Origin: Saccharothrix deserti
GTDB taxonomy: Bacteria > Actinomycetota > Actinomycetes > Mycobacteriales > Pseudonocardiaceae
Assembly (NCBI RefSeq): GCF_009769385.1
Contig: NZ_VKAB01000041.1
Location: 1 to 64,000, forward strand
Length of the DNA stretch: 64,000 nt
Reading direction: 5' to 3'
A model generated the notes under the pieces. The model had not been told where the DNA came from. It worked only from the letters and a program-made list of their open reading frames with translations, and ran no database searches. This document shows, one piece after another, positions 1-64,000 of this stretch. Positions within the stretch are counted from its first letter, which is position 1, and each line of letters starts with the position of its first letter. A program made the position numbers and the translations under genes.

Positions 1-1
1 C

Positions 2-97
2 GTCGGCCTGACCATCTACGCGGTTCTCCGCGAACTGCAACAACTCCTCACCGCCATGGCCGGCGCGTGCCACACCTGCAAACGCCCCTTCCCTTGA
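2..97 (+). CDS. 3' end of an unidentified gene
   Basis: An open frame enters from the left edge and ends at TGA 95-97, giving 31 residues. It is a hydrophobic/helical stretch followed by a Cys-x2-Cys near the C-terminus (CHTCKRPF). Codon use has the G/C third positions expected here. Too little is left to name a family. It converges on the protease gene on the other strand. Confidence 0.4.
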   Translation, partial: VGLTIYAVLRELQQLLTAMAGACHTCKRPFP

Positions 98-122
98 CAC
101 ACAACGACCTAACAAAGTACTA

Positions 123-1220
123 CTAGGCGAACTTGATCCCTGCCCGCAGGATCAACGGATCGTCGGCCAGGAGCCACAGGGCGACCGCGAGGTTGCCTTG
201 GAGGTAGCGGCCACCGAAGTGCAGGCCGATCACCTGGGACGTCTCCAGGTCGACGACGCATGACCCGGAGTTGCCGCCCAGCGTCGAGCAGTCGTGCATC
301 AGTTCGGCCCTCGCCTGGGTCACGGCGCGGACTTTCCCCGGTTGCAGGCGCTTGACGTTGTAGATGCCGGCGAAGATGCGTTGCATCTCGACCGGGTCGT
401 TGCGGCGCGAGTCGGAGGCCGGGTAACCCACCACGTAGACGTCGGTGCCGTCACCCACCCTGGGCCGGCCGGCGATCGGCAGCGGCGGCGGCAACGCGGC
501 GGCACCGTCACCGGCCGCCTCGCAGCGCAGGAGGGCCATGTCCAGGGTGTCGTGGACGCCGATGATCTCGGTCAGCCGGAACTCCTCCGGCGTTTCAGCG
601 GAGAACTCCTCGTTGTAGTCCACCCACGCGCGCATGCCCGGCGCGAACGTCCACCCGGCGCCCCGCACGCGGGCGAACTCGTTGGCGACGTGCCGGTTGG
701 TCACCACCACGTCCTCGGCGGCGCGCCAGCCCGTGCCGATCCAGTCGAACATCGGGTGACCGGCGACCTCGATCCGCCCGACGCTCGACATCACCGCTTC
801 GATCGCCTTGCGGTGTTTCTCCAGCGGCTGGCCCCACGGGTCGGGCGCCGGGAAGAAGCTGCCGTTCTGGACGAGGATCGCCGGGCGGGCCATCAGCAAC
901 ACGATCGCTTCGAGGCCGTCCACCTGGTTGTCGGTGAGCGGGGCGTCGGGGTCCCGCTCCAACGTGGCGACCGCAGAGCGGCAGTCGTCGACGTAGGTCT
1001 CCAAGCGCTGTCTCGACGCCGTCTCGATCGGGGGCAGATGAGCGGGCACCGCCCCCGGCTCGGGTGCGGTGCCGTACTCCGACCGGCCGGGCGCGACCTT
1101 CCGCACCACGGCGGACGTGTCACCGTCGAGCTCCGTCTTGAGCCCCGGCAGTTCATCCAGGTGGCGCAGCGCGGCCGCCTTCACGGCGTCAGAACGCTTG
1201 CCGTTCGTTGGGGTGGTCAT
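123..1220 (-). CDS. Trypsin-like serine peptidase with N-terminal extension
   Basis: The protein has 365 residues. The last ~220 form a trypsin-like (S1/S46-style) peptidase domain. The presumed triad is visible: His177 in VVVTNRHVA, Asp227 in DTLDMALLRC and Ser318 in GGNSGS. The first ~145 residues resemble nothing I recognise, and no signal peptide is evident, so it may act inside the cell or be part of a larger effector system. The ATG is preceded by AAGGA at good spacing. It converges with the partial gene at the window edge. Stand-alone trypsin-like proteins of this kind occur in actinomycetes as putative stress or defence proteases. The target is unknown. Confidence 0.75.
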   Translation of the reverse strand: MTTPTNGKRSDAVKAAALRHLDELPGLKTELDGDTSAVVRKVAPGRSEYGTAPEPGAVPAHLPPIETASRQRLETYVDDCRSAVATLERDPDAPLTDNQVDGLEAIVLLMARPAILVQNGSFFPAPDPWGQPLEKHRKAIEAVMSSVGRIEVAGHPMFDWIGTGWRAAEDVVVTNRHVANEFARVRGAGWTFAPGMRAWVDYNEEFSAETPEEFRLTEIIGVHDTLDMALLRCEAAGDGAAALPPPLPIAGRPRVGDGTDVYVVGYPASDSRRNDPVEMQRIFAGIYNVKRLQPGKVRAVTQARAELMHDCSTLGGNSGSCVVDLETSQVIGLHFGGRYLQGNLAVALWLLADDPLILRAGIKFA

Positions 1221-1274
1221 GTCACATCCTTCGCGGGAGGGACCGAGGAAGGGAGTCGACTTCTACTCCATATG

Positions 1275-1291
1275 CCCTAAAGGGTCGACCC
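1275..1291. promoter_or_regulatory. Overlapping palindromes upstream of the protease gene
   Basis: CCCTAAAGGG (1275-1284) and GGGTCGACCC (1282-1291) are two perfect palindromes sharing three bases, 55-71 bp upstream of the protease ATG. A regulator-binding site is plausible but unproven. Confidence 0.3.
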
Positions 1292-1674
1292 ATTCGCCAC
1301 GAAGCACGTTCACTCAAACAGGTGATCTCGATATGACTTCGGTAGCTCCGGCCGTGTAACGACCTCACGCTGCGAGTGGATGATCAGCGACGTGCCATTG
1401 GCGAGTGTCACCCATACGGATTACACGGCGTGAAAGAAGTCGCAGGCCAATATGGTTGTGGCCCCGGGCGCGCAGGAACCGCCGCCAGGACGTGCCGCTG
1501 CCACGCTTGGGTGCCCGGCACGGTCCCGACTGCGGGCGGCTGTTCACCGACCAGCAGGCCGTTCTCCTTGGTCCCACGATGCCGGCAGGGTCGGGGCCGC
1601 GGATGACGTACGCGGAACCCGGGTGCGCCGTTCGAGGAGGCTGCCGCGGGACTCGTTGATCTCGCACAACGACG
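1292..1674. other. Gene-free stretch
   Basis: No frame here shows a recognisable domain or a good ribosome-binding site. Short open frames on both strands look like GC-bias shadows. Confidence 0.4.
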
Positions 1675-2469
1675 TCAGTGCGCGCGCAGGAGCTCGGCCT
1701 GCACGGCCCGCCTTGCCTCGGCCTGGGCGCCGTAACTGTAGAGCCAGTCACTGTGCCGCAGCGGGTCCTCGGTGGCGAAAGCCTGGTCCCGGGCTTTCTG
1801 CTGCGGCCCGTCGGGGAGGTGGTTGACCTGTGCCCGGTCGTGGCTGGCCTCCTGCACTTGGGCGGTACGAGGCACCCGCACTTGGTTGTACGCGGCCAGC
1901 GCGGTCGCAGGTTCGCCTGCCTGCTCGAGACTCGCGGACAGTGCCGCGGCGTCCTCGATGGCCTGTCCGGCACCCTGGGCGAACAACGGCAGCATCGGAT
2001 GCGCCGCGTCTCCCAGCAGGATCACCCGGTCGTGCACGTATCGCGAGATCGGTGTGCGGTCGAGAACGGACCAGCGCCTCACCTGTGTGACCGTGTCGAG
2101 GAGCTGACCGACCATGCCGTCCCATCCGGCGAACTCGGCGCGGAAGTCCTCGGGCTCGCCTTCCGCCGACCACGACTCGACTGTTTCGCCCGGTGCCGCC
2201 GGAGTGAACGCCACGACGTTGATCGTCCGTCCCCCCGAGACCGGGTAGTGCACCAGGTGCCGTCCCGGCCCCAGCCACAGTGTCTGGACAGGGGACGCGA
2301 AGTGCTCCGGGAGGCGATCACCGGGAACCAGCGCGCGCCACGCGCACAGTCCCGAGTCGCGGGCCGGAAGCCGGCCGATCAGCCGCTGCCGGACGGCCGA
2401 GAGGATCCCGTCGGCCGCGACGAGGACGTCTCCCCCGGCCGACGCGCCGTTGGCGAAGGTCACCGTCAC
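1675..2469 (-). pseudogene. FAD-dependent monooxygenase, N-terminus missing
   Basis: About 264 residues match the C-terminal two thirds of a salicylate-hydroxylase-type flavin monooxygenase. They contain the DG-type motif (LVAADGILSAVRQRL) and the second FAD/ribityl motif (VILLGDAAHPMLP). The N-terminal Rossmann GxGxxG segment that must bind the ADP part of FAD is absent. Upstream, the other frames run into a stop and non-homologous sequence, so the open frame begins at an internal GTG. I therefore call it a 5'-truncated relic. A second member of the family lies at the far end of the window (63168 onward). Confidence 0.65.
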
Positions 2470-2820
2470 ACCCGTTCGGCGACCTCGACCGGGACGTGCA
2501 TACGCGCTTCCGACAGCGGATCAAGGAAATCCGTCCCACGACTGCACGGGACCAGTCGGACTTTCCTCGAACTTCCCCACTGGACACACAAATGAATTCG
2601 TCGATCGCCTGCGCGACAGCGGGTGGTCGTTTCGGCTGACCGGGATCGAGTGCAAGTCCACATGTGAGTGAAGCGCAGCCGATGGGCGGTCCCCGTCCGG
2701 GTGGTCTTGGTCTGGTTCGGGCGCAGGGCACGGGAACTGCGACTAGAACCGGTGGCGGGGCCCTAGGGACGCGGACTACCCGACAACGGCCGCTGATCTG
2801 CAGGAGACGACGATTGAGGA

Positions 2821-2960
2821 TGAACGAGGCGCTGGAGATCATTCGGGCGTTCGAGGAGATCGACCAGAACGGCAACGGGTCGCTGTCGTCGGAGGAGCTG
2901 CCGGCGGCTTTCCGCGAGCACCACTGCGGCAACCTCGACGTCGAGCTGATCTCGGTCTGA
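2821..2960 (+). CDS. Small EF-hand protein (possible fragment)
   Basis: A 46-residue frame starts at ATG 2821, behind an AGGAGA sequence. It carries one canonical calcium-binding loop, DQNGNGSLSSEE (D1, N3, N5, G6, L8, E12), flanked by helices. Bacterial EF-hand proteins (calerythrin/CASP types) normally have two to four hands, so this may be a leftover of a longer gene. It lies in a stretch of broken genes. A calcium-binding role is inferred from the loop alone. Confidence 0.5.
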
Positions 2961-3054
2961 GCGGTCCCGCCGTCGGTCACCCCCGGCGTCGCGTTCGGCG
3001 GGCGCCGACCCGATCCGCGGTCCGCCAGTCCCCCGGCGGCGAAGGAGATCGACA

Positions 3055-3420
3055 GTGAAACCCCACGACATGGGAGTGCTGTTCGACGAGTGCGCCCAGA
3101 ACGGCTCGGACATGCGCGTGCACCTGGACCGTCCGTTCGACCTCGCGTCCGACGCGGGGACGGAGTACGGCGTGGACGATCTCGCGGCGCTCGTCGGGGA
3201 GACGGCGGGTTGGCTCGCCGCCGCAGGTGCCGCACCTGGTGCCCGGGTGGCCATCGTGAAGGACGACCGCTGGGACTACGGCCTGCTCGCGTGCGCCGCG
3301 GTGGTGCTCAAGTGGAGCGACGCACCACGCACGGGGACGGGGAAGGGCCGGCGCCGGGAACTGCTCAAGCAACTCGCCGGTCACCAGGTGAAGACCCATG
3401 GCTCCGGCCGGTGGACCTGA
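3055..3420 (+). pseudogene. AMP-forming acyl-CoA ligase with central part deleted
   Basis: The 121-residue frame begins like an ANL-superfamily ligase (residues ~30-85: VDDLAALVGETAGWL, then VAIVKDDRWDYG). It then passes directly into the C-terminal A10 motif (PRTGTGKGRRREL, ~92-104), whose Lys contacts the substrate. Normal enzymes have about 350-400 residues between these points, including the P-loop SGTTGxPK and the adenylation core, and all of that is gone. The frame stays open across the junction, so a small protein could be made, but it cannot adenylate. It looks like an in-frame internal deletion. Confidence 0.6.
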
Positions 3421-3459
3421 CCGACCCGGCACCGGGATGAACTCACGAGGGAGGCAAGG

Positions 3460-3912
3460 GTGGGCACGAAAGCCGTGCTGCGGACGGGGTGCGCGCTGCT
3501 GATCTTGTGGCAGGTGGCGATCGGGTTGTGGGCGGTTTTGTTTCCGGAGGGGTTCTACCTCGGGTACCCGACGCGGGAGGTCGGCTGGGTGGCGATGTTC
3601 CCGCCGTACAACGAACACCTCGTGCGGGACTACGGGCTGGCGTTGCTGCAGTTGGCGCCCTTGGCGTTGGTCTGCCTGAAGCGGCCGGAGCCGGTGTTCG
3701 TCACCGCGATGCTGATCGGTTCGTTGCTGTTCAACGCGCCGCACGCGGTTTACCACGAACTGCACATCGTCCGTACCGATGACCTGGCCCTGCAGCGGTT
3801 GTCCCTCTGCACGCCCATCGTCCTCGCCGTCGGTCTGCTGTACCTCACTCATAAGCTGAAGGCGAGCCTCCGCTCGGCGGCGGCTGAAGAACGCCCGGCA
3901 GCTCGTTCCTGA
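3460..3912 (+). CDS. Small integral membrane protein
   Basis: The protein has 150 residues and a GTG start behind GGGAGGCAAG. Four hydrophobic segments are visible (about residues 8-30, 60-78, 84-100, 122-140). Sequence between them includes PPYNEHLVRDYG and NAPHAVYHELHI. Similar four-helix proteins are annotated only as hypothetical membrane proteins in actinomycetes. It appears intact although its neighbours on both sides are broken. Function unknown. Confidence 0.6.
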   Translation: MGTKAVLRTGCALLILWQVAIGLWAVLFPEGFYLGYPTREVGWVAMFPPYNEHLVRDYGLALLQLAPLALVCLKRPEPVFVTAMLIGSLLFNAPHAVYHELHIVRTDDLALQRLSLCTPIVLAVGLLYLTHKLKASLRSAAAEERPAARS

Positions 3913-4177
3913 TCACGACACCGCACTCAGTTCCGCGAATCCTCCGGTTGATCACCTCGGCCGATGTGATCAACTACGTCCGCACGCGATACCGGATGCC
4001 GGAGGAGACCGACGCCGGCTGCGTTTCCGGCTCGACACGGAGCACAGCCGCCCCAGCAGGTCGGCCGGCCTCGTCGTCGATCACGGAGCCGGTCAGTTGC
4101 TCCAGGTGTACCCGTTCGTCCCGAGCTGGGGGTTCCCGTTCCAGTCGCACTCGCAGGCGACCGGAGTTGCCGCCGGG
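3913..4177 (+). other. Coding-like but frame-broken stretch
   Basis: Two frames each look coding for part of the way: SADVINYVRTRYRMPEETD, then, after a frame change, RLRFRLDTEHSRPSRSAG and LLQVYPFVPSWGFPF. They may be one decayed gene. I do not recognise the family. Confidence 0.2.
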
Positions 4178-4309
4178 CGCATCGGCCTGGGCGCGATGGG
4201 CGTGTCCGCCGCCTACACCGGCGCCGGCACGGATGACGCCGAGTCCATCCGCACCATCCACCGGGCACTCGACCTGGGCGTCACCCTCATCGACACCGCA
4301 GAGATCTGA
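4178..4309 (+). pseudogene. Aldo/keto reductase N-terminal remnant
   Basis: The translation RIGLGAMGVSAAYTG, then ESIRTIHRALDLGVTLIDTAEI, is the typical beta1-alpha1-beta2 start of an aldo/keto reductase, including the Asp before the catalytic Tyr. The frame stops right after DTAEI, where the family continues with YG and about 250 more residues. The fragment ends 10 bp before a short-chain dehydrogenase relic. Confidence 0.6.
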
Positions 4310-4319
4310 GGAGAATCCC

Positions 4320-4414
4320 ACGAACCAGGACGTGCTGGTCGTGATCGGCGCCGGCGGTATCGGGCAGGCGATCGCCCGCCGCCAGGGACCCCGGCAAGGC
4401 AGTCCTGCTCGGTC
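4320..4414 (+). pseudogene. Short-chain dehydrogenase N-terminal remnant with ACG in place of the start
   Basis: The frame NQDVLVVIGAGGIGQAIARR is the NAD(P)-binding GxxxGxG start of an SDR. A good Shine-Dalgarno (GAGGAG) lies 6 nt upstream of ACG at 4320, where an ATG is expected, which suggests a mutated start. Around 4392 the frame changes. GKAVLLG, the expected beta2 strand, continues in another frame until about 4414, where GH35-like sequence on the opposite strand takes over. Confidence 0.5.
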
Positions 4415-4917
4415 AGGCCGTGGGCGATGTTGTGCTCGTAGAACACGCGCTGGAAGTCCGGGCCGGTCAGCTCACGGCACTTCTCCCGCCCGTTGCCGCC
4501 CCAGGGGTCGAACGACCCGCCCTGGAACTCGGCGGTGAACAGCGGTCCGTTCGGCGAGTGCGTCCGCGCGGAGCTCAGGTCCGGCGCACCCGGCGTGCCC
4601 GGCGCCCAGTTGTCCCAGAGGCCGACGGTGTTGTGGAACGTCGGCACGGTGATGCCGTCCGCCCGCGCCCGCTCCCGCAGGTGCGTCATGTACGCGACGC
4701 CGCGCTCGGAGTGGTCGCCGAACTCGTTCTCGTTCTGGTACAGGATCACCGTGCCGGTGCCGTTGGTGAGCTGGTGCCGGGCGATGATCGGGTTGATGTG
4801 GTCCAGCCACTCGTCGACGGCCGCGATGTAGTCCGGCTCGTTGCTGCGGTCCCGCGTCGGCGAGTTGATCAGCCAGGTCGGCAGACCGCCCGAGTCGGTC
4901 TCGGCGTTGATGTAGGG
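4405..4917 (-). pseudogene. GH35 beta-galactosidase fragment
   Basis: About 170 residues match the catalytic barrel of glycoside hydrolase family 35. They run from GPYINAETDSGGLPTWL through ILYQNENEFG (region of the acid/base Glu) to FTAEFQGGSFDPWGG (region of the nucleophile Glu) and HNIAHGLTEQ. Both ends are cut: no signal peptide or N-terminal barrel strands precede it, and nothing follows HGLTEQ. Family proteins usually exceed 600 residues. It is a relic of a secreted or lysosomal-type galactosidase gene. Confidence 0.65.
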
Positions 4918-5060
4918 CCCCGCCGAGCTAACGCACCCCTGAGCCGCCGACAAGGACTTCGTACCGATGTGAAACTAAAGGTTGGAACGGCCAACGAACA
5001 GGAACGACCGGGTTGCGAAGCGGTACCCGACATCGCCGGGGTCATCCCGCCGATCGCGGC

Positions 5061-5450
5061 CTAGAAGGGCACGCCGCAGGTGAGCAGCACGTTCGCGTAG
5101 GGAGTCGCTTCGCCGGTGCGGATCACCAGGCGGGACGCCGCGACCCTGGACTTCAGCGCGGCGTGGGTGATCCGTTCCGCCGCCGGCAGGCGCAGGTCGA
5201 TCGCCGCGGCGCACAGCGGGTTCACGTCGTCCACCTCGGCCGCGATCACGGCCCGCTCCACCACCAACTCGGCGAGCAGGCCGTCCAGCACGTCCAGGAA
5301 CGACGGCACGCCGAAGGTGAACGCCAGGTCGACCACCAGCGGTCCGGCCGGGATCGGCAGGCCGCAGTCGGCCACCACGACCTCGTCCGTGTGACCGAGG
5401 CGGGCCAGCGCGGCGTTCAGTTCGGCGTGCAGGATGCCCCCCTTCTTCAC
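5061..5450 (-). CDS. rbsD: D-ribose pyranase
   Basis: The 129-residue protein matches RbsD/FucU. It starts MKKGGILHAELNAALARLGH with the conserved His20, and has VVADCGLPIP and the C-terminal tail AxPYANVLLTCGV. RbsD interconverts the beta-pyran and beta-furan forms of D-ribose, supplying the furanose used by ribokinase. It is the last gene of the ribose operon. Its GTG overlaps the rbsK stop by four bases, so translation is probably coupled. Length is normal for the family. Confidence 0.93.
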   Translation of the reverse strand: MKKGGILHAELNAALARLGHTDEVVVADCGLPIPAGPLVVDLAFTFGVPSFLDVLDGLLAELVVERAVIAAEVDDVNPLCAAAIDLRLPAAERITHAALKSRVAASRLVIRTGEATPYANVLLTCGVPF

Positions 5451-6307
5451 GGCAGCACCTCCGCGGCGAACGGGTAGGACGGTTGGGCGCCCGGCCTGGT
5501 CACCGACGTAGCGGCCACCCGTGCGGCGAACCGGGCCGCCTCCACCAGGGAGTCGCCCGCCGCGAGCCGCGCGGCCAGCGCGCCCGCGAAGGCGTCGCCC
5601 GCACCCGTGGTGTCCACGGCCGTCACCTCGGGTGCGGTCACCTCGACCACCCCGTCCGGGGTGACCACGGCGGCGCCACGGGAGCCCAGGGTCACGACGA
5701 CCGAGCGCGGTCCGAGGTCGAGCAGCCCCGCGAGCGACGGCGCGAGCGACGCGGCCTCGTGCTCGTTGACCACCAGGGGGTCGAGCAGCGCCAACGTCTC
5801 GCGGGAGATCGGCGCCACCGGGGACAGGTTGAGCAGCGGCCGGACCCCGGACGCCGCGGCGCGGGCGACTGCGTGCTCGACCACCGGGATGGGCACCTCC
5901 AGCGAGCAGGCCAGCACCGCGACGTCGTCCAGCGGCACACCGTCCACATCGGACGTGCTCACGTCGCCGTTCGCGCCGGGTGCCACCACGATCGAGTTCT
6001 CACCGTCCGGGGTGACGGTGATGTAGGCGATCCCGGTCGGCCGCTCGGAGGTGCGGACGAACTCCGTGCGCACCCCCGAGCCGGACAGCGAGTCGCGCAG
6101 CAGCGAACCGTACTGGTCAGGGCCGACCGCTCCGAGCAGCGCCACCGAAGCGCCGACCCGGGCGGCGGCGACGGCCGTGTTGGCCCCCTTGCCGCCCGGC
6201 ATCACCCTGGTGTCGCCACCCAGCACGGTCTCACCGGCGGCGGGGCGAACGGCGACCTCGACCACGAGATCCGCATTGGCCGAACCCAAGACCAGGACTG
6301 AGCTCAT
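5447..6307 (-). CDS. rbsK: Ribokinase
   Basis: This 286-residue PfkB-family kinase phosphorylates ribose to ribose-5-phosphate. The N-terminal substrate signature is present (ANADLVVEV, then GGKGANTAVAAARVGA), as is the C-terminal anion-hole/catalytic signature DTTGAGDAFAGALAAR with the catalytic Asp. The ATG overlaps the rbsB stop (ATGA). Its place between the binding protein and RbsD, in one operon with the ABC importer, supports ribokinase over other PfkB sugar kinases. Confidence 0.93.
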   Translation of the reverse strand: MSSVLVLGSANADLVVEVAVRPAAGETVLGGDTRVMPGGKGANTAVAAARVGASVALLGAVGPDQYGSLLRDSLSGSGVRTEFVRTSERPTGIAYITVTPDGENSIVVAPGANGDVSTSDVDGVPLDDVAVLACSLEVPIPVVEHAVARAAASGVRPLLNLSPVAPISRETLALLDPLVVNEHEAASLAPSLAGLLDLGPRSVVVTLGSRGAAVVTPDGVVEVTAPEVTAVDTTGAGDAFAGALAARLAAGDSLVEAARFAARVAATSVTRPGAQPSYPFAAEVLP

Positions 6308-7236
6308 TTCTTGAACTCTGCCACGTTCTTCTTGGTGACGACCTTCACCTCGACGCTGACGACCTGCTGGACCGTCTCGCCCTTGGCGGCCTTCACGGCC
6401 TGCTCGACGGCCTGGCGGCCGAGCACCTTCGGCTGCTGGGCGATGGTCGCGGCCATGGTGCCGTCCTCGACGGCCTTGATGCCGTCCGGCGTGCCGTCGA
6501 AGCCGACGACGTGCACGTCCTTGCCCGCGCGGTCGCCGAGCGCCTTGATCGCGCCGAGCGCCATCTCGTCGTTGTCGGCGAACACGCCCTTGAGATCGGG
6601 GTTGCTCTGCAGCAGGTTCGTCGTGACGTCCAGGCCCTTGGCGCGGTCGAAGTCCGCGGGCTGGCTGGCGACGACCTTGATCGCACCGGAGTTGAGACCC
6701 TGCTCGAAGCCGAAGCCGCGATCGCGCGTGGCCGACGCGCCGGGGATGCCCTGCAGGTGGACGACGCCGCCGCTGGTGGCGCGGCCGAGCTCGATCGCGG
6801 CGAGGCTGCCGCCCTGCACGTTGTCCGAGGTGACCTCGGAGGCGACCTTGCCGTCGTCAACCGTGCGGTCGACCGCGATCAGCGGGATCGACGCGTTCTC
6901 GGCGGCCTTCGCGGCGGGCCCCGCCTGCTTCGAGTCGACCGGGTTGATGATGATCGCCTTCACGCCCTGCGTGGTGAAGGTCTGCACCTGGTTGACCTGG
7001 TTGGTGGCGTCGTTCTGCGCGTCGACCACGGTCAGCTTCACGCCGAGTTCGGCGGCGGCCTCCTCGGCGCCCTGCTTCAGCTCGACGAAGTAGGGGTTGT
7101 TCAGGGTGGAGAGCGCCAAGCCGACGCTGATGTCGGCCCCGCCACCGCTGCTGCTCGCACCTGACCCGCATGCCGCGGTCAGCGCGAGGGTCGTCACGGA
7201 CAGCGCGGCGAGCGCGGCCCTGCGGGTGAGGTTCAT
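6304..7236 (-). CDS. rbsB: Ribose ABC transporter, substrate-binding lipoprotein
   Basis: The start is ATG 7236, behind GGAAGGAA; an in-frame TTG upstream would overlap this Shine-Dalgarno and is unlikely. The ~310-residue protein has a signal peptide with lipobox (LALTAACG), so it is anchored outside the membrane. The periplasmic-binding-protein type 1 fold of the RbsB/XylF group follows, with GLALSTLNNPYFVELKQG near the start, AIIINPVDS and HVVGFDGTPDGIKAV. It delivers ribose to the RbsC/RbsA importer. Twenty-four bases separate it from rbsC. Confidence 0.92.
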   Translation of the reverse strand: MNLTRRAALAALSVTTLALTAACGSGASSSGGGADISVGLALSTLNNPYFVELKQGAEEAAAELGVKLTVVDAQNDATNQVNQVQTFTTQGVKAIIINPVDSKQAGPAAKAAENASIPLIAVDRTVDDGKVASEVTSDNVQGGSLAAIELGRATSGGVVHLQGIPGASATRDRGFGFEQGLNSGAIKVVASQPADFDRAKGLDVTTNLLQSNPDLKGVFADNDEMALGAIKALGDRAGKDVHVVGFDGTPDGIKAVEDGTMAATIAQQPKVLGRQAVEQAVKAAKGETVQQVVSVEVKVVTKKNVAEFKK

Positions 7237-7260
7237 ATGTGTCGTTCCTTCCAACGTCTT

Positions 7261-8220
7261 TCAGCGGGAGCGGCGGCGGAGGGTATCCAGCAGCACGGCC
7301 AGCGCGATGACCACGCCGATCACGACCTGCTGCCAGAACGGGGACACCTGCAGTTGGTTGAGGCCGTTGCGCAGCACGGCGAGCACCAGGGCGCCGACCA
7401 GGGTGCCGAAGGCTCGGCCCACACCGCCGGACAGCGAGGCGCCGCCGATCACGACCGCGGCGATGGCGTCCAGCTCGTAGCCGACCGCGGCCTGCGGTCC
7501 GGCGGAGGCGAGCCTGCCCGCCAGCAGCATCCCGGCGACGGCGGCGAACAAGCCGGACAGCGCGTAGATCACCAGCTTCTGGCGGCGCACGTCGATGCCG
7601 GAGAGCCGGGCGGCTTCCTCGTTGCCGCCGATGGCGTACATCGAGCGGCCCGCGTAGGTCCGGGAGAGCACGAACCCGGTGATGCCGAAGAACACCAGCA
7701 TGATCAGCAACGGCAGCGGCACCTGCGGCACGAGGTTCGAGCCGAGGAACGTCACCACGTCGGGCGTCGCGAGCGGCGTGCCCTGCGAGACGACCAGGGT
7801 GAGTCCTCTGGCGATGCTCAGCATGGCCAAGGTGGCGATGAACGCGGGCAGCCTGCCGAAGCTGACCATCGCACCGTTGATCAACCCGGCGGCGACGCCG
7901 GTCGCCAGGCCCAGCAGCAGCGCGACCGGACCGGGCAGGCCCGCCTCCGCCGAGCTCCACGCGCCGACCATGGCGGACAGCGCGGCGACGCTGCCGACCG
8001 ACAGGTCGATGCCGCCGGAGACGATCACGAAGGTGGAGCCGAAGGCGAGCACCGCGACGACCGCGGCCTGCACGCCGACGTTGATCAGGTTCTGCGTGCT
8101 CAGGAACGTGGGCGCGAGGATCGACAGCGCCACCACGAGCACCACCAGGCCGCCGAGCGCACCGTTCTCGGAGAGGATCTTGCGCGCGTCGACACCCGTG
8201 CGCGCGGTCGCAGTGGTCAT
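7261..8220 (-). CDS. rbsC: Ribose ABC transporter permease
   Basis: This 319-residue membrane protein of the BPD_transp_2 family has about nine to ten hydrophobic segments. It carries the family signature GGIDLSVGSVAALSAM and the conserved ARLSGIDVRRQKLVIYALSG loop that contacts the ATPase. It forms the ribose channel with RbsA. The ATG overlaps the rbsA stop (ATGA). Confidence 0.92.
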   Translation of the reverse strand: MTTATARTGVDARKILSENGALGGLVVLVVALSILAPTFLSTQNLINVGVQAAVVAVLAFGSTFVIVSGGIDLSVGSVAALSAMVGAWSSAEAGLPGPVALLLGLATGVAAGLINGAMVSFGRLPAFIATLAMLSIARGLTLVVSQGTPLATPDVVTFLGSNLVPQVPLPLLIMLVFFGITGFVLSRTYAGRSMYAIGGNEEAARLSGIDVRRQKLVIYALSGLFAAVAGMLLAGRLASAGPQAAVGYELDAIAAVVIGGASLSGGVGRAFGTLVGALVLAVLRNGLNQLQVSPFWQQVVIGVVIALAVLLDTLRRRSR

Positions 8221-9668
8221 GCGGAGAACTCCTGTACGGCCAACGCCATCACCTCGTCCTGGGTCGTTCCTCGTGCGGGCAGTTCGCCTGCCACCCGACC
8301 GTGCGCCATCACGACGATGCGGTCGCTCATCCCGATCACCTCGGGCAGGTCACTCGACACCAGCAGCACGGCTCGACCCGCCGCGGTCATCCGGTTGATC
8401 AGCTCGTAGATCTCGACCTTCGCGCCGACGTCGACCCCTCTGGTCGGCTCGTCGAGGACCAGCACCCGGGGGTCGGCGAGCAGCCACTTGCCGATGACGA
8501 CCTTCTGCTGGTTGCCGCCGGAGAGCTCGCGGACCTCCTGGTCGAGTCCGGAGGTCTTCACCCGCAGCGCGGTCGCCATCTCGTCGGCGTGGCGGCGCTG
8601 CCTCTTGCGGTCGACGATGCCCGCCCTGGTGGCCGAGCGGAGCGTGACCAGCCCGAGGTTCTCGCCGACGCTGGAGGTCAGCACGAGGCCCTGGCCCTTG
8701 CGGTCCTCCGGCACCAGGCCGAGGCCCGCGCGCATCGCGGCCCGCACGTCACCACCGGGCAGGCGGCGGCCCGCGACCTCGACGTGGCCGGAGTCGTAGT
8801 GGTCGACGCCGAACGCCGCGCGCACGACCTCGGTGCGGCCCGCGCCGACCAGGCCGGCGATTCCGACCACCTCACCGGCCCTGACCTCGAACGACACGTC
8901 CGTGAACCGACCGTCGCGGGTCAACGAGTCGACCTTGAGCAGCACGTCGCCCGGCTCCTGCGAACGGCGCGGGTACTGCTCGGAGATCGCGCGGCCGACC
9001 ATCAACTCGATCATCTGCTCGACGCTGGAACCCGCGGGCAGCACGCCGACGCTGCGCCCGTCGCGGAGCACGGTGACCCGGTCCGCGATGCGGCGGATCT
9101 CGTCCAGGTGGTGGGTGATGAACACGAGGCCGACGCCTTGGTCGCGGATCTCCGCCATGATCTCCAGCAGCCGGTCGGTCTCGGTGTCGGTGAGCACCGC
9201 CGTCGGCTCGTCGAGCACCAGGACTCCCGCGTTGAGGTCCAGCGCGCGGGCGATCTCGACCATCTGCTGCTGGGCGATGCCGAGTTCCTTCACCGGCGTC
9301 GCCGGGTCGACCCGCAGGCCGACGCGCGCCAGCAGGCCGACCGCGTCGCGGAGCATCCTGGCCCGGTCCACCACGCCGAAGCGGCGCGGCGGACGGCCGA
9401 GGAACAGGTTCTCCGCGACCGACAGCTCGGGCACCAGCGTGAGTTCCTGGTAGATCACCGCGAGGTTGACCCCGTCCGCGACCCGGACCGAACCCGAGTC
9501 CGGGCGGTAGACGCCCGCGAGGACCTTGACCAATGTGGACTTGCCCGCACCGTTCTCGCCGAGCAGCACGTGCACCTCGCCGGAGTTGACGGCGAAGTCG
9601 ACGCCGTCCAGCGCGAGCGCCCCGGTGAACCGCTTCGTGATGCCCTCGGCCCGCAACAGCTCAGCCAC
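8217..9668 (-). CDS. rbsA: Ribose ABC transporter, double ATP-binding subunit
   Basis: The protein has 483 residues in two ABC modules, as usual for sugar CUT2 importers. The first module has Walker A GENGAGKST (~36-44) and Walker B VLVLDEPTAVL. The second has the degenerate P-loop GLVGAGRTE, signature LSGGNQQKV and Walker B VLVLDEPTRGVDVG. The first module's expected LSGGQ signature is replaced by KELGIAQQQMVEIARAL, typical of the family. The GTG start overlaps the end of rbsR by eight bases. Confidence 0.92.
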   Translation of the reverse strand: MAELLRAEGITKRFTGALALDGVDFAVNSGEVHVLLGENGAGKSTLVKVLAGVYRPDSGSVRVADGVNLAVIYQELTLVPELSVAENLFLGRPPRRFGVVDRARMLRDAVGLLARVGLRVDPATPVKELGIAQQQMVEIARALDLNAGVLVLDEPTAVLTDTETDRLLEIMAEIRDQGVGLVFITHHLDEIRRIADRVTVLRDGRSVGVLPAGSSVEQMIELMVGRAISEQYPRRSQEPGDVLLKVDSLTRDGRFTDVSFEVRAGEVVGIAGLVGAGRTEVVRAAFGVDHYDSGHVEVAGRRLPGGDVRAAMRAGLGLVPEDRKGQGLVLTSSVGENLGLVTLRSATRAGIVDRKRQRRHADEMATALRVKTSGLDQEVRELSGGNQQKVVIGKWLLADPRVLVLDEPTRGVDVGAKVEIYELINRMTAAGRAVLLVSSDLPEVIGMSDRIVVMAHGRVAGELPARGTTQDEVMALAVQEFSA

Positions 9669-10647
9669 GATCTACCTCTCCGCAGGATCCGCGTTCGATC
9701 AGCCGGGCGTTGAGCTGCACGTCGGACGGCTGCTCGCCCGCGATCAGGGCGAGCAGGCTGCGCGCGGCCGCGTGCCCCATCTCCACCGTCGGCTGGGCGA
9801 TCACCGTGATCGGCGGGTCCAGCAGCGGGAACCACGGCTGGTCGTCGTAGACCGCGAGGCCGACATCGGCGGGGACGACCAGCCCGAGGCGGCGCAACTC
9901 CTCCAGCGCGCCCAGGCCCATCAGGTTGTCCATCGCGACGAGGACCGACGGGCGTTCGGGCAGATCCATCAGCTCGGCCGCGGCGCGGGCGCCGCTGGCG
10001 CGGCGGAAGTCGCCGTGGACGACGTCGACGGCCAGGCCGCCGAGCGCGGCGGAGAACTGCTCCAGCCGCTCCCGTCCCGTGCTGGTGTCCGCCGGACCGG
10101 CGATCACGCCGATCCGGCGGTGGCCGGCACGGATGAGGCACTGGGCCAGGTCCGCCAGTGCCTGCGCGCCGTCCGCGCGGACGACCGGGCAGGTGGCACC
10201 CTGCACGGTCCGGTCCAGGAGCACGAGCGGGACGTCGCTCGCGATGACCTCGTCCAGCCAGCTCGGGTCGTCGGTGGCGGGGCAGACCAGCAGGCCGTCG
10301 ACCCGCCGGTCCAGCAGCGCCCGCACGTAGGTGGCCTGCTGCTCCGCGCTCTCGTCGGCGTTGGCCAGCACCACGCAGTACCCGTGCGCCCGCGCCTCCT
10401 CCTCCACCGCCCGTGCGATCTCGGCGAAGAACGGGTTGACCAAGTCGCTGATCAGCAGCCCGAAGGTCTTGGTGGAGGTCGTGCGCAACGAGCGGGCGAG
10501 CGCATTGGGCCGGTAGCCCAGCTCCTCGATGGCGGCCAGCACGCGGGCGCGGGTCTCCGGTGTCGGTGTGGCATGCCCGTTGAGCACGCGCGACACGGTC
10601 GCCGTCGAGACCCCGGCGTGATGCGCGACGTCCTTCATGGTGGTCAC
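9661..10647 (-). CDS. rbsR: LacI-family repressor of the ribose operon
   Basis: An N-terminal LacI helix-turn-helix and hinge (MKDVAHHAGVSTATVSRVLN) is followed by a periplasmic-binding-protein-like effector domain. I place the start at GTG 10647, which has GAGGGGG at proper distance. ATG 10638 is possible, and GTG 10656 would lie on the Shine-Dalgarno. It is the first gene of the rbs operon and so probably autoregulated, with ribose as inducer (inferred). A perfect palindrome lies 24 bp upstream. Confidence 0.88.
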   Translation of the reverse strand: MTTMKDVAHHAGVSTATVSRVLNGHATPTPETRARVLAAIEELGYRPNALARSLRTTSTKTFGLLISDLVNPFFAEIARAVEEEARAHGYCVVLANADESAEQQATYVRALLDRRVDGLLVCPATDDPSWLDEVIASDVPLVLLDRTVQGATCPVVRADGAQALADLAQCLIRAGHRRIGVIAGPADTSTGRERLEQFSAALGGLAVDVVHGDFRRASGARAAAELMDLPERPSVLVAMDNLMGLGALEELRRLGLVVPADVGLAVYDDQPWFPLLDPPITVIAQPTVEMGHAAARSLLALIAGEQPSDVQLNARLIERGSCGEVDRG

Positions 10648-10670
10648 TCTGCGCACCCCCTCGACGACGA

Positions 10671-10701
10671 GTAATCGATTACCGGCGCAGTTAATCGGCT
10701 A
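10671..10701. promoter_or_regulatory. Predicted RbsR operator
   Basis: GTAATCGATTAC (10671-10682) is a perfect 12-bp palindrome with the central CG typical of LacI-family sites. A related, imperfect copy (TTAATCGGCTA) lies at 10691-10701. Both are just upstream of rbsR, where an autorepressing LacI protein would bind. Confidence 0.6.
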
Positions 10702-10908
10702 CCTGGGGGTTCCTGTCAAGTGCACCGATTCAGAGCGTGACCGCTTCGTTACGAGGACGGCAGCCGCCGTAGCGGGCTTCAGTCGGTCGTACTCCGCCTG
10801 CGTCACGGGCAGGACCGTGCCGTGGCGCGGCCTGCCGGGGAACGAGTAGTCCGCCGCCGTCGTCCACTTGCCCGAGTTCAGGTCCGTGGTGGTGAACGGG
10901 ACACGAAG
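10699..10908 (-). pseudogene. C-terminal remnant of a GH62/GH43-type arabinofuranosidase
   Basis: The minus-strand frame reads VPFTTTDLNSGKWTTAADYS, then FPGRPRHGTVLPVTQAEYDRL, and stops at 10699-10701. This matches the conserved end of arabinofuranosidases of the GH62/GH43 type as I recall them. Nothing of the catalytic barrel is present upstream, so it is a tail fragment. It occupies the rbsR upstream region, and its stop overlaps the weaker operator half-site. Confidence 0.5.
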
Positions 10909-11077
10909 CCGTAGTCGGATGTTGTGTGATCAAGTTGGTTGAACGTTCCATGTCGGAATGTGCCGTGTGAAGCCCTGTGGGCAAGAGCTGAGGGCATCTC
11001 GATCACCGAACGCGCCGACGGAGCGCCGCCAGGCGTGGAATCCCGACTCGGACCCGGTGTGGTGACCGGCGTGGGTG

Positions 11078-12094
11078 TCAGGCGCTGCCGCCGCGCACGA
11101 CCTCCGTCGGCACTATGAGTCCCGGCTCGTTGTTCGGGCCGGTCTCCACCTGGCGGAGGCAACGGGCGACCAGCTCGCGGGAGATCCGCTCGACCGGGAT
11201 GCGGGCGCAGGTCAGGGTCGGCTCGGCCAACAGGCCCACCGCGCCGCCGTCGAAACCGGTGACCGCGACGTCCGAGCCGACCTTCAGGCCCAGCGAGTGC
11301 GCCACGTTCACCACCACCGCGCCGACGGAGTCACTGCCGGTGACGATGGCGGTCGGCGGGTTCTTGCCGGTCAGGAGCCGACGGGCCCGCCTGCGGATCC
11401 CGTCGTCCGTGCCCCGGTAGACCGACGCCTTGGGCACGCGCAGGCCGTGGCGTGCCAGGCCCGCGGTGAAGCCCTCCAGGCGTTCGGCCTTCCAGTACTG
11501 ATCGCCGTCGACCCCCAGGTAGGCGAACCGCTGGTGCCCCTCGGCGACCAGCAGGTCCACCAGCGGCTGCATGCCGGCGACGTTGTCCACGTCCACCCAC
11601 TGCTGCGGCAGGTCGGGCGCGAGGCGGCCGAAGCAGGCGAACGGCATGCCGCTGTCCGCCAGGAACCTGGCCCGCTCGTCGTCGACCCGCGACTCCGACA
11701 GGATCACCGCATCGACCGTGCGCCGGGCGACCAGGTCCTTGAACACGCCGAGCGGGTCGTCCCGGTGATGGGTGAACACCAGCACCTGGTTGTCGACGTC
11801 GGCGGCGGCCTTCACCAACGCTTGCAGGAAGTGCAGGGTGAAGCCCTGCATGCTGTCCAACTGCTCGCCGAAGATGTGGTAGCCGACCTGCATCGTCCGC
11901 CGCGACCGCATCGTCTGCGCCGCCCGGTTCGGCCGGTAGCCCAACGACCGCATCGCGGCGGCCACCCGCTCGAACGTGGCCTCCGAGTAGTACGAATCGC
12001 GCCCGTTGATGACGTTCGAGACGGTCTGCCGGGACACACCCGCCGCCGCGGCCACGTCCACGATACTGATCCGTCGGTCGTCGCCCCTGGTCAC
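11078..12094 (-). CDS. LacI-family regulator of the adjacent divergent operon
   Basis: The 338-residue protein starts at GTG 12094 behind GAGGA; longer upstream frame lacks a ribosome site. The N-terminal HTH reads ISIVDVAAAAGVSRQTVSNV and the hinge region includes NGRDSYYSE. A sugar-binding-type effector domain follows (PFACFGRLAPDLPQQWVDVD, VVVNVAHSLGLKVGSDVAVTG). It is divergent from the DUF6807-cupin-oxidoreductase operon, with a perfect palindrome in the shared spacer, so it most likely represses that operon and itself. The inducer is unknown. Confidence 0.85.
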   Translation of the reverse strand: MTRGDDRRISIVDVAAAAGVSRQTVSNVINGRDSYYSEATFERVAAAMRSLGYRPNRAAQTMRSRRTMQVGYHIFGEQLDSMQGFTLHFLQALVKAAADVDNQVLVFTHHRDDPLGVFKDLVARRTVDAVILSESRVDDERARFLADSGMPFACFGRLAPDLPQQWVDVDNVAGMQPLVDLLVAEGHQRFAYLGVDGDQYWKAERLEGFTAGLARHGLRVPKASVYRGTDDGIRRRARRLLTGKNPPTAIVTGSDSVGAVVVNVAHSLGLKVGSDVAVTGFDGGAVGLLAEPTLTCARIPVERISRELVARCLRQVETGPNNEPGLIVPTEVVRGGSA

Positions 12095-12216
12095 CCGTTC
12101 GCGTCCTCGCACCCACACATGATTCACCCACCGTGACAATCTCGGCAATTGATGGATCAACGTCGAGCGGCGGCGGTCGGTCTTGACGAGTCTTCGACGG
12201 CGTTCGATACTGCATC

Positions 12217-12230
12217 GGAAAGCGCTTTCC
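12217..12230. promoter_or_regulatory. Predicted LacI-family operator
   Basis: GGAAAGCGCTTTCC is a perfect 14-bp palindrome of the classic LacI/CcpA/GalR kind with central CG. It lies between the divergent LacI gene and the 12301 operon. Confidence 0.7.
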
Positions 12231-12300
12231 AAGCAAGCGTTCGGCCGAGAGTCGGTTGCACCCGCCGCCGCATTCGAAACCGTTGCGAGGAGAAGGATCT

Positions 12301-13239
12301 TTGAGCGCACTCGCGGTCCGACACGACGTTGGGTCTTCGCTGACCATAGGTGACGGGGCAGTCGACCTCGTCCGCTACGTCTACGTGCCCGACACCCCGA
12401 GGCTGGAGTCGCCCAAACCGTTCCTGCACCCGATCCGCACGCGGGCCGGGCGGCTGGTGAGCCTGTTCCGGCCGCACGACCACGTCTGGCACAAGGGCAT
12501 CGCCTGGTCGTTGCCGAACGTCGGCGATGAGAACTTCTGGGGTGGTCCGACGTACGTCCACGGGCGGTTCTACGTGCAGTTGGACAACAACGGCACCCAG
12601 CAGCACCGCCGCCTGGTCGACATCGGCGCCGAAGGTGAGACCGCCTGGTTCGCCCACGAGTTGGACTGGATCACCCAGTCCGGGCACACCGTCATCACCG
12701 AACGCCGGACGATCACCGCGGCCCTGCTGTCGGACGCGGCCTGGGCGCTGACCTTCGACACCGCGATGACCAACACCTCCGGCCAGGAGATCGCCTTCGG
12801 TTCGCCGACCACCCGCGGCCGGGAAAACGCCGGGTACGGCGGGTTGTTCTGGCGCGGCCCGCGCTCGTTCACGGGCGGTAACGTCGTCACGCTCGACGGC
12901 GTCGGCGGCGACGAGTTGCGCGGCCACCGCGCCGAGTGGATGGCCTTCGCGGGCCGTCACGACGGCGACGACGCGGAGTCCCTGGTCCTCGCGGTCGACC
13001 ACGAGGCCAACCCGCACCACCCGCCGCGCTGGTTCACCCGGTCCGAGGACTTCGCCTGCCTCAACCCGGCGCCGTTCTTCAGCGAGGAGCTCGTCGTCGC
13101 CGACGGCGACACCGTGCGGTTCCGCTACGGCGTCGGGGTGGCCGACGGCGGCGCGGACGACGCGAAGGCCCTGGCCGAGTCCGTGCGGGACGTCATGCGT
13201 CGCGCGGACGACCCGACGCGGCGCGAGGAGCCCGCATGA
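12301..13239 (+). CDS. DUF6807 (PmoA-like) family protein
   Basis: This 312-residue protein starts at TTG 12301 after AGGAGAAGG; the frame upstream is non-homologous. It matches the DUF6807/PmoA family, with the conserved stretches FLHPIRTRAGRLVSLFRPHDHVWHKG and FGSPTTRGRENAGYGGLFWRGPR. Family members occur beside Gfo/Idh/MocA oxidoreductases in sugar and sugar-acid catabolic loci. The reaction is not established. First gene of a three-gene operon divergent from a LacI regulator. Confidence 0.75.
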   Translation: MSALAVRHDVGSSLTIGDGAVDLVRYVYVPDTPRLESPKPFLHPIRTRAGRLVSLFRPHDHVWHKGIAWSLPNVGDENFWGGPTYVHGRFYVQLDNNGTQQHRRLVDIGAEGETAWFAHELDWITQSGHTVITERRTITAALLSDAAWALTFDTAMTNTSGQEIAFGSPTTRGRENAGYGGLFWRGPRSFTGGNVVTLDGVGGDELRGHRAEWMAFAGRHDGDDAESLVLAVDHEANPHHPPRWFTRSEDFACLNPAPFFSEELVVADGDTVRFRYGVGVADGGADDAKALAESVRDVMRRADDPTRREEPA

Positions 13240-14012
13240 GCACGTTCCCCGGCGGGACGTCGCTGTCCTTCCTCGACGTCTACGACGACGCCGCTCCCGA
13301 TGGTGTCGTCGGCGGCAGCCCGCACATGCACCTGGCCTCGACCGAGTGCTACGTGGTCGTGGGCGGGGAGGGCGAACTGCACGCGGTGAACCTCGACGGC
13401 TGCCGCGAGATCCCGCTCGGCCGCGGTTCGGTCGTCTGGTTCACCCCCGGCACCATCCACCGCGCCGTCAACCACGGCGGCCTCCAGGTGGTCGTGCTGA
13501 TGGACAACGCCGGACTGCCCGAGGCCGGTGACGCGGTCATGACGTTCCCGCCCGACGTCGTCGCCGACCCGGACCGCTACCGCGCCGCGGCGACCCTGCC
13601 GCACCGGGCGACGGAGGCCGAACGCGCCGCCGACGCCCGCAGGCGCCGCGACCTCGCGGTGGAGGGTTTCACCCACATCCGGGACGCGATCCGCGGCGGG
13701 GACCAGACCCCGCTGCGGGAGTTCTACGCCGCGGCCGCCGCGCTGGTCCGGGGTCGTGCCGGGACCTGGGCGGCGATCGTGCGCGACGGCCCGCTCCGCC
13801 AGGCCGAGACCGGCCTCGCCGTGACGACCGACCTGGCCGTCGGCGTGGCCGGGCACCTCGAACGGGCGGCCGTGTTCCGCGCGCCCGAACCCGCACCGGC
13901 ACGGGGGTTCGGCATGTGCGGACGCCTGCGCCCCCACGACGTGGCCAACGCCGTGCCGTACGCCAAACCCGCAGGACTCGGGCCGGCAGCCGATGAGGAG
14001 CACCGTTCGTGA
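13236..14012 (+). CDS. Cupin-domain sugar-binding or isomerase-like protein
   Basis: The 258-residue protein has an N-terminal cupin barrel (~25-100). The metal-ligand region reads SPHMHLASTECYVVVGGEG, with GSVVWFTPGTIHRAVNHGG for the second motif. The C-terminal half is helical and unassigned. The ATG overlaps the previous stop (ATGA), so it is translated together with the DUF6807 protein. A role in isomerising or sensing the sugar handled by this operon is plausible. Substrate unknown. Confidence 0.7.
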   Translation: MSTFPGGTSLSFLDVYDDAAPDGVVGGSPHMHLASTECYVVVGGEGELHAVNLDGCREIPLGRGSVVWFTPGTIHRAVNHGGLQVVVLMDNAGLPEAGDAVMTFPPDVVADPDRYRAAATLPHRATEAERAADARRRRDLAVEGFTHIRDAIRGGDQTPLREFYAAAAALVRGRAGTWAAIVRDGPLRQAETGLAVTTDLAVGVAGHLERAAVFRAPEPAPARGFGMCGRLRPHDVANAVPYAKPAGLGPAADEEHRS

Positions 14013-15124
14013 CCAGTCGCACCTACACCTGCGCGATCGTCGGCACGGGCGCGATCGCCACGGCCCACGCCGAGGCGGTCGCGCAGTCGGCCGGCCGAGC
14101 CCGCCTCGTCGGGGCCGTCGACGTCGAGCCCGACCGGGCGTCGGCCTTCGCCGCGACGTGGGACGTGCCCACCTACCCGAGCCTGACCGACCTGCTCGAC
14201 GCGCAACGGCCCGACCTGGTCCACCTGTGCACGCCACCGGGTTCCCACCTGCCGCTCGCGCTGGAGTGCCTGGCGGCCGGCGCGTCGCCCGTGGTCGAGA
14301 AGCCGCCGGTGCTGTCGCTGGCCGAACTCGACCGCCTGCGGGCCGCCGAGGCCGCGGCCGGGGTGCCGGTGGCCACCGTGTTCCAACACCGGTTCGGCTC
14401 CGGGGCCGTCCGGTTGCGGCGCCTGCTGGCCGAGGGCGCGCTGGGCAGGCCGCTGCTGGCGTCGGCGAACACCCTGTGGTTCCGCGACGACGACTACTTC
14501 GCGGTCCCGTGGCGGGGGAGTTGGGAGCTGGAGGGTGGCGGGCCGACGATGGGGCACGGCATCCACCAGTTCGACCTGCTGCTGTCGATCCTGGGCCAGT
14601 GGACCAGCGTCACGGCCGTCGCCGCCCGCCAGGCCCGGCCGACCGACACCGAGGACGTGTCCGCCGCGCTCGTGCGGTTCGACTCCGGCGCGGTGGCCAC
14701 CGTGGTCAACTCGGTGGTCTCGCCGCGCCAGACCAGCCAGCTGCGCTTCGACTTCGAACGGGCCACCGTGGACCTGGAGCACCTCTACGGCTACTCGGAC
14801 GCCCACTGGCGGTTGACCGCCGCACCCGGCACCCCTGACGTCCTCTCGGCGTGGGCGGGCGATCCGCCGGACACGCCGAGCGGTCACACCGCCCAGGTCG
14901 CCGCCGTGCTCGACGCCCTCGACGCCGGCGAGACGCCACCGGTCTCCACCGCCGACGCGCGGGTGACCATGGAGTTCGTGGCCGCCGTCTACGCCTCCGC
15001 GTTCACCGGGCGGACGGTCGGTCGGGGCGAGATCACCGAGGGCAACCCGTTCTACGGCAGCATGGCCGGTGACGGCGCACCCTGGCTGACCGCGACGGCG
15101 CTCGACGGCCGGTCGCCGAGGTGA
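14009..15124 (+). CDS. Gfo/Idh/MocA-family oxidoreductase
   Basis: The protein has 371 residues. The N-terminal Rossmann fold (AIVGTGAIATAHAEAVAQS) binds NAD(P), and the conserved EKPP motif (SPVVEKPPVLSLAELDRL, ~100) has the usual catalytic Lys. The C-terminal substrate domain includes GGGPTMGHGIHQFDLLLSILG with the conserved His. It probably oxidises or reduces a sugar, inositol or sugar-acid ring carbon. The GTG overlaps the cupin stop by four bases. Last gene of the operon, ending at a strong bidirectional terminator. Confidence 0.85.
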   Translation: MTSRTYTCAIVGTGAIATAHAEAVAQSAGRARLVGAVDVEPDRASAFAATWDVPTYPSLTDLLDAQRPDLVHLCTPPGSHLPLALECLAAGASPVVEKPPVLSLAELDRLRAAEAAAGVPVATVFQHRFGSGAVRLRRLLAEGALGRPLLASANTLWFRDDDYFAVPWRGSWELEGGGPTMGHGIHQFDLLLSILGQWTSVTAVAARQARPTDTEDVSAALVRFDSGAVATVVNSVVSPRQTSQLRFDFERATVDLEHLYGYSDAHWRLTAAPGTPDVLSAWAGDPPDTPSGHTAQVAAVLDALDAGETPPVSTADARVTMEFVAAVYASAFTGRTVGRGEITEGNPFYGSMAGDGAPWLTATALDGRSPR

Positions 15125-15189
15125 TCGAACCACCCGGCTGAGCCAGGTTTCCGAGGTCGGTCGGTGTTCTGGCCAGGCACTGCGCGGTG

Positions 15190-15222
15190 TCCGGCGCGGT
15201 TACCAACGGTAACCGCGCCGGA
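15190..15222. terminator. Bidirectional hairpin between convergent genes
   Basis: A perfect 15-bp inverted repeat (TCCGGCGCGGTTACC, loop AAC, then the complement) sits between the oxidoreductase and the Clp ATPase genes, which converge. There is no T-tract, as is common in actinomycetes. Confidence 0.75.
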
Positions 15223-15301
15223 AGCCGCCACCATGGCCGCGTCCTCGTGTTCCGGCTGCGGTCGAAGGGGTCGCTGCGGGCGTTCCTGCGCGGGTAGCGG
15301 C

Positions 15302-17275
<1,974 letters not shown>

Positions 17276-17466
17276 CGCAAGCCGCCTCCGCTCGGTGACA
17301 GCGCCGTACTTCCCATGCTCCTCGCCTGGATCGCCCGCGCAACCCGTACCGGGTGGCCGGCCGGATCAGCGAACGGCGGCGCGCACGAAACCCGCCTCGT
17401 GCCGGGGCAGCTTGGTGACCGCGGCGCCGGGTCCCTCGCCCGCCAGGTAGTCCCGGGCGGCGAGAG

Positions 17467-18870
17467 CTACTTCGTCAGCTTCTCCGCGCGGAACTCCACC
17501 TTCCCGTGGACGACCCGGTTGATGATCCACAGCACGAGACCGGCGGCCAGCAGGTACAGGGCGATCCGGTAGTCGTCGGCCGGCCTGCCGGACAACGGGC
17601 TGGCCAGGTACGCGCACGTGATCGCGCCGAGCACCGGCACCCACGTCGGCGCGCGGAAGTGCTCGTGGTCGACCTTCTCCTTGCGCAGCACCAGAACCGC
17701 GATGTTGACGACGGTGAAGACGACCAGCAGCAGCAACGCGGTGGTCCCGCCGAGCCTCGCGATGTCCGCCGTGGACACCAGGATGACGGCGATACCGCTG
17801 GTGAATACGATCGAGATCCACGGTGTGCGGCGGAACGGGTGGACCACCCCGAACACCCTCGGGATGATCCGCTCGTTCGCCATGCCGTAGATCAACCGGC
17901 TCGCCATCAGCATGTTGATCAGCGCCGAGTTGATGACCGCGAACAGACCGATCAGCGAGAACACCCACAGCGGGAAGCCGGGAGCGCCGACCTGCACCAC
18001 GCGCAACAGCGCCCCGCTGCCCGCCTTCCCCAGCTCGTCCGCCGGGATGAGCAGGGACGAGGTGATCGCCACCGCCACGTAGATCAACGCGGCTGCCACC
18101 ATGCCCCACAGCATCGCGCGGGGGAAGATCCGCACCGGGTCGCGGCACTCTTCCGCCATGTTGACCGAGTCCTCGAACCCGACCATCGCGAAGAACGCCA
18201 ACGCCGTGGCGGACGTGATGGCGACGAGCGCGTGCTGTCCCGGAGCCGGGTCGACCTGGGTGAGCCTTCCCGGGTCGCCGTCGCCCATCGCGATCGCCCA
18301 GACGCCGATCCCGATGACGATCAGCAGACCGGACAGCTCGATACAGGTCAGGACGACGTTCGTCTTGACCGATTCCGAGACACCCCGGAAATTGATCAGA
18401 CCGAGTCCGACTATGAACAGGATCGCCACCAGTGTCGCGGACACCGCGAACGCGTCCGAGAAGAACTCCCGGATGACCGATTGCAGGTAGGTGCGACCGA
18501 AGGCCAGCGCGGCCGACGAGGCGGACGTGAGGCCCGAACTCATCACCGCGAACGCGACCATGAAAGTGAGAATCTGAATCTTGAACGCGCGGTTGGTATA
18601 GAGCGCCGCACCGGCGGCCTTCGGGTACTTGCCCACGAGTTCCAGGTAGCTGAACGCGGTCAGGAAGGCGACCACGAACGCGATCAGGAAAGGCAGCCAC
18701 AGCGCGCCGCCGACCCGGCCCGCGACGCTGCCCGTCAAGGCGTAGATGCCGGTGCCGAGGATGTCACCGACCACGAAGAACAACAGCAGTTTCGGGCCGA
18801 TGGCCCGCTTCAGTGCCGGTTGCACCGGCGAGCCGATTGCTTCCGCCATCAATTGAGTGTGCCGCACCAC
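17467..18870 (-). CDS. APC-family amino acid permease
   Basis: This 467-residue protein has about 12 hydrophobic segments. The APC superfamily start GPKLLLFFVVGDILGTGIYAL contains the unwound TM1 substrate motif. FFAMVGFEDSVNMAEECRDP, at the TM6-TM7 region, is typical of APC/YfnA-like transporters. It should move an amino acid with H+ across the membrane. GTG 18870 has GGAG just upstream; ATG 18849 is an alternative without a ribosome site. No metabolic neighbour identifies the substrate. Confidence 0.85.
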   Translation of the reverse strand: MVRHTQLMAEAIGSPVQPALKRAIGPKLLLFFVVGDILGTGIYALTGSVAGRVGGALWLPFLIAFVVAFLTAFSYLELVGKYPKAAGAALYTNRAFKIQILTFMVAFAVMSSGLTSASSAALAFGRTYLQSVIREFFSDAFAVSATLVAILFIVGLGLINFRGVSESVKTNVVLTCIELSGLLIVIGIGVWAIAMGDGDPGRLTQVDPAPGQHALVAITSATALAFFAMVGFEDSVNMAEECRDPVRIFPRAMLWGMVAAALIYVAVAITSSLLIPADELGKAGSGALLRVVQVGAPGFPLWVFSLIGLFAVINSALINMLMASRLIYGMANERIIPRVFGVVHPFRRTPWISIVFTSGIAVILVSTADIARLGGTTALLLLVVFTVVNIAVLVLRKEKVDHEHFRAPTWVPVLGAITCAYLASPLSGRPADDYRIALYLLAAGLVLWIINRVVHGKVEFRAEKLTK

Positions 18871-18999
18871 ACTCCACCCGGAAAGTCGGAACCGCAGGCC
18901 TGGGCGAGCCGTGACACCCGGTTACGGTGAGAAAACCGGTGACTCCACCATGGAGCGGTAATGCAACAAATCAGCTCGGTCTCCTGGGCAGGCGAATAT

Positions 19000-19386
19000 C
19001 TAGCTGCAGGCGTTGGCGAGGTTGGCGACCTGGGTCGCCTTGGTCTCCAGCCACACCGCCGGGGTGACGACCAGGTCTTCGAGGGTCACGTCGCGCAGTG
19101 TGGTGGCGACCGCCGTGATGGCCTCGTTGACGGTGGTGTCGACGGCGTTCGCGGCCAAGGCGTCCAGCGACGCCGCGGCGTCGTGCGCCTTGTCCAGTGC
19201 CTGCTCCGGGCTGCCCGGGTCGAGGATCACGGCAGCCTGGGACAGGGCGTCCGCGCAGACCTGCACGGTGGACGCGGTGTTGGCGACGGCGCCGGCCGTG
19301 TCGGCGACGTCCTGCACCGAGCCGCAGGCGGTGAGCGTCGTGACGGCGACAGCGGCGGCCACGACGGCGACAAGTCGGGTACGCAT
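19000..19386 (-). CDS. Small secreted lipoprotein
   Basis: This 128-residue protein has a signal peptide and lipobox (VAVTTLTACG), so Cys21 should be lipidated. The mature part is Ala-rich and helical, with Cys residues at VCADALS and at the very end (NACS). No catalytic motif is seen. Similar short helical lipoproteins are common in actinomycetes and uncharacterised. The ATG is served by GGAGG, which is itself part of a 24-bp perfect palindrome, so expression may be controlled at that site. Confidence 0.7.
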   Translation of the reverse strand: MRTRLVAVVAAAVAVTTLTACGSVQDVADTAGAVANTASTVQVCADALSQAAVILDPGSPEQALDKAHDAAASLDALAANAVDTTVNEAITAVATTLRDVTLEDLVVTPAVWLETKATQVANLANACS

Positions 19387-19393
19387 GGGTCAT

Positions 19394-19445
19394 CCTCCGG
19401 TTCGATCGAACCGGAGGTCTCCCCGACCACCGAACGCGTCGGTGG
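19394..19445. promoter_or_regulatory. Palindromic leader covering the Shine-Dalgarno
   Basis: A perfect 24-bp palindrome (arm CCTCCGGTTCGA plus its complement, 19394-19417) contains the GGAGG ribosome site of the lipoprotein gene. A second inverted repeat (CCACCGA-5nt-TCGGTGG, 19427-19445) follows upstream. As RNA, the first repeat would sequester the ribosome site. As DNA, it would be a symmetrical operator. Confidence 0.5.
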
Positions 19446-19678
19446 CGCCGTGACCGAGCCGCTCATCGGAGCGGCCGTAATGACGATCACGGGCCGGGCG
19501 GGTACTCCCCTCCGCACCTCCCAAGATGGCGAAAACCGGTCGCCCTGTCAACCACGTCGACCGCGGCGGCCCGGCGTAGTGCTCGGCGGACCGCTCGACG
19601 GCGGCGCGCAGCCGGGCGTCGAGGTCGACGTCCCGCCGCCGGGCGACCCGGGGCACGGCGGGGAGGTCGGCCGGTAGG

Positions 19679-21376
19679 TCAGCTCGTGAGGTCCGGGAAC
19701 TGGTCGGTGCGCCACTCGGCGGCGTTGGGTTCGCCCGCGAGGTCGCGTTCGCGGGCGCGCAGCTCGACCCGGCGGATCTTGCCCGAGATGGTCTTCGGCA
19801 GGTCGTGGAACTCGATGCGCCGGACCCGTTGGTGAGGGGCGAGGTTCTCGCGCGCGTGGAGCAGGATCGACCGCGCGGTCTCCTCCGTCGGCTCGTGGCC
19901 CGGGGCCAGGGCGATGTAGGCCTTGGGGACGGCCAGTCGGACCGGGTCGGGTGCGGGGACCACCGCGGCCTCCGCGACCGCCGGGTGTTCGATGAGCACG
20001 GACTCCAGTTCGAACGGGCTGATCTTGTAGTCGCTGGCTTTGAAGACGTCGTCGGTGCGGCCGACGTAGGTGATGTAGCCGTCGGCGTCGACGGCGGCCA
20101 CGTCACCGGTGCGGTAGTAGCCGCCGACCATCGCCTCGGCGTGGCGCTCCGGGTCGTCGCGGTAGCCGGTCATCAGGTTCAGCGGCCGGCGTGCGAGGTC
20201 GAGGCAGAGCTCACCCTCGCCCGGTCCGGTCAGCGGGCGGCCGTCAGCCTGGTCGACCAGGACCACCGGCACGCCAGGCAGGGGGCGGCCCATCGAACCC
20301 GGTCGCACCGGCGAACCCGGCGTGTTGCCGACCTGGGCCGTGGTCTCGGTCTGGCCGAACCCGTCGCGGATCGTCAGGCCCCACGCCCGGCGGACCTGCT
20401 CGATCACCTCCGGGTTGAGCGGTTCGCCCGCGCCGATGACCTCGCGCAACGCGTCCGGTCGCGGACCGAGGTCGGCGTTGATCAGCATCCGCCACACCGT
20501 CGGCGGCGCGCAGAACGTGCTGACCTCCCCCGTTCGCAGTTGGTGCAGCAGGGCGGCCGCGTCGAACCGGCGGTAGTTGTAGACGAAGGTCGTCGCTTCG
20601 GCGATCCACGGCGCGAAGAAGCACGACCAGGCGTGCTTCGCCCAGCCCGGCGAGGAGATGTTCAGGTGCACGTCACCCGGCCGCAGGCCCAGCCAGTACA
20701 TTGTGGACAGATGACCGACCGGGTAGGACACCTGCGTGTGCTCGACCAGCTTGGGCCGTGACGTCGTCCCGGAGGTGAAGTAGAGCAGCAGCGGGTCGTC
20801 CGGCGCCGTGCCGGGGTGCTCCGCGGGCACGTGGTCGAGCGCGGCGGCGTCCCGCAGGTCGGCCCACCCGTCGGCTCCGCCCACGCTGATGCGCTCGTAG
20901 TCGCCCGGGATCTCGTCGAACTTCGCGGTGTCGGCGGCGTTGCAGACCACGTGGCCGGCGCCGCCGCGGGCGATCCGGTCGGCCAGGTCGGCGGCGCCCG
21001 CCGCGCTCGTGGTCGGCAGGATCACCGCGCCCAGCTTCATGATCGCCAACATCGACTCCCACAGCTCGACCTGGTTGCCGAGCATGACGATCACGCGGTC
21101 GCCCCGACCGACCCCGCGGGCGGCCAGCCACGCCGCCAGGCGGTCCGAGGCACGGGACATCTCCGCGAAGGTGCGCCGGGTCGTCGTCCCGTCCTCCTCC
21201 ACGATCACCAGCGCCGGCCGGTCGTTGTCCCGCGCGATCGCGTCGAACCAGTCCACCGCCCAGTTGAACACCCCGTCCAGCTCGGGCCAGCGGAACTCGG
21301 CCACGGCGCGGGCGTGGTCGTCACGCAGGGCCAGCAGCTGATCCCTGCTCGCGCGGTACGCACCGGTCGCACTCAC
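19679..21376 (-). CDS. AMP-forming acyl-CoA synthetase (medium-chain type)
   Basis: This 565-residue ANL ligase starts at GTG 21376 behind AAAGGAA. The P-loop LLYFTSGTTSRPKLVEH, FGQTETTAQVG, YRTGDVAAVDADGYITYVGR and the catalytic Lys motif KTISGKIRR are all present. Order and spacing match the ACSM/benzoate-CoA-like group that activates medium-chain or aromatic carboxylates to CoA thioesters. The divergent neighbour is an MHS-type symporter for carboxylic acids, so uptake plus activation of one organic acid is likely. Substrate unknown. Confidence 0.88.
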   Translation of the reverse strand: MSATGAYRASRDQLLALRDDHARAVAEFRWPELDGVFNWAVDWFDAIARDNDRPALVIVEEDGTTTRRTFAEMSRASDRLAAWLAARGVGRGDRVIVMLGNQVELWESMLAIMKLGAVILPTTSAAGAADLADRIARGGAGHVVCNAADTAKFDEIPGDYERISVGGADGWADLRDAAALDHVPAEHPGTAPDDPLLLYFTSGTTSRPKLVEHTQVSYPVGHLSTMYWLGLRPGDVHLNISSPGWAKHAWSCFFAPWIAEATTFVYNYRRFDAAALLHQLRTGEVSTFCAPPTVWRMLINADLGPRPDALREVIGAGEPLNPEVIEQVRRAWGLTIRDGFGQTETTAQVGNTPGSPVRPGSMGRPLPGVPVVLVDQADGRPLTGPGEGELCLDLARRPLNLMTGYRDDPERHAEAMVGGYYRTGDVAAVDADGYITYVGRTDDVFKASDYKISPFELESVLIEHPAVAEAAVVPAPDPVRLAVPKAYIALAPGHEPTEETARSILLHARENLAPHQRVRRIEFHDLPKTISGKIRRVELRARERDLAGEPNAAEWRTDQFPDLTS

Positions 21377-21551
21377 CGCAGTTCCTTTCGTCGAGGCCGA
21401 GCCATCATGCGGTCGACAGGGGCGGTCGGCTACCCGCCGATGGGGGTAGTGGCACCGGCTCATCACCCGATTCGGGGGGTAGCGGCGGGTCCGTCCATAT
21501 CGGACGATCTGCCGTCACCGCTGTCGTCGACCTCGATGAAGAGGAGAACCC

Positions 21552-22895
21552 GTGTCGAGTCAAAGCCCACCGCCGATGACCACCCCGCTGCGCAAGGTGG
21601 CCGTGGCCAGTTGCATCGGGACGACGATCGAGTACTACGACTTCTTCATCTACGGCACGGCGGCCGCGCTGGTGTTCCCGAAGGTGTTCTTCCCCGCGCT
21701 GGGGTCGACGGCGGGGACCGTGGCCTCCTTCGCGACCTTCGCGGTGGCCTTCGTGGCCCGACCGGTCGGCGCGATCCTCTTCGGGCACTTCGGGGACCGC
21801 ATCGGGCGCAAGCAGACCCTCGTGTCGACCCTGCTGCTGATGGGCATCGCGACCGTGCTCATCGGGTTGCTGCCGGGCGCGGGCACGATCGGTGTCGCCG
21901 CGCCGATCATCCTGGTGGCGCTGCGGTTCGCGCAGGGACTCGCGGTCGGGGGCGAGTGGGCCGGGGCGATACTCCTGGCGGCGGAGTACGCGCCGGCGGA
22001 GAAGCGCGGGCTGTACGCGGTGTTCCCGCAGCTCGGCCCCGCCATCGCGTTCGCGCTGTCGAGTGGCACGTTCCTGGCGACGAACCTGGTCATGGGTGAC
22101 ACCGACACCGCGTTCCTCGCCTACGGCTGGCGGGTGCCGTTCCTGGTGAGCATCCTGCTCGTCGGGGTGGGGCTCTACGTGCGGGTGAGCATCGCGGAGA
22201 CGCCCGCGTTCGTCGCCGCCGGCGGGCGTGACGACCTGGCCCGGCCGAAGCGGCTGCCGTTCCTGGAGGCCGTCCGGCGCCAGCCTCGGGAGATCATGCT
22301 GTCGGCCGGGGCGCTCACCATGCTGTTCGCGTTCTTCTACATGGGCACCACCTACCTGACCAGCTACGGGACCAGCTCGTCCGGGATCGGGTTGAGCCGG
22401 CCGGTCGTGCTGGGCATCGGGATCGCCGCGGCCGTCGCGTTCGGCACCGTCACGGCGGTCGCCGGTGTGCTCTCGGACCGGCTCGGGCGGCGGAAGGTGA
22501 TGCTGTGCGCCTCGCTGGTGGGCGTGCCGTGGGCGCTCGTGCTCTTCCCCCTGCTGGACACGCGCAGCCCGATCGCGTTCGGCGTCGGCGTCATCGTCAC
22601 CATGGTGATCTTCGCCGTCGCCTACGGACCCGCGGGGTCGTTCCTGCCGGAGCTGTTCCGGACCCGGTACCGCTACACCGGGGCCGGGCTGGGCTACAAC
22701 CTGGCCGGTGTGCTGGGCGGCGCGGTGCCGCCGTTGGTGGCGCCGAGCCTCACGGCCTCGTTCGGCAGCATCGCGGTCGGCGTGATGCTGGCGGTGACCG
22801 CGATGATCTCCCTGCTGTGCACGTGGGCGTTGGCCGAGACCCGTGGCCGCGCCATGGCCGCCGAGCCCGCGGCCGGTTCGGCCGCCGTGAGGTGA
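21552..22895 (+). CDS. MHS-family MFS metabolite:H+ symporter
   Basis: The protein has 447 residues and about 12 membrane segments. The MHS subfamily start GTTIEYYDFFIYGTAAAL, the loop FGHFGDRIGRKQ between TM2 and TM3, and GGEWAGAILLAAEYAP are present. MHS carriers import carboxylates such as shikimate, citrate, alpha-ketoglutarate or betaine with protons. The GTG start follows GAGGAG. It is divergent from the acyl-CoA synthetase and convergent with a GAF-LuxR regulator. Confidence 0.87.
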   Translation: MSSQSPPPMTTPLRKVAVASCIGTTIEYYDFFIYGTAAALVFPKVFFPALGSTAGTVASFATFAVAFVARPVGAILFGHFGDRIGRKQTLVSTLLLMGIATVLIGLLPGAGTIGVAAPIILVALRFAQGLAVGGEWAGAILLAAEYAPAEKRGLYAVFPQLGPAIAFALSSGTFLATNLVMGDTDTAFLAYGWRVPFLVSILLVGVGLYVRVSIAETPAFVAAGGRDDLARPKRLPFLEAVRRQPREIMLSAGALTMLFAFFYMGTTYLTSYGTSSSGIGLSRPVVLGIGIAAAVAFGTVTAVAGVLSDRLGRRKVMLCASLVGVPWALVLFPLLDTRSPIAFGVGVIVTMVIFAVAYGPAGSFLPELFRTRYRYTGAGLGYNLAGVLGGAVPPLVAPSLTASFGSIAVGVMLAVTAMISLLCTWALAETRGRAMAAEPAAGSAAVR

Positions 22896-22897
22896 CG

Positions 22898-22921
22898 CCC
22901 TTGGGTATCCCCTTGGGTATC
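22898..22921. repeat. Tandem 12-bp duplication
   Basis: Two exact copies of CCCTTGGGTATC lie head to tail in the gap between the convergent symporter and regulator genes. The second copy reaches into the regulator's stop codon. Confidence 0.6.
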
Positions 22922-23783
22922 AGGGAAGCAGCATTTCCCGGCGAGCGCGCACCACGGCTTCGTGCCGTGTGTGCGCGTCCAGCTTGCGCATGACGGAACG
23001 CAAGTACGCCTTCACCGTTTCGAGGGAGAGGGAGAGCCGTTCCGCGACCTCGGAGTTGGTGCGGCCGAGCGCGACCTGTGCCAGCACGTCGGTCTCGCGG
23101 GTGGACAGCCGCACGCTCGTGGGCTTCGAGGGCTTGGCGTCGCCGAGGTCGATCAGGCGCTGCGCGGCGGCGTAGACGCGGCGTTGGAGGTCCGGGTCCG
23201 GCAGCGCGCCGGCTATCGCGCGCAACTCCGAGTGCACGGACCGCAGCTCTTCGAGACTGGCGGTGTCGCGTGGCTCCAGGGTCCGGGCGGGCGCGAGGGC
23301 GTCGGCCGTCGCCAGCCGGTCGTCGGCCTCGTCCCGGATCGCGAGCTGACGGGCGAGCCTCCGGCCGGATTGGAGGAGGACGTCCCCCATGCGGTCGCCG
23401 AAGCCGGCCGGTTGGCGCACGGCGCCGTACAGGACCGCCCGGCAGCGGCTGCCGACGCGGACCGGGACGGCGAGGATCGAGCACAGGCCCTCGGCGAGCA
23501 CGGGCCGGTCGTAGTCGTGGGTGATGGTGCGCGCGCTTCCGTAGTCGTTGACGCCGATCGGGCGGCCCTGCATGATCACCCGGCCACCCAGTCCCGTGCC
23601 GGCCTGGACCTCCAGGTTGTGCAGCCCGGTGGTCCGGGTGCCGACGAAATCGCTCAGCCGCAGCCGGTCGCCCACCACCTCGCCCGCGAACGCCACCGGC
23701 ACGCCGCCCGATCGCGTGATGGTCCGCAGTTCGGCCCGCAACGCCGAACGATTGTCACCACGGAGCAGCCGGGCGTCGTCCAT
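22920..23783 (-). CDS. GAF-domain LuxR/NarL-type regulator
   Basis: The 287-residue protein starts at ATG 23783 behind AGGAGGACGG. Residues ~15-160 form a GAF-like sensor (GTGLGGRVIMQGRPIGVNDY, LCSILAVPVRV). A helical linker and a C-terminal LuxR HTH follow (LSTRETDVLAQVALGRTNSE, then LSLETVKAYLRSVMRKL). This arrangement is common in actinobacterial regulators of aromatic-acid pathways. It may control the adjacent synthetase/symporter pair (inference). Confidence 0.8.
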   Translation of the reverse strand: MDDARLLRGDNRSALRAELRTITRSGGVPVAFAGEVVGDRLRLSDFVGTRTTGLHNLEVQAGTGLGGRVIMQGRPIGVNDYGSARTITHDYDRPVLAEGLCSILAVPVRVGSRCRAVLYGAVRQPAGFGDRMGDVLLQSGRRLARQLAIRDEADDRLATADALAPARTLEPRDTASLEELRSVHSELRAIAGALPDPDLQRRVYAAAQRLIDLGDAKPSKPTSVRLSTRETDVLAQVALGRTNSEVAERLSLSLETVKAYLRSVMRKLDAHTRHEAVVRARREMLLP

Positions 23784-24018
23784 GGCGTCCGTCCTCCTCG
23801 CAACCCACTGCCGTACCGGTCGCAGCACGGTACCTGACCTGCGGCAAGAGTTCGATCCCCCGCCGTCGGGCACCCTAATCCGGGGGTAGTCCGAAATCGG
23901 GTGTCGCGTGCGACCGGGTGGACGGTGAGGAACGGCAGCGCCGCTTTGGCTCCGTGCCGGGCGAACCAGGCTTCGGCGCGACCGGCGATCCCGGCGCGAG
24001 CGCCGGCCGTCGATGCGA

Positions 24019-25110
24019 TCAGCGGCTCAGGTTTTCGACGAGCGCTGCCACGACTTCGTCGGTGGTGGCGGTGCCGCCGACGTCGCGGGTGCGGACGCCT
24101 GCGGCGATGGTGGTCTCGATGGCCTTGCGCAGCAGGGCGGCTTCGGCGGGCAGGCCGAAGTGGTCGAGCATGAGGGCCGCGCTCCCGATCGCGCCGACGG
24201 GGTTGGCGATGCCCTGGCCCGCGATGTCGGGCGCGGAGCCGTGGACCGGTTCGAACATGCTGGGGAAGCGGCGCTCGGGGTTGAGGTTGGCGCTGGCGGC
24301 CAGGCCGAGGCTGCCGGCCAGCGCGCTGCCGAGGTCGGAGAGGATGTCGGCGTTGAGGTTGGAGGCGACCACGACGGACAGGTCTTCGGGGTGCAGCACG
24401 AACTTGGCCGCCATCGCGTCGACCAGGACGCTCTCGGTCTCGACGTCGGGGTAGTCGGCGGCCACGCGGGCGAAGGTCTCGTCCCACAGCACCATGCCGT
24501 ACTGCTGGGCGTTGCTCTTGGTCACGCTGGAGACCTTGCGGCGCTGCCGGGTGCGTGCGAGGTCGAAGGCGAACCGGATGATGCGCTCGCAGCCGGCTTC
24601 GGTGAACAGCGACGACTGGATGGCGACCTCGTTGCCGGGGCCGCGACCGGACAGGTTGCGCCCGCCCAGGCCCGCGTACTCGCCCTCGCTGTTCTCGCGG
24701 ACCACCACCCAGTCCAGGTCGGTGTCGTCGGCCTTGCGCAGGGGGCTGACGATGCCGTCGTGGAAGTGCACGGGGCGGACGTTGGCCCACTGGTCGAAGT
24801 TCTGGCAGATGTGCAGCCGCAGACCCCACAGGCTGACGTGGTCGGGGACCGTGGGCCAGCCGACGGCGCCGAAGTAGAGGGCGTCGAAGTCCTTGAGCAC
24901 GTCCAGGCCATCGGGGGCCATCATGCGACCGGTCTCTGCGTAGTAGTCGCAGCCCCAGGGGAACTCGGTCCACTCGAAGCCGAACCGGCCGGCCGACCGG
25001 GCGGCGAGCGCGTCGAGAACGACGCGGCCCGCGTTCACCACCTCGCGGCCGACCCCGTCGGCGGGGATGGCGGCGATGCGGAAGGTGCGGGACTCGGTGC
25101 TGGCGGACAT
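24019..25110 (-). CDS. Tartrate dehydrogenase / D-malate dehydrogenase (decarboxylating)
   Basis: This 363-residue beta-decarboxylating dehydrogenase starts at ATG 25110 after GAGGAG. It has FGAVGWPTVPDHVSLWGLRL and VVRENSEGEYAGLGGR (substrate Arg/Glu). Later motifs are LVDAMAAKFVLHPEDLSVVVASNLNADILSD (Lys and metal-binding Asps) and EPVHGSAPDIAGQGIANPVGA (NAD site). The W-rich LWGLRL segment and overall pattern fit the TtuC/DmlA branch rather than LeuB. It converts tartrate or malate, using NAD+ and Mn2+. A LysR gene and a palindrome lie directly upstream. Confidence 0.85.
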   Translation of the reverse strand: MSASTESRTFRIAAIPADGVGREVVNAGRVVLDALAARSAGRFGFEWTEFPWGCDYYAETGRMMAPDGLDVLKDFDALYFGAVGWPTVPDHVSLWGLRLHICQNFDQWANVRPVHFHDGIVSPLRKADDTDLDWVVVRENSEGEYAGLGGRNLSGRGPGNEVAIQSSLFTEAGCERIIRFAFDLARTRQRRKVSSVTKSNAQQYGMVLWDETFARVAADYPDVETESVLVDAMAAKFVLHPEDLSVVVASNLNADILSDLGSALAGSLGLAASANLNPERRFPSMFEPVHGSAPDIAGQGIANPVGAIGSAALMLDHFGLPAEAALLRKAIETTIAAGVRTRDVGGTATTDEVVAALVENLSR

Positions 25111-25200
25111 CGCTGTCGCTCCTCGGCCTGTCGGTCGCGGTCGTCCCGAGTAGAGCCGGTGAGGGTCGGTCACGTCCAAGACGAGCTGCCGATGAAATTG

Positions 25201-25215
25201 ATAGGTCCGACCTAT
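25201..25215. promoter_or_regulatory. Predicted LysR site upstream of the tartrate dehydrogenase
   Basis: ATAGGTCCGACCTAT is a perfect inverted repeat (6-bp arms, 3-bp centre) with the T-N11-A spacing of LysR sites. It lies 91 bp before the dehydrogenase start and overlaps the end of lysR. A sister site is at 26137-26155. Confidence 0.6.
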
Positions 25216-26117
25216 GCCAGCTGGTCGAGGTAGGCGGTAGGGGTGTACCCACGGGCCAGGTCGAGGAAGGCCGCCGCCGCGGGGGTGAGCGGGCCGGTGC
25301 GGTTGAGCAGGGCGACGTGCAGGTACGCGGGCGGGTCGATCGGCGCGACCGCGGCACCGGCGCGGGTGGCCAGCGGAGCCCAGGAGGCGGGCAGCACGGC
25401 CAGACCCACGTCGTCGAGCACCAACGGCAGGATGGACGTGCGGTGAGCCACTTCGGCCGCGATGCGCACCTCGCTGTCGCCACCGAGGATGTCGTCGACG
25501 ATCCGCCGCATCTGGCTGCCTTCCGGGGAGACCACGAACCGCTCCCCCGCCAGCGCGGCCCGCGGCACCGGGCGGTCCGGGACGAAACCCGCGTGCGGCG
25601 GTCCCACCACGACGAACGGCTGCTCCTCCAAGACCAGCACGTCCACACCCGGTACCCGCACCGGGCCGGGCGTCCCGACCAACCCCAGTTCGCCCACGCC
25701 GCGCTTGATCTTGGCGATGACCTCCTCCGGCGTGAACGCCGCGTCGGCCACCACCGTGATGCCCGGGTGTTCGCGGCTGAACCGGCCGGTCAGCGTGGCC
25801 AGCGGTTCGATGCCGGGTGACGGCATCGTGACCAGTTCGACGCGTCCGGTGCGCACGCCCCGCACGGCGTCCATGGCCTCCCGCACGGCCCTCAGGTCAC
25901 GCATCACCCGCCGGGCCGGGGCGACGAGCTGCTCGCCCGCCGGGCTGAGCACGACGCCGCGACCGGCCCGGTGGAACAGCGGCACGCCGAACTCGCGCTC
26001 CAGACCGGCGATGGACTGCGACAGCGACGGCTGCGCCACGTGCAGGCGCTCGGCGGCCCTGCCGAATCCGCCGTGGTCGACGATGGCGAGGAAGTACTCC
26101 AGCTGACGAGCGTCCAC
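25212..26117 (-). CDS. LysR-family regulator of tartrate/malate use
   Basis: The protein has 301 residues. The N-terminal winged HTH reads MDARQLEYFLAIVDHGGFGRAAERLHVAQPSLSQSI. The C-terminal two-lobed effector domain includes ELGLVGTPGPVRVPGVDVLVLEEQPFVVV. It sits between its probable targets: the tartrate dehydrogenase downstream on the same strand, and the glycerate-kinase relic/dctA genes upstream in divergent orientation. Matching palindromes flank it on both sides, which supports control of both. The effector is presumably tartrate or malate (inferred). Confidence 0.85.
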   Translation of the reverse strand: MDARQLEYFLAIVDHGGFGRAAERLHVAQPSLSQSIAGLEREFGVPLFHRAGRGVVLSPAGEQLVAPARRVMRDLRAVREAMDAVRGVRTGRVELVTMPSPGIEPLATLTGRFSREHPGITVVADAAFTPEEVIAKIKRGVGELGLVGTPGPVRVPGVDVLVLEEQPFVVVGPPHAGFVPDRPVPRAALAGERFVVSPEGSQMRRIVDDILGGDSEVRIAAEVAHRTSILPLVLDDVGLAVLPASWAPLATRAGAAVAPIDPPAYLHVALLNRTGPLTPAAAAFLDLARGYTPTAYLDQLA

Positions 26118-26136
26118 AGGGTCTCCGAGCTGCTAC

Positions 26137-26155
26137 TGATAAGTGCGACCTATCA
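26137..26155. promoter_or_regulatory. Second predicted LysR site
   Basis: TGATAAGTGCGACCTATCA has arms TGATA/TATCA and the same core (A-GT-N3-AC-TA) as the site at 25201. It is placed between lysR and the divergent transporter genes. Confidence 0.55.
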
Positions 26156-26236
26156 GTCCGGTAGCCAACGTGTCTTGGACGGGCGAATGTAGCGCGCCTC
26201 ACCGTGGTCTGGCAGTTCCGCGGTCGAGGAGGACCC

Positions 26237-26443
26237 ATGGACGCCGTCGTCGTGGCCCTGGACGAGTTCAAGGGCTCGCTGGACGCCGCAGCACGAGCCT
26301 GCACGGCCGTCGCCGCGGGCCTTCGGCGCACCGCTCCCGGGCTGGACGTGCGGTACCGGCCGGTGGCCGACTGCGGCGACGCCGAGCACCTGCTCACGGA
26401 GGTCGGCGCCCTGATCGGGCACACCGCTCCAACCCCCGCATGA
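26237..26443 (+). pseudogene. Glycerate kinase, N-terminal fragment
   Basis: The 68-residue frame starts [20 protein letters not shown] and continues [10 protein letters not shown], the opening of type-1 glycerate kinases (GlxK/GarK), which are normally ~370-380 residues. The family's GG after VAD is changed to CGD, and the frame then runs into an unrelated tail and a stop. The phosphotransfer domain is gone, so it cannot be a kinase. In tartrate use, glycerate kinase would take the glycerate made from tartrate onward, so its loss breaks the pathway here. Confidence 0.65.
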
Positions 26444-26463
26444 CCGCCGCCGAGGAGACCGCG

Positions 26464-27851
26464 ATGACGCAGTCCACCACCCACCCCGACGCACCGACCG
26501 CCCGCAAGCCCTGGTACCGGCAGCTCTACGTGCAGGTCCTCATCGCCATCGTGATCGGCATCGTCCTCGGCTGGCGGTGGCCCGACCTGGGCGAGGCGAT
26601 GCAGCCCATCGGCACCACGTTCATCGCGGCGATGAAGATGCTCATCGGCCCGATCGTCTTCCTGACCATCGTTGGCGGCATCGCGGGTGTGGCCGACCTG
26701 AAAAGGTCGGAATGACCGGTCTCAAGGCCCTGACCTACTTCCAGGTCGGCACGATCGTCGCCCTGCTGACCGGTCTGGCGGCCATCAACCTCGTGCGCCT
26801 GGGCGAGGGCGTGCACGCCGACCCCGCCGCGCTGCAGACCAGCGACTCCGCCCAGCGGTACATCCAGACCGGCGAGTCGCAGCACTGGTGGGAATTCCTG
26901 GTCAAGATCGTGCCGGACAGCTTCTTCGGCGCGTTCGTCGACGGCGACGTCCTCCAGGTGATCTTCCTGGCCGTGCTGTTCGGCATCGCGCTGAAGGCCG
27001 CGGACACTCTCGGCGAACCCCTCATCGCGGGAGCGCAACGGCTCACCCAGGTGGTGTTCAAGGTCCTCGGCTTCGTCATGAAGGCGGCGCCGCTGGGCGC
27101 TTTCGGGGCGATGGCCTACGCGATCGGCAAGTTCGGCTTGTCCACCCTGACCAGCCTCGGTTCACTGATCGTGCTGTTCTACTCGACGTCGATCCTGTTC
27201 GTGGTGATCGGGCTGGGCGGCTTCCTCGCACTCTACGTGCGGCTGAACATCTTCCAACTGTTCCGCTACCTCAAGGAGGAGTTCTTCCTCGTCCTCGGCA
27301 CGTCCACGGCGGAACCGGCCCTACCGGGCCTGATGCGCAAGATGACGCACCTCGGCGCGGACCGCGCCACCGTCGGCCTGGTCGTGCCCACCGGCTACAG
27401 CTTCAACCTCGACGGCGCCGCCATCTACCTGTCCCTGGCCACCCTCTACATCGCGCAGGCCACCGACACGCCGCTCACCATCACCCAGCAACTGGGCCTG
27501 CTCGCCGTCATGCTGCCGACCTCCAAGGGCGCGGCAGGCGTGGCCGGCGGCGGCTTCATCGCCCTCACCGCCACCCTCACCACCCTCGGCACCGTCCCCG
27601 CGGCCGGCATCATGCTGATCTTCGGCATCGACAAGTTCATGTCCGAGTGCCGCGCCCTGGTCAACTTCTACGGCAACGCGGTCGCCACACTGGTCATCGC
27701 CAAGTGGAACGGCACCCTGGACCACGACCGAGCTCGGCTGGTGCTCTCCGGACAGCCGGTTCCCGACGTGCCCGAGGCCCAGCCACCGGTCCACGCCCCT
27801 GAACTCGTCGACACCGCACACCAGCACCTGAGCGGCATCAACCTCCGCTAG
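26464..27851 (+). pseudogene. dctA: C4-dicarboxylate/amino acid:cation symporter with a -1 frameshift
   Basis: The ATG follows GAGGAGACC. The first 83 codons encode a DAACS/DctA start ([41 protein letters not shown]) and then hit TGA at 26713. From the A4 run at 26701-26704 the other frame continues perfectly ([24 protein letters not shown]) to 27851. It includes the transport motifs STAEPALPG and PTGYSFNLDGAAIYL. One extra A, or a -1 slip on CTG-AAA-AGG, restores a ~460-residue carrier. It could be a mutation, a sequencing error or phase variation. The partner is the tartrate/malate dehydrogenase. Confidence 0.8.
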
Positions 27852-28038
27852 CGCCTCCCGCCCATACGGGGTCCGGCGCCGCCGGGCTTGGTCGCCGTCC
27901 ATCAGGGTGTCCGGTTCAAAGGGACAACCTCACCCCAGGTCCATTCACCCGAACGGGTTGCAATTTGAGTTAACGCGATGACGCAGCGTAGCGATGTCAG
28001 AGGTAACACTCCTGCACTGCGTCAGGCAGGTGACCGTC

Positions 28039-28939
28039 ATGACCGATCCACCCGGCGGCCCGCCGATCCGGGACATCGTCGAATTGCGGGTGCACGGGGT
28101 GACCGGAACGCCTCCGGAAGCCATGTTGGGCGACCCCTACCCGGAACCGGTGTCAGGTGACGACGTCGCCCGCTTCCTCAGAGGTACGAAGCGGGCGTCC
28201 GCCGGCGGAGCGCCTGGAGCGCCCCGGACACGGGTGGTCGAGGCGTTCCACTGGGGCCGGATCACCTCCGGTGGCGCCAGTCGCGCTCTCTGGCTGGCAC
28301 TCATCCCCTTCGCGATCCTGAACGTCGCCCGGTACACCCTGCTCGCCCCCAACCGGTTCGCCGACGGCGTGCTGCGAGTGCTCGGGGTCGTGCTCACAGC
28401 GATCCTCGTGGCCAACGCGACCTACGTGACGCTCGACGTGGTCGTGCGTCAATGCGCCACCGACATCGGGTGCCTCGCCGACAACACCTGGTTGGGAGGA
28501 CTGGGCGGACTGCCCTTCGGCGCGCTGCTCCTACTCGGTGCCCTGCCGCCGCTGCTGATCGTCCTCTTGCTGTGGTGGTTGGCGCGGCAGACGTTCCTGT
28601 ACGAGCCCAAGGGGGCGTACCACGCGTGGAGTTCCGCATCGGGCGAACTCGGCGACTACAACTTCTGGCACACCTCACCCCGCACGCACGGCCTGCGCGA
28701 CGCCCACGTGAACATGGCCTGCGCCGTGATCGGTGTGCTGTACAGCGGCGCGGGACCCCGTGTTCGACCGGGTGGTCGCCGACCTGGCGGACGCCACCAC
28801 AGCACCCGTGCCCCCGCAGCGGCCGATCACACCACTGGTGGTCGCCGGCGGACTCGTCATGGGCAGCGCCGTGGCCTTCGGACTCCGCCGCGTGGGATTC
28901 CCACGACGGCGCGGGTCGCACGCCGAGGAGACGTCGTGA
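28039..28939 (+). CDS. Membrane protein with VHGVTGTPPE motif, apparently frameshifted
   Basis: The start is ATG 28039. The N-terminal motif IVELRVHGVTGTPPEAMLG is shared by a family of large actinobacterial membrane proteins with an esterase-like opening, usually 600 residues or more as I recall. Three hydrophobic segments follow (~85-105, 120-140, 165-195). Near 28748 the frame must change from YSGAGPRV to YSGARDPVFDRVVADLADAT. The second frame continues with PITPLVVAGGLVMGSAVAFG and stops at 28937-28939. In the first frame the sequence becomes Arg-rich. I infer a shortened, frameshifted gene. The next gene starts in GTGA overlap with this stop. Confidence 0.5.
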
Positions 28940-29847
28940 GACCAGCTCGCATGCATTTCAAGGACTGGATGAGGCTGTCGCTGCTCGCCGGCCTCATCGG
29001 CGGGGTCGTCCTCGTCGAACTGATCTCGAAAGGACTCCGCGACTTTTACGGCGACCGCCCATTGCAGGCGGGGATCATCACGGGCGTCCTGCTCACGGTC
29101 CTCGCCGTCGCGGGCTTCGACGTGGTGCGCAGACGACTGCTGGAACGACGGCAGCAGTCGTTGTCCCGCTTGGGGCTGCTGGCCCTGGCTCACGAGACCG
29201 CCAAGGTGATCGACATCATGCTCTGGCTCGGAACAGGGAAGATTCCCTCCAACGCGGCACGGCCGAACGACGACGTGTGCCGGGAACTCGACGAGGTGCG
29301 ACGCCGGGTTCGACTGCCCAGACCCCGGCGAAGCGAGCACGACCTCGGCAAGATCCGCTATGACGACTACCTGCCGATGATGCGCAGGCTCGTACCCCAC
29401 CAGCCCTGGCGAGGACTGGCCAACCGCCAACTCGACCGGCTCAAGATGCTCAACCGCGACGGCATCGCCGCATGGGCCGGCCCCATGCTGACCATGAGCG
29501 AGACATCAGAGGTGATGTACCGGATCGCGCTCCTGAACGAGTGGCTGTCGACCATGCAGGCGCTGCTCACCGGGCTCACCGATCCGGTGGACGAGAGCGA
29601 GCGGGACGCCGTCGTGAAGGAGTGGATGGCAATGCTGGCCGAGGCCTACAGCCTCCGGGAAGACCTGATGCGCGTCGGGCGGCACGACGTTCCGGCGGAC
29701 TTCTTCGTGTTCCGGCAGGCGCTTCCTCCGGAGCACCAAGCCGCGTTGCAGCTGCGACACAGCTGCGCCACAGACGCGCGCGCCGCACGCCGCTACCTCC
29801 TGACGCCCCACACTTCGCCCTCGGTCACCGCCAACGCTGAAAGCTGA
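28936..29847 (+). CDS. Membrane-anchored protein of unknown function
   Basis: The 303-residue protein has a GTG start overlapping the previous stop and GAGGAG in front. There are two N-terminal hydrophobic segments (~12-32, ~45-65). A long soluble, helical, Arg/Leu-rich domain follows with no motif I know, including LGKIRYDDYLPMMRRLVPHQP and FFVFRQALPPEHQAALQLRH. It probably works with the upstream membrane protein. Its last few codons lie on sequence that, read backwards, belongs to a transposase relic, so the natural C-terminus may have been altered. Confidence 0.55.
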   Translation: MRPARMHFKDWMRLSLLAGLIGGVVLVELISKGLRDFYGDRPLQAGIITGVLLTVLAVAGFDVVRRRLLERRQQSLSRLGLLALAHETAKVIDIMLWLGTGKIPSNAARPNDDVCRELDEVRRRVRLPRPRRSEHDLGKIRYDDYLPMMRRLVPHQPWRGLANRQLDRLKMLNRDGIAAWAGPMLTMSETSEVMYRIALLNEWLSTMQALLTGLTDPVDESERDAVVKEWMAMLAEAYSLREDLMRVGRHDVPADFFVFRQALPPEHQAALQLRHSCATDARAARRYLLTPHTSPSVTANAES

Positions 29848-29945
29848 TCCCGTGCTCGTGCAGGACCTGCCGCAGTCGTTCCCTGCCGATGCGGACCCGC
29901 CGGGTCGGGTTGCGGCGCAGGTGGACGGCGAGTTCGCGCAGGCTG
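29828..29945 (-). mobile_element. IS630-type transposase fragment
   Basis: The minus-strand translation reads LRELAVHLRRNPTRRVRIGRERLRQVL, then HEHGISFQR. As I recall it, this is the conserved segment of IS630-family transposases just before the DDE domain (family form: RERLRQILHxHGISFQRTRTWK). It stops after QRWR. No DDE residues or terminal repeats are visible. It abuts the truncated methyltransferase at about 29946. Confidence 0.6.
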
Positions 29946-30485
29946 CACGGCGCTGAAGATCGGGGTGTCGAAGATGACGCAGGTCGGCTCACCGCTGTGC
30001 ATGGCGACGATCAGGCGCATCAGGGCGCCGAACCCGCCGCCCCATTCCACGATCGTGGCGGCGTCGTCGATCCGCCGCCCGGTCGCCTCCTGGTAGCGCA
30101 GCAGGTGGAACAGCTGGTGCACGGTGTTCGACGACGTCCGGATGCCACCGTCCGGCAACGGCACCGTCGGGGGCTCGCCAACCGACGGTTCAGCGAGCAG
30201 GCGCTCGTCGGTGAGCCGCGAACGCACATAGGGAAGTTCGTGCGGCAACAATCGCTCGTTGACGAACATCTGGAACGCGATCGACGGATGGCGCAGGAAG
30301 TCCACCGGCGGAACGGGCAGCAAGTCGCGTTCGAGCTCGGCGTTGCGCTGCACCCAGTCCGGGCGCACGTACTGCCCGTCCACGCAGGGCCGCACCGCAG
30401 CCACCCGCTCGGCGAAGCGTCGCGCCAGTTCGGCGAACGCAGTGCCACCGCGCGGTGCGCGCTGCCGATCGTCTGGTGAGTGCAT
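29946..30485 (-). pseudogene. Methyltransferase-like gene truncated by a transposase remnant
   Basis: About 180 residues remain from ATG 30485. They include a conserved N-terminal part (DFLRHPSIAFQMFVNERLLP, SNTVHQLFHLLRYQEATG) and the start of a SAM-binding fold (ATIVEWGGGFGALMRLI). The next beta strand, CVIFDTPIFSAVQ, is where homology ends, because IS630-type sequence follows without a break. The family resembles putative sugar O-methyltransferases found near glycan and natural-product genes. It is surely non-functional if nothing else is fused. Confidence 0.55.
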
Positions 30486-30794
30486 GTCGATTCGCTACCC
30501 CGCGCACCTCGCGCGAAACCCCCACTGCCGACCAACCGGCACCTAGCGCTGATCGCGGACGGCGAGGTGACCAGGATCGCCACACCCGCGTCAGGAGGCC
30601 TGCCGGGTCGCTGAGCGGGTGGTGGTCATGCCTGTTGGTCGGCGATGCCGAGGTAGTCGCCCGCAACGCTCTCCCGTTCCGGACACGGCGGAGGTCCGCC
30701 GCGCTCTGCAGTGGGAGCTCGGCCGGATCAAGGCCGTGCCGGGCCTGGTGGCACGCGACAGGGCGGGCCTGGTCGGCGCGATCGACCAGGACGA
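30486..30794. other. Gene-free stretch with a coding-like patch
   Basis: On the plus strand, 30685-30810 reads AEVRRALQWELGRIKAVPGL, then VARDRAGLVGAIDQDDYP. This looks protein-like but has no start, no family I recognise, and runs into the 3' end of the SDR gene. It is possibly another relic. No clear terminator was seen. Confidence 0.25.
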
Positions 30795-31799
30795 CTACCC
30801 AGACCGCCAATTACCGGTCCGCACGCCCGGCTGCATCCCCTGCCCGGACATCCGGGCGGCGGCGTGTGCCAGGCCGACGTCCAAGGGGATCGCGGCCCGG
30901 AAGCCGAGGACGCGTTCGATGCGATCGGCGGAACAGGTCCACGCCGCGTACCGGGCCTCCCGAGCCTTGTCCCGGTTGAGGATGGGAACCGTTCCGGTGA
31001 CCCGACCGAGCAGTTCCGCCGCGGTCGCGGCGAGCTGCAGCGCTGCGCCTGGTACGGGCACCACGACAGGGCGGGCGACACCCAGTGCCGTGGCGAAGGC
31101 GGTGCAGATGTCCTCCCACCGGTGTTCGACGCCGTCGCTGACGTAGTAGACGCTGCACGGACCGGTGGCCGCGGTGATCAGTGCGACGCAGAGGTCGTCG
31201 ACGTGGATCAGCGAGTAGCTCTTCGAACCGCGTCCGCTCTTGGGCATCACGCCGAGCCGGGCCATCGGCGCGAGGGTGCCGAGGAACTCGCGGTCTCCGG
31301 GCCCGTAGACGATCGGAGGGCGGACGATGGTGACCGGCACGAGGTGCGAGACGGCGGTGACTTCACGTTCCGCGCGGAGTTTGCTGTGGCCGTAGTGCGA
31401 TACCGGTGTGCACGGCTGGTCTTCGGTGCGGGGTCGGTCGGGTGTCGCGGGTCCGGCGGCCGAGAGCGAGGAGCAGTGCACGAGCCGCGGTGGGTCTTGT
31501 ACGGCGGCGAGCGCGCAGGCGAGTGTTCGGGTCGCGAGTCGGTTGCCGCGGTAGTAGTCCGCGGGTGTGCGGGCTTTGATCACGCCCGCGAGGTGGAAGA
31601 CGCAGTCGACGTCGCGCAGCGCCGCACGCAGTCCCTCGCCGGTGACCAGGTCTCCTTCGGCGAACCGCACACCGGTCAGGCCTCCGCGCCGCGAGGTCGG
31701 GCGCACGAACGCGGTCACCTGGTAGCCGCGTCGGACCAGGTGCCGCACCAGGTGGCGGCCGATGAAGCCGGTTGCGCCGGTGACCAGAGCCCTGATCAC
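30795..31799 (-). CDS. Extended SDR, CerR-like NAD(P)-dependent reductase
   Basis: The 334-residue protein starts at GTG 31799, overlapping the GNAT stop by four bases. The Rossmann motif is VTGATGFIGRHLVRHL, the catalytic Ser is in VHCSSLSAAG, and the YxxxK motif is YGHSK. The substrate half includes VRPPIVYGPGDREFL. It belongs to the NAD-dependent epimerase/dehydratase-like group that includes the bacterial ceramide reductase CerR. Directly after an oxoamine synthase and a GNAT acyltransferase, the likely role is reducing the 3-keto group left by the synthase. It is the last gene of the PKS operon. Confidence 0.78.
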   Translation of the reverse strand: MIRALVTGATGFIGRHLVRHLVRRGYQVTAFVRPTSRRGGLTGVRFAEGDLVTGEGLRAALRDVDCVFHLAGVIKARTPADYYRGNRLATRTLACALAAVQDPPRLVHCSSLSAAGPATPDRPRTEDQPCTPVSHYGHSKLRAEREVTAVSHLVPVTIVRPPIVYGPGDREFLGTLAPMARLGVMPKSGRGSKSYSLIHVDDLCVALITAATGPCSVYYVSDGVEHRWEDICTAFATALGVARPVVVPVPGAALQLAATAAELLGRVTGTVPILNRDKAREARYAAWTCSADRIERVLGFRAAIPLDVGLAHAAARMSGQGMQPGVRTGNWRSG

Positions 31800-32902
31800 A
31801 GCGTTCGCCGGTAGATCCGGTAGGTCTTGGTGCGCCGCGCGCCCAGGGCTCGCATCGTGTTGTTGACGGTGTGGTTGTCCTCCAGGACCCACGATCCCTC
31901 ACGCCGCCGGTAGCCGAGTTCGTGGCTGGTCCGAAGCAACTCGGTGTACAGCGCGGCGTCGATCCCCCGGTCCCGGTACGCCCTGTCGACGCCGAGTGCG
32001 ATGAGCCGTCCGGCGCGGACCGCGCGCAAGGCGCGGACCATCCTCCACAGGGCGAGCGGGTTGGTCCTGCCCGCCGCCACGCGCAACGCCTCGTTGGCGT
32101 CCGGCAACCCGAGCGCGAAGCCGACCGGTTCACCGTCGACCTCCGCGAAGACCAGCAGTTCGGGTCTCAAGATCGGCTTGAGTTCCGCGGCCATGTGGTT
32201 CCACTCGCGGTCGGTCATCGGGACGAAGCCCCAGTTGCTCTCCCAGGCGCTGTTGTAGATGGTTTTGAGGCGGGCGGTCTCGGCGTCGTAGTCGCCGAAG
32301 TCGGCGGTGCGCAGGGTGAATCCCTCTCGCCGGCGCACCGCCTCGACCAGTCGGGCCACCCGGTCGGGCGGTGTGCCGCCGGGAGCGACCTCCCACGCCC
32401 ACAGGTCTTTGGCCGTGGTGAAGCCGCACCGCTCGATCAACGCCGGGTAGTAGGCGGGGTTGTAGGCGGTCAGGACCATCGGTGGTTGGTCGAACCCATC
32501 GACGAGAAGCCCGCACTCGTAGTTGGTGGAGAAACTCGTCGGCCCGAGCACCGCGTCGAGCCCGCGTGGCGCCAGCCACTTCGCGACGGTGTCGAACAGC
32601 GCCTGTGCGACGGTGTGGTCGTCGACGCAGTCGAACAGGCCGAAGAACCCGTCGTGGGTGCCGTGCACGTCGTTGTGCCGGGGGTTGTCGACCGCCGCTA
32701 TCCGTCCCACGACCCGGCCGTCGCGCCGGGCGAGGAACGGTTGCACCGAGCCGAACTCGAGGAAGGGGTGGTCGCGCAGGAATTTCCGCCGCTCACGACG
32801 CAGTGGCGGCACCCACCGGGGGTCGTCGCGGTAGAGCTGGAAGGGGAATTCGATGAACGCGTCCAGGTCCCGGCGTCCGTGCGCCGGTTCGACGGTGATC
32901 AC
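31796..32902 (-). CDS. GNAT-superfamily acyltransferase, bCerS-like
   Basis: The 368-residue protein starts at GTG 32902 in GTGA overlap with the oxoamine synthase. Conserved segments are FPFQLYRDDPRWVPPLRRER, VGRIAAVDNPRHND, FFGLFDCVDD, GPTSFSTNYECGLLVDGF and PMVLTAYNPAYYP. These define a large family of ~370-residue GNAT-fold proteins. From memory, bacterial ceramide synthase bCerS, which N-acylates sphingoid bases, is of this acyl-CoA N-acyltransferase type. Its neighbours on both sides are the other two ceramide enzymes, so N-acylation of the amine made by the synthase is the favoured role. Acyl donor unknown. Confidence 0.72.
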   Translation of the reverse strand: MITVEPAHGRRDLDAFIEFPFQLYRDDPRWVPPLRRERRKFLRDHPFLEFGSVQPFLARRDGRVVGRIAAVDNPRHNDVHGTHDGFFGLFDCVDDHTVAQALFDTVAKWLAPRGLDAVLGPTSFSTNYECGLLVDGFDQPPMVLTAYNPAYYPALIERCGFTTAKDLWAWEVAPGGTPPDRVARLVEAVRRREGFTLRTADFGDYDAETARLKTIYNSAWESNWGFVPMTDREWNHMAAELKPILRPELLVFAEVDGEPVGFALGLPDANEALRVAAGRTNPLALWRMVRALRAVRAGRLIALGVDRAYRDRGIDAALYTELLRTSHELGYRRREGSWVLEDNHTVNNTMRALGARRTKTYRIYRRTL

Positions 32903-34140
32903 GCCGTCACCGGCCGGGCCGTCATCACCGGTTCGTAGGTCCGCGGCGGTGTCGCCGGTATCACGCCGAGTTCGCGCCCGACCCGCGCGAAGGCTTCGAG
33001 TGCCTGGTCGAGCTGGGTGTCGGTGTGCGTGGCGAGAACGCTGGCGCGGATCATCGTCTTGTCCGCGGGCAGTGCGGGCGTGACGAACGCGTTGGTGAAC
33101 ACCCCGGCGTCGAGCAGCGCGGTCCAGAAGCGCAGGCACAGCGTTTCGTCGCCGATGAGCACCGGGACCACGTGGGTGGTGGAGCGGCCGGTGTCGAACC
33201 CGAGTGCGCGAAGGCCGTTGTGGAGCCGTTCCGCGATGTCGAGCAGCCTCGTCCGGCGTTCCGGCTCCTGTTCGATGATCTGGAGCGCCATGTCCGCGGC
33301 GGCCACCGCGGCGGGTGGCATCGCCGCCGAGTACACCGCCGGGTGCCCCAGGTGCCGGATGAAGTCGACGACCTCCCGCGAGCCGGCGATCAGGCCGCCC
33401 GTCGAGCCGAAGGCCTTGGAGAAGGTGCCGGTGACCAGGTCCACTTGCGATTCGAGCCCGAAGTGCTCCGGCGCACCTCGGCCGTGTGCGCCGAGCACCC
33501 CCAAGTCGTGTGCGCAGTCCAGCACCACACGCGCGTCGTGCTCACGGGCGAGCCGCACGATGGCGGGGAGATCGCACAGGTCGCCCTCGATGGAGAAGGT
33601 GCTGTCCGTGACGATCACCTTGCCCCGGTCGGCGCCGCTCGTGTCGAGCAGCCACGCGAGGTGCTCCACGTCGTTGTGCCGGTAACGCCGGTGTTCCGCG
33701 AAACCCAGCCGGGCCGCGTCGACCAACGAGGCGTGGTTGCCCCGGTCGGTCAACACCACGTCGCCGTGCCCCAGGAGCGTCGAGATCGCCAGGTTGGTCT
33801 GGAACCCGGTGGCCGTGACCACCGCGGCTTCCCGCCCCAGGAAATCCGCGATCCGCTGCTCGAACTCCCCGTGCACCGGCCTGGTGCCGTTGAGCAGCCG
33901 GGAACCGGAGCAGCTGGTGCCGTACCGGTCGATCGCCTCCTGCGCGGCGGCCTTGACCCTCGGGTCGGCGGACAGCCCCAGGTAGTCGTTCGAACCGAGC
34001 ATGACGACCTTGCGTCCCCCCACGACCGCCTCGGTGCCGTCGACGAGGTCCTCGATCACGTGGCCGTACGGCATGATCCCCGCCGTGACGGCGTCCCGGA
34101 CCCGGGTCCACGCCCGACATTTGTCGAAGACATCGGCCAT
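32899..34140 (-). CDS. Alpha-oxoamine synthase (serine palmitoyltransferase-like)
   Basis: This 413-residue PLP enzyme starts at ATG 34140 after AAAGGA. Key sites are visible: GSNDYLGLSADPRV, GNHASLVDAARLG (His136 stacks on PLP), DCAHDLGVLGAHGRG (Asp208, His211) and the PLP Lys242 in GTFSKAFGSTGG. The DEAHS of most relatives is DCAHD here. The family condenses an amino acid with an acyl thioester and loses CO2. Members include Spt (serine + acyl), KBL, BioF and HemA. With a PKS in the same operon and no thioesterase, I infer that it takes the polyketide chain from the PKS carrier domain. Confidence 0.85.
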   Translation of the reverse strand: MADVFDKCRAWTRVRDAVTAGIMPYGHVIEDLVDGTEAVVGGRKVVMLGSNDYLGLSADPRVKAAAQEAIDRYGTSCSGSRLLNGTRPVHGEFEQRIADFLGREAAVVTATGFQTNLAISTLLGHGDVVLTDRGNHASLVDAARLGFAEHRRYRHNDVEHLAWLLDTSGADRGKVIVTDSTFSIEGDLCDLPAIVRLAREHDARVVLDCAHDLGVLGAHGRGAPEHFGLESQVDLVTGTFSKAFGSTGGLIAGSREVVDFIRHLGHPAVYSAAMPPAAVAAADMALQIIEQEPERRTRLLDIAERLHNGLRALGFDTGRSTTHVVPVLIGDETLCLRFWTALLDAGVFTNAFVTPALPADKTMIRASVLATHTDTQLDQALEAFARVGRELGVIPATPPRTYEPVMTARPVTA

Positions 34141-34154
34141 GTCTGTCCATCCTT

Positions 34155-34970
34155 TCAACGGAGCGTCTCCGCGGACTCCGGCACACGGGGCTTGTCGCCG
34201 GTTCGGGCGGTGGTCCGCCGATCACGGGTTCGCAGGAGGAAGGTGAGCAGTGCGCACGTGGCCGCCGTGACGATCCACAGCGACTGCACGGCAAGGCAGG
34301 CGGGGGACACCGTCGGCGAGAACCCGGCCGCGATACCGGTTTGCGTGGCGCCGTAGGAGGGCAGGTAGGGGCGGATGCCCGCATCGGGGACGGGGTTGAG
34401 CACCGGGTTCTGCAACGCCTGGTCGACGATGCTGGTCGCGATGATGAGGAACATCCCCTCGAGTTCACCCCGGATCAGCAGGCCGATCACCGCGCCGATG
34501 GCCCCGTAGGCGAGTGCCGCCGCCAACATGCCGACCGCGAGCAGCCAGCACTGCGCGGGCCGCCAGAGCAGGTGCACCAGCAGCGTCGCGTAGGCGGTGG
34601 CCGTGACCGAGACCAGCACGAGCAGGGTGAGTTTCGCCGACATCAGCCAACTGCGGGGGTAGCCGGCCATGGCCAGGCGGTGGTCGAAGCGCACCGACGA
34701 GTGGGTCGTGCTGAACATCGTGAACCCGACCAGGAGTGTCACCCCGTTGAAAGCGGTGACCAACATGCCGAGTTCGTTGCCCTGGGCTTGGATCGTCTCG
34801 TCCGCGGCCACGAGGCGCAGGACGACGGCGTTGTGCGTGTACCCGAAGTACGGCATGACGACGCAGATCGGGATGACGAACACGAGCAGCGTGAGCGCGA
34901 AGCGGTGGCGCAGGTGTTCGGTGAGCACCAGGCGTGTGGTGGTGGCGTAGTACCGCAGGCGGCGTGACAT
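34155..34970 (-). CDS. ABC-2 type transporter permease
   Basis: The 271-residue protein has six hydrophobic segments (about 22-42, 65-85, 108-130, 140-160, 168-185, 235-255). The loop after TM2 includes TMFSTTHSSVRFDHRLAMAG and SWLMSAKL, typical of ABC-2 exporters. Only one base separates it from the ATPase gene stop, and it has GGGAG before the ATG. With the preceding ATPase it should export the operon's product or move it between membrane leaflets. This also gives possible self-resistance. Confidence 0.83.
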   Translation of the reverse strand: MSRRLRYYATTTRLVLTEHLRHRFALTLLVFVIPICVVMPYFGYTHNAVVLRLVAADETIQAQGNELGMLVTAFNGVTLLVGFTMFSTTHSSVRFDHRLAMAGYPRSWLMSAKLTLLVLVSVTATAYATLLVHLLWRPAQCWLLAVGMLAAALAYGAIGAVIGLLIRGELEGMFLIIATSIVDQALQNPVLNPVPDAGIRPYLPSYGATQTGIAAGFSPTVSPACLAVQSLWIVTAATCALLTFLLRTRDRRTTARTGDKPRVPESAETLR

Positions 34971-34971
34971 G

Positions 34972-35673
34972 TCACGCTCCCGTGGAGTTCGGGTCGACGA
35001 GGCGCAGAACGCCCGACGACAGTCGGTACACCGCGGACAGGCGTGCTGTGTCGTGGGCCAGGTGGGACACGATGAACACGCAGCGCCCGCGCGAGCGCAG
35101 CTCGTCGGTCAGGTCCCAGAACCGCAGGTAGGTGTTCCAGTCGAAGCCCTGGTACGGCTCGTCGAGCAGGGCGATCGCGGGGTCGTGCATCAACGCCAGG
35201 GTGAGGTTGAGCTTCTGCCGCGTGCCACCGCTGAGCACCCCGGCCGACTCGTCCAGGAACGGCGTGAGGTGGAGGATCTCCATGAGGTCGGTGGCCCGGT
35301 CGAGTGACGGCAGCCCGTAGGCGACCTGGAAGTACTGGAGGTGCTGTCGCACCGTCAGCCGATCGTTCAGGACGATCCGCTGCGGGCAGTACCCCACGGA
35401 TCCGGTGCAGGCGACCGTGCCGCGGTCCGGGACGAGTTGGCCGCTGAGGATCCGCAGCAGCGTCGTCTTCCCCGCACCGTTCTCACCGACGATGCCCACC
35501 ACCGTGCCGCGCGGGCATTCGATCTCGACACCGCACAGCACCTCGCGGTCGCCGAAGCGGTGGTGGACGTCCGTGACCCGCAAGACCCAATCGGCTCCCG
35601 CCACGGGCGCCTCTCGGTCGGACGACCGGTGCTTGGCGGTTGGATTTCGGATCGCCGTCCACGGGACACGCAC
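34972..35673 (-). CDS. ABC exporter ATP-binding subunit
   Basis: The 233-residue protein has Walker A GENGAGKTT, signature LSGGTRQKL, Walker B IALLDEPYQGFDWN and switch His in FIVSHLAHD. It is a single-domain ATPase of the ABC-2/DRA type. The first ~28 residues are a non-conserved extension. The GTG start has GGAGG seven bases upstream, and that Shine-Dalgarno overlaps the last codons of the PKS gene, so the two are likely co-translated. It pairs with the permease gene that follows. Confidence 0.87.
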   Translation of the reverse strand: MRVPWTAIRNPTAKHRSSDREAPVAGADWVLRVTDVHHRFGDREVLCGVEIECPRGTVVGIVGENGAGKTTLLRILSGQLVPDRGTVACTGSVGYCPQRIVLNDRLTVRQHLQYFQVAYGLPSLDRATDLMEILHLTPFLDESAGVLSGGTRQKLNLTLALMHDPAIALLDEPYQGFDWNTYLRFWDLTDELRSRGRCVFIVSHLAHDTARLSAVYRLSSGVLRLVDPNSTGA

Positions 35674-35677
35674 GTGA

Positions 35678-38600
35678 TCACCTCCGATCCGTGATCAGTT
35701 GTGCCAGGCGCGCCATGCTCGTGGACGCCTTCATCAGGTCCATCGACGACAGCTGAACGCCGAAGCGACTCCGGATCTCGGCGAGCAGTTCCATGGCCAA
35801 CAACGAATCCACGCCGAGTTCGACCAACGGCTTCGTGCGGTCGATCCGCGCCGGCGCGGTCCGCATCACGGCAGCCAGGTGCCGCACGATGGCCTCCTCG
35901 ACCGCCGTCGTGGTCTCCTCACCCGACTCCCCCGACTCGCCCGATTCCCCCGACTCGCCCGCGAGTGGCACCGGCACATCGGAGCCACCCGGAACGGACC
36001 CCGGCAACAGCCCGGCGAGCCGCGGTGTGCCGAGCAAGGGCGTGTGGTCACGCATCCGCCTCCAGTCGAACCTGCCGGCGGCGACCACATCCGTTGGCCA
36101 CTCGGACAACGCGTCTTCCAGGAAGTCCAACGCCCGGTCGCAACTCGTGGGCGACAGGCCCGCCTTCGCCATCTGCTCGCCGATCCGGTGGCGGGCGACG
36201 TAGCCGGTGTCACCGATGACGCCCCACTGGACCGCCAGTGCGGGAAGTCCTCGCCGGCGGCGGAACCGGGTGTGCGCCTCCAGGTACAGGTTGGCCGCGA
36301 CGTAGTTGGCCTGCCGGGCGTTCCCCATGACCGTCGTGGCGGACGAGTAGGCGACGAAGAAGTCGAGCGCCTGGTCACCGGTCAGCTCCTCCAGCACCAG
36401 CACCCCGAGCAGCTTCGGGTCGAGCACGGCCCGCAGCGCCCGGTGGTCCATGTCCGCCAGCGGCCGGTCGTCCAGCACCATGGCCGCGTGGACGACGCCA
36501 CGCAGCGGCCGTCCGGTGGCGGCGATCCGGGCCATGACCGACCTCATCGCCCGCGGATCGGTGACGTCCACTGAGTGCGCGGCGACCTGCACTCCTCGAT
36601 GTCGCAGGTCATCGAGGAGTTCGCCGGCCCCGGGCGTCAGGTGGCCGCGCCGACCGACGAGCGTCAGGTGCCGGGCGCCGCGGTCGGCCAGCCGCCGCGC
36701 TGTCGCGGCGCCGAAGCCACCGAGACCGCCGGTCACCAGGTAGGTCGCGGCTGGGTCCAATCCGAGCGGAACCCTGGCCGGTCGCACCGCTACGGGGTCG
36801 TCGAACGAGATCACGACCTTGCCGACGTGCCGGGAGTGCTGCATGAGCCGGAACGCCTCGGCGACCCCCGCCGCGGGGTACGTGCGGTGCGGTAGCGCCG
36901 GGTACTGGCCCGCGTGCACCGCTGCGACCACCTCCCGGAGGTGCCGCGCCGCGAGTCGCGGGTTGCCGGTGGGGATGTCGGCGATGTCGACCACCAGGAA
37001 GCTGATGTTCCGGCGGAGGGGGTGCATCGGCAGCCGGGAGTTCCGGTAGATGTCGCGTTTGCCGAGTTCGACGAACCGCCCGTGCGGCGCGAGGACCTCC
37101 AGACCACGCGACAGGGCCTCACCGCCCAAGGAGTTGAGCACGACGTCGACACCACGTCCGCCGGTGATGTCCATGACCTGGTCGGCGAAGGCCGTGCTGC
37201 GCGAGTCCAGCACGTGCTCGATGCCGCACGTTCGCAGGAAGTCCCGTTTGGCGTCGGTTCCGGCGGTGGCGATCACGTGCGCCCCGCGGGTGCGGGCGAA
37301 GTGAACGGCGGCCAGTCCGACGCCGCCGGCCGCGCCGTGGACCAGGATCGTTTCGCCCCGGTCCAGGCGCGCCAGGTCGTGCAGGCTGTGGTGGACCGTC
37401 CACCACACCGCGGGAACGGTGGCGGCCTCGGTGAAGGTCATGGAGTCCGGTATGCGGCCGACCGCGTCGGCTCGGACGAGGACGTGCGACGCGAGGGAGG
37501 CCGGGGCGTACCCGAACACCCGGTCGCCGGGCTTCAGCCCCGTGACACCCGTGCCGATGGCGGCGACAGTTCCGGCGTAGTCCAGGCCGAGCGTGCGATC
37601 GAGGTCCACCTGTCCGTCGGCATCGGCCTCCGGCGGGAGCAGTCCGGTCGCGATCATGATGTCGTGGTAGTTGAGCCCTGCCGCGCGGACGTCGACCAGG
37701 ACTCGGCCCGGCCCGGGTCGGCGGACGCGCTCCTGTTCCCAGGCCAACCGGTATCCGAGCCCCGGGTTCTCCACCGTGAGCCGGAACCCGACGTCAGCCG
37801 CGGGTCCACCGGTCAACCGCGGCCGGTCGCTCGCGACGACGCGAGGCACGAACCGCCCGCCCGCGGTCAACACGACCTCGTCCTCGTCGGACGGGGCAAG
37901 CAATTCCGCCGCGACACGGTGTGCATCGGCTGCCGGGTCTCCGGCGTCGTCCCACGAGATGCGCCGCGATATCAGGTTGGAGTGCTCGTTGGCGATCGTG
38001 CGGCCGACGCCCCATGCAGCCGCGTCCAACGGCACCCTGGGCTCCTCCGGAGCGGGAAGGGCGCCCGAGGGCCTGGTCACCAGCCACAGCGGCAACTTCC
38101 CGCCGGTTCGCGCGTCGCTGCCGGCGGCGAGTGCCCTCAGCACCGCCGCGCGGTGCACGGTGCATTCGGAGGGGTCCGGCGTCCGCGGCCCGCCGAGGAC
38201 CACGACGACGCCGGTGAGGTCTTCCCGGCGGGCGAGGTGGATCAACTGCTCAGGATCGGCCCCGACATGCTCGATCGCGGCGCCTGTCGCGCGGAGGGCG
38301 GAGGTCACCGCGTCGGCTCGTGCGCGATCCGCGGGGTCGTCCACGACGACACACCACACGGAGTCCTGAGCCGGTGGGATGTGCGGCCGGACATCACCGC
38401 GCCTGGTCGGGGTGGAGGCGACCAGGACGGATTCACCGCTGCCGCCGATGTGGCCCACTTCGGCGAAGCCGCTGTCCGGCAAGAGGGACAGCCAGCCGTC
38501 GCGGGACAGGAGCGGGGAGGCGGTTCGCAGCTGTGTGTCGGTGAACGCCCAGAAGCTGTCGAGTACGCCGAAGGGCAGCGCGAGGAAGCCGGTGTCGTGC

Positions 38601-41600
38601 GTTTCGGCCGCGATGAGCAGACCACCGGGAGCGAGCAGTCCGGCCACCCCGCGCAGTGCCGAGCCGAGGTCTGCCGCGGCGTGCAGCGCGTTGGCGACGA
38701 TGACCAGGTCGAACTCGCCCGCGACGAAGCCTTGTTCCGCGGGATCGGTGTCGAGGTCGAACCGGCGGCATTCCACGAAGTCGTAATCGGCGAAACGGGC
38801 TTTCGCGCCGTCCAGCAGTGCAGTGGAAACGTCGGTTGCCACATAGGTGGTGCGTTCGGCGGGCAGCACCGGCAGCACGTGCACCGTCGTCGCGCCGGTG
38901 CCCACACCGATCTCCAGGACCCGCAACGGCCGGTCGACCGGCCACTCCCCGGCCACCTTCGTCACGAGGTGGCGGACCACGCCGTTGTACCGCCCGATCG
39001 ATCCGACGCCGAAGAGGTGGAAGAGGGCTTCCTCCAGGTCCGCTCCGGTGGACAGCAGCTCGCCCGGATCGGTTGTGCCACGCAGCACGTCGGCGAGGTG
39101 CGCACCGCACCTGCTCTGCAGCAACAGGTAGCTTTCGACCGCCGGGAACCGTCGCAGTGCTTCCCCCATCACGGCGGGCACGTCGGCGTCACGATTGATC
39201 AGCCAACGCGGTTCCGCGTGGTGCACCAGACCTTCATCCGCCGCCAGTCCGAGCAGCAGCAGGACCAAGGGCAGGTGTCGGGCCGACACCCCGGCCGCGG
39301 TCAGGTCGTCGACGGTGAACGACGTCCGTCGCGGGAGCAGTTCGGCGACGGCAGCGCGCATGAAGTGACCGCTGAGCCGCTTGACCAGCTCGATCGTCCC
39401 GGCATCCAGCAGCGCGGGCGCGGTCTCGGCGCAGGCCGCGACGAGGTCGTCCGGGCCGGCCAGCGGCCACGGCGCGGCCGGTTGGCCGGACCTCGGCTGG
39501 GCGCGGAGCACCGTGTCGAACCGGCTGACCTCGTCGGTGGACGCCCGGCCGAACGGCCGCAGCCTGCACTCCGCGAGTTCCACCACCACCGCACCGGTTT
39601 CGTCGGCGATGGAGATGTCCCAGCAGGTCTCGCGCGGGGTGACGGAGCGCATCCGGACGTGGATGCGGCCCCGCGCGGGCGGTTGGCGCCACATCCGGAC
39701 GCGGCCGATGGATGCCGGCAGGAACGCGCGGCCTCCGCCCAGGTCCAGCGCCGGCAGCAGGTTTCCGGCCTGGAACGCCGCGTCCAGCAGCGCGGGATGC
39801 GCCTCGTACCCGTCCTGCGGTGTGTCGAAGCGGTAATCCGCCCACAGTTCGTCGTCACCGATCCGCACCTCGTCCAGGCACCGGAACAGCGGCCCGTACT
39901 CGATCCCCGACCGCTCGCACAGCGCGTAGGCCGAGTCACCGGTGATCCGCCGGCGCGGCTCCGGTTCCGCGGTGACCGGAGGCGGGGGTGGTGCGGTCAT
40001 GGCGCGGACCCGCCCCCTGGCGTACAGCTGCCACGGGCCGCTGGAGCCCTCCCGGTGGGCGACCCGCAGCACACCGTCCTCATCGGACAGCGCGACCTGG
40101 ATGTGGTGGTCCATGTCGGGTGCCCAGGACAGCACCATCGGTTGCGATATCCGAAGCCGGTCCAGCTCGACGGGGCGGTCGTGGGAGAGGCGCCCGGCGG
40201 CCAGCGCCATCTCCACGTAACCCGTGGCGGGCATGACCACGGCTCCGTCGATGCGGTGCTCGGACAACCACGGCGTGCGCGTCGGTTCCACCTGGCTGTG
40301 CCAGGACGGTTCCGCCACCGGCATGCGCTCGCCCAGCAGCGGGTGGTCGATCCGTCCGCTGCCGGGGAGGCGCGTCCACCGGTTCGGGTCGCCCTTCCAG
40401 AAGTGCTCGTGCCGCCAGGGGTAGCGCGGCAGGTCGCGCACGGCGCCGGCGGTCGGGAACAACCGTGCCCACTCCAGGTCCCCTCCCGCGGTCAGGACAG
40501 CGGCGGTGACCCGGTCGGCGAGGTCCTCCCGGTGGTCGTTGCGGGACATGGTGGCGATCGGCAGCAGGCGTTCCGGTCCCGCCCCGAGCCGGCTCAGGTA
40601 GGTCGACAGCACCGGGTGCGGTCCGATCTCCACGACGATCCCGACGCCGTGTTCGGCCAGGTGGGCAGCGGCCCGGCCGAACAGCACCGGTTCGCGGATG
40701 TTGCGCCACCAGTGGCCGGCGTCCAGGTCGCCGGCCCGCACCAGGTCGCCGGTCACGGTGGACAGCAGCGGGATGTGCGGCTCCCCCGACAACACCGTGG
40801 CCAACGCGGCGTGGATCCGTTCTCGGACGGGCTCCATCGCGTGACTGTGGAACGCGTAGTCCAGGTCGAGCTCGCGGAAGAACACGTCCTCGCCGGCCAG
40901 CTTCTCCCCCAGCTCACGCAGCGCCAGAGCGTCGCCGGAGACGGTGACGTCGCGGTCGCCGTTGATCGCGGCCACCTCCAACCGGCCCTCGAACCCGGCC
41001 AGGACTTCACCGGCCTGCTCTTCGGACAGACCGACCACGGCCATGCGGCCCGCCCCGGCGGTCACGGCTTGGGCCGCGCTGCGTTCCGCGATCACCGTCG
41101 CCGCCGTCCGCAAGTCCAACGCACCGGCCACGTGGGCGGCGGCGACCTCGCCCACGCTGTGCCCGAACACGACCTGTGGCGTGATCCCGTTCGCGCGCAG
41201 CAGCGCCGCCAGCCCGACCTGGACGGCGAACAGCAGCGGTTGGGCGATCGCGGTGTCGGTCAACCGGGACCTGTCCGCGGACGCATCGAGTTCCTCGACG
41301 ACCGACCAGCCCATGAGGGGCCGCAGTTCGGCGTCGACGGCTTCCACCGCGGCGCGGAACACCGGCTGCGCGGCGAGCAGCGACACGCCCATGCCCGCCC
41401 ACTGCGAGCCGTTGCCGGAGAACGCGAACCCGATCCCCTTGTGGGAGCGGACGCCCGGAGTACCACCGATCTCCACCGCGGCCAGCTCGCGGGACGCCCG
41501 CGCGGGCTCGTCGGCGAGCACGACCGCCCGGTGTTCGTGCCGGGTGCGCCGCAGGCAGAGGGTGTGGGCCAGGTCGTAGAAATCCTCGCGGGACGTGCGG

Positions 41601-43006
41601 TCGAGCACTTCCCGCGTGTCCCGCACGGCGTGCGCCAGCGCTTCAGCCGAGCGGGCCGTGACCACCACCGGCAGTGCCCGACGGACCGGTCGGGTCCGCG
41701 GCGGAGCCTCCGGTGCGGGCCCGAGGACCGCGTGGGCGTTGGCACCGCCGAACCCGAAGTTGCTGACGCCCACCAGGGTTCCCGGCGGCAGTTCGCGACG
41801 CCGGTGCACCGGGTCCAGGCCCAGGCCCGCGAAGTCGATCGCCGGGTTCACGGGTGTGCCGTGCAAGGACGCGGGGATCTCGCCGTGCCTGAGCACCAGC
41901 ACCGCCTTGAGCAGACCCGCCATGCCCGAGGCGGCTTCGAGGTGGCCGATGTTGGTCTTGACCGACCCGATCGGCAGCGCGGTGCCGCGCCGCCGCCCCA
42001 ATGCCTTCCCCAGTGCCGCGCACTCGGCGGTGTCCCCGGCCTGGGTTCCGGTTCCGTGCGCCTCGACGTAGCCGAGCCGGTCGGGACCGAGACCGGCTTC
42101 GCGGTAGACCTCGTGCAACAGGTGGGCCTGGGATTCGGCACTGGGCAGCATCATGCCGTGCGTGCGCCCGTCGCAGTTCGTCCCGGTGGCGAGCACGACC
42201 GCGTGCACCCGGTCACCGTCGGCGAGCGCGTCGTGCAGCCGCTTGAGCACGAGCACACCGGCGCCTTCCGCGCGCACGAACCCGTCGGCGTGGGCGGAGA
42301 AGGCGCGGCACCGGTGGGTGGGTGACAGCATCCTGGCCTTGGAGAACCCGACGAACGGCAACGGGTTGAGCAACAACTGCGACGCCGCTGCCACCGCCGT
42401 CCGGCCTCGTCCGTCGCGCAGGTAGCGGCATGCGTGGTCCAACGCGAACAGCGATGAGGCGCAGGCGGTGTCCACCGTCGCGCTGGGGCCGCGGAGGTCG
42501 AAGGCGTAGGAGATCCGGTTGGCCACGACCGCGCCGGCCATGCCGGCCATGGAGTGGACGTCGAAGTTCCCGGCGTCGGTCTCCTGCACGCCCTGGTAGT
42601 CGGTGCTCGTCACGCCGGCGAACACCGCGGTGTCCGATCCGCGCAGCGAGTCCTGGTCCAGTCCGGCGTCGTCGAACGCCTCCGCGGTCAGTTCGAGCAC
42701 GATCCGCTGCTGCGGATCCATCGCCTCGGCCTCACGCGGTGACACGCCGAAGTACTCGGCGTCGAACCCCGCGACGTCGGGCAGGTACCCGCCGGCGAAC
42801 GAGTAGCTCTTGCCGGGACGTGCGGGATCCGGGTCGTGGAACCGGGCCGGGTCGAACCGCCCCGGCGGTGGTCCGCCGCCGACCAGGTCGCGACCCTCGC
42901 GCAACACCTGCCACAAGCCGTCGAGGTCGCCGATGCCGCCGGGCAGCCGACACGCCACCCCGACGATCGCGACGGCCTGGTTGTCGGTGTCGCTGGTGAT
43001 GTGCAC
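35678..43006 (-). CDS. Highly reducing type I polyketide synthase (KS-AT-DH-MT-ER-KR-ACP)
   Basis: The 2442-residue synthase starts at GTG behind GGAGG. KS 9-430 has Cys182 (VDTACASSL), His317 (EAHGTGT) and His355. AT ~525-825 has Ser617 (GHSVGE) and YAFHS at 717, which suggests malonyl-CoA. DH ~885-1150 has His917 in H-x3-G-x4-P and Asp1075. MT ~1330-1480 has SAM motif LEIGVGTG at 1364. A non-catalytic KR-like part fills ~1545-1735. ER ~1750-2060 has HGAAGGVGLAA. KR ~2085-2300 has GGLGGFG, LDD (B-type), Ser2221/2222 and Tyr2235. A (GES)4 linker precedes the ACP (Ser2401, LGVDSL). All sites look intact and no thioesterase or reductase ends the chain. One full module with MT is the layout of iterative fungal HR-PKSs. 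Confidence 0.92.
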   Translation of the reverse strand: MHITSDTDNQAVAIVGVACRLPGGIGDLDGLWQVLREGRDLVGGGPPPGRFDPARFHDPDPARPGKSYSFAGGYLPDVAGFDAEYFGVSPREAEAMDPQQRIVLELTAEAFDDAGLDQDSLRGSDTAVFAGVTSTDYQGVQETDAGNFDVHSMAGMAGAVVANRISYAFDLRGPSATVDTACASSLFALDHACRYLRDGRGRTAVAAASQLLLNPLPFVGFSKARMLSPTHRCRAFSAHADGFVRAEGAGVLVLKRLHDALADGDRVHAVVLATGTNCDGRTHGMMLPSAESQAHLLHEVYREAGLGPDRLGYVEAHGTGTQAGDTAECAALGKALGRRRGTALPIGSVKTNIGHLEAASGMAGLLKAVLVLRHGEIPASLHGTPVNPAIDFAGLGLDPVHRRRELPPGTLVGVSNFGFGGANAHAVLGPAPEAPPRTRPVRRALPVVVTARSAEALAHAVRDTREVLDRTSREDFYDLAHTLCLRRTRHEHRAVVLADEPARASRELAAVEIGGTPGVRSHKGIGFAFSGNGSQWAGMGVSLLAAQPVFRAAVEAVDAELRPLMGWSVVEELDASADRSRLTDTAIAQPLLFAVQVGLAALLRANGITPQVVFGHSVGEVAAAHVAGALDLRTAATVIAERSAAQAVTAGAGRMAVVGLSEEQAGEVLAGFEGRLEVAAINGDRDVTVSGDALALRELGEKLAGEDVFFRELDLDYAFHSHAMEPVRERIHAALATVLSGEPHIPLLSTVTGDLVRAGDLDAGHWWRNIREPVLFGRAAAHLAEHGVGIVVEIGPHPVLSTYLSRLGAGPERLLPIATMSRNDHREDLADRVTAAVLTAGGDLEWARLFPTAGAVRDLPRYPWRHEHFWKGDPNRWTRLPGSGRIDHPLLGERMPVAEPSWHSQVEPTRTPWLSEHRIDGAVVMPATGYVEMALAAGRLSHDRPVELDRLRISQPMVLSWAPDMDHHIQVALSDEDGVLRVAHREGSSGPWQLYARGRVRAMTAPPPPPVTAEPEPRRRITGDSAYALCERSGIEYGPLFRCLDEVRIGDDELWADYRFDTPQDGYEAHPALLDAAFQAGNLLPALDLGGGRAFLPASIGRVRMWRQPPARGRIHVRMRSVTPRETCWDISIADETGAVVVELAECRLRPFGRASTDEVSRFDTVLRAQPRSGQPAAPWPLAGPDDLVAACAETAPALLDAGTIELVKRLSGHFMRAAVAELLPRRTSFTVDDLTAAGVSARHLPLVLLLLGLAADEGLVHHAEPRWLINRDADVPAVMGEALRRFPAVESYLLLQSRCGAHLADVLRGTTDPGELLSTGADLEEALFHLFGVGSIGRYNGVVRHLVTKVAGEWPVDRPLRVLEIGVGTGATTVHVLPVLPAERTTYVATDVSTALLDGAKARFADYDFVECRRFDLDTDPAEQGFVAGEFDLVIVANALHAAADLGSALRGVAGLLAPGGLLIAAETHDTGFLALPFGVLDSFWAFTDTQLRTASPLLSRDGWLSLLPDSGFAEVGHIGGSGESVLVASTPTRRGDVRPHIPPAQDSVWCVVVDDPADRARADAVTSALRATGAAIEHVGADPEQLIHLARREDLTGVVVVLGGPRTPDPSECTVHRAAVLRALAAGSDARTGGKLPLWLVTRPSGALPAPEEPRVPLDAAAWGVGRTIANEHSNLISRRISWDDAGDPAADAHRVAAELLAPSDEDEVVLTAGGRFVPRVVASDRPRLTGGPAADVGFRLTVENPGLGYRLAWEQERVRRPGPGRVLVDVRAAGLNYHDIMIATGLLPPEADADGQVDLDRTLGLDYAGTVAAIGTGVTGLKPGDRVFGYAPASLASHVLVRADAVGRIPDSMTFTEAATVPAVWWTVHHSLHDLARLDRGETILVHGAAGGVGLAAVHFARTRGAHVIATAGTDAKRDFLRTCGIEHVLDSRSTAFADQVMDITGGRGVDVVLNSLGGEALSRGLEVLAPHGRFVELGKRDIYRNSRLPMHPLRRNISFLVVDIADIPTGNPRLAARHLREVVAAVHAGQYPALPHRTYPAAGVAEAFRLMQHSRHVGKVVISFDDPVAVRPARVPLGLDPAATYLVTGGLGGFGAATARRLADRGARHLTLVGRRGHLTPGAGELLDDLRHRGVQVAAHSVDVTDPRAMRSVMARIAATGRPLRGVVHAAMVLDDRPLADMDHRALRAVLDPKLLGVLVLEELTGDQALDFFVAYSSATTVMGNARQANYVAANLYLEAHTRFRRRRGLPALAVQWGVIGDTGYVARHRIGEQMAKAGLSPTSCDRALDFLEDALSEWPTDVVAAGRFDWRRMRDHTPLLGTPRLAGLLPGSVPGGSDVPVPLAGESGESGESGESGEETTTAVEEAIVRHLAAVMRTAPARIDRTKPLVELGVDSLLAMELLAEIRSRFGVQLSSMDLMKASTSMARLAQLITDRR

Positions 43007-43083
43007 GTCGTGCCTTCCTCCGCAGTACCGACCCGTCTGGTTGCAACAGCCTCGTTAAGTGCCCGGAGCACGGCCACCGCTGT

Positions 43084-43150
43084 GTGCGGACTTCACTCGA
43101 TCAGTGAATCCGGGATGCGATCCCGGGCGATTGGTGCGTGAAGTCCGCAC
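43084..43150. promoter_or_regulatory. Nested inverted repeats in the divergent PKS/KAS promoter region
   Basis: There are three perfect repeats. Outer arms GTGCGGACTTCAC (43084-43096) and its complement (43138-43150) are 13 bp each. TTCACT-5nt-AGTGAA lies at 43092-43108, and CCGGGAT-3nt-ATCCCGG at 43110-43126. They lie 78-144 bp before the PKS start. This is likely a bidirectional control site for the two operons. Confidence 0.6.
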
Positions 43151-43176
43151 GCCTTCACACCTTCGGGTGGCTTCGC

Positions 43177-43210
43177 TCCGGAGATTCGGCCCACCAGCGG
43201 AATCTCCGGA
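43177..43210. promoter_or_regulatory. 11-bp inverted repeat in the KAS operon leader
   Basis: TCCGGAGATTC (43177-43187) and GAATCTCCGGA (43200-43210) form a perfect stem with a 12-nt loop. It is either an operator or an attenuator/terminator hairpin. About 190 bp of leader without a recognised gene follows before the KAS III start. Confidence 0.5.
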
Positions 43211-43398
43211 TGCCGCGTGCGGGAGCAGGTGATATCGATTCGGAATGCCACCCGTCGTGCTCCTGGCCGCGCGCCTCGTCCGGGATGTGAGGTGATGTCG
43301 ATCGTGCAGTCCGCCGCAGGTGCGCCGAAGTGCCAGTCGCGCGAGCGAGTGCCGCACGGCTTTCCGGGCGCCGCTCGTCCGGGGAACGGCTGATCGTC

Positions 43399-44421
43399 GT
43401 GCCGGGAGTCGCACTGCGCGGAATCAACGGCTGGCTGCCGCCGCACGTGGTCGACAACGACGAGGTCGGTGCGCGCCTGGCCGTGAGCGGCTCGTGGATC
43501 CTGCGCCGCACCGGTATCGGCGAGCGCCGACGCGCGGATCCCGGCACGGCCGCCTCCGACCTCGCGGTGCGGGCCGCCGCGCCGCTGCTGGCGCTGAGCG
43601 ACGGCCCGGTGCGGACGATCGTGGTCGCGACCATGTCGCCGGATCACCCGTGTCCGGCCACCGCGCCGCTGGTCGCCGCGCGACTGGGGCTGGCGGGAGC
43701 GGCGGCGTGGGACGTCAACGCCGCCTGTGCCGGGTTCGTGTACGCACTGGCGTGCGCCACCGCCCTGGTTTCCGCCGGGCAGACCGACCGGGTCCTGGTC
43801 ATCGGCACGGACGTGATGAGCACCGTCGTGGATCCCGACGACCGGGACACGGCGGTGCTGTTCGGGGACGGCGCCGGAGCCGTGCTGCTGGAAACCGCCA
43901 CGCCGCACGAACCCGGTTCCTTCGGCCCGTTCGACCTCGGCTCCGACGGTGCGCTCGTCGACCTGGTCATCACCCCCGCCGGCGGCTCACGTCGGCCGGC
44001 TTCACCGTCCAACGGGGACGGACGGTACCTGCGGATGCAGGGGCAGGCGGTGTTCAAGCAGGCCGTCGACCACATGACCGCCTCCGCGCGTGCCGCTGTC
44101 GACGCCGCGGGGTGGACCCTCGACCAGGTCGACTGGTTGATCGGTCACCAGGCCAACGCCCGCATCCTCGCCGTCGTCGGCGACGTCCTGGGCATCTGCC
44201 CCGAGCGTCGCGTCGTGTGCCTTGAGCGCACCGGCAACACCGCCACCGCGTCGATCCCGCTCGCGCTCCACACCCTCGCCCGATCGGGGAAGGCGCGGGC
44301 AGGCGACCGGGTCGTCCTCACGTCCTTCGGCGGTGGTCTGTCGTGGGGCTCCACCACGATGACCTGGCCCTCGACCCTGGTAGTCGTCCCCCAGCAGGAC
44401 CCGGAGGAGGCCTCGACGTGA
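43399..44421 (+). CDS. Beta-ketoacyl-ACP synthase III
   Basis: The 340-residue thiolase-fold enzyme has the FabH triad: Cys in VNAACAGFVYALA, His in IGHQANARIL and Asn in RTGNTATASIP. GTG 43399 is the likely start, because it gives the normal FabH N-terminus (GVALRGINGWLPPHVVDND). Upstream frame is less typical. KAS III condenses an acyl-CoA starter with malonyl-ACP. As first gene of the operon divergent from the PKS, it could make the starter or the second acyl chain used by the pathway. Insertion STVVDPDDRDTAVLFGDGAGAV is family-normal. Confidence 0.87.
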   Translation: MPGVALRGINGWLPPHVVDNDEVGARLAVSGSWILRRTGIGERRRADPGTAASDLAVRAAAPLLALSDGPVRTIVVATMSPDHPCPATAPLVAARLGLAGAAAWDVNAACAGFVYALACATALVSAGQTDRVLVIGTDVMSTVVDPDDRDTAVLFGDGAGAVLLETATPHEPGSFGPFDLGSDGALVDLVITPAGGSRRPASPSNGDGRYLRMQGQAVFKQAVDHMTASARAAVDAAGWTLDQVDWLIGHQANARILAVVGDVLGICPERRVVCLERTGNTATASIPLALHTLARSGKARAGDRVVLTSFGGGLSWGSTTMTWPSTLVVVPQQDPEEAST

Positions 44422-45650
44422 ACGCCCGCAACGCCCCGCAGCCCGTTGCCATCACCGGTCTGGGCATGATCACCCCAGCCGGTGCGGACACCGCCGCCAC
44501 GTGGCGGGAGGTGTGCCGCGGTACCGCCACCGCGGCCGTCGACCCGGCGTTGGCCGATCTGCCGGTGAGCCTGTCCTGTCGCGTCCGGGCACCGCTGGAG
44601 CGGCCTGTCATGCGGCGCAAAGGGGTCAAGAACCTGGACCCCGTCACCCGCTTCGCGCTCAACGCCGCCGACGAAGCGCTCGACGACAGCGGCCTCGACC
44701 CGATCGGGTGGCAACCCGACCGGGTCGCGGTGGTCACCGGAACGGGCGCCGGGGGATCCCACACCGTCACCCGGGGCCACGAGGTGCTGGCCGCCGAGGG
44801 GCCCCGAGCCGTGTCGCCGTACCACCTCCCGGCCTCGCTGATCAACATGACGTCCGCGTTCCTCAGCCTGTACTTCACCGCCCGCGGCCCCAGTTTCACC
44901 GTCTCGACCGCGTGCGCCTCGGGCGCGGACGCCCTCGGCCTGGCGCAGGACCTCCTGGCGGCCGATCGCTGCGACATCGCCCTGGTCTGCGGCGCCGAAG
45001 CGGGCATCACCCCCATCTCGGTCGCGAGCTTCGCCCAGATCAAGGCCCTGTCCGCGGAGTCCGACCCCCGGCTGGCGTCGCGGCCGTTCGACCGGGACAG
45101 GAACGGGTTCGTCATCGCCGAAGGCGCCTGCGTGCTCGTCCTGGAACGACCGCGCGACGCCGCGGCCCGAGGCGCGAGGATCCGCGCACTCCTGCTGGGC
45201 CACGCCTCCACCAACGACGCCCACCACGCGACCGCTCCGCACCCCGACGGCCTGGGTGCGGAAACCGCGCTGCGACAGGCCATCCACCGCGCCGGCCTGA
45301 CAGCCGCCGACATCACCCACGTCAACGCCCACGGCACGTCCACACCGGCCAACGACCGGATCGAGGCGTGCCTGCTCACCCAAGTCCTCCCCCACCACCC
45401 GGTCGTCACCTCCTCGAAAGGGGCGCTGGGCCACGCCCTCGGCGCGGCGGGCACGATCGAGGCCGCGCTCACCGTCCTCGCCCTCGAAGAACACCGGGTC
45501 CCTCCGACAGCGGGGACGCGCGACCTCGATCCCGAGTGCGGAATCGACCTCGTCCTCGGCACGCCGCGCGCCCACCCGGGCAACTACGCCGTCAGCAACT
45601 CGTTCGGGTTCGGCGGGCACAACAGCGTCGTCGTCCTCGCCGCACCCTGA
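44418..45650 (+). CDS. Beta-ketoacyl-ACP synthase I/II (FabF-like)
   Basis: The 410-residue protein has a GTG start overlapping the KAS III stop (GTGA). Cys is in VSTACASGADALG, His in VNAHGTSTPANDR, and Lys/His in SSKGALGHALGAAG. All catalytic residues are there, so it is an active elongating KAS and not a chain-length factor. The closing SNSFGFGGHNS motif is intact. Together with KAS III and the ACP it forms a small type II elongation set, but no dedicated AT, KR, DH or ER is encoded here. Reductive steps would come from general fatty acid synthesis. Confidence 0.87.
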   Translation: MNARNAPQPVAITGLGMITPAGADTAATWREVCRGTATAAVDPALADLPVSLSCRVRAPLERPVMRRKGVKNLDPVTRFALNAADEALDDSGLDPIGWQPDRVAVVTGTGAGGSHTVTRGHEVLAAEGPRAVSPYHLPASLINMTSAFLSLYFTARGPSFTVSTACASGADALGLAQDLLAADRCDIALVCGAEAGITPISVASFAQIKALSAESDPRLASRPFDRDRNGFVIAEGACVLVLERPRDAAARGARIRALLLGHASTNDAHHATAPHPDGLGAETALRQAIHRAGLTAADITHVNAHGTSTPANDRIEACLLTQVLPHHPVVTSSKGALGHALGAAGTIEAALTVLALEEHRVPPTAGTRDLDPECGIDLVLGTPRAHPGNYAVSNSFGFGGHNSVVVLAAP

Positions 45651-45669
45651 TCACCGCCAAGGGAGAACC

Positions 45670-45924
45670 ATGACCACGTTCCACCGCCTCGCCGACATGG
45701 TCAGCCGCGTCGCCGAAGTGCCTTTGGACAGCATCACGCCCACCAGCAGCCTCGATGAGCTGGAGGTCGACTCCCTCGCCCTGGTGGAGCTGATCCTGCG
45801 CGTCGAGAAGACCTTCGGCATTTCGGTCAGGGACGGCGATGTCCAGTCGAACGACACGATCGACGGCATCGCGCGGTACATCGAGGAGCGACTCCCGACC
45901 GACGCCATCCCCGACGCGGTGTGA
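45670..45924 (+). CDS. Acyl carrier protein
   Basis: The 84-residue ACP has the phosphopantetheine Ser in LEVDSLALVEL (about residue 37). It is acidic and helical. The ATG follows AAGGGAG, 19 bp after the KAS gene. Bacterial Spt genes are often accompanied by their own ACP that hands acyl chains to the oxoamine synthase. This one could do so, or serve KAS III/KAS. The KAS-to-ACP order supports a shared operon. Confidence 0.9.
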   Translation: MTTFHRLADMVSRVAEVPLDSITPTSSLDELEVDSLALVELILRVEKTFGISVRDGDVQSNDTIDGIARYIEERLPTDAIPDAV

Positions 45925-45994
45925 CCGCCCGTCGCGTGCGGGCGCATCCCGTGGATCCGCGGTGGCGTCGGACGACCCGGGAGCCGACTCCGGA

Positions 45995-47182
45995 CTAGCC
46001 GAAGTTCCGCCCCTCGCCGCGGTACGTCGGCACGGTCGCCTCGACCGCGTCGCCCCGCACGAGGTGGTAGTGCGTGAACCGCTCGGCCAGCTCGCCTGCC
46101 TTGGCGTGCCGCATCCACACCCGGTCACCCAGCCGCAGCGAGTCGGCCGCCCGACCGGCCACCGGGGTCTGCACCTCACCCGCGCCCTCCATCGGCAACA
46201 GCCTCAGCCCTTCGGGGAGGTACGGCGACGGCTGCCGGTCCGGGGTGGCGGAACCGGAAGCGATGTAGCCGCCGGAGAACAGCGTCGCCACGCCCTTCGC
46301 GGGCAGGCGCACGACGGGCAGCGCGAACAGCGCCGCCGGACGCGGCTGGAACGAGCGGTAGGCGTCGAACAGGGTGGGGGCCAGCAGACCGGCCCCGGCG
46401 GCCAGTTCCGTGACGGACGGGTCGGCCGTGGTGACCTCCAGGCTGCCCGTGCCGCCGCCGTTGACGAACTCCAGGTCCGCGACCCGGCGCACCTCGGCGA
46501 CCGCGAGCGCGCGCCGTTCCACCAGCTCGGCGACCGACTTGCGCTGCACCCACCGCAGCACCGCCGCCCGCACCGGCTTCCCCGGCGGGGAGTCACCGAC
46601 ACCGGCGATCTGGCTCTCGTACGCCATGACGCCCACCAGGCGGAACCCGGCGCGTCCGGTGATCCGAGCGGCCAACTCCCCCGCCTCACGGGCGCTGTGC
46701 ACGGGCGAGCGGCGGCTGCCGATGTGCAGGCCGGGCAACGGCCGCCACGACACGTCCAGCTCCAGGCACACCCGGATCTCCGGGTGTCCGTGGCCGAGCG
46801 CCGCGTCCACCAGGTCCAGGTGGGCGAGCGAGTCGACCACGATCGTGACGCGGCGGCGGGCCGCCTCGTCGGCGGCGAGCGCCCGCAGCGCCGAGTGGTT
46901 CACCGCCGGGTACGCGACGAGGAGGTCTTCGCTCGTGTCGTGCTCGGACAACCACAGGGCCTCGGCCAGCGAGTAGCACATGAGTCCCGCCACGCCGTCG
47001 ACGCGGAGCGCCCGGTCGAGCAGGGCGCGGACCCGCACCGACTTGCTCGCGACCCGGATCGGCTTGCCCGCCGCGCGGCGGACGAGGTCGGCCGCGTTGT
47101 GGTCGAAGGCGTCCAGGTCGACGACCGCGAACGGCGGATCGAGGCCCTTCGTCGCGGTGTCGAGGCGGCTATTGGATTCCAT
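45995..47182 (-). CDS. PLP-dependent amino acid deaminase/aldolase (alanine-racemase fold)
   Basis: The 395-residue protein starts at ATG 47182 behind GGAG. The N-terminal barrel has PFAVVDLDAFDHNAADL and the PLP Lys in IRVASKSVRVRALL. Later parts are FVNGGGTGSLEVTTADPSVTE and the C-terminal metal/dimer domain LRLGDRVWMRHAKAGELAERF. It matches the group annotated amino acid deaminase/aldolase, near D-threonine aldolase and D-serine dehydratase. It converges on the ACP gene. Whether it belongs to the lipid cluster is unclear; it could shape the amino acid pool used by the oxoamine synthase. Confidence 0.72.
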   Translation of the reverse strand: MESNSRLDTATKGLDPPFAVVDLDAFDHNAADLVRRAAGKPIRVASKSVRVRALLDRALRVDGVAGLMCYSLAEALWLSEHDTSEDLLVAYPAVNHSALRALAADEAARRRVTIVVDSLAHLDLVDAALGHGHPEIRVCLELDVSWRPLPGLHIGSRRSPVHSAREAGELAARITGRAGFRLVGVMAYESQIAGVGDSPPGKPVRAAVLRWVQRKSVAELVERRALAVAEVRRVADLEFVNGGGTGSLEVTTADPSVTELAAGAGLLAPTLFDAYRSFQPRPAALFALPVVRLPAKGVATLFSGGYIASGSATPDRQPSPYLPEGLRLLPMEGAGEVQTPVAGRAADSLRLGDRVWMRHAKAGELAERFTHYHLVRGDAVEATVPTYRGEGRNFG

Positions 47183-47481
47183 GCGTCTCCAATGCACTGT
47201 GGACGGATCGTCCCGGGCTCCGACGATGTCGGCTCGGAGAGCGGCTGCCGTGTCCGGAGGCTCATGCCGCTCGGACGTGGCTCGCGCCACCCGGGCACCA
47301 CCGTGCGGCTCGGGTCGTGGGATTGCTTCTTCCGCCGATCAGCGTGAAGCAATCGCCGGAACTCCGCCCGTCCGGAGAACGACGGGCCCGCGGCTCGCGC
47401 CTGGTGCGGGTGCAACGCTGTGCCGTCGCGCCCGGCCCCTCCCGTTCCCGCCGATCGGACGGGCTCAACGGAGGGTCACTT

Positions 47482-47715
47482 CAGGACGTCGCCGGCTTCC
47501 AGAACATGAACGGCCGCCAAGGCGGTGACCCCGCCAAACTCGCCGACGCGCTGGTCGAGCCGGCGGGCCGGGGCGAGCCGCCGCTGCGCTTCGCCGCCGA
47601 TGCCGACGCCGTCGAGGCCTTCGAGCGGAAGGCCGAGGCGTTGCTCGCCCAGGCCGACGCCCACCGCGAACCGTCCGGCAGCCTCGCCCACGACGACGCC
47701 ACCGCGTCCGCCTGA
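47482..47715 (+). pseudogene. SDR C-terminal remnant
   Basis: The frame NGRQGGDPAKLADALVEPAG, then PPLRFAADADAVEAFERKAE and ALLAQADAHREPSGSLAHDD, is the conserved end of an oxidoreductase-type SDR (GDPAKLA, ADAV, Y/HRELSxSLAHDD). No Rossmann fold or catalytic Tyr precedes it. About 35 bp further (47753-47789), GIRNIHRALDPGV resembles an aldo/keto reductase start, another possible scrap. This pairing of SDR and AKR pieces recurs at 4.2-4.4 kb. Confidence 0.5.
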
Positions 47716-47848
47716 CACCACCCGCCGGTAGCCGCAGCCCGCGTCACCCGGTATCCGCAACATCCACCGGGCGCTGGACCCGGGCGTGCGCGGAGTCCTG
47801 GTTGGATGACCGCGTGTCTCGATTTCCGTGGCGCTCGCGAAGCCGCGG

Positions 47849-48124
47849 CTACAGGCTGAAGGCGATCGAGCGCAGGATCAGCACCGCGACGAACACCGCG
47901 GTGAACGCCAGGTCGATCGACAGCCCGCCGGCGCGCACCGGCCGCAACACCCGCCGCACCGGCGCGATCACCGGCTCCGTCACGACGTGCGTCAAGGCGC
48001 GGGCCCGCGCCACCCACCGCGGACCGTTGGCCACGACTCCCGCCCAGTCCAGCACCAACCGGGCGATCAGCAGCAGTACGAACACCGTCAACGCGTACCC
48101 GAGCAGGGATCCGATGATGCTCAT
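47849..48124 (-). CDS. YggT-family membrane protein
   Basis: The 91-residue protein starts at ATG 48124 with GGAGGAG in front. Two membrane helices (~5-27 and ~65-88) flank the conserved VTEPVIAPVRRVLRPVRAGGLSID motif that defines YggT/Ycf19. Relatives affect membrane or division-related processes, but in actinomycetes they usually sit in the dcw region. This copy is isolated. Exact role unknown. Confidence 0.78.
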   Translation of the reverse strand: MSIIGSLLGYALTVFVLLLIARLVLDWAGVVANGPRWVARARALTHVVTEPVIAPVRRVLRPVRAGGLSIDLAFTAVFVAVLILRSIAFSL

Positions 48125-48205
48125 GACGAACTCCTCCGTGGCGCCGGCCGTCTCACCGGTATCAACGCGGCCGGGCAAGCCGGAAGTGCCGCCTTCGCCG
48201 TGTTC

Positions 48206-48390
48206 TCAGCCGACTATCAGCTCGGGCCGGCACGGACGCGGTCGCCACGATCCGTCGACGAAAACGTCCGCGGTGGAGTCGCGGCTCAGGTACACCGGCG
48301 GCGTGCCGCTGTTCGTTGAGGCCGTGTTCCCCCGGTGCGAAGTACTTGTCGCCAGGGGTCGACTCCGCCCGTTCGCAGATGACGTTCCCA
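48206..48390 (-). other. Possible frameshifted small protein gene
   Basis: One frame reads NVICERAESTPGDKYFAPGE. After a one-base shift another continues NTASTNSGTPPVYLSRDSTA, then DVFVDGSWRPRPCRP, and stops at 48206. Together they look like one short protein with a PGDKYFAPGE-type opening. I do not recognise the family. The rest of 48125-48514 appears empty. Confidence 0.25.
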
Positions 48391-48514
48391 CCCGCGCCGT
48401 CCGGTGCGGCGCTGGGACGGCGACTGGTCACGTCGGCGTGAGCCAGGCGGGTTTGCACCCGGCGCCGGCGCACCGGGCGTCCGCGTAATCGGCAGGATCG
48501 CCGGGCGGGCCCCC

Positions 48515-49420
48515 TCAGTACATTCGCAGCTGGTCGCGGAGGGTCCGTGCGACGTGTGCCATCAGCGCTTCCGCGCCGGGTTGCACGACGGCCGGCACCC
48601 GGGACTCGGTGAGGGCGGCGACGGCGAACGCCTGGCCGTCGGCGTGCTCGACGACCCCGACCTCGTGCCGGAGGTTGAGCAGGGTGCCGGTCTTCGACGA
48701 CCAGCGGGATGCGTCGGAGCTGAAGTCGGGGGCCAGTCGCTGCCGCAGCAGGTTGTCGCCCATCAACTCGCGGACCCGTGCGGCGACCGGGGACTGGATC
48801 GTGGTCGGCCGCCACAGCCCCTGCAGCAGGTCCACGAACGCACGGGCGGACCCGGCGTTCGCGCGGCTGATGTCGAGTTGGGTCACCGGGTGTCCGCGTC
48901 CCGCTGTCGCCGCCGCGATGGCGAGGGAGTGGGCGAGATGCCCCTCCGCCGGGGTGAACCGCTCGGCCGGCGTGTCGATGAGGTCCTCCATGAGATGGCG
49001 GACCGCGATGCCGTCGTGGCCGAGCCGCCGCAGCTCCGCGGTGACCGCGGTGGGCGGGGTGAGGGCGAACAGGGCGTCGGCCGCGGTGCTGTCGCTGATC
49101 GCCATGCTCAGGTAGAGCAGGTCTTCGACTGCGATCGTGGCACCGTGCCGGAACCTGGTCAGCCCGGTCGGGCCCGGCACGGTGCTGCGGCCGGGCCGCA
49201 CCACGACGGGTGTGGCCGCGTCGAGCTCGCCTCGCGCCACGCGCTCCAGTGTGGCGACCGCGAGCGGTACCTTCACCAGCGACGCGACCGGGTACTCCAC
49301 CTCGGCGTCGATCCCGAGTTCGTCACCGGTGTCGAGGTCGCGCACGAGGAACGAACCACGCAGACCGGCGTCGTGCAGTGCTTCCCGCGCATCACGCAGG
49401 ACCCTGGTCGTCCCCGCCAC
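48515..49420 (-). CDS. Serine hydrolase of the class A beta-lactamase family, no signal peptide
   Basis: The 301-residue protein has the three penicillin-recognising motifs: SLVK (Ser70-x-x-Lys73), SDS in AISDSTAADAL (SDN position) and KTG in SSKTGTLLNLRHE. No secretion signal or lipobox is present, unlike the two relatives further right, and the Glu166 loop is not obvious. It may therefore be a cytoplasmic esterase/peptidase-like member, not a true beta-lactamase. The GTG start shares one base with the LysR stop (TAGTG), so the two are one transcript. Confidence 0.72.
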   Translation of the reverse strand: MAGTTRVLRDAREALHDAGLRGSFLVRDLDTGDELGIDAEVEYPVASLVKVPLAVATLERVARGELDAATPVVVRPGRSTVPGPTGLTRFRHGATIAVEDLLYLSMAISDSTAADALFALTPPTAVTAELRRLGHDGIAVRHLMEDLIDTPAERFTPAEGHLAHSLAIAAATAGRGHPVTQLDISRANAGSARAFVDLLQGLWRPTTIQSPVAARVRELMGDNLLRQRLAPDFSSDASRWSSKTGTLLNLRHEVGVVEHADGQAFAVAALTESRVPAVVQPGAEALMAHVARTLRDQLRMY

Positions 49421-50304
49421 TACTCCTCCCCGCCCGGCACGCCGAGACAGCGCCCGATCACGGCGGGCGGGAGGGCACGGATCCGCTGGGAGTCCTCGCG
49501 CTGCCCGGCCGTGACGTCGTAGCCGCGGGCCAGGTCCAGCTCGCCGATCGGACGCCAGTGCAGGCCCAGCTCACCGGCCTGGCTCCGCGAGCAGAGCAGG
49601 AGGTCGGTCGAGCCGAGCACTTCGGCCGTGGCGGCGACGAGCGAGGCCGTCACCACCTGAGCGGGTTGCAGACCGACCGCGTCCCGCAGACGGGTGACGC
49701 GGTCGCGGACGTGGGGCACGTCGTCCTCCGGCTGGATCCAGACGCGACGTCGGCGGGCCTCCCGTGCGATGCGGCCCGCCCGCAGCGTCTCCACGTAGAC
49801 CACCGAGACGTCGCCCGGGTCGGCGCGACCGGCGAGCCCCAACGGCACCCGCCAAACCCCCTCGTCAGGCGGCACCGCGACGAGCGCCGCCCGGACCTCC
49901 AGGGTGCGGGCGAGCTCCGCGCGCTCGCCCGGCCCGACCGGGAACAAGTCGAGATTCAGCTCGTGCCGGCGTGCGTCGGCGACGAGACGGGCCAGCAGCC
50001 GCGGGACGCAGACGGCGGGTACGGCCAGCCGGAACGGCCGCAGCTTGGCGCGTTCGGCGTCGTGCTCCATCGCCTCGACGAGCTCGACCAGCCGCCTGGC
50101 CGACGGCAGCATCTCCCGGCCGAACAGCGTCAGCGTGACGCTGCGCGAGGACCGCGTGAACAGCCGGGCCCCGAAGTGCTTCTCGAGCGCCGCGATGCGC
50201 CGGCTGGCGACGGACTGCGGGATCTGCGCCTCGGCGGCCCCGGCGGTGAAGCTGCCGTACCCGCTGACGGCAACGAACGCCTTACACGCCGCGACGACAT
50301 CCAC
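49420..50304 (-). CDS. LysR-family regulator in AmpR position
   Basis: The 294-residue protein has an N-terminal winged HTH (FVAVSGYGSFTAGAAEAQIPQSVASRRIAALE) and effector domain. It is divergent from a class A beta-lactamase gene with a 142-bp spacer, and co-directional with another beta-lactamase-family gene. This is the classic arrangement of AmpR/BlaA-type regulators that respond to cell-wall fragments. The effector here is not known. A T-N11-A palindrome lies 14 bp before its start. Confidence 0.82.
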   Translation of the reverse strand: MDVVAACKAFVAVSGYGSFTAGAAEAQIPQSVASRRIAALEKHFGARLFTRSSRSVTLTLFGREMLPSARRLVELVEAMEHDAERAKLRPFRLAVPAVCVPRLLARLVADARRHELNLDLFPVGPGERAELARTLEVRAALVAVPPDEGVWRVPLGLAGRADPGDVSVVYVETLRAGRIAREARRRRVWIQPEDDVPHVRDRVTRLRDAVGLQPAQVVTASLVAATAEVLGSTDLLLCSRSQAGELGLHWRPIGELDLARGYDVTAGQREDSQRIRALPPAVIGRCLGVPGGEE

Positions 50305-50317
50305 GGCACGTGAGTAT

Positions 50318-50332
50318 ATGCCGATTCAGCAT
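50318..50332. promoter_or_regulatory. Candidate LysR site in the beta-lactamase divergent promoter
   Basis: ATGC-cgattca-GCAT is an inverted repeat with T-N11-A spacing, between the LysR gene and the first class A beta-lactamase gene. Confidence 0.4.
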
Positions 50333-50446
50333 TGATCCCCGCGTTCCTGTCTTGGACGGCATCCACGGTCCGCTGCGAAGCTCCTCCTCGCTCCCCGCAA
50401 CGGCCGATCGGTACGGCCGTCAACCGACGAACGGAAGGCGACGACG

Positions 50447-51379
50447 ATGATCAGCTCTGCCCGGCGCGCCACCCTGGCGGCTGCGGCCGTGCTCACGCTC
50501 GTTCCGCTCGGTGCCTGCCAATCAGACGGCGAATCAGGCGAGGTCACCACCGCGTCTCCCGCGAGCAAGAGCACCACTCAGACCCCGCCGTCGGCGGTGG
50601 CCGGCGAGTTCGGTCGGCTCGAAGCCGAGTTCGACGCGCGCCTCGGGGTCTACGCCCTCGACACCGGGTCGGGCCGGACGATCGAGCACCGGGCCGACGA
50701 GCGGTTCGCCTACGCCTCGACGATCAAGGCGCTGGCCGCCGGGGCGCTGCTGGCGAGAACCTCACCGGCGGAACTCGACCGCAGGGTCACCTACACCAGC
50801 GCCGACCTCGTGCCGCCGTCACCGGTGGCGGAACAGCACGTGAACGAGGGGATGACGCTCCGCGAGGTGCTTGACGCGGCGGTGCGGTACGGCGACAACA
50901 CGGCCGCCAACCTGATGTTCACACAGCTCGGCGGTCCGCAGGAGCTCGAGAAGTACCTGCGTGGCATCGGCGAGCGGGACACCGAGGTCGACCGGGTCGA
51001 ACCCGAGCTCAACGAGGCCACCCCTGGCGACGAACGAGACACCAGCACCCCACGGGCTCTCGCCACGGTCCTGGAGAAGTACGTCCTCGCCGACGTGCTC
51101 CCCGCCGACGACCGCGCCCTGCTGACCGACATGCTGCGGAACAACACGACCGGGGACGAGCTCATCCGGGACGGTGTGCCGGACGGCTGGGTGGTCGGCG
51201 ACAAGACCGGCGCCGCCTCGTACGGCACACGCAACGACATCGCCGTGCTGTGGCCGCCTGACGGCGACCCCATCGTGCTCGCGGTCCTCTCCAGCCGGGA
51301 CGAGAAGGACGCCACCTACGACAACGCCCTGATCGCCCAGGCCGCGAAGGCCGTGGTCACGGCCCTGTCACAACGATGA
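50447..51379 (+). CDS. Class A beta-lactamase (lipoprotein) with GDN in place of SDN
   Basis: The 310-residue protein has a signal peptide with lipobox (VPLGAC), so it is tethered outside the membrane, then a Ser/Thr-rich linker to ~residue 50. STIK (Ser70, Lys73), YGDN at the SDN site, [11 protein letters not shown] (Glu166, Asn170) and DKTGAASYG (KTG) follow. The loss of Ser130 (Gly instead) is striking, because that residue relays protons. Such change is known to lower activity and alter inhibitor response. Start ATG after GGAAGG. It precedes an MBL-fold gene in ATGA range and a second beta-lactamase. Confidence 0.85.
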
Positions 51380-51414
51380 CCACCCGGACCACTTCTTCGA
51401 CGAGAGGACTCGCC

Positions 51415-52404
51415 GTGACGGAATCACGACTCGGCCGCCGCCGGTTCCTGGGTGCCGCCGCCGGCGCCGCCGCCCTGGCCGCCGCCCCCGCGACACCATC
51501 CGCCGCAGCCACCGCAGCCACCGCAGCCACCGCAGCCACCGCGCCACGTCGCCAGGGCCGGACCAACGACCCGACCGCCACGTTCCGCTGGCTGGGCACC
51601 GCCGGCTGGCGCATCGACATCGGCGGGAAGACGCTGCTGGTGGATCCGTACCTGAGCCGCTTCAAGACCGGGCTGTTCGACCCACCGTTCAACCCCGGCA
51701 CCGAACTGACCGTCAACAGCTCACGCATCGCCAACCACCCGGGCGCCCCGCAGACGATCCTGGTGACCCACACCCACTGGGACCACTTCAACGACGTTCC
51801 GCACATCGCCGCCCAGTCCGGCGCGCGGGTGTTCGGCACGCTCACCGCGTACCACCTCGGGCTCGCCTACGGCCTGCCCACCGCCCAGCTCAGCCCGGTC
51901 AAGGGTGGCGAGGTGCTGGACTTCGGCGACTACACCGTCGAAGCAGTGGCGTCGTTGCACAGCCGGAATGCCTCGTACTCGATGGCCTTTCCCGGGGTCC
52001 GCCTCGATGTCCCCGCCCGCCCGGCGACCATCGGGGACATGCCGGAAGGCGACACGCTCGCCTATCAGGTGGCCGTGCGGGGTGGGCCGTCGGTGTTCTT
52101 CATGGGTGCCAGCGACTTCGTGGAACGCAACCTCGCCGGCTTGGCCCCCGACGTCGCGATGATCGCGGTGCCGTCCACCGACGTCACCCATGCGTACGTG
52201 CCGCGCTTGCTGGCCGCGCTGGACTGGCCGGCCACGGTCGTGCCGGTGCACTGGGACAACTTCGAGGTCGAACTGCGCAACCCGCCGACGGTCGCACCCA
52301 AGGACCAGGAGCGGCTCGACCTCTTCCTGGCCGCCGTGCGCAAGGCCGCACCCCGCACCCGGATCCTGCTGCCCGAGTACCTCACTCCGTACACGTTCGG
52401 GTAG
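51415..52404 (+). CDS. Tat-exported metallo-beta-lactamase-fold hydrolase
   Basis: The 329-residue protein starts at GTG 51415, preceded by AGAGG, which places the Tat motif ESRLGRRRFLG at the very N-terminus; ATG 51376 would overlap the previous stop. HTHWDH holds the metal ligands, with further His/Asp at SLHSRN, MGASDF and VHWDN. A (GCAGCCACC)4 repeat codes for an Ala/Thr linker after the signal. The UlaG/RomA-like pattern suggests a phosphodiesterase or lactonase rather than a true lactamase. It lies between two class A genes. Confidence 0.75.
   Translation: MTESRLGRRRFLGAAAGAAALAAAPATPSAAATAATAATAATAPRRQGRTNDPTATFRWLGTAGWRIDIGGKTLLVDPYLSRFKTGLFDPPFNPGTELTVNSSRIANHPGAPQTILVTHTHWDHFNDVPHIAAQSGARVFGTLTAYHLGLAYGLPTAQLSPVKGGEVLDFGDYTVEAVASLHSRNASYSMAFPGVRLDVPARPATIGDMPEGDTLAYQVAVRGGPSVFFMGASDFVERNLAGLAPDVAMIAVPSTDVTHAYVPRLLAALDWPATVVPVHWDNFEVELRNPPTVAPKDQERLDLFLAAVRKAAPRTRILLPEYLTPYTFG
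51505..51540 (+). repeat. Four 9-bp tandem repeats in the MBL-fold gene
   Basis: GCAGCCACC is repeated four times exactly, in frame, coding for an Ala-Ala-Thr repeat between the Tat signal and the catalytic domain. Slippage could change linker length without breaking the frame. Confidence 0.8.
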
Positions 52405-52477
52405 CGCCACCACCAGCGCACGGCCGGACTGTCCCCGCGGCGAGCGCGGGCCTGAACACCATCGAATGGGGAACAAC

Positions 52478-53434
52478 ATGACACCATCGCAACCGGCCGT
52501 CACTCGCCGCGCTTTTCTAGGGGTGGCAGCACTTTTGCCGTTGGCCGGATGTGCCAACGGCGGGACAACAGCAACCCCGCGGTCACCCGGACCAGCCGAT
52601 GCGCCGGACTCGGCGTCGGCAACGCCCCCTTCCTCCCCTTCCGCTACCGCCGCGAATGATCACCTCGTCGAGTTGGAGCGGAAGTTCGACGCACGCCCGG
52701 GGGTGTACGCCCTCGCCACAGGCACCGGTACCACCATCGCCCACCGGGCGGATGAACGATTCGCGTTCTGTTCGACGTTCAAGACACTGGCGGCAGCAGC
52801 GGTCTTGCACCGCAACCCGCTGTCACATTTGGACACCACCATCAGGTACACCGCAGACGACCTCATGAAGAGCTCCGCCATCACCGGCCGGCATGTGGCC
52901 ACGGGGATGACGATCCGCCAGTTGTGTGACGCCGCGATCCGCTACAGCGACGGCACAGCCGGCAACCTCCTGCTCCGCGACCTCGGCGGGCCGGCCCAGT
53001 TGACGGCGTATGCACGGCACCTGGGCGACACGGTCACCCGGATGGACCGGATGGAGCCGATGATCACGGAAGCCACCCCGGGAGATCCCCGCGACACGAC
53101 TTCTCCCCGGGCAATGGGCGTCGACCACCACAAAATCGTGCTGGGGGACGCCCTGCCACCCGACAAGCGCGCCTTTCTCCGCGACCTGCTGGAACGCAAC
53201 GCCACCAGCGCGGGCGCCCAACGCATTCGGGCCGGCGTACCGCAGGGGTGGACCGTGGCCGACAAGACCGGAACCGGCGACTACGGCACGCTCAACGACA
53301 TCGCCATCGTGTGGCCTCCGGGTTCCGCGCCACTCGTCATCTCGATCATGTCCAGCAAAGCCACCAAAGACGCCGACTACAATCAGGCTCTCATCGCCGA
53401 GGCCGCCGGATATGTAGTGGCCACGCTCACCTGA
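52478..53434 (+). CDS. Class A beta-lactamase (Tat lipoprotein) with SDG
   Basis: The 318-residue protein starts at ATG 52478 behind GGGGA. A Tat-like signal (TRRAFLGVAALLPLAGC) ends in a lipobox. STFK (Ser70, Lys73), YSDG at the SDN site, EPMITEATPGD (Glu166; Asn170 is Thr) and DKTGTGDYG (KTG) are visible. SDG is the form found in mycobacterial BlaC. Much of the chain parallels the neighbour at 50447 ([17 protein letters not shown]), so the two are paralogues. Tat export fits actinobacterial class A enzymes. It should hydrolyse penicillins/cephalosporins. Confidence 0.86.
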   Translation: MTPSQPAVTRRAFLGVAALLPLAGCANGGTTATPRSPGPADAPDSASATPPSSPSATAANDHLVELERKFDARPGVYALATGTGTTIAHRADERFAFCSTFKTLAAAAVLHRNPLSHLDTTIRYTADDLMKSSAITGRHVATGMTIRQLCDAAIRYSDGTAGNLLLRDLGGPAQLTAYARHLGDTVTRMDRMEPMITEATPGDPRDTTSPRAMGVDHHKIVLGDALPPDKRAFLRDLLERNATSAGAQRIRAGVPQGWTVADKTGTGDYGTLNDIAIVWPPGSAPLVISIMSSKATKDADYNQALIAEAAGYVVATLT

Positions 53435-53525
53435 CGGCTTCCGCATGATGACGATCTGCACGACACTCCGCCGAGTGCTGGTCGCAGGTTGAGCCCGCCG
53501 GCGGCGTTTGGCAGGCTCGTGCCCC

Positions 53526-54146
53526 GTGATCGATGATTTCGCGAAACAGTACCTGCACAGCGATCTGCGAGAGATTCGCGAGGCGATGCTCTGGAAGCTC
53601 GACGGGCTCGTCGAGTACGACGTCCGCCGCCCCCTGACCTCGACGGGAACCAACCTTCTCGGTCTGGTCAAGCACCTGTCGATTTGGGAGTCCAGGTACT
53701 TCGGCGAGGTCTTCGACCGGCCGTTCCCCGAACCCCTGCCCCGGTGGGACGACCCCGGGGAGCGCGGTGCCGACATGTGGGCAACCGAGCACGAGACGCG
53801 CGAGGAGATCATCGACCGCTACCGTCGCGCGTGGGAGCACTCGGACGCGACGATCACCGCCCTCGCCATCGATTCCCCCGGCCACGTGCCCTGGTGGCCA
53901 CACCCCAACGTGAAGCTGTTCAACATCCTGGTCCACATGCTCACCGAGACCAGTCGGCACGCCGGACACGCCGACATCCTGCGCGAACAACTCGACGGCT
54001 CGACAGGGGCAGCAGCCGAGCACACGAACCCGCAGCGCGACGCGGCCTCCTGGGAAGCCCACCGCGCGAAGATCGAGCGGACCGCCAAAGCAGCCGCAGC
54101 CGTCACCAAGCCCGACCACGCCGGTTCCACCAACGCACCCGACTGA
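53526..54146 (+). CDS. DinB-family (DUF664) protein
   Basis: The 206-residue protein is of the DinB/YfiT four-helix fold: LREIREAMLWKLDGLVEYD, GTNLLGLVKHLSIWESRYFG (first His region) and VHMLTETSRHAGHADILREQLDG (His-x3-His metal site). GTG 53526 gives the usual N-terminus. These proteins include mycothiol- and bacillithiol-dependent S-transferases, and a thiol transferase role is possible. Upstream spacing of 91 bp suggests its own promoter. Confidence 0.8.
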   Translation: MIDDFAKQYLHSDLREIREAMLWKLDGLVEYDVRRPLTSTGTNLLGLVKHLSIWESRYFGEVFDRPFPEPLPRWDDPGERGADMWATEHETREEIIDRYRRAWEHSDATITALAIDSPGHVPWWPHPNVKLFNILVHMLTETSRHAGHADILREQLDGSTGAAAEHTNPQRDAASWEAHRAKIERTAKAAAAVTKPDHAGSTNAPD

Positions 54147-54164
54147 ACCGGCGAACACCATGCC

Positions 54165-54737
54165 TTAGTACGGCTTCGACGTGGTGGTCGTGGGGTACGT
54201 CGACTTCGTCGTCGTGGGGTACGTCGACTTCGTGGTCGTCGTCGACTTCGTCGTCGTCGGGTACGTCGACTTCGTGGTCGTCGTCGGCGGCTTCGTCGTC
54301 GTGGTGTCGTCCTTCTTCTTCAGGCAGACGAACCAGTGGCTGATCTCGGCCGGCTTGCCGCTGCTGACCAACGGCGCGTGCAGGTCGAGCCACGGCAGCG
54401 AACCGAGGTTGGTGGCCGCGTAGACGTTGTAGGCGGGGCCGCCCTTCACCACGACGCCGGTGATCACATAGCCCGACGGGTGCGCTTTGATGTCGATGTA
54501 GGTGCTGTCGGCGGTGTACGTGCCGGCCGGGAGCCTTGCCTCGGTGCCGGGCAGATTCACCTTGGAGCAGGCGTTACCCGCCTGGCCGATGTCGATGTTG
54601 CCCGCGACGGCGGTCGCACGCGAGTCACCGGACTGGGGTGGGGCAGGCGCAGCCTGCGCGCCCGCGACGAGCACACCGACGCTGATCGCTGTCAGTAGTG
54701 GGACTACTCCGAACAGGATACGAATTCTTGTACGCAT
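54165..54737 (-). CDS. Secreted protein with Thr/Lys/Pro repeat tail
   Basis: The 190-residue protein starts at ATG 54737, after GGAGG. A Sec signal peptide (~1-29, ending GAQAAPA) is followed by a ~110-residue globular part with two Cys (NACSKVNLPG, WFVCLKKK). The last ~45 residues are repeats of KSTYPTTT and KSTTTT. Such Thr-rich tails in actinomycetes are often O-mannosylated or serve as wall spacers. No LPxTG motif is seen. Function unknown. Confidence 0.65.
   Translation of the reverse strand: MRTRIRILFGVVPLLTAISVGVLVAGAQAAPAPPQSGDSRATAVAGNIDIGQAGNACSKVNLPGTEARLPAGTYTADSTYIDIKAHPSGYVITGVVVKGGPAYNVYAATNLGSLPWLDLHAPLVSSGKPAEISHWFVCLKKKDDTTTTKPPTTTTKSTYPTTTKSTTTTKSTYPTTTKSTYPTTTTSKPY
54180..54300. 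repeat. Degenerate tandem repeats coding the Thr tail
   Basis: GGGTACGTCGACTTCGT recurs three times, with GGTCGTCGTCGACTTCGT variants between. The repeats encode KSTYP(T)n units of the secreted protein, and copy number may vary between strains. Confidence 0.7.
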
Positions 54738-54955
54738 TAGACGCCTCCGCGTCTGCATGGACTGATCAGCCGATCAGACTGATCCCTACGCCCTCTATCG
54801 CGTTACCCCGTTCGACTGATGCACGCCGGTACCAATCCGTTATACATCGTTTCGGCGGAGTGTCAGGATCGACCGGTGGAGACCACGTGCCGGCCGTCGT
54901 CCGGGACGTGAACCTCCTGATTGAAGCCGACAATCACACCAAATAGGACAAAGCC

Positions 54956-55185
54956 GTGTTCGACTCCGATCCCGCCGCCTACGAGCGCTACCGGACCGCC
55001 GTGCGCGGTCAAGTGCGCACGTGCCGGACGACGCCTGGCGGACCGGTCGGGCGAACGTCCTGCGGGCCCTGGCCGACCGTGACCCGCTGTACGTCACGAG
55101 ACACGCTCGCGAGCGGTGGGAGACACGCGCCGCCAACCTCGCCGCCGAGCTCGACTCGCTCAGCTCGCCCGGTGGCCCGCCATGA
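54956..55185 (+). pseudogene. Small unknown gene with a frameshift
   Basis: GTG 54956 opens FDSDPAAYERYRTAVRGQ. Around 55013 the reading shifts by one base, and AHVPDDAWRTGRANVLRALA, then DRDPLYVTRHARERWETRAA, continues to TGA 55183-55185. The two halves make a plausible ~75-residue charged helical protein. No family recognised. Confidence 0.4.
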
Positions 55186-55394
55186 GGCACGTCGAACGTC
55201 GGGAACGACCGGGCGATCTCGCTGCCGGTGACGTTGCCGACCCAGCCGTCGCCCTTCATCGGGCGGAATATTGCGCAGTTTTCGTCTACCCGGTGCTGCG
55301 AATGGCGGCACCGACGCGGTGCCGCAGTGTGATCTGATCCATAGCCGTCGCGCTTTCCGCGACCGGAGGAATGGACACCGACAAGGGGTTTTCC

Positions 55395-55514
55395 ATGCCA
55401 CTGCTCAGAAATTTCGTCACGGCCGCAGCCGGCGTTCTCACGGCCGGGATCATGGTCGTCATCGTAGTTCCGGGTTCCGCCGCCGCCACCAACGTCATCC
55501 GTAAACCGCAGTAG
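55395..55514 (+). CDS. Short secreted peptide or amber-truncated secreted protein
   Basis: The 39-residue frame has AAGGGG before ATG 55395. A hydrophobic signal-like segment (FVTAAAGVLTAGIMVVIVV) and a signal peptidase-type PGSAAA site are visible. It stops at TAG 55512-55514. After the stop, the same frame stays open for ~115 codons (GVGQAAAQGSEWHADEYHGE, with Cys at FEPCTRS and GKCTDD), so the amber stop may have cut a larger exported protein. Confidence 0.4.
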   Translation: MPLLRNFVTAAAGVLTAGIMVVIVVPGSAAATNVIRKPQ

Positions 55515-56030
55515 GGCGTCGGGCAGGCCGCCGCGCAAGGCTCGGAGTGGCACGCCGACGAATACCACGGCGAGCAGTTCGGCGACAGCGATCATTTCGA
55601 GCCGTGCACACGTTCCCACCACGGCTCGACCGCCGGTGCCGGATTCCGCACCACGGGAGAACGGCAGTCTCGAGCCGGAAACGCGCAGACCGGGAAGTGC
55701 ACCGACGACAGCAAATTCGGGCCCGTCGCGGTACCGCAACCCACCCGACTACCAATGGTGACGCATCGAAAGAAATGGTTCTCGGGTGGCACCGCGGCGT
55801 CCCGACCGACTGGGAACACGTCGGCCCCACCGGCCCGACAAGTCCGTGCCGCCAGAGGCTGAGATCGGAAATGAGCGGTGGCACTCGACACCTGCCCACG
55901 TTCGTGATCGGTGATCACGCCCTCGGCAGGCCGCCGCCCACATCGCCGGCCATGCACCCGGTGCCGCCCTCGCCGTCCAGGCGCAGGACGAGTGGCCACT
56001 CATATCTCGCCCCTCTCCTTCACGGCCTGC
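55515..56030. other. Coding-like sequence without an intact gene
   Basis: The plus strand contains the readthrough frame described above, then another frame (GVPTDWEHVGPTGPT). The minus strand has scraps toward the FAD-protein start at 56093. None has a start, a complete domain and a stop together. Confidence 0.3.
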
Positions 56031-56033
56031 CCT

Positions 56034-56093
56034 GGTTGCCATGACACCGGCGTACCCGCCGCCGATCACGACCACATCGGTGTTCCCAGCCAT
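56034..56093 (-). pseudogene. N-terminal scrap of an FAD-dependent oxidoreductase
   Basis: MAGNTDVVVIGGGYAGVMA is the dinucleotide-binding beta-alpha-beta start (GGGYAG) of NDH-2-like NADH dehydrogenases. The frame then turns into unrelated Arg/Gly-rich sequence. Without the second nucleotide domain it cannot function. Confidence 0.5.
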
Positions 56094-56271
56094 GGCCTCT
56101 CCTCCGTTTCCAGGGGTTCGGCCTCAAGACACCGCGTGACTGATCGCTGTGACAGCGCGTGAGCCAGATCACTCCACAGGCGTGGGCTCGGCACGCCGAG
56201 TGGCCCACTGGAGTCCTCGGCGGCCCGTGCTCGCCGTGCCACTAGAGGACTTCAGGGGCGAGCACTACCGG

Positions 56272-57081
56272 TCAGGGCTTGCGCCCGACGGCGGCGAGGC
56301 CGGTGAACCGCTCGGGGTGCTCGTCCACCTCATCCAGCGATTCGGGTCGCCACAGCGGCAGGTACACCACTCCGGGGTCGATCAGGTCGAACCCGTCGAA
56401 CAGGGCGGCGACCTGCTCCTGGGAGCGCATCGTCATCGGCGTCGCGGTGCGCCGGTACAGCTCCTGGTGTTCCTCCGCTTTCTCCGGCTGCCCCGCCTCG
56501 GTGGCGTGCGAGACGACGAGGAAGCTCCCCGGCGCCACGGCGTCGCGGTAACCGGCGATGATCCCCGCCAGGTCTTCCGAGTCCGGCACGAAGTGCAGGA
56601 CCGCGACCATCATGACCGCGATCGGCTGGTCGAAGTCCAGCAACGACGTCACCTCCGGCCTTGTCAGGACCAGGTCCGGGCGGCACAGGTCGGCCTTCAC
56701 GACAGCGGTCTGCCGGTCGTCGCCCAGGATCGACCTGCTGTAGGTGACCGCGATCGGGTCACGGTCCACGTACACCACACGCGCGCCCGGGTCGGCGGCT
56801 CTGGCCACCTCGTGCACGTTGCCCGCGGTGGGGATACCGGAACCGAGGTCGAGGAACTGCCGGACACCGGCGGCGACGCAATGGCGGACGGCGCGGCGCA
56901 GGAACGCCCGGTTCGCCTGCATGATCAACGGGAGGTCCGGCCACATCCGGATGGCCTGCTGCGCCATCTCGCGGTCGACGGCGAAGTTGTGCGCACCACC
57001 GAGGTAGTAGTCGTAGACCCGCGCGGCACTCGGCCGGCTCAGGTCGATCTCGTCAGTTTCCATGCTGTCGTGATTGTTCAT
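56272..57081 (-). CDS. SAM-dependent methyltransferase of the DUF574 family
   Basis: The 269-residue protein starts at ATG 57081 after GGGAG. The family start is DLSRPSAARVYDYYLGGAHNFAVDRE, and the SAM site is QFLDLGSGIPTAGNVHEVA. VVYVDRDPIAVTYSRSILGDD holds the acidic ribose-binding Asp. C-terminal VAALFDGFDLIDPGVVYLPLWRPE is also conserved. Streptomycetes carry many copies of this family, usually scattered and of unknown target, sometimes linked to conservon-type regulation. No partner is obvious here. Confidence 0.85.
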   Translation of the reverse strand: MNNHDSMETDEIDLSRPSAARVYDYYLGGAHNFAVDREMAQQAIRMWPDLPLIMQANRAFLRRAVRHCVAAGVRQFLDLGSGIPTAGNVHEVARAADPGARVVYVDRDPIAVTYSRSILGDDRQTAVVKADLCRPDLVLTRPEVTSLLDFDQPIAVMMVAVLHFVPDSEDLAGIIAGYRDAVAPGSFLVVSHATEAGQPEKAEEHQELYRRTATPMTMRSQEQVAALFDGFDLIDPGVVYLPLWRPESLDEVDEHPERFTGLAAVGRKP

Positions 57082-57413
57082 CCCGTTCTTGCTCCCTGCC
57101 GCCCGGTGTCGCTGCCGTCCGTCGGGCTACTGCTTAGCGCAACCGCTCCTCGACCTCGTAGCAGGCCCCCTCGAACGCTCTTCAGCACGTCCTCCCCCTT
57201 GACGTCGGACGCCGAGTCGGAGGGCGCGAACCGGGCACCGTCCCGCAGACGGCCGCGGGGCAGCCGCGCCGCGCAAGCGCTCAGCCCGCAGCCAGGTCGC
57301 GGCGGCGGTGAGCGCGCTGCTCCCCGAGGCTCGACAGATGATCACGACAAGTCCCGGTCGCCGGCTCCCGCGGTGGACTGCGGGGGCGCCACGGGTGTGA
57401 CACCCCCGCAGGT
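57082..57413. other. Gene-free stretch
   Basis: No frame with a recognisable domain. The very GC-rich sequence yields open frames on both strands that look like noise. Confidence 0.4.
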
Positions 57414-57767
57414 TCAGCTCGCGGCGCTGTCGTCGGCCGGCCGGTCGATCAGGTGGTCGGTCAAGGCACCCGGCATGTCCGCACGACCGGGGCCGCCCGC
57501 GGCGACCCAGTCGAGGATGTGGTCCACCGCCTCGTCGTCGAGCACGCCGCCGAACCAGACGGGCCGCGCACCGACGCCCCGCGCCGGCCGGACCACGACG
57601 ACGTTGGAGAAGTCGCAGGAGCTCAGGCAGTTCGCCACGGTGACCGCGTGCGGTCCGACGCCTTCCCGGAACCTGCGCAGTTGCGTCACGTGGTCGACGT
57701 CGGGGTGCTTTTCCGCCGTGCCGCAGCAGCAACCCCGACAGACGGTCAACTTGCTCGAATCGGACAC
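57414..57767 (-). CDS. Thioredoxin-like [2Fe-2S] ferredoxin
   Basis: The 117-residue protein has an N-terminal Cys cluster VCRGCCCG (Cys10, 13, 14, 15) and a second pair in ANCLSSCDFSN (Cys47, 51). This is the C-x(n)-C and C-x3-C pattern of thioredoxin-fold 2Fe-2S ferredoxins. Family members with CCCG appear in actinomycetes as (2Fe-2S) ferredoxin domain proteins, some linked to cobalamin or sulfur handling. The partner enzyme is not in the window. It is divergent from the BlaI-like gene. Confidence 0.7.
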   Translation of the reverse strand: MSDSSKLTVCRGCCCGTAEKHPDVDHVTQLRRFREGVGPHAVTVANCLSSCDFSNVVVVRPARGVGARPVWFGGVLDDEAVDHILDWVAAGGPGRADMPGALTDHLIDRPADDSAAS

Positions 57768-57801
57768 CTGATCTCCATGCCGTCGCCGTTACGGCGGTGA
57801 A

Positions 57802-57819
57802 CCTACTATGACGGGTAGG
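57802..57819. promoter_or_regulatory. Candidate BlaI-type operator
   Basis: CCTAC-8nt-GTAGG (CCTACTATGACGGGTAGG) lies in the spacer between the divergent ferredoxin and BlaI-like genes. It has the TAC/GTA half-sites expected for BlaI/MecI repressors. Confidence 0.4.
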
Positions 57820-57892
57820 GCGTCAGCTCGTGCGGACGAGCGCGTAGCCCGCACCCTCGACCGCGTACGATGTCGCGGTCGGAGGGGGCGCG

Positions 57893-58255
57893 ATGCACGG
57901 GCTCGGCGAGTTGGAAGCAGCGGTGATGGACGTGCTGTGGCGCGCGCCGGAGCCGATGAAGGTCCGTGACGTCCTGGAGGGACTCGACACGGGCAAGCAA
58001 CTCGCCTACACCACTGTCCTGACGGTACTGGACAACCTGCACCGCAAGGGCTGGGTCCAGCGCGAGCTCGTAGGCAAGGCGTACCAGTACGAAGCGACGA
58101 CGAGCCGGGCCGAGGCGGCGGCGAACGCGTTGCGCGAGTTGTTGAACTCGTCCGGTGATCCTGATGGGGTGCTGCTGCACTTCGCGCGATCCGCTTCGGA
58201 GCACGAGACCGAACTGCTCCGCAAGGCGCTGCCGAGGAGGTCGCGCAAGAAATGA
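57893..58255 (+). CDS. BlaI/MecI/CopY-family repressor
   Basis: The 120-residue winged-helix protein has LGELEAAVMDVLWRAPEPMKVRDVLEGL, recognition-helix region LAYTTVLTVLDNLHRKGWVQRE and the protease-sensitive linker/dimer helix toward the end. The ATG follows GGAGGG. The next gene, a membrane M56 peptidase, overlaps its stop (ATGA), the usual repressor-sensor pair. In staphylococci the sensor cleaves the repressor after beta-lactam binding. The actinobacterial pair lacks a penicillin-binding sensor domain, so the signal is probably different. Confidence 0.87.
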   Translation: MHGLGELEAAVMDVLWRAPEPMKVRDVLEGLDTGKQLAYTTVLTVLDNLHRKGWVQRELVGKAYQYEATTSRAEAAANALRELLNSSGDPDGVLLHFARSASEHETELLRKALPRRSRKK

Positions 58256-59190
58256 CCGTGGCCGCGGCGCTGCTGGTCACGGCGGGCCTGACGGGCCTGC
58301 TGGCGCCCCGTCAGCTGTTGCGCCTGGTCGCCCGCGGCGCCGATCCGCTCGTGCCGCTCCTGGCCTGGCTGGCGTCGACCGTGAGCGTCGTGACCACCGC
58401 CGCTCTGGCCATGACGTTGCTGCTCCTCCCCGACCACGGTTCGCACGTGCTGGCCGGCGCGCACGAGTGCTGGTCGTCGCTCGAACACGGCATGGCGCCC
58501 AGCGTCGAGGCCGTCGGTGGTGCTGTCGGTCTGGCCCTGGTGGTCGGCCTCCTGGTCCGACTCGCGGTCGTCAGCGTGAGGGGTGCACGGCGACGAGCGC
58601 GCCGGCGACGGGACCACCTCGCGGTGCTCCGGGTCACCGCGCGGCGTGAGCCCGGTTCACCTCCGACGCTGTGGCTCGACCACGACGAACCGCTGGCCTT
58701 CAGCCTGGCCGGCACGCCGGGCGTCGTCGTCGCCACCGAGGGCCTGCACCGAAGGCTCACCCGCGAGCAGGTGGAAGCGGTGCTCGCCCACGAACGCGCG
58801 CACCTCAACGGCAGGCACCACCTGCTCGTCGCCGCGAGTGACGCGTTGTCGACGGTGCTGCCGTTCCTCCCCTTGTTCCGGCGGGCGCCCGGAGTCGTGC
58901 GGGAACTGGTCGAACTCGCCGCCGACGCCGCCGCGGTCCGCACGTGCGGGGTCGAGACGGTCCGAGCCGCCCTGCTGGGCGTGTCGGGCAGCGGCACGCC
59001 CGGCTCGGCACTGGCGATGGGACGGGACTCGGTGCAGGTGCGGCTGGACCTCCTGGCCCGCCCGCGTCGTCGTCCGGACTCCGCCCGCAGCCTGCTGGCC
59101 TACGGGGCCGCGTGCACGACGGCGATGGTGGTGCCCTCGGTCACCGCGTTCGTCGGGCTGCTGGCCCTGATCGTGGTCGCCTGCCCCTGA
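58252..59190 (+). CDS. M56-family membrane metallopeptidase (BlaR1-like, no sensor domain)
   Basis: The 312-residue protein has membrane segments at ~1-20, 33-60, 83-105 and at the C-terminus (~285-310). The zinc motif HERAH (VEAVLAHERAHLNGRHH, ~180) is of HExxH type, with the third ligand probably the Glu in ELAADAAAV. It should cleave the BlaI-like repressor and relieve repression. There is no C-terminal penicillin-binding domain of the BlaR1/MecR1 kind. The C-terminal part is short, as in mycobacterial BlaR homologues. Confidence 0.83.
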   Translation: MTVAAALLVTAGLTGLLAPRQLLRLVARGADPLVPLLAWLASTVSVVTTAALAMTLLLLPDHGSHVLAGAHECWSSLEHGMAPSVEAVGGAVGLALVVGLLVRLAVVSVRGARRRARRRRDHLAVLRVTARREPGSPPTLWLDHDEPLAFSLAGTPGVVVATEGLHRRLTREQVEAVLAHERAHLNGRHHLLVAASDALSTVLPFLPLFRRAPGVVRELVELAADAAAVRTCGVETVRAALLGVSGSGTPGSALAMGRDSVQVRLDLLARPRRRPDSARSLLAYGAACTTAMVVPSVTAFVGLLALIVVACP

Positions 59191-59299
59191 CGTCGACGTC
59201 GCAACGGTCGCGAGCGGACGGCACGCCCCTTAAGACCTACGATCGTGGATAGTGGGGGACGATGACCGGCGTCGTGACATTGCGCGGGAGACGCGGCGG

Positions 59300-59640
59300 G
59301 TCCGGTCGTACGCGGCGCTGTTCCTGTTCCTGGAGACCTGTACCTCGCCGCCGCACCGCACACCTTCGACACCGTCGAACTGGTCCGGCAGGACCCGTTG
59401 GCGGGCAAGGGCGCGGCGGCGGCGCTGGTGTTGGCGGCGTTGGGCCCCGGGCTGGCGATCAAGACGCCGACCATCCCGTTCCACACCTGGCTGCCGCCCG
59501 CGCACACGGTTGATGGGGTCGTTCCGGGTCCCGACGGGCCGTTTTCGGACCTCACCGCGCCGGAGGCGGTCTCCATCACGCCGACGTCGTGCTCGCGGTC
59601 GTCATCGGGCTGTTCCCGCGTTTCCTGCCGGCGGCGACCG
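59300..59640 (+). pseudogene. NuoM-like (complex I antiporter subunit) scraps
   Basis: Pieces of a NADH dehydrogenase subunit M lie in changing frames: SYAALFLFLE, DLYLAAAPHTFDTVELVRQD, and ALGPGLAIKTPTIPFHTWLPPAHT, the most conserved NuoM segment. ADVVLAVVIGLFPRFLPAA resembles the C-terminal helix. Between them the rest of the ~500-residue protein is missing. This is a multiply deleted relic that runs into a truncated MFS gene from the other side. Confidence 0.6.
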
Positions 59641-60238
59641 TGAACGAGACCATGCCGGCGAAGTCGACCCGGGGCCTGCTCGGGTCGCGCGACTCCACCA
59701 GGACGATCCGGACGAGGACGATCGTGCCGAGGCTGATCACCAGGCCCAGCACGTAGATCCACCGCCAGCCGAGGTGCTGGGTGAGCAGGCCGCCCAACAG
59801 CGGGCCGATCGCCACGGCCGCACTGCTCACCGCACCCCAGACACCGAACGTGACCCCACGGTCACGCCCCTGGTAGGTGACACCCAGCAGGGCGACGATG
59901 GTCGCGAACATGGCCGCAGCACCCACACCCTGCACTGCCCGTGCGGCGATCATCACCCCGATGGTGGGCGCGACCGCGCAGATCAGAGCACCCGCGCCGT
60001 ACACCAGGAGCCCGATCAGGTAGACGCGTCGCCTGCCCAGCAGGTCGGCCGGCGCCCCCATCCCGAGCAGGAGTGCCGCCGGCGCCAGGGCGTAGACGTT
60101 GATCACCCACTGGAGGTCGGCCAGTGACGCGTCGAGCCCGGCGGCCACGTCCGGCAGGGCCGCGGTGAGGATCGTGACGTCGACGAGCGGGACGAACGCC
60201 CCCAGGCACACTGCGACCAGCGGCCACCACTTGGCCAT
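59640..60238 (-). pseudogene. MFS drug-efflux pump, N-terminal half only
   Basis: About 200 residues encode six membrane helices of a DHA2-type MFS transporter: VPLVDVTILTAALPDVAAGL (motif D1), LADLQWVINVYAL, GRRRVYLIGLLVYG (motif A region) and the TM5 motif C-like GAVSSAAVAIGPLLGGLL. At about 59640, where TM7 would begin (VDFAGMVSFT), sequence switches to NuoM scraps read backwards. The ATG 60238 and the promoter with a TetR-type repeat remain. It was probably repressed by the adjacent TetR protein. Confidence 0.7.
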
Positions 60239-60254
60239 GTCAATCCTCCGAACT

Positions 60255-60293
60255 TGTACGGCAGTGTCAAGGATTGATATCCGAAACCGTACA
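60255..60293. promoter_or_regulatory. Inverted repeat and promoter between tetR and the MFS relic
   Basis: TGTACGG (60255-60261) and CCGTACA (60287-60293) form a perfect inverted repeat around GGAT-TGAT-ATCC (60271-60282). On the minus strand TTGACA- and TTGACG-like -35 boxes are present. This is a plausible TetR operator. Confidence 0.5.
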
Positions 60294-60314
60294 GGCCCGT
60301 CAAGGATGAGGGAC

Positions 60315-60905
60315 TCAGCGCCCGATCGTCGCCGGTGACATCAACGCGCCGAGAACGGTCGCTTCGAGCACGTCGGCGGCGTCACGCTGCTTCAGCCTGC
60401 CCGCGCCCACCTCGTCGGCGGCGACGTGGATCAGGCTGTAGAAGACGGTGACGAGCCACGGCTGGGGCAGGTCGGTGCGGAACGAGCCTTCGTCACGGCC
60501 TCGCGCGATGAGCCGTTCCACCCGTTGGAGGACGACCTTGTGGTAGCCGCGGACCTGACGTGGGCTGAGGACGGCGCTCGCGGCGGTCATCAGGTTCCGG
60601 TAGCCGGCCAGGATGTGCCAGGCCGATCGGATGAGCCGTGACAGCGCCTCCACGGCGGTGCCCTCGTCCAGCGCCTCGGCGTCGAGCACCACGGCCGCGT
60701 TGGACACCGCCCGGTCGAGCACCTGCCCGAGCAGGTCCTCCCGCGAGGGGAAGTGGGTGTAGAGGGTGACCCGGCTGACGCCCGCCGCCTGCGCGATGGA
60801 CGTCATGCTCGCGTCGGGCTGTTCGCTGAAGCACTCCAGCGCCGCATCGAGGATCGCTTCGATGTTGCGCTCGGCATCCGCCCGCCGCCGTCCCTCACGA
60901 CTCAT
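60315..60905 (-). CDS. TetR-family repressor
   Basis: The 196-residue protein starts at ATG 60905. The DNA-binding domain reads [20 protein letters not shown], then AQAAGVSRVTLYTHFPSRED. The ligand domain (~60-190) is helical, including LIRSAWHILAGYRNLMTAASAVL. It lies 76 bp upstream of the truncated MFS pump on the same strand, with a matching palindrome in the gap. It may also act on the intact pump at 61463, whose promoter has another inverted repeat. The ligand is probably a toxic small molecule. Confidence 0.83.
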   Translation of the reverse strand: MSREGRRRADAERNIEAILDAALECFSEQPDASMTSIAQAAGVSRVTLYTHFPSREDLLGQVLDRAVSNAAVVLDAEALDEGTAVEALSRLIRSAWHILAGYRNLMTAASAVLSPRQVRGYHKVVLQRVERLIARGRDEGSFRTDLPQPWLVTVFYSLIHVAADEVGAGRLKQRDAADVLEATVLGALMSPATIGR

Positions 60906-60907
60906 GG

Positions 60908-61065
60908 TCACATCGTCCCACGACAGCCCGATCCGGAGCGGTCGTGGGCGACCGCTCCGGATCGTTTCGACACCACGAAGACCGAGGAGAAGGCCATGGC
61001 GGCACCGGCGATCATCGGGTTGAGCAGGCCGGCGGCGGCCAGGGGCAGGGCGGCGGCCTCGTTGT
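60908..61065 (-). pseudogene. C-terminal scrap of a copper-transporting P-type ATPase
   Basis: The frame [20 protein letters not shown], then [11 protein letters not shown], is the highly conserved last membrane pair of CopA-type P1B ATPases ([28 protein letters not shown]). After VVS it goes off into KRSG and stops at 60908-60910. Nothing of the ATPase core is present. Confidence 0.65.
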
Positions 61066-61088
61066 CCCCGGTCAACAGCCGCCGACCA

Positions 61089-61101
61089 CCACCCCCTTGG
61101 G
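61089..61101. promoter_or_regulatory. CsoR-like palindrome
   Basis: ACCCC-CTT-GGGGT (5-bp perfect arms) lies between the CopA scrap and the copper-storage-like gene. It resembles GC-rich operators of copper-sensing CsoR proteins. Confidence 0.4.
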
Positions 61102-61194
61102 GTACCTAGGTCAAGCGAGTCCTTGCGTCCGTCACTCCCGGTTCCGGCACGGGTACTCGGTGCGGGCATCTACTACAACAACTAGGAGGTCGAC

Positions 61195-61374
61195 ATGACC
61201 ACCGTGGAGAAGATGCTCGACACCTACCCCGCAGACCTCGGCGGAGTGGACAAAGACGTGCCGGCCAGGTGCATCGAGGCGTGCTTCGACTGCGCACAGG
61301 CGTGTACGGCCTGCGCGGACGCCTGCCGTCGCTGCGAAGAGGCCTGCCGGACCCTGCTCGCCACCCTCGGGTAG
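61195..61374 (+). pseudogene. Csp-like copper-storage four-helix protein with middle deleted
   Basis: The 59-residue frame has a strong AGGAGG before ATG 61195. It begins MTTVEKMLDTYPADLGGVDK and continues RCIEACFDCAQACTACADAC (helix 1 with the Cys-x3-Cys ladder). It then jumps straight to RRCEEACRTLLATLG, which is the end of the last helix in Csp3-type proteins of ~135 residues. About 75 residues (helices 2-3) are absent, but the frame is preserved. Nine Cys remain, so the peptide might still bind Cu(I). Otherwise it is a deleted relic. Confidence 0.65.
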
Positions 61375-61391
61375 CCGGACAAACCTTACAG

Positions 61392-61439
61392 GAGTGTTTG
61401 ACTTCTAGAACGGACGCGAGCTAGCTTTCCTTAACACTC
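61392..61439. promoter_or_regulatory. Promoter and inverted repeat before the MFS pump
   Basis: GAGTGTT (61392-61398) and AACACTC (61433-61439) are perfect arms that bracket a likely sigma-70 promoter: TTGACT at 61398-61403 and TAGCTT at 61422-61427, 18 bp apart. This geometry suits repression by a TetR-type dimer. Confidence 0.5.
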
Positions 61440-61462
61440 TCGTTCGACTTCTGGAGCACGAC

Positions 61463-62914
61463 GTGAACCACCCCCATGGAGAGCACCACGGACACGGTCA
61501 CGCGCCGACCGCCCAGGCCCCTGGGCGGTGGCGCGTGCTCGTCCTGCTGTGCCTCGCGCAGTTCATGGTCATCCTCGACGTGACGATCGCGAACGTCGCA
61601 CTGCCGAGTATCGGCGCGGACTTGGAGCTCAGCCGCGCCGCCCTGCCGTGGGTCATCTCCGCCTACACCCTGGTGTTCGGCGGGTTCCTGCTGCTGGGCG
61701 GCCGGTTGGCGGACATCGTCGGCAGGCGCACGACGTTCGTCATCGGCCTTGCCGTCTTCACGGTCGCCTCACTGGTCTGCGGGCTCGCGGCGAACGGGAC
61801 GATGCTCGTCATTTCCCGCTTGGCGCAGGGCGCGGGTGCGGCACTGCTGTCGCCCGCCGCGTTGTCGATCATCACGACCACGTTCCACGGCGCGGACCGG
61901 AACAAGGCGCTCGGCGCGTGGGCTGCCATCGGCGGCACCGGCTCGGCCGTCGGCGTGCTGGTCGGCGGTGCGCTCACCAGCGGTCCCGGCTGGGAGTGGG
62001 CCTTCTTCATCAACGTGCCGGTCGGCATCGGCGTGCTGGTCGCCACGTTCGCGATGGTCGAGCAGGTGGCCGGCCAACGGGTCGAGGGCAAGTCCGACTG
62101 GATGGGCGCGGTGCTCATGACCGCCATGACCGGCCTGCTGATCTTCGGCCTGATCAGCGCCGGCGGTGTGGGCTGGGGTTCCGCGATGACCTTGATCCCG
62201 CTCGCCGCGGGCATCGTCCTGGTCGGCCTCTTCGTCGTGGTCGAGCGCCGTGCCGCGAACCCGTTGGTGCCGATCCCGGTGCTGACCCGGCGTTCGGTGG
62301 TCGCGGGCAACGTGGCGATGCTGTCCGGCGCGGGTCTGCTGATCGCGAGCTTCTTCCTGGCCTCGCTCTACTTGCAGAACGTCGCCGAGTACAGCGCGCT
62401 GCAAACCGGTCTCACGTTCCTGCCCGTGGCGCTGGGCATGATCGTCGCGGTGCAGCTGTGCTCCCACCTGCTCGCGAAGGTGGGCTGGCGTCCCGTCGCG
62501 GCCATCGGCATGGTGCTCGCCGCAGGCGGGTTCGTGTGGCTGGCGCAGCTGTCCGGCGGCGAGAACGCGTTGGGCGAGGTGCTGCCCGGGTTCATGATCT
62601 CCGCGGCGGGCCTGGTGTGGATGTTCATCGTCGCCACGACCAGCGCCATGAACGACGTCGACCACCGCGAAGCCGGCCTGATGTCCGGCCTGGTCAACAC
62701 CAACCACGAACTGGGGGCGTCGCTCGGCATCGCGTTCGTGGCGGCGATCGCCGGAGCCGGCGTGGACGCGGGCGACCACGCGGCCACCTCGGTGAGCGGC
62801 TTCCAGAACGCCTTCCTGGCCTGTGCGATCGTGGCACTGGTGGTGGCGATCGTGTCCCCGCTGCTGCTGCCCGCCGGGAAGCCGAGTTCAGACGGCCCGG
62901 TGTTCGCCCACTGA
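61463..62914 (+). CDS. DHA2-family 14-TM MFS multidrug exporter
   Basis: The 483-residue protein starts at GTG 61463 with CTGGAG before it. A His-rich N-terminus (HGEHHGHGH) is followed by about 14 membrane segments. [20 protein letters not shown] is motif D1, [14 protein letters not shown] is motif A, and [18 protein letters not shown] is motif C of antiporters. It is of the EmrB/QacA type and should export drugs or toxic metabolites in exchange for protons. Its promoter carries a repressor-type inverted repeat. It is complete, in contrast to its neighbours. Confidence 0.88.
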
Positions 62915-62924
62915 CCCGCCGACG

Positions 62925-63137
62925 ATGACGACGGAACCACCGCGCTCGGAGTCGACTCGGCGGCCTCGTCCGCGCCGGGCCGACGCCGAGCGGAACATCG
63001 CGTTGGCCGTGCTCGTGGACGCCTGGCTGATCCGGGGTGTACTCGCCCCGGCGTTCATGAAACTCGCGGGTCGGGCGAACTGGTGGGCGTCCAACCCCCT
63101 GGCGGCCCTGCACGACCGCCTGGGACTGCGTGAGTGA
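62925..63137 (+). pseudogene. Chimera of a TetR head and an MMPL transporter tail
   Basis: The 70-residue frame opens like a TetR protein ([13 protein letters not shown]), with RRADAERNI identical to the intact TetR at 60905. It then runs in frame into [20 protein letters not shown] and [20 protein letters not shown], the conserved end of an MMPL/RND transporter. Neither half has a usable domain. It records a deletion that fused two genes. Confidence 0.55.
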
Positions 63138-63167
63138 TCCCGGCGCGGATGATCCCGGCACGGATGA

Positions 63168-64000
63168 TCACCGCATCGAGGGCACCGGCTCTTGGTAGAG
63201 CTCGTCGACCAGTTCGAAGAGCCGGGGGACGGTGTACGCCCCGAGTGACGCGTTGCGCGCCTGGGCGTCCGCGCCGTCCGGGTGGTAGACCCGCTCGCCG
63301 AGCGCACGGGAGACCCGCTGGACCCATCCCGTGCGCTCGGCGCGCAGGTCGTTGAACCGCTGGAAGACGAGCGGGAAGTCGACGGTTCCCGGCTCCAACA
63401 GGTCACGGAGGCTCACCGCGTCCTCCAGGGCCATGCACGCGCCTTGCGCGGCGTACTGGAGCATCGGGTGGGCGGCGTCGCCGAGCAGCACGACCTGCCG
63501 GTCGGTCCAGCGGCGCACCGGGTCGCGGTCGCACAGGACCCAGGTGCGCCAGTCCCGGCCCAGCTCGATGAACGCCCGCGTGGTCTTCGCCATGACGGCG
63601 AAGGTGTCGAGCACGAGGTCGCGGTCGACCGGGCGGCCGGTGACGACCTCGGTCGCGGCGTTGTCCACGGTGGCGGCGAGGTTGAGGAACTTCCGGCCCG
63701 CGATCGGGTAGTGCACGACGTGCCGTTTCGGCGCGGCCCAGAGGGTGACGGAGTTCCACCGCATCTCCTCGGGCACGGACTCGATCGGGATGACCGACCG
63801 GTAGATCGTGTGCCCGGACACGCGGGGCTCCCCGTCCGCCAGGAGTTGAGCCCGCACGGTGGACCGGATGCCGTCGGCGCCGATCAGCGCTGCACCCCGG
63901 ACGGTCTCGCCGGACGCGAGTTCGACCAGGACGTCGTCGCCGTCGACCTGGTACCGCACCACGGCGGAGTCGGTGCGCAGGTCGATCGCGTCGTACGCCC
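63168..64000 (-). CDS. FAD-dependent monooxygenase, partial (start beyond window)
   Basis: The C-terminal ~277 residues are of a salicylate-hydroxylase/6-hydroxynicotinate-monooxygenase-type enzyme. The frame is open to the right edge. GAALIGADGIRSTVRAQLL holds the DG motif, and RQVVLLGDAAHPMLQYAAQG the FAD ribityl motif. The reaction would be NAD(P)H-dependent hydroxylation of an aromatic ring. The GxGxxG part lies outside the window. It belongs to the same family as the relic at 1675-2469 but is clearly different in sequence. Confidence 0.82.
   Translation of the reverse strand, partial: AYDAIDLRTDSAVVRYQVDGDDVLVELASGETVRGAALIGADGIRSTVRAQLLADGEPRVSGHTIYRSVIPIESVPEEMRWNSVTLWAAPKRHVVHYPIAGRKFLNLAATVDNAATEVVTGRPVDRDLVLDTFAVMAKTTRAFIELGRDWRTWVLCDRDPVRRWTDRQVVLLGDAAHPMLQYAAQGACMALEDAVSLRDLLEPGTVDFPLVFQRFNDLRAERTGWVQRVSRALGERVYHPDGADAQARNASLGAYTVPRLFELVDELYQEPVPSMR

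Follow-up and report, generated by a model that had tools for sequence, protein, structure and literature searches.

A nine-gene locus of Saccharothrix deserti joins a highly reducing polyketide synthase (HR-PKS) to homologues of the three bacterial ceramide enzymes. On balance, we lean towards the reading that it makes an exported ceramide-like lipid, with the PKS chain released by an oxoamine synthase of the serine palmitoyltransferase type (Spt). Because the operon joins the PKS to a three-enzyme ceramide set, its product is probably ceramide-like, carrying a chain that is unusual and possibly methyl-branched. The direct basis of the pathway lies in the presence of the genes, their intact motifs and homology, the layout of the operon and a single recurrence of a four-gene core. 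The joining of these genes exceeds chance, since the best synthase matches in 24 other genomes of the genus are just 34-38% identical and the core recurs in a second family.

Organization of the Locus

Open reading frames, Pfam, NCBIfam and a motif check place all nine genes at the positions listed below, with the catalytic motifs intact across the locus. Positions count from the first letter of the window, the whole 64,000-nucleotide stretch of DNA that was analysed.

30795..31799, minus strand: extended SDR, ceramide reductase (CerR/epi) type, 334 aa; TGATGFIG and YGHSK motifs
31796..32902, minus strand: GNAT N-acyltransferase, YghO homologue (CC_1154 / bacterial ceramide synthase type), 368 aa; YghO match
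32899..34140, minus strand: alpha-oxoamine synthase, serine palmitoyltransferase type (Spt), 413 aa; PDB, NCBIfam, tree, TFSKA motif
34155..34970, minus strand: probable membrane permease of the ABC pair, 271 aa; PF12698 below cut-off
34972..35673, minus strand: ABC transporter ATPase, DrrA-like; PF00005, best NCBIfam model drrA, far under cut-off
35678..43006, minus strand: highly reducing type I PKS, 2442 aa; Pfam order KS-AT-DH-MT-ER-KR-ACP, motifs
43007..43329, no strand: intergenic region between the divergent runs, presumed to hold the promoters of both; gene coordinates
43330..44421, plus strand: beta-ketoacyl-ACP synthase III (KASIII, FabH type), Cys-His-Asn motifs intact; start codon uncertain
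44343..45650, plus strand: beta-ketoacyl-ACP synthase II (KAS, FabF type), Cys-His-His motifs intact; start codon uncertain
45670..45924, plus strand: stand-alone acyl carrier protein (ACP), 84 aa; PF00550, DSL motif

From 43006 down to 30795, the minus-strand run comprises the PKS, ABC ATPase, permease, oxoamine synthase, GNAT and extended SDR. Stop-start overlaps (GTGA) join synthase to GNAT and GNAT to SDR, and the remaining gaps are 4, 1 and 14 bases, so the six genes likely form one transcription unit. The likely starts are GTG codons, at 32902 for the GNAT (rather than a long ORF from 33139) and at 31799 for the SDR. The divergent plus-strand run KASIII-KAS-ACP (43330-45924) faces this operon. 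An earlier note, made from the sequence alone, had described both runs, and both are present, the second by Pfam/NCBIfam matches and motifs; in the first, the ABC-2 label of the exporter is weak.

The PKS has no thioesterase domain in its Pfam domain content, and we infer that it works iteratively; its AT motif, YAFH, presumably points to a malonyl extender. It falls in an actinobacterial HR-PKS clade in a quick tree of 30 rows taken from the 120 homologues listed. The permease matches PF12698 at E 0.012 and 15.2 bits (cut-off 31.6), and owes its ABC-2 label to gene position and to a similar ATPase/permease pair in Streptomyces canus (L113; 62% / 42%). The ABC pair may be a lipid exporter or flippase; as a marker of sphingolipid loci it is ruled out by the S. 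canus pair.

In the plus-strand run, the KAS corresponds to frame 44343-45650, and its closest counterpart in the rest of the genome is 49% identical; the overlapping frame 44501-45673 has no Pfam or NCBIfam match. Two Streptomyces cassettes (L137, L139) hold the same three-gene kit (KASIII 51-52%, KAS 54% and 49% identity) within other clusters, that of L139 beside a large modular PKS; their ACP lies between the two synthases, whereas in S. deserti it comes last.

A Probable Ceramide Cassette at the End of the Operon

The top PDB matches of the oxoamine synthase are named serine palmitoyltransferase (3a2b, 8guh; E 6e-99). Among curated NCBIfam models it scores 414.6 bits for SPT (cut-off 640) and 355.8 for BioF, both under cut-off; the cassette synthases of Streptoalloteichus and S. 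aurantiacus likewise fall under the SPT cut-off. The synthase tree (39 of 114 loci, one of the 114, L006, being the S. deserti locus itself; rows L002, L007 and L010, taken for KBL and BioF, were left out of the scan) places it among ten actinobacterial rows that form a 100/100 clade, nested in a 100/98 clade that includes myxobacteria; one homologue (P0003) is a 71% match. BioF or KBL identity is ruled out: PDB matches and NCBIfam scores favour SPT, and the tree agrees. This homology supports the claim in the earlier note of an SPT-like synthase, not of the BioF/KBL kind.

The GNAT is 34% identical (E 8e-76) to an E. coli YghO, which served as the reference in place of CC_1154 itself; yghO has been grouped with Caulobacter CC_1154 in the accessible part of one study (PMC9386255). 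No NCBIfam model matches it and the PDB offers no good match; a search of the phylum matched it in 31 of 396 genomes, that of S. deserti included. An E. coli SPT operon holds an epimerase-family gene to which the SDR is 30% identical (E 4e-35), the reference used in place of CC_1164; the top NCBIfam model of the SDR is HpnA at 114 bits (cut-off 368). Both proteins can be counted, as had been proposed, as homologues of bacterial ceramide enzymes. With an SPT match, YghO homology and a CerR/epi match, the last three genes thus correspond by homology to the Spt-bCerS-CerR cassette. Within 6 kb of the synthase, 47 of 80 loci fetched by synthase alignment carry a GNAT homologue, 28 an SDR homologue and 25 the two together; in 23 of these 80 loci the synthase sits no more than 1.5 kb from an end.

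Homologous Spt, acyltransferase and reductase make up the Caulobacter cassette, and the rhodobacterial ceramide set has, in the accessible parts of the reports, a dedicated ACP as well (PMC11087976, PMC9386255). The S. deserti Spt shares a clade with SPTs of such cassettes in the trees, and its PDB matches agree. In S. deserti the HR-PKS (and KASIII-KAS-ACP) takes the place of the acyl-CoA/ACP synthetase of the rhodobacterial set; the S. deserti ACP gave no alignment with that of the E. coli SPT operon.

Recurrence in Other Actinomycetes

In a single genome of a second actinomycete family (G747), a four-gene core, PKS-Spt-bCerS-CerR, is found again as four consecutive genes in a different order, the PKS with all seven domains. 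Matches to the ABC, KASIII and ACP genes are missing from that cluster, as is any stand-alone KAS. The HR-PKS and the triad were found together in only 2 actinomycete genomes among those sampled (at most the best four candidates per genome were scored). The nine-gene unit that the earlier note expected to be conserved was accordingly not found; what recurs in a second family is a PKS of the same domain order with the triad.

In flanks of 4 to 15 kb, the 10 other genomes of the same family with the synthase, and likewise 5 others of the G747 family, lack a DH-to-ACP match to the PKS, apart from one 73-bit stretch across the 10 and 5; the triad can thus apparently work without this PKS. In 3 of the 10, a different KS-AT-oxoamine synthase protein lies nearby. 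Triads without a nearby PKS also occur in several actinomycetes and myxobacteria, and in another actinomycete (G1566, locus L197) Spt faces the run AT-ACP-KAS-KAS-bCerS-MMPL, its ACP spotted by eye in translation.

A quick tree of 29 of the 120 listed PKS homologues rules out a sister relationship between the PKSs of S. deserti and G747 (AU p about 1e-42) and pairs the latter with an Allokutzneria PKS (support 91). The synthase tree is compatible with grouping S. deserti and G747 as a pair (p-AU 0.247), and the GNAT tree gives this pair weak support (69/77); length filters removed no row from either. One joining followed by replacement of the PKS therefore appears as possible as two joinings.

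Comparison With Known Polyketide-Sphingolipid Clusters

Fungal sphinganine-analogue clusters (e.g., fumonisin FUM1/FUM8/FUM13) combine an HR-PKS with MT domain, an oxoamine synthase and a 3-keto reductase. The S. deserti locus matches these at the level of domain content and differs in its bacterial-type N-acyltransferase and extended SDR.

SgaAB(C) of Pseudomonas fluorescens MYb115, published in 2025, makes PKS-derived sphingolipids; in the accessible account, an oxoamine synthase condenses an iterative PKS chain with serine (PMC12134224). In both loci a single-module HR-PKS accompanies an oxoamine synthase; in S. deserti the two lie in the same run with two ABC genes between them, and a long-chain base from PKS chain and serine, as made by SgaAB, is proposed there. 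Sequences were compared with three SgaAB-type clusters (L117, L118, L121) as stand-ins for MYb115. Their SgaB-like synthases group at 100/100 apart from the S. deserti synthase and have BioF as best NCBIfam model, and their SgaA-like PKSs form a clade separate from the S. deserti PKS (SH-aLRT 100, quick trees). Neither the SDR of L118, only a presumed counterpart of SgaC (a KDSR-type classical SDR), nor its small GNAT has a significant match to the S. deserti SDR or GNAT, respectively. Membership in the SgaAB group is ruled out, as synthase and PKS lie in other clades than those of the three stand-ins. For an SgaAB-type head-group gene, the single PF00884 match in the S. deserti genome scores 27.8 bits, just above cut-off, on a different contig; the PF00884 gene beside the G747 cluster has no match to the L118 gene annotated as LTA synthase family.

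The earlier note had proposed that HR-PKS and oxoamine synthase are here combined with the bacterial ceramide triad. Homology, the operon and G747 bear out this combination of genes; the idea of passing a PKS chain to an oxoamine synthase is not new, SgaAB having it (PMC12134224, accessible part). The locus is apparently a further assembly of a known idea, built separately from SgaAB and with the full ceramide set.

Proposed Pathway and Its Alternatives

The HR-PKS would assemble malonyl units into a reduced chain with optional C-methylation, and KASIII-KAS-ACP perhaps provides the acyl primer. Homology suggests that Spt would then take the chain off the PKS carrier, a release assigned to it because the PKS has no thioesterase domain, and condense it with L-serine into a 3-oxo-sphinganine-like base; that the bCerS-type GNAT would put a second acyl chain on the nitrogen; and that the CerR-type SDR would reduce the 3-oxo group. 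The ABC pair might, more doubtfully, move the lipid across the membrane.

It is rather unlikely that a fatty acyl thioester (perhaps from KASIII-KAS-ACP) feeds Spt and that the GNAT attaches the PKS chain as the N-acyl group. The triads without a nearby PKS imply that Spt can use other acyl donors, and the G1566 layout points the same way; G747 has the PKS without KASIII or ACP, which argues against it. The jawsamycin PKS chain does go onto an amine, whereas the fungal sphinganine-analogue clusters hand theirs to an oxoamine synthase. Published accounts, in their accessible parts, also fall on both sides: the jawsamycin pathway has an iterative PKS without a homologous thioesterase gene, and its account there names no release enzyme (PMC13389473), and SgaAB gives its chain to the oxoamine synthase (PMC12134224).

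Improbable, too, is a synthase that takes glycine or alanine, yielding 1-deoxy or aminoketone products in place of true ceramides. Spt can alternatively use alanine, according to the accessible part of one report (PMC11334938), and the bit scores lie under the SPT equivalog cut-offs; against this, the nearest solved relatives are SPTs, and GNAT and SDR are homologous to dihydroceramide-synthesis partners. Two unrelated neighbouring pathways, a PKS with exporter and a ceramide cassette, are very improbable given one overlapping transcription unit and the same pairing in the second family, even though PKS relatives in two genomes of the genus sit among quite different neighbours and the triad occurs alone elsewhere.

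Implications

Actinobacteria have already been suggested as potential producers of sphingolipids, and 6,101 SgaAB homologues reported (PMC12134224, accessible part). No actinobacterial PKS-ceramide pathway was found among the best-ranked matches of a mostly open-access literature, which did not cover the genera of those homologues (Supplementary Data 4 of that study). We raise only tentatively, as the less likely case, that actinomycetes joined an iterative HR-PKS to the ceramide pathway at least twice, independently of fungi and SgaAB, and that the S. deserti locus tailors both chains of an exported ceramide. One chain would then be a methyl-branched polyketide and the other a KASIII-KAS product, from two dedicated chain builders.

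If the favoured reading of a PKS chain released by Spt is true, the locus would be a further assembly of the idea of a PKS-made sphingolipid chain, and the first found, among the best-ranked, mostly open-access literature, joined to a bacterial N-acyltransferase and ceramide reductase. The two genomes offer a testable four-gene set, and Spt-bCerS may guide the search for unusual amino lipids.

Gene Organization of the Locus

The gene set described in the earlier note, comprising a highly reducing PKS (HR-PKS) with an MT domain, an ABC pair, an oxoamine synthase, a GNAT and an extended SDR, with a divergent KASIII-KAS-ACP group, is seen gene for gene, with tight junctions, in a host genome of 10.8 Mb:

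35678-43006, minus strand: HR-PKS, KS-AT-DH-MT-ER-KR-ACP
between PKS and synthase, minus strand: ABC ATPase, then permease
32899-34140, minus strand: oxoamine synthase
31796-32902, minus strand: GNAT
30795-31799, minus strand: extended SDR
43330-45924, divergent run: KASIII, KAS, ACP

The six minus-strand genes run from 43006 to 30795, with spacers of 4 bases (PKS/ATPase), 1 (ATPase/permease) and 14 (permease/synthase), and end in two GTGA stop-start overlaps, synthase/GNAT and GNAT/SDR. Inspection found catalytic motifs in the PKS KS, AT, DH, MT, ER and KR domains, together with the ACP serine, and in the KASIII, KAS, stand-alone ACP, synthase and SDR. A Pfam scan found no thioesterase domain in the PKS, and the permease was recognized weakly by a profile scan. 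Outside the locus lie a 230-aa frame 3′ of the SDR (29793-30485, minus strand), which carries a glycine-rich EWGGGFG, looks methyltransferase-like by eye and has no Pfam match; an Alanine-racemase-N-domain gene convergent with the ACP gene (45995-47290, minus strand); and three class A beta-lactamase-like genes with a metallo-beta-lactamase-fold gene, clustered close to a LysR regulator (48515-53434).

The Synthase and the Predicted Ceramide Cassette

The earlier note, which read the locus as specifying a polyketide-derived sphingoid or ceramide-like lipid, had allowed that the synthase might cluster with BioF/KBL enzymes; database scores favor serine palmitoyltransferase (SPT) instead. The best PDB matches are SPTs (3a2b and 8guh, E about 6e-99), with KBL and BioF weaker, and the best NCBIfam SPT model scores 414.6 bits versus 355.8 for BioF, all below cut-off. 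In a 40-row tree the synthase falls within a clade of ten actinobacterial rows (100/100), nearest to Streptoalloteichus (86/58), and a clade with myxobacteria (100/98) encloses these rows. With up to four candidates scored per genome, the synthase was found in 10 of 389 other family genomes (E 1e-95), in none of 396 others in an order sample and in one of 393 in a class sample (both E 1e-100), the last being G747, placed by matching coordinates in the same family as the Bailinhaonella genome. The best matches in 24 other genomes of the genus are just 34-38% identical.

By homology and neighborhood, the synthase-GNAT-SDR triad is a predicted bacterial ceramide cassette (Spt, bCerS and CerR), because the synthase scores best as SPT, the GNAT is YghO-like, the SDR is of the epimerase type and their homologs co-occur. 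An E. coli YghO shares 34% identity with the GNAT (E 8e-76), and the epimerase-family gene of the E. coli SPT operon with that YghO shares 30% with the SDR (E 4e-35); dihydroceramide needs the acyltransferase CC_1154, alongside which yghO is listed, and the epimerase/dehydrogenase CC_1164 (PMC9386255). Among 80 loci, each fetched with a synthase alignment, a GNAT homolog lies within 6 kb of the synthase in 47, an SDR homolog in 28 and both in 25. Against this reading count the NCBIfam results, in which the best SDR model is HpnA, below cut-off, and no model matches the GNAT. At E 1e-8, the 80 loci hold no match to the PKS KS-AT part, KAS, ACP or permease; KASIII is matched in two, the ATPase in nine and the remainder of the PKS partly in five.

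Neighbors vary among other actinobacterial triads: a PAP2-type phosphatase gene in Streptoalloteichus (L046 8682-9902), an MMPL transporter in Bailinhaonella (L042 5058-7640) and PapA/condensation-type acyltransferases in Streptomycetaceae (L052 13204-14403; L057 13746-15086). In two Aminicenantes loci (L068, L085), Spt is adjoined by KASIII and SDR.

Pairing of the PKS With the Triad

The co-occurrence that the earlier note proposed to search for holds in part: PKS, synthase, GNAT and SDR recur in G747, but ABC, KASIII and ACP have no match in the 49.9 kb read there, and the KAS hits nothing there but the KS domain of the PKS itself and one brief, weak stretch (E 2e-4). The four G747 genes lie consecutively on a single strand, the triad leading and the gene for a 2532-aa HR-PKS ending the row, an order different from that of the window. 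Identities to the window proteins are 57% (synthase), 54% (GNAT), 55% (SDR) and, for a PKS with the same seven domains, 57% (KS-AT) and 42% (rest). A sister relationship of the two PKSs is rejected (AU p about 1e-42, quick tree), and pairing of the window with G747 is left open by the synthase (p-AU 0.247) and GNAT (69/77) trees; therefore, PKS and triad either came together on two occasions or saw a single replacement of the PKS. A PF00884 (sulfatase-fold) gene (L188 11455-13320, minus strand), possibly with a head-group role, is divergent from the synthase gene of G747 and does not match the gene annotated as LTA synthase family in L118, a plasmid-borne cluster.

In ten other family genomes with the synthase (eight plus two Streptoalloteichus, one of these read as L029), the DH-to-ACP part of the window PKS is unmatched in the flanks read, and three have a KS-AT-oxoamine synthase protein instead. 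Among six genomes of G747's family, G747 alone has the HR-PKS; the other five yielded one 73-bit stretch in one genome. The pairing is therefore rare, in two genomes. Within one genus of the window's family, three genomes encode KS-AT proteins that end in an oxoamine synthase domain and adjoin a second oxoamine synthase (L180 3809-8404, minus strand; L181; L184); the fusion, scanned in L180 alone, has 1531 aa.

The PKS is one of a large family of actinobacterial HR-PKSs, the closest among the matches listed being 52% identical over residues 860-2442, and a quick tree unites it with Saccharothrix, Actinosynnema, Lentzea and further members in an eight-row clade (SH-aLRT 100). Two same-genus relatives (50% and 48% identical over an 821-residue part) have different neighbors: above 60 bits, neither the synthase nor the GNAT nor the SDR finds a match there, and a KASIII match of 27% lies near one of the two. 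The PKS thus looks drawn from a local pool, not co-inherited with the cassette.

The Divergent KASIII-KAS-ACP Group

The KASIII is 51-52%, and the KAS 54% and 49%, identical to those of KASIII-ACP-KAS kits in Streptomyces clusters L137 and L139. Chain-building enzymes adjoin an oxoamine synthase in some actinomycetes: in L112, a KAS that shares 53% identity with the window KAS; on a Streptomyces NBC_00523 plasmid (L125 2769-12883), KASIII, KAS and ACP in one cluster that also holds an SDR, MaoC, an AMP-binding ligase and a gene labeled trpA; and in the genome G1566 (L197 9392-17982), where Spt is divergent from AT-ACP-KAS-KAS-bCerS-MMPL, with the ACP recognized by eye. The G1566 locus thereby sets type II chain-building enzymes next to the core genes of a ceramide pathway. 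In the window, KASIII-KAS-ACP may prime the PKS or build a second chain.

Relation to SgaAB and Proposed Working

According to one report, Pseudomonas fluorescens sphinganines are made by SgaA, an iterative PKS, and SgaB, a synthase with SPT activity; SgaC is proposed to be a KDSR-like SDR, and 6,101 homologous SgaAB clusters are dominated by Burkholderia (PMC12134224). Three plasmid-borne clusters of the SgaAB type (L117, L118, L121) served as stand-ins. Their synthases lie apart from the window synthase in the tree, on the side of the rows taken as KBL and BioF, with BioF as best NCBIfam model; their PKSs form a clade separate from the window PKS; and neither the SDR nor the small GNAT of L118 gives a match to its counterpart in the window. 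With its synthase and PKS in other clades than those of the stand-ins, the window locus is not assigned to SgaAB; in its working, it would resemble SgaAB plus a ceramide cassette.

The HR-PKS likely makes a chain that Spt would release by condensing it with serine; bCerS would then N-acylate the product, CerR probably reduces it, and the ABC pair is the likely exporter of the lipid. Acylation is placed before reduction because the Caulobacter model has that order, with CerR periplasmic and Spt and bCerS cytoplasmic (PMC11087976). The least certain point in this scheme is the place of the PKS chain, which may become either the base or the N-acyl group.

The locus is real and coherent, and it recurs once in another family. 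Judged from sequence, it would be a variant, with a putative product, of a kind of system already known from SgaAB and the ceramide cassette.
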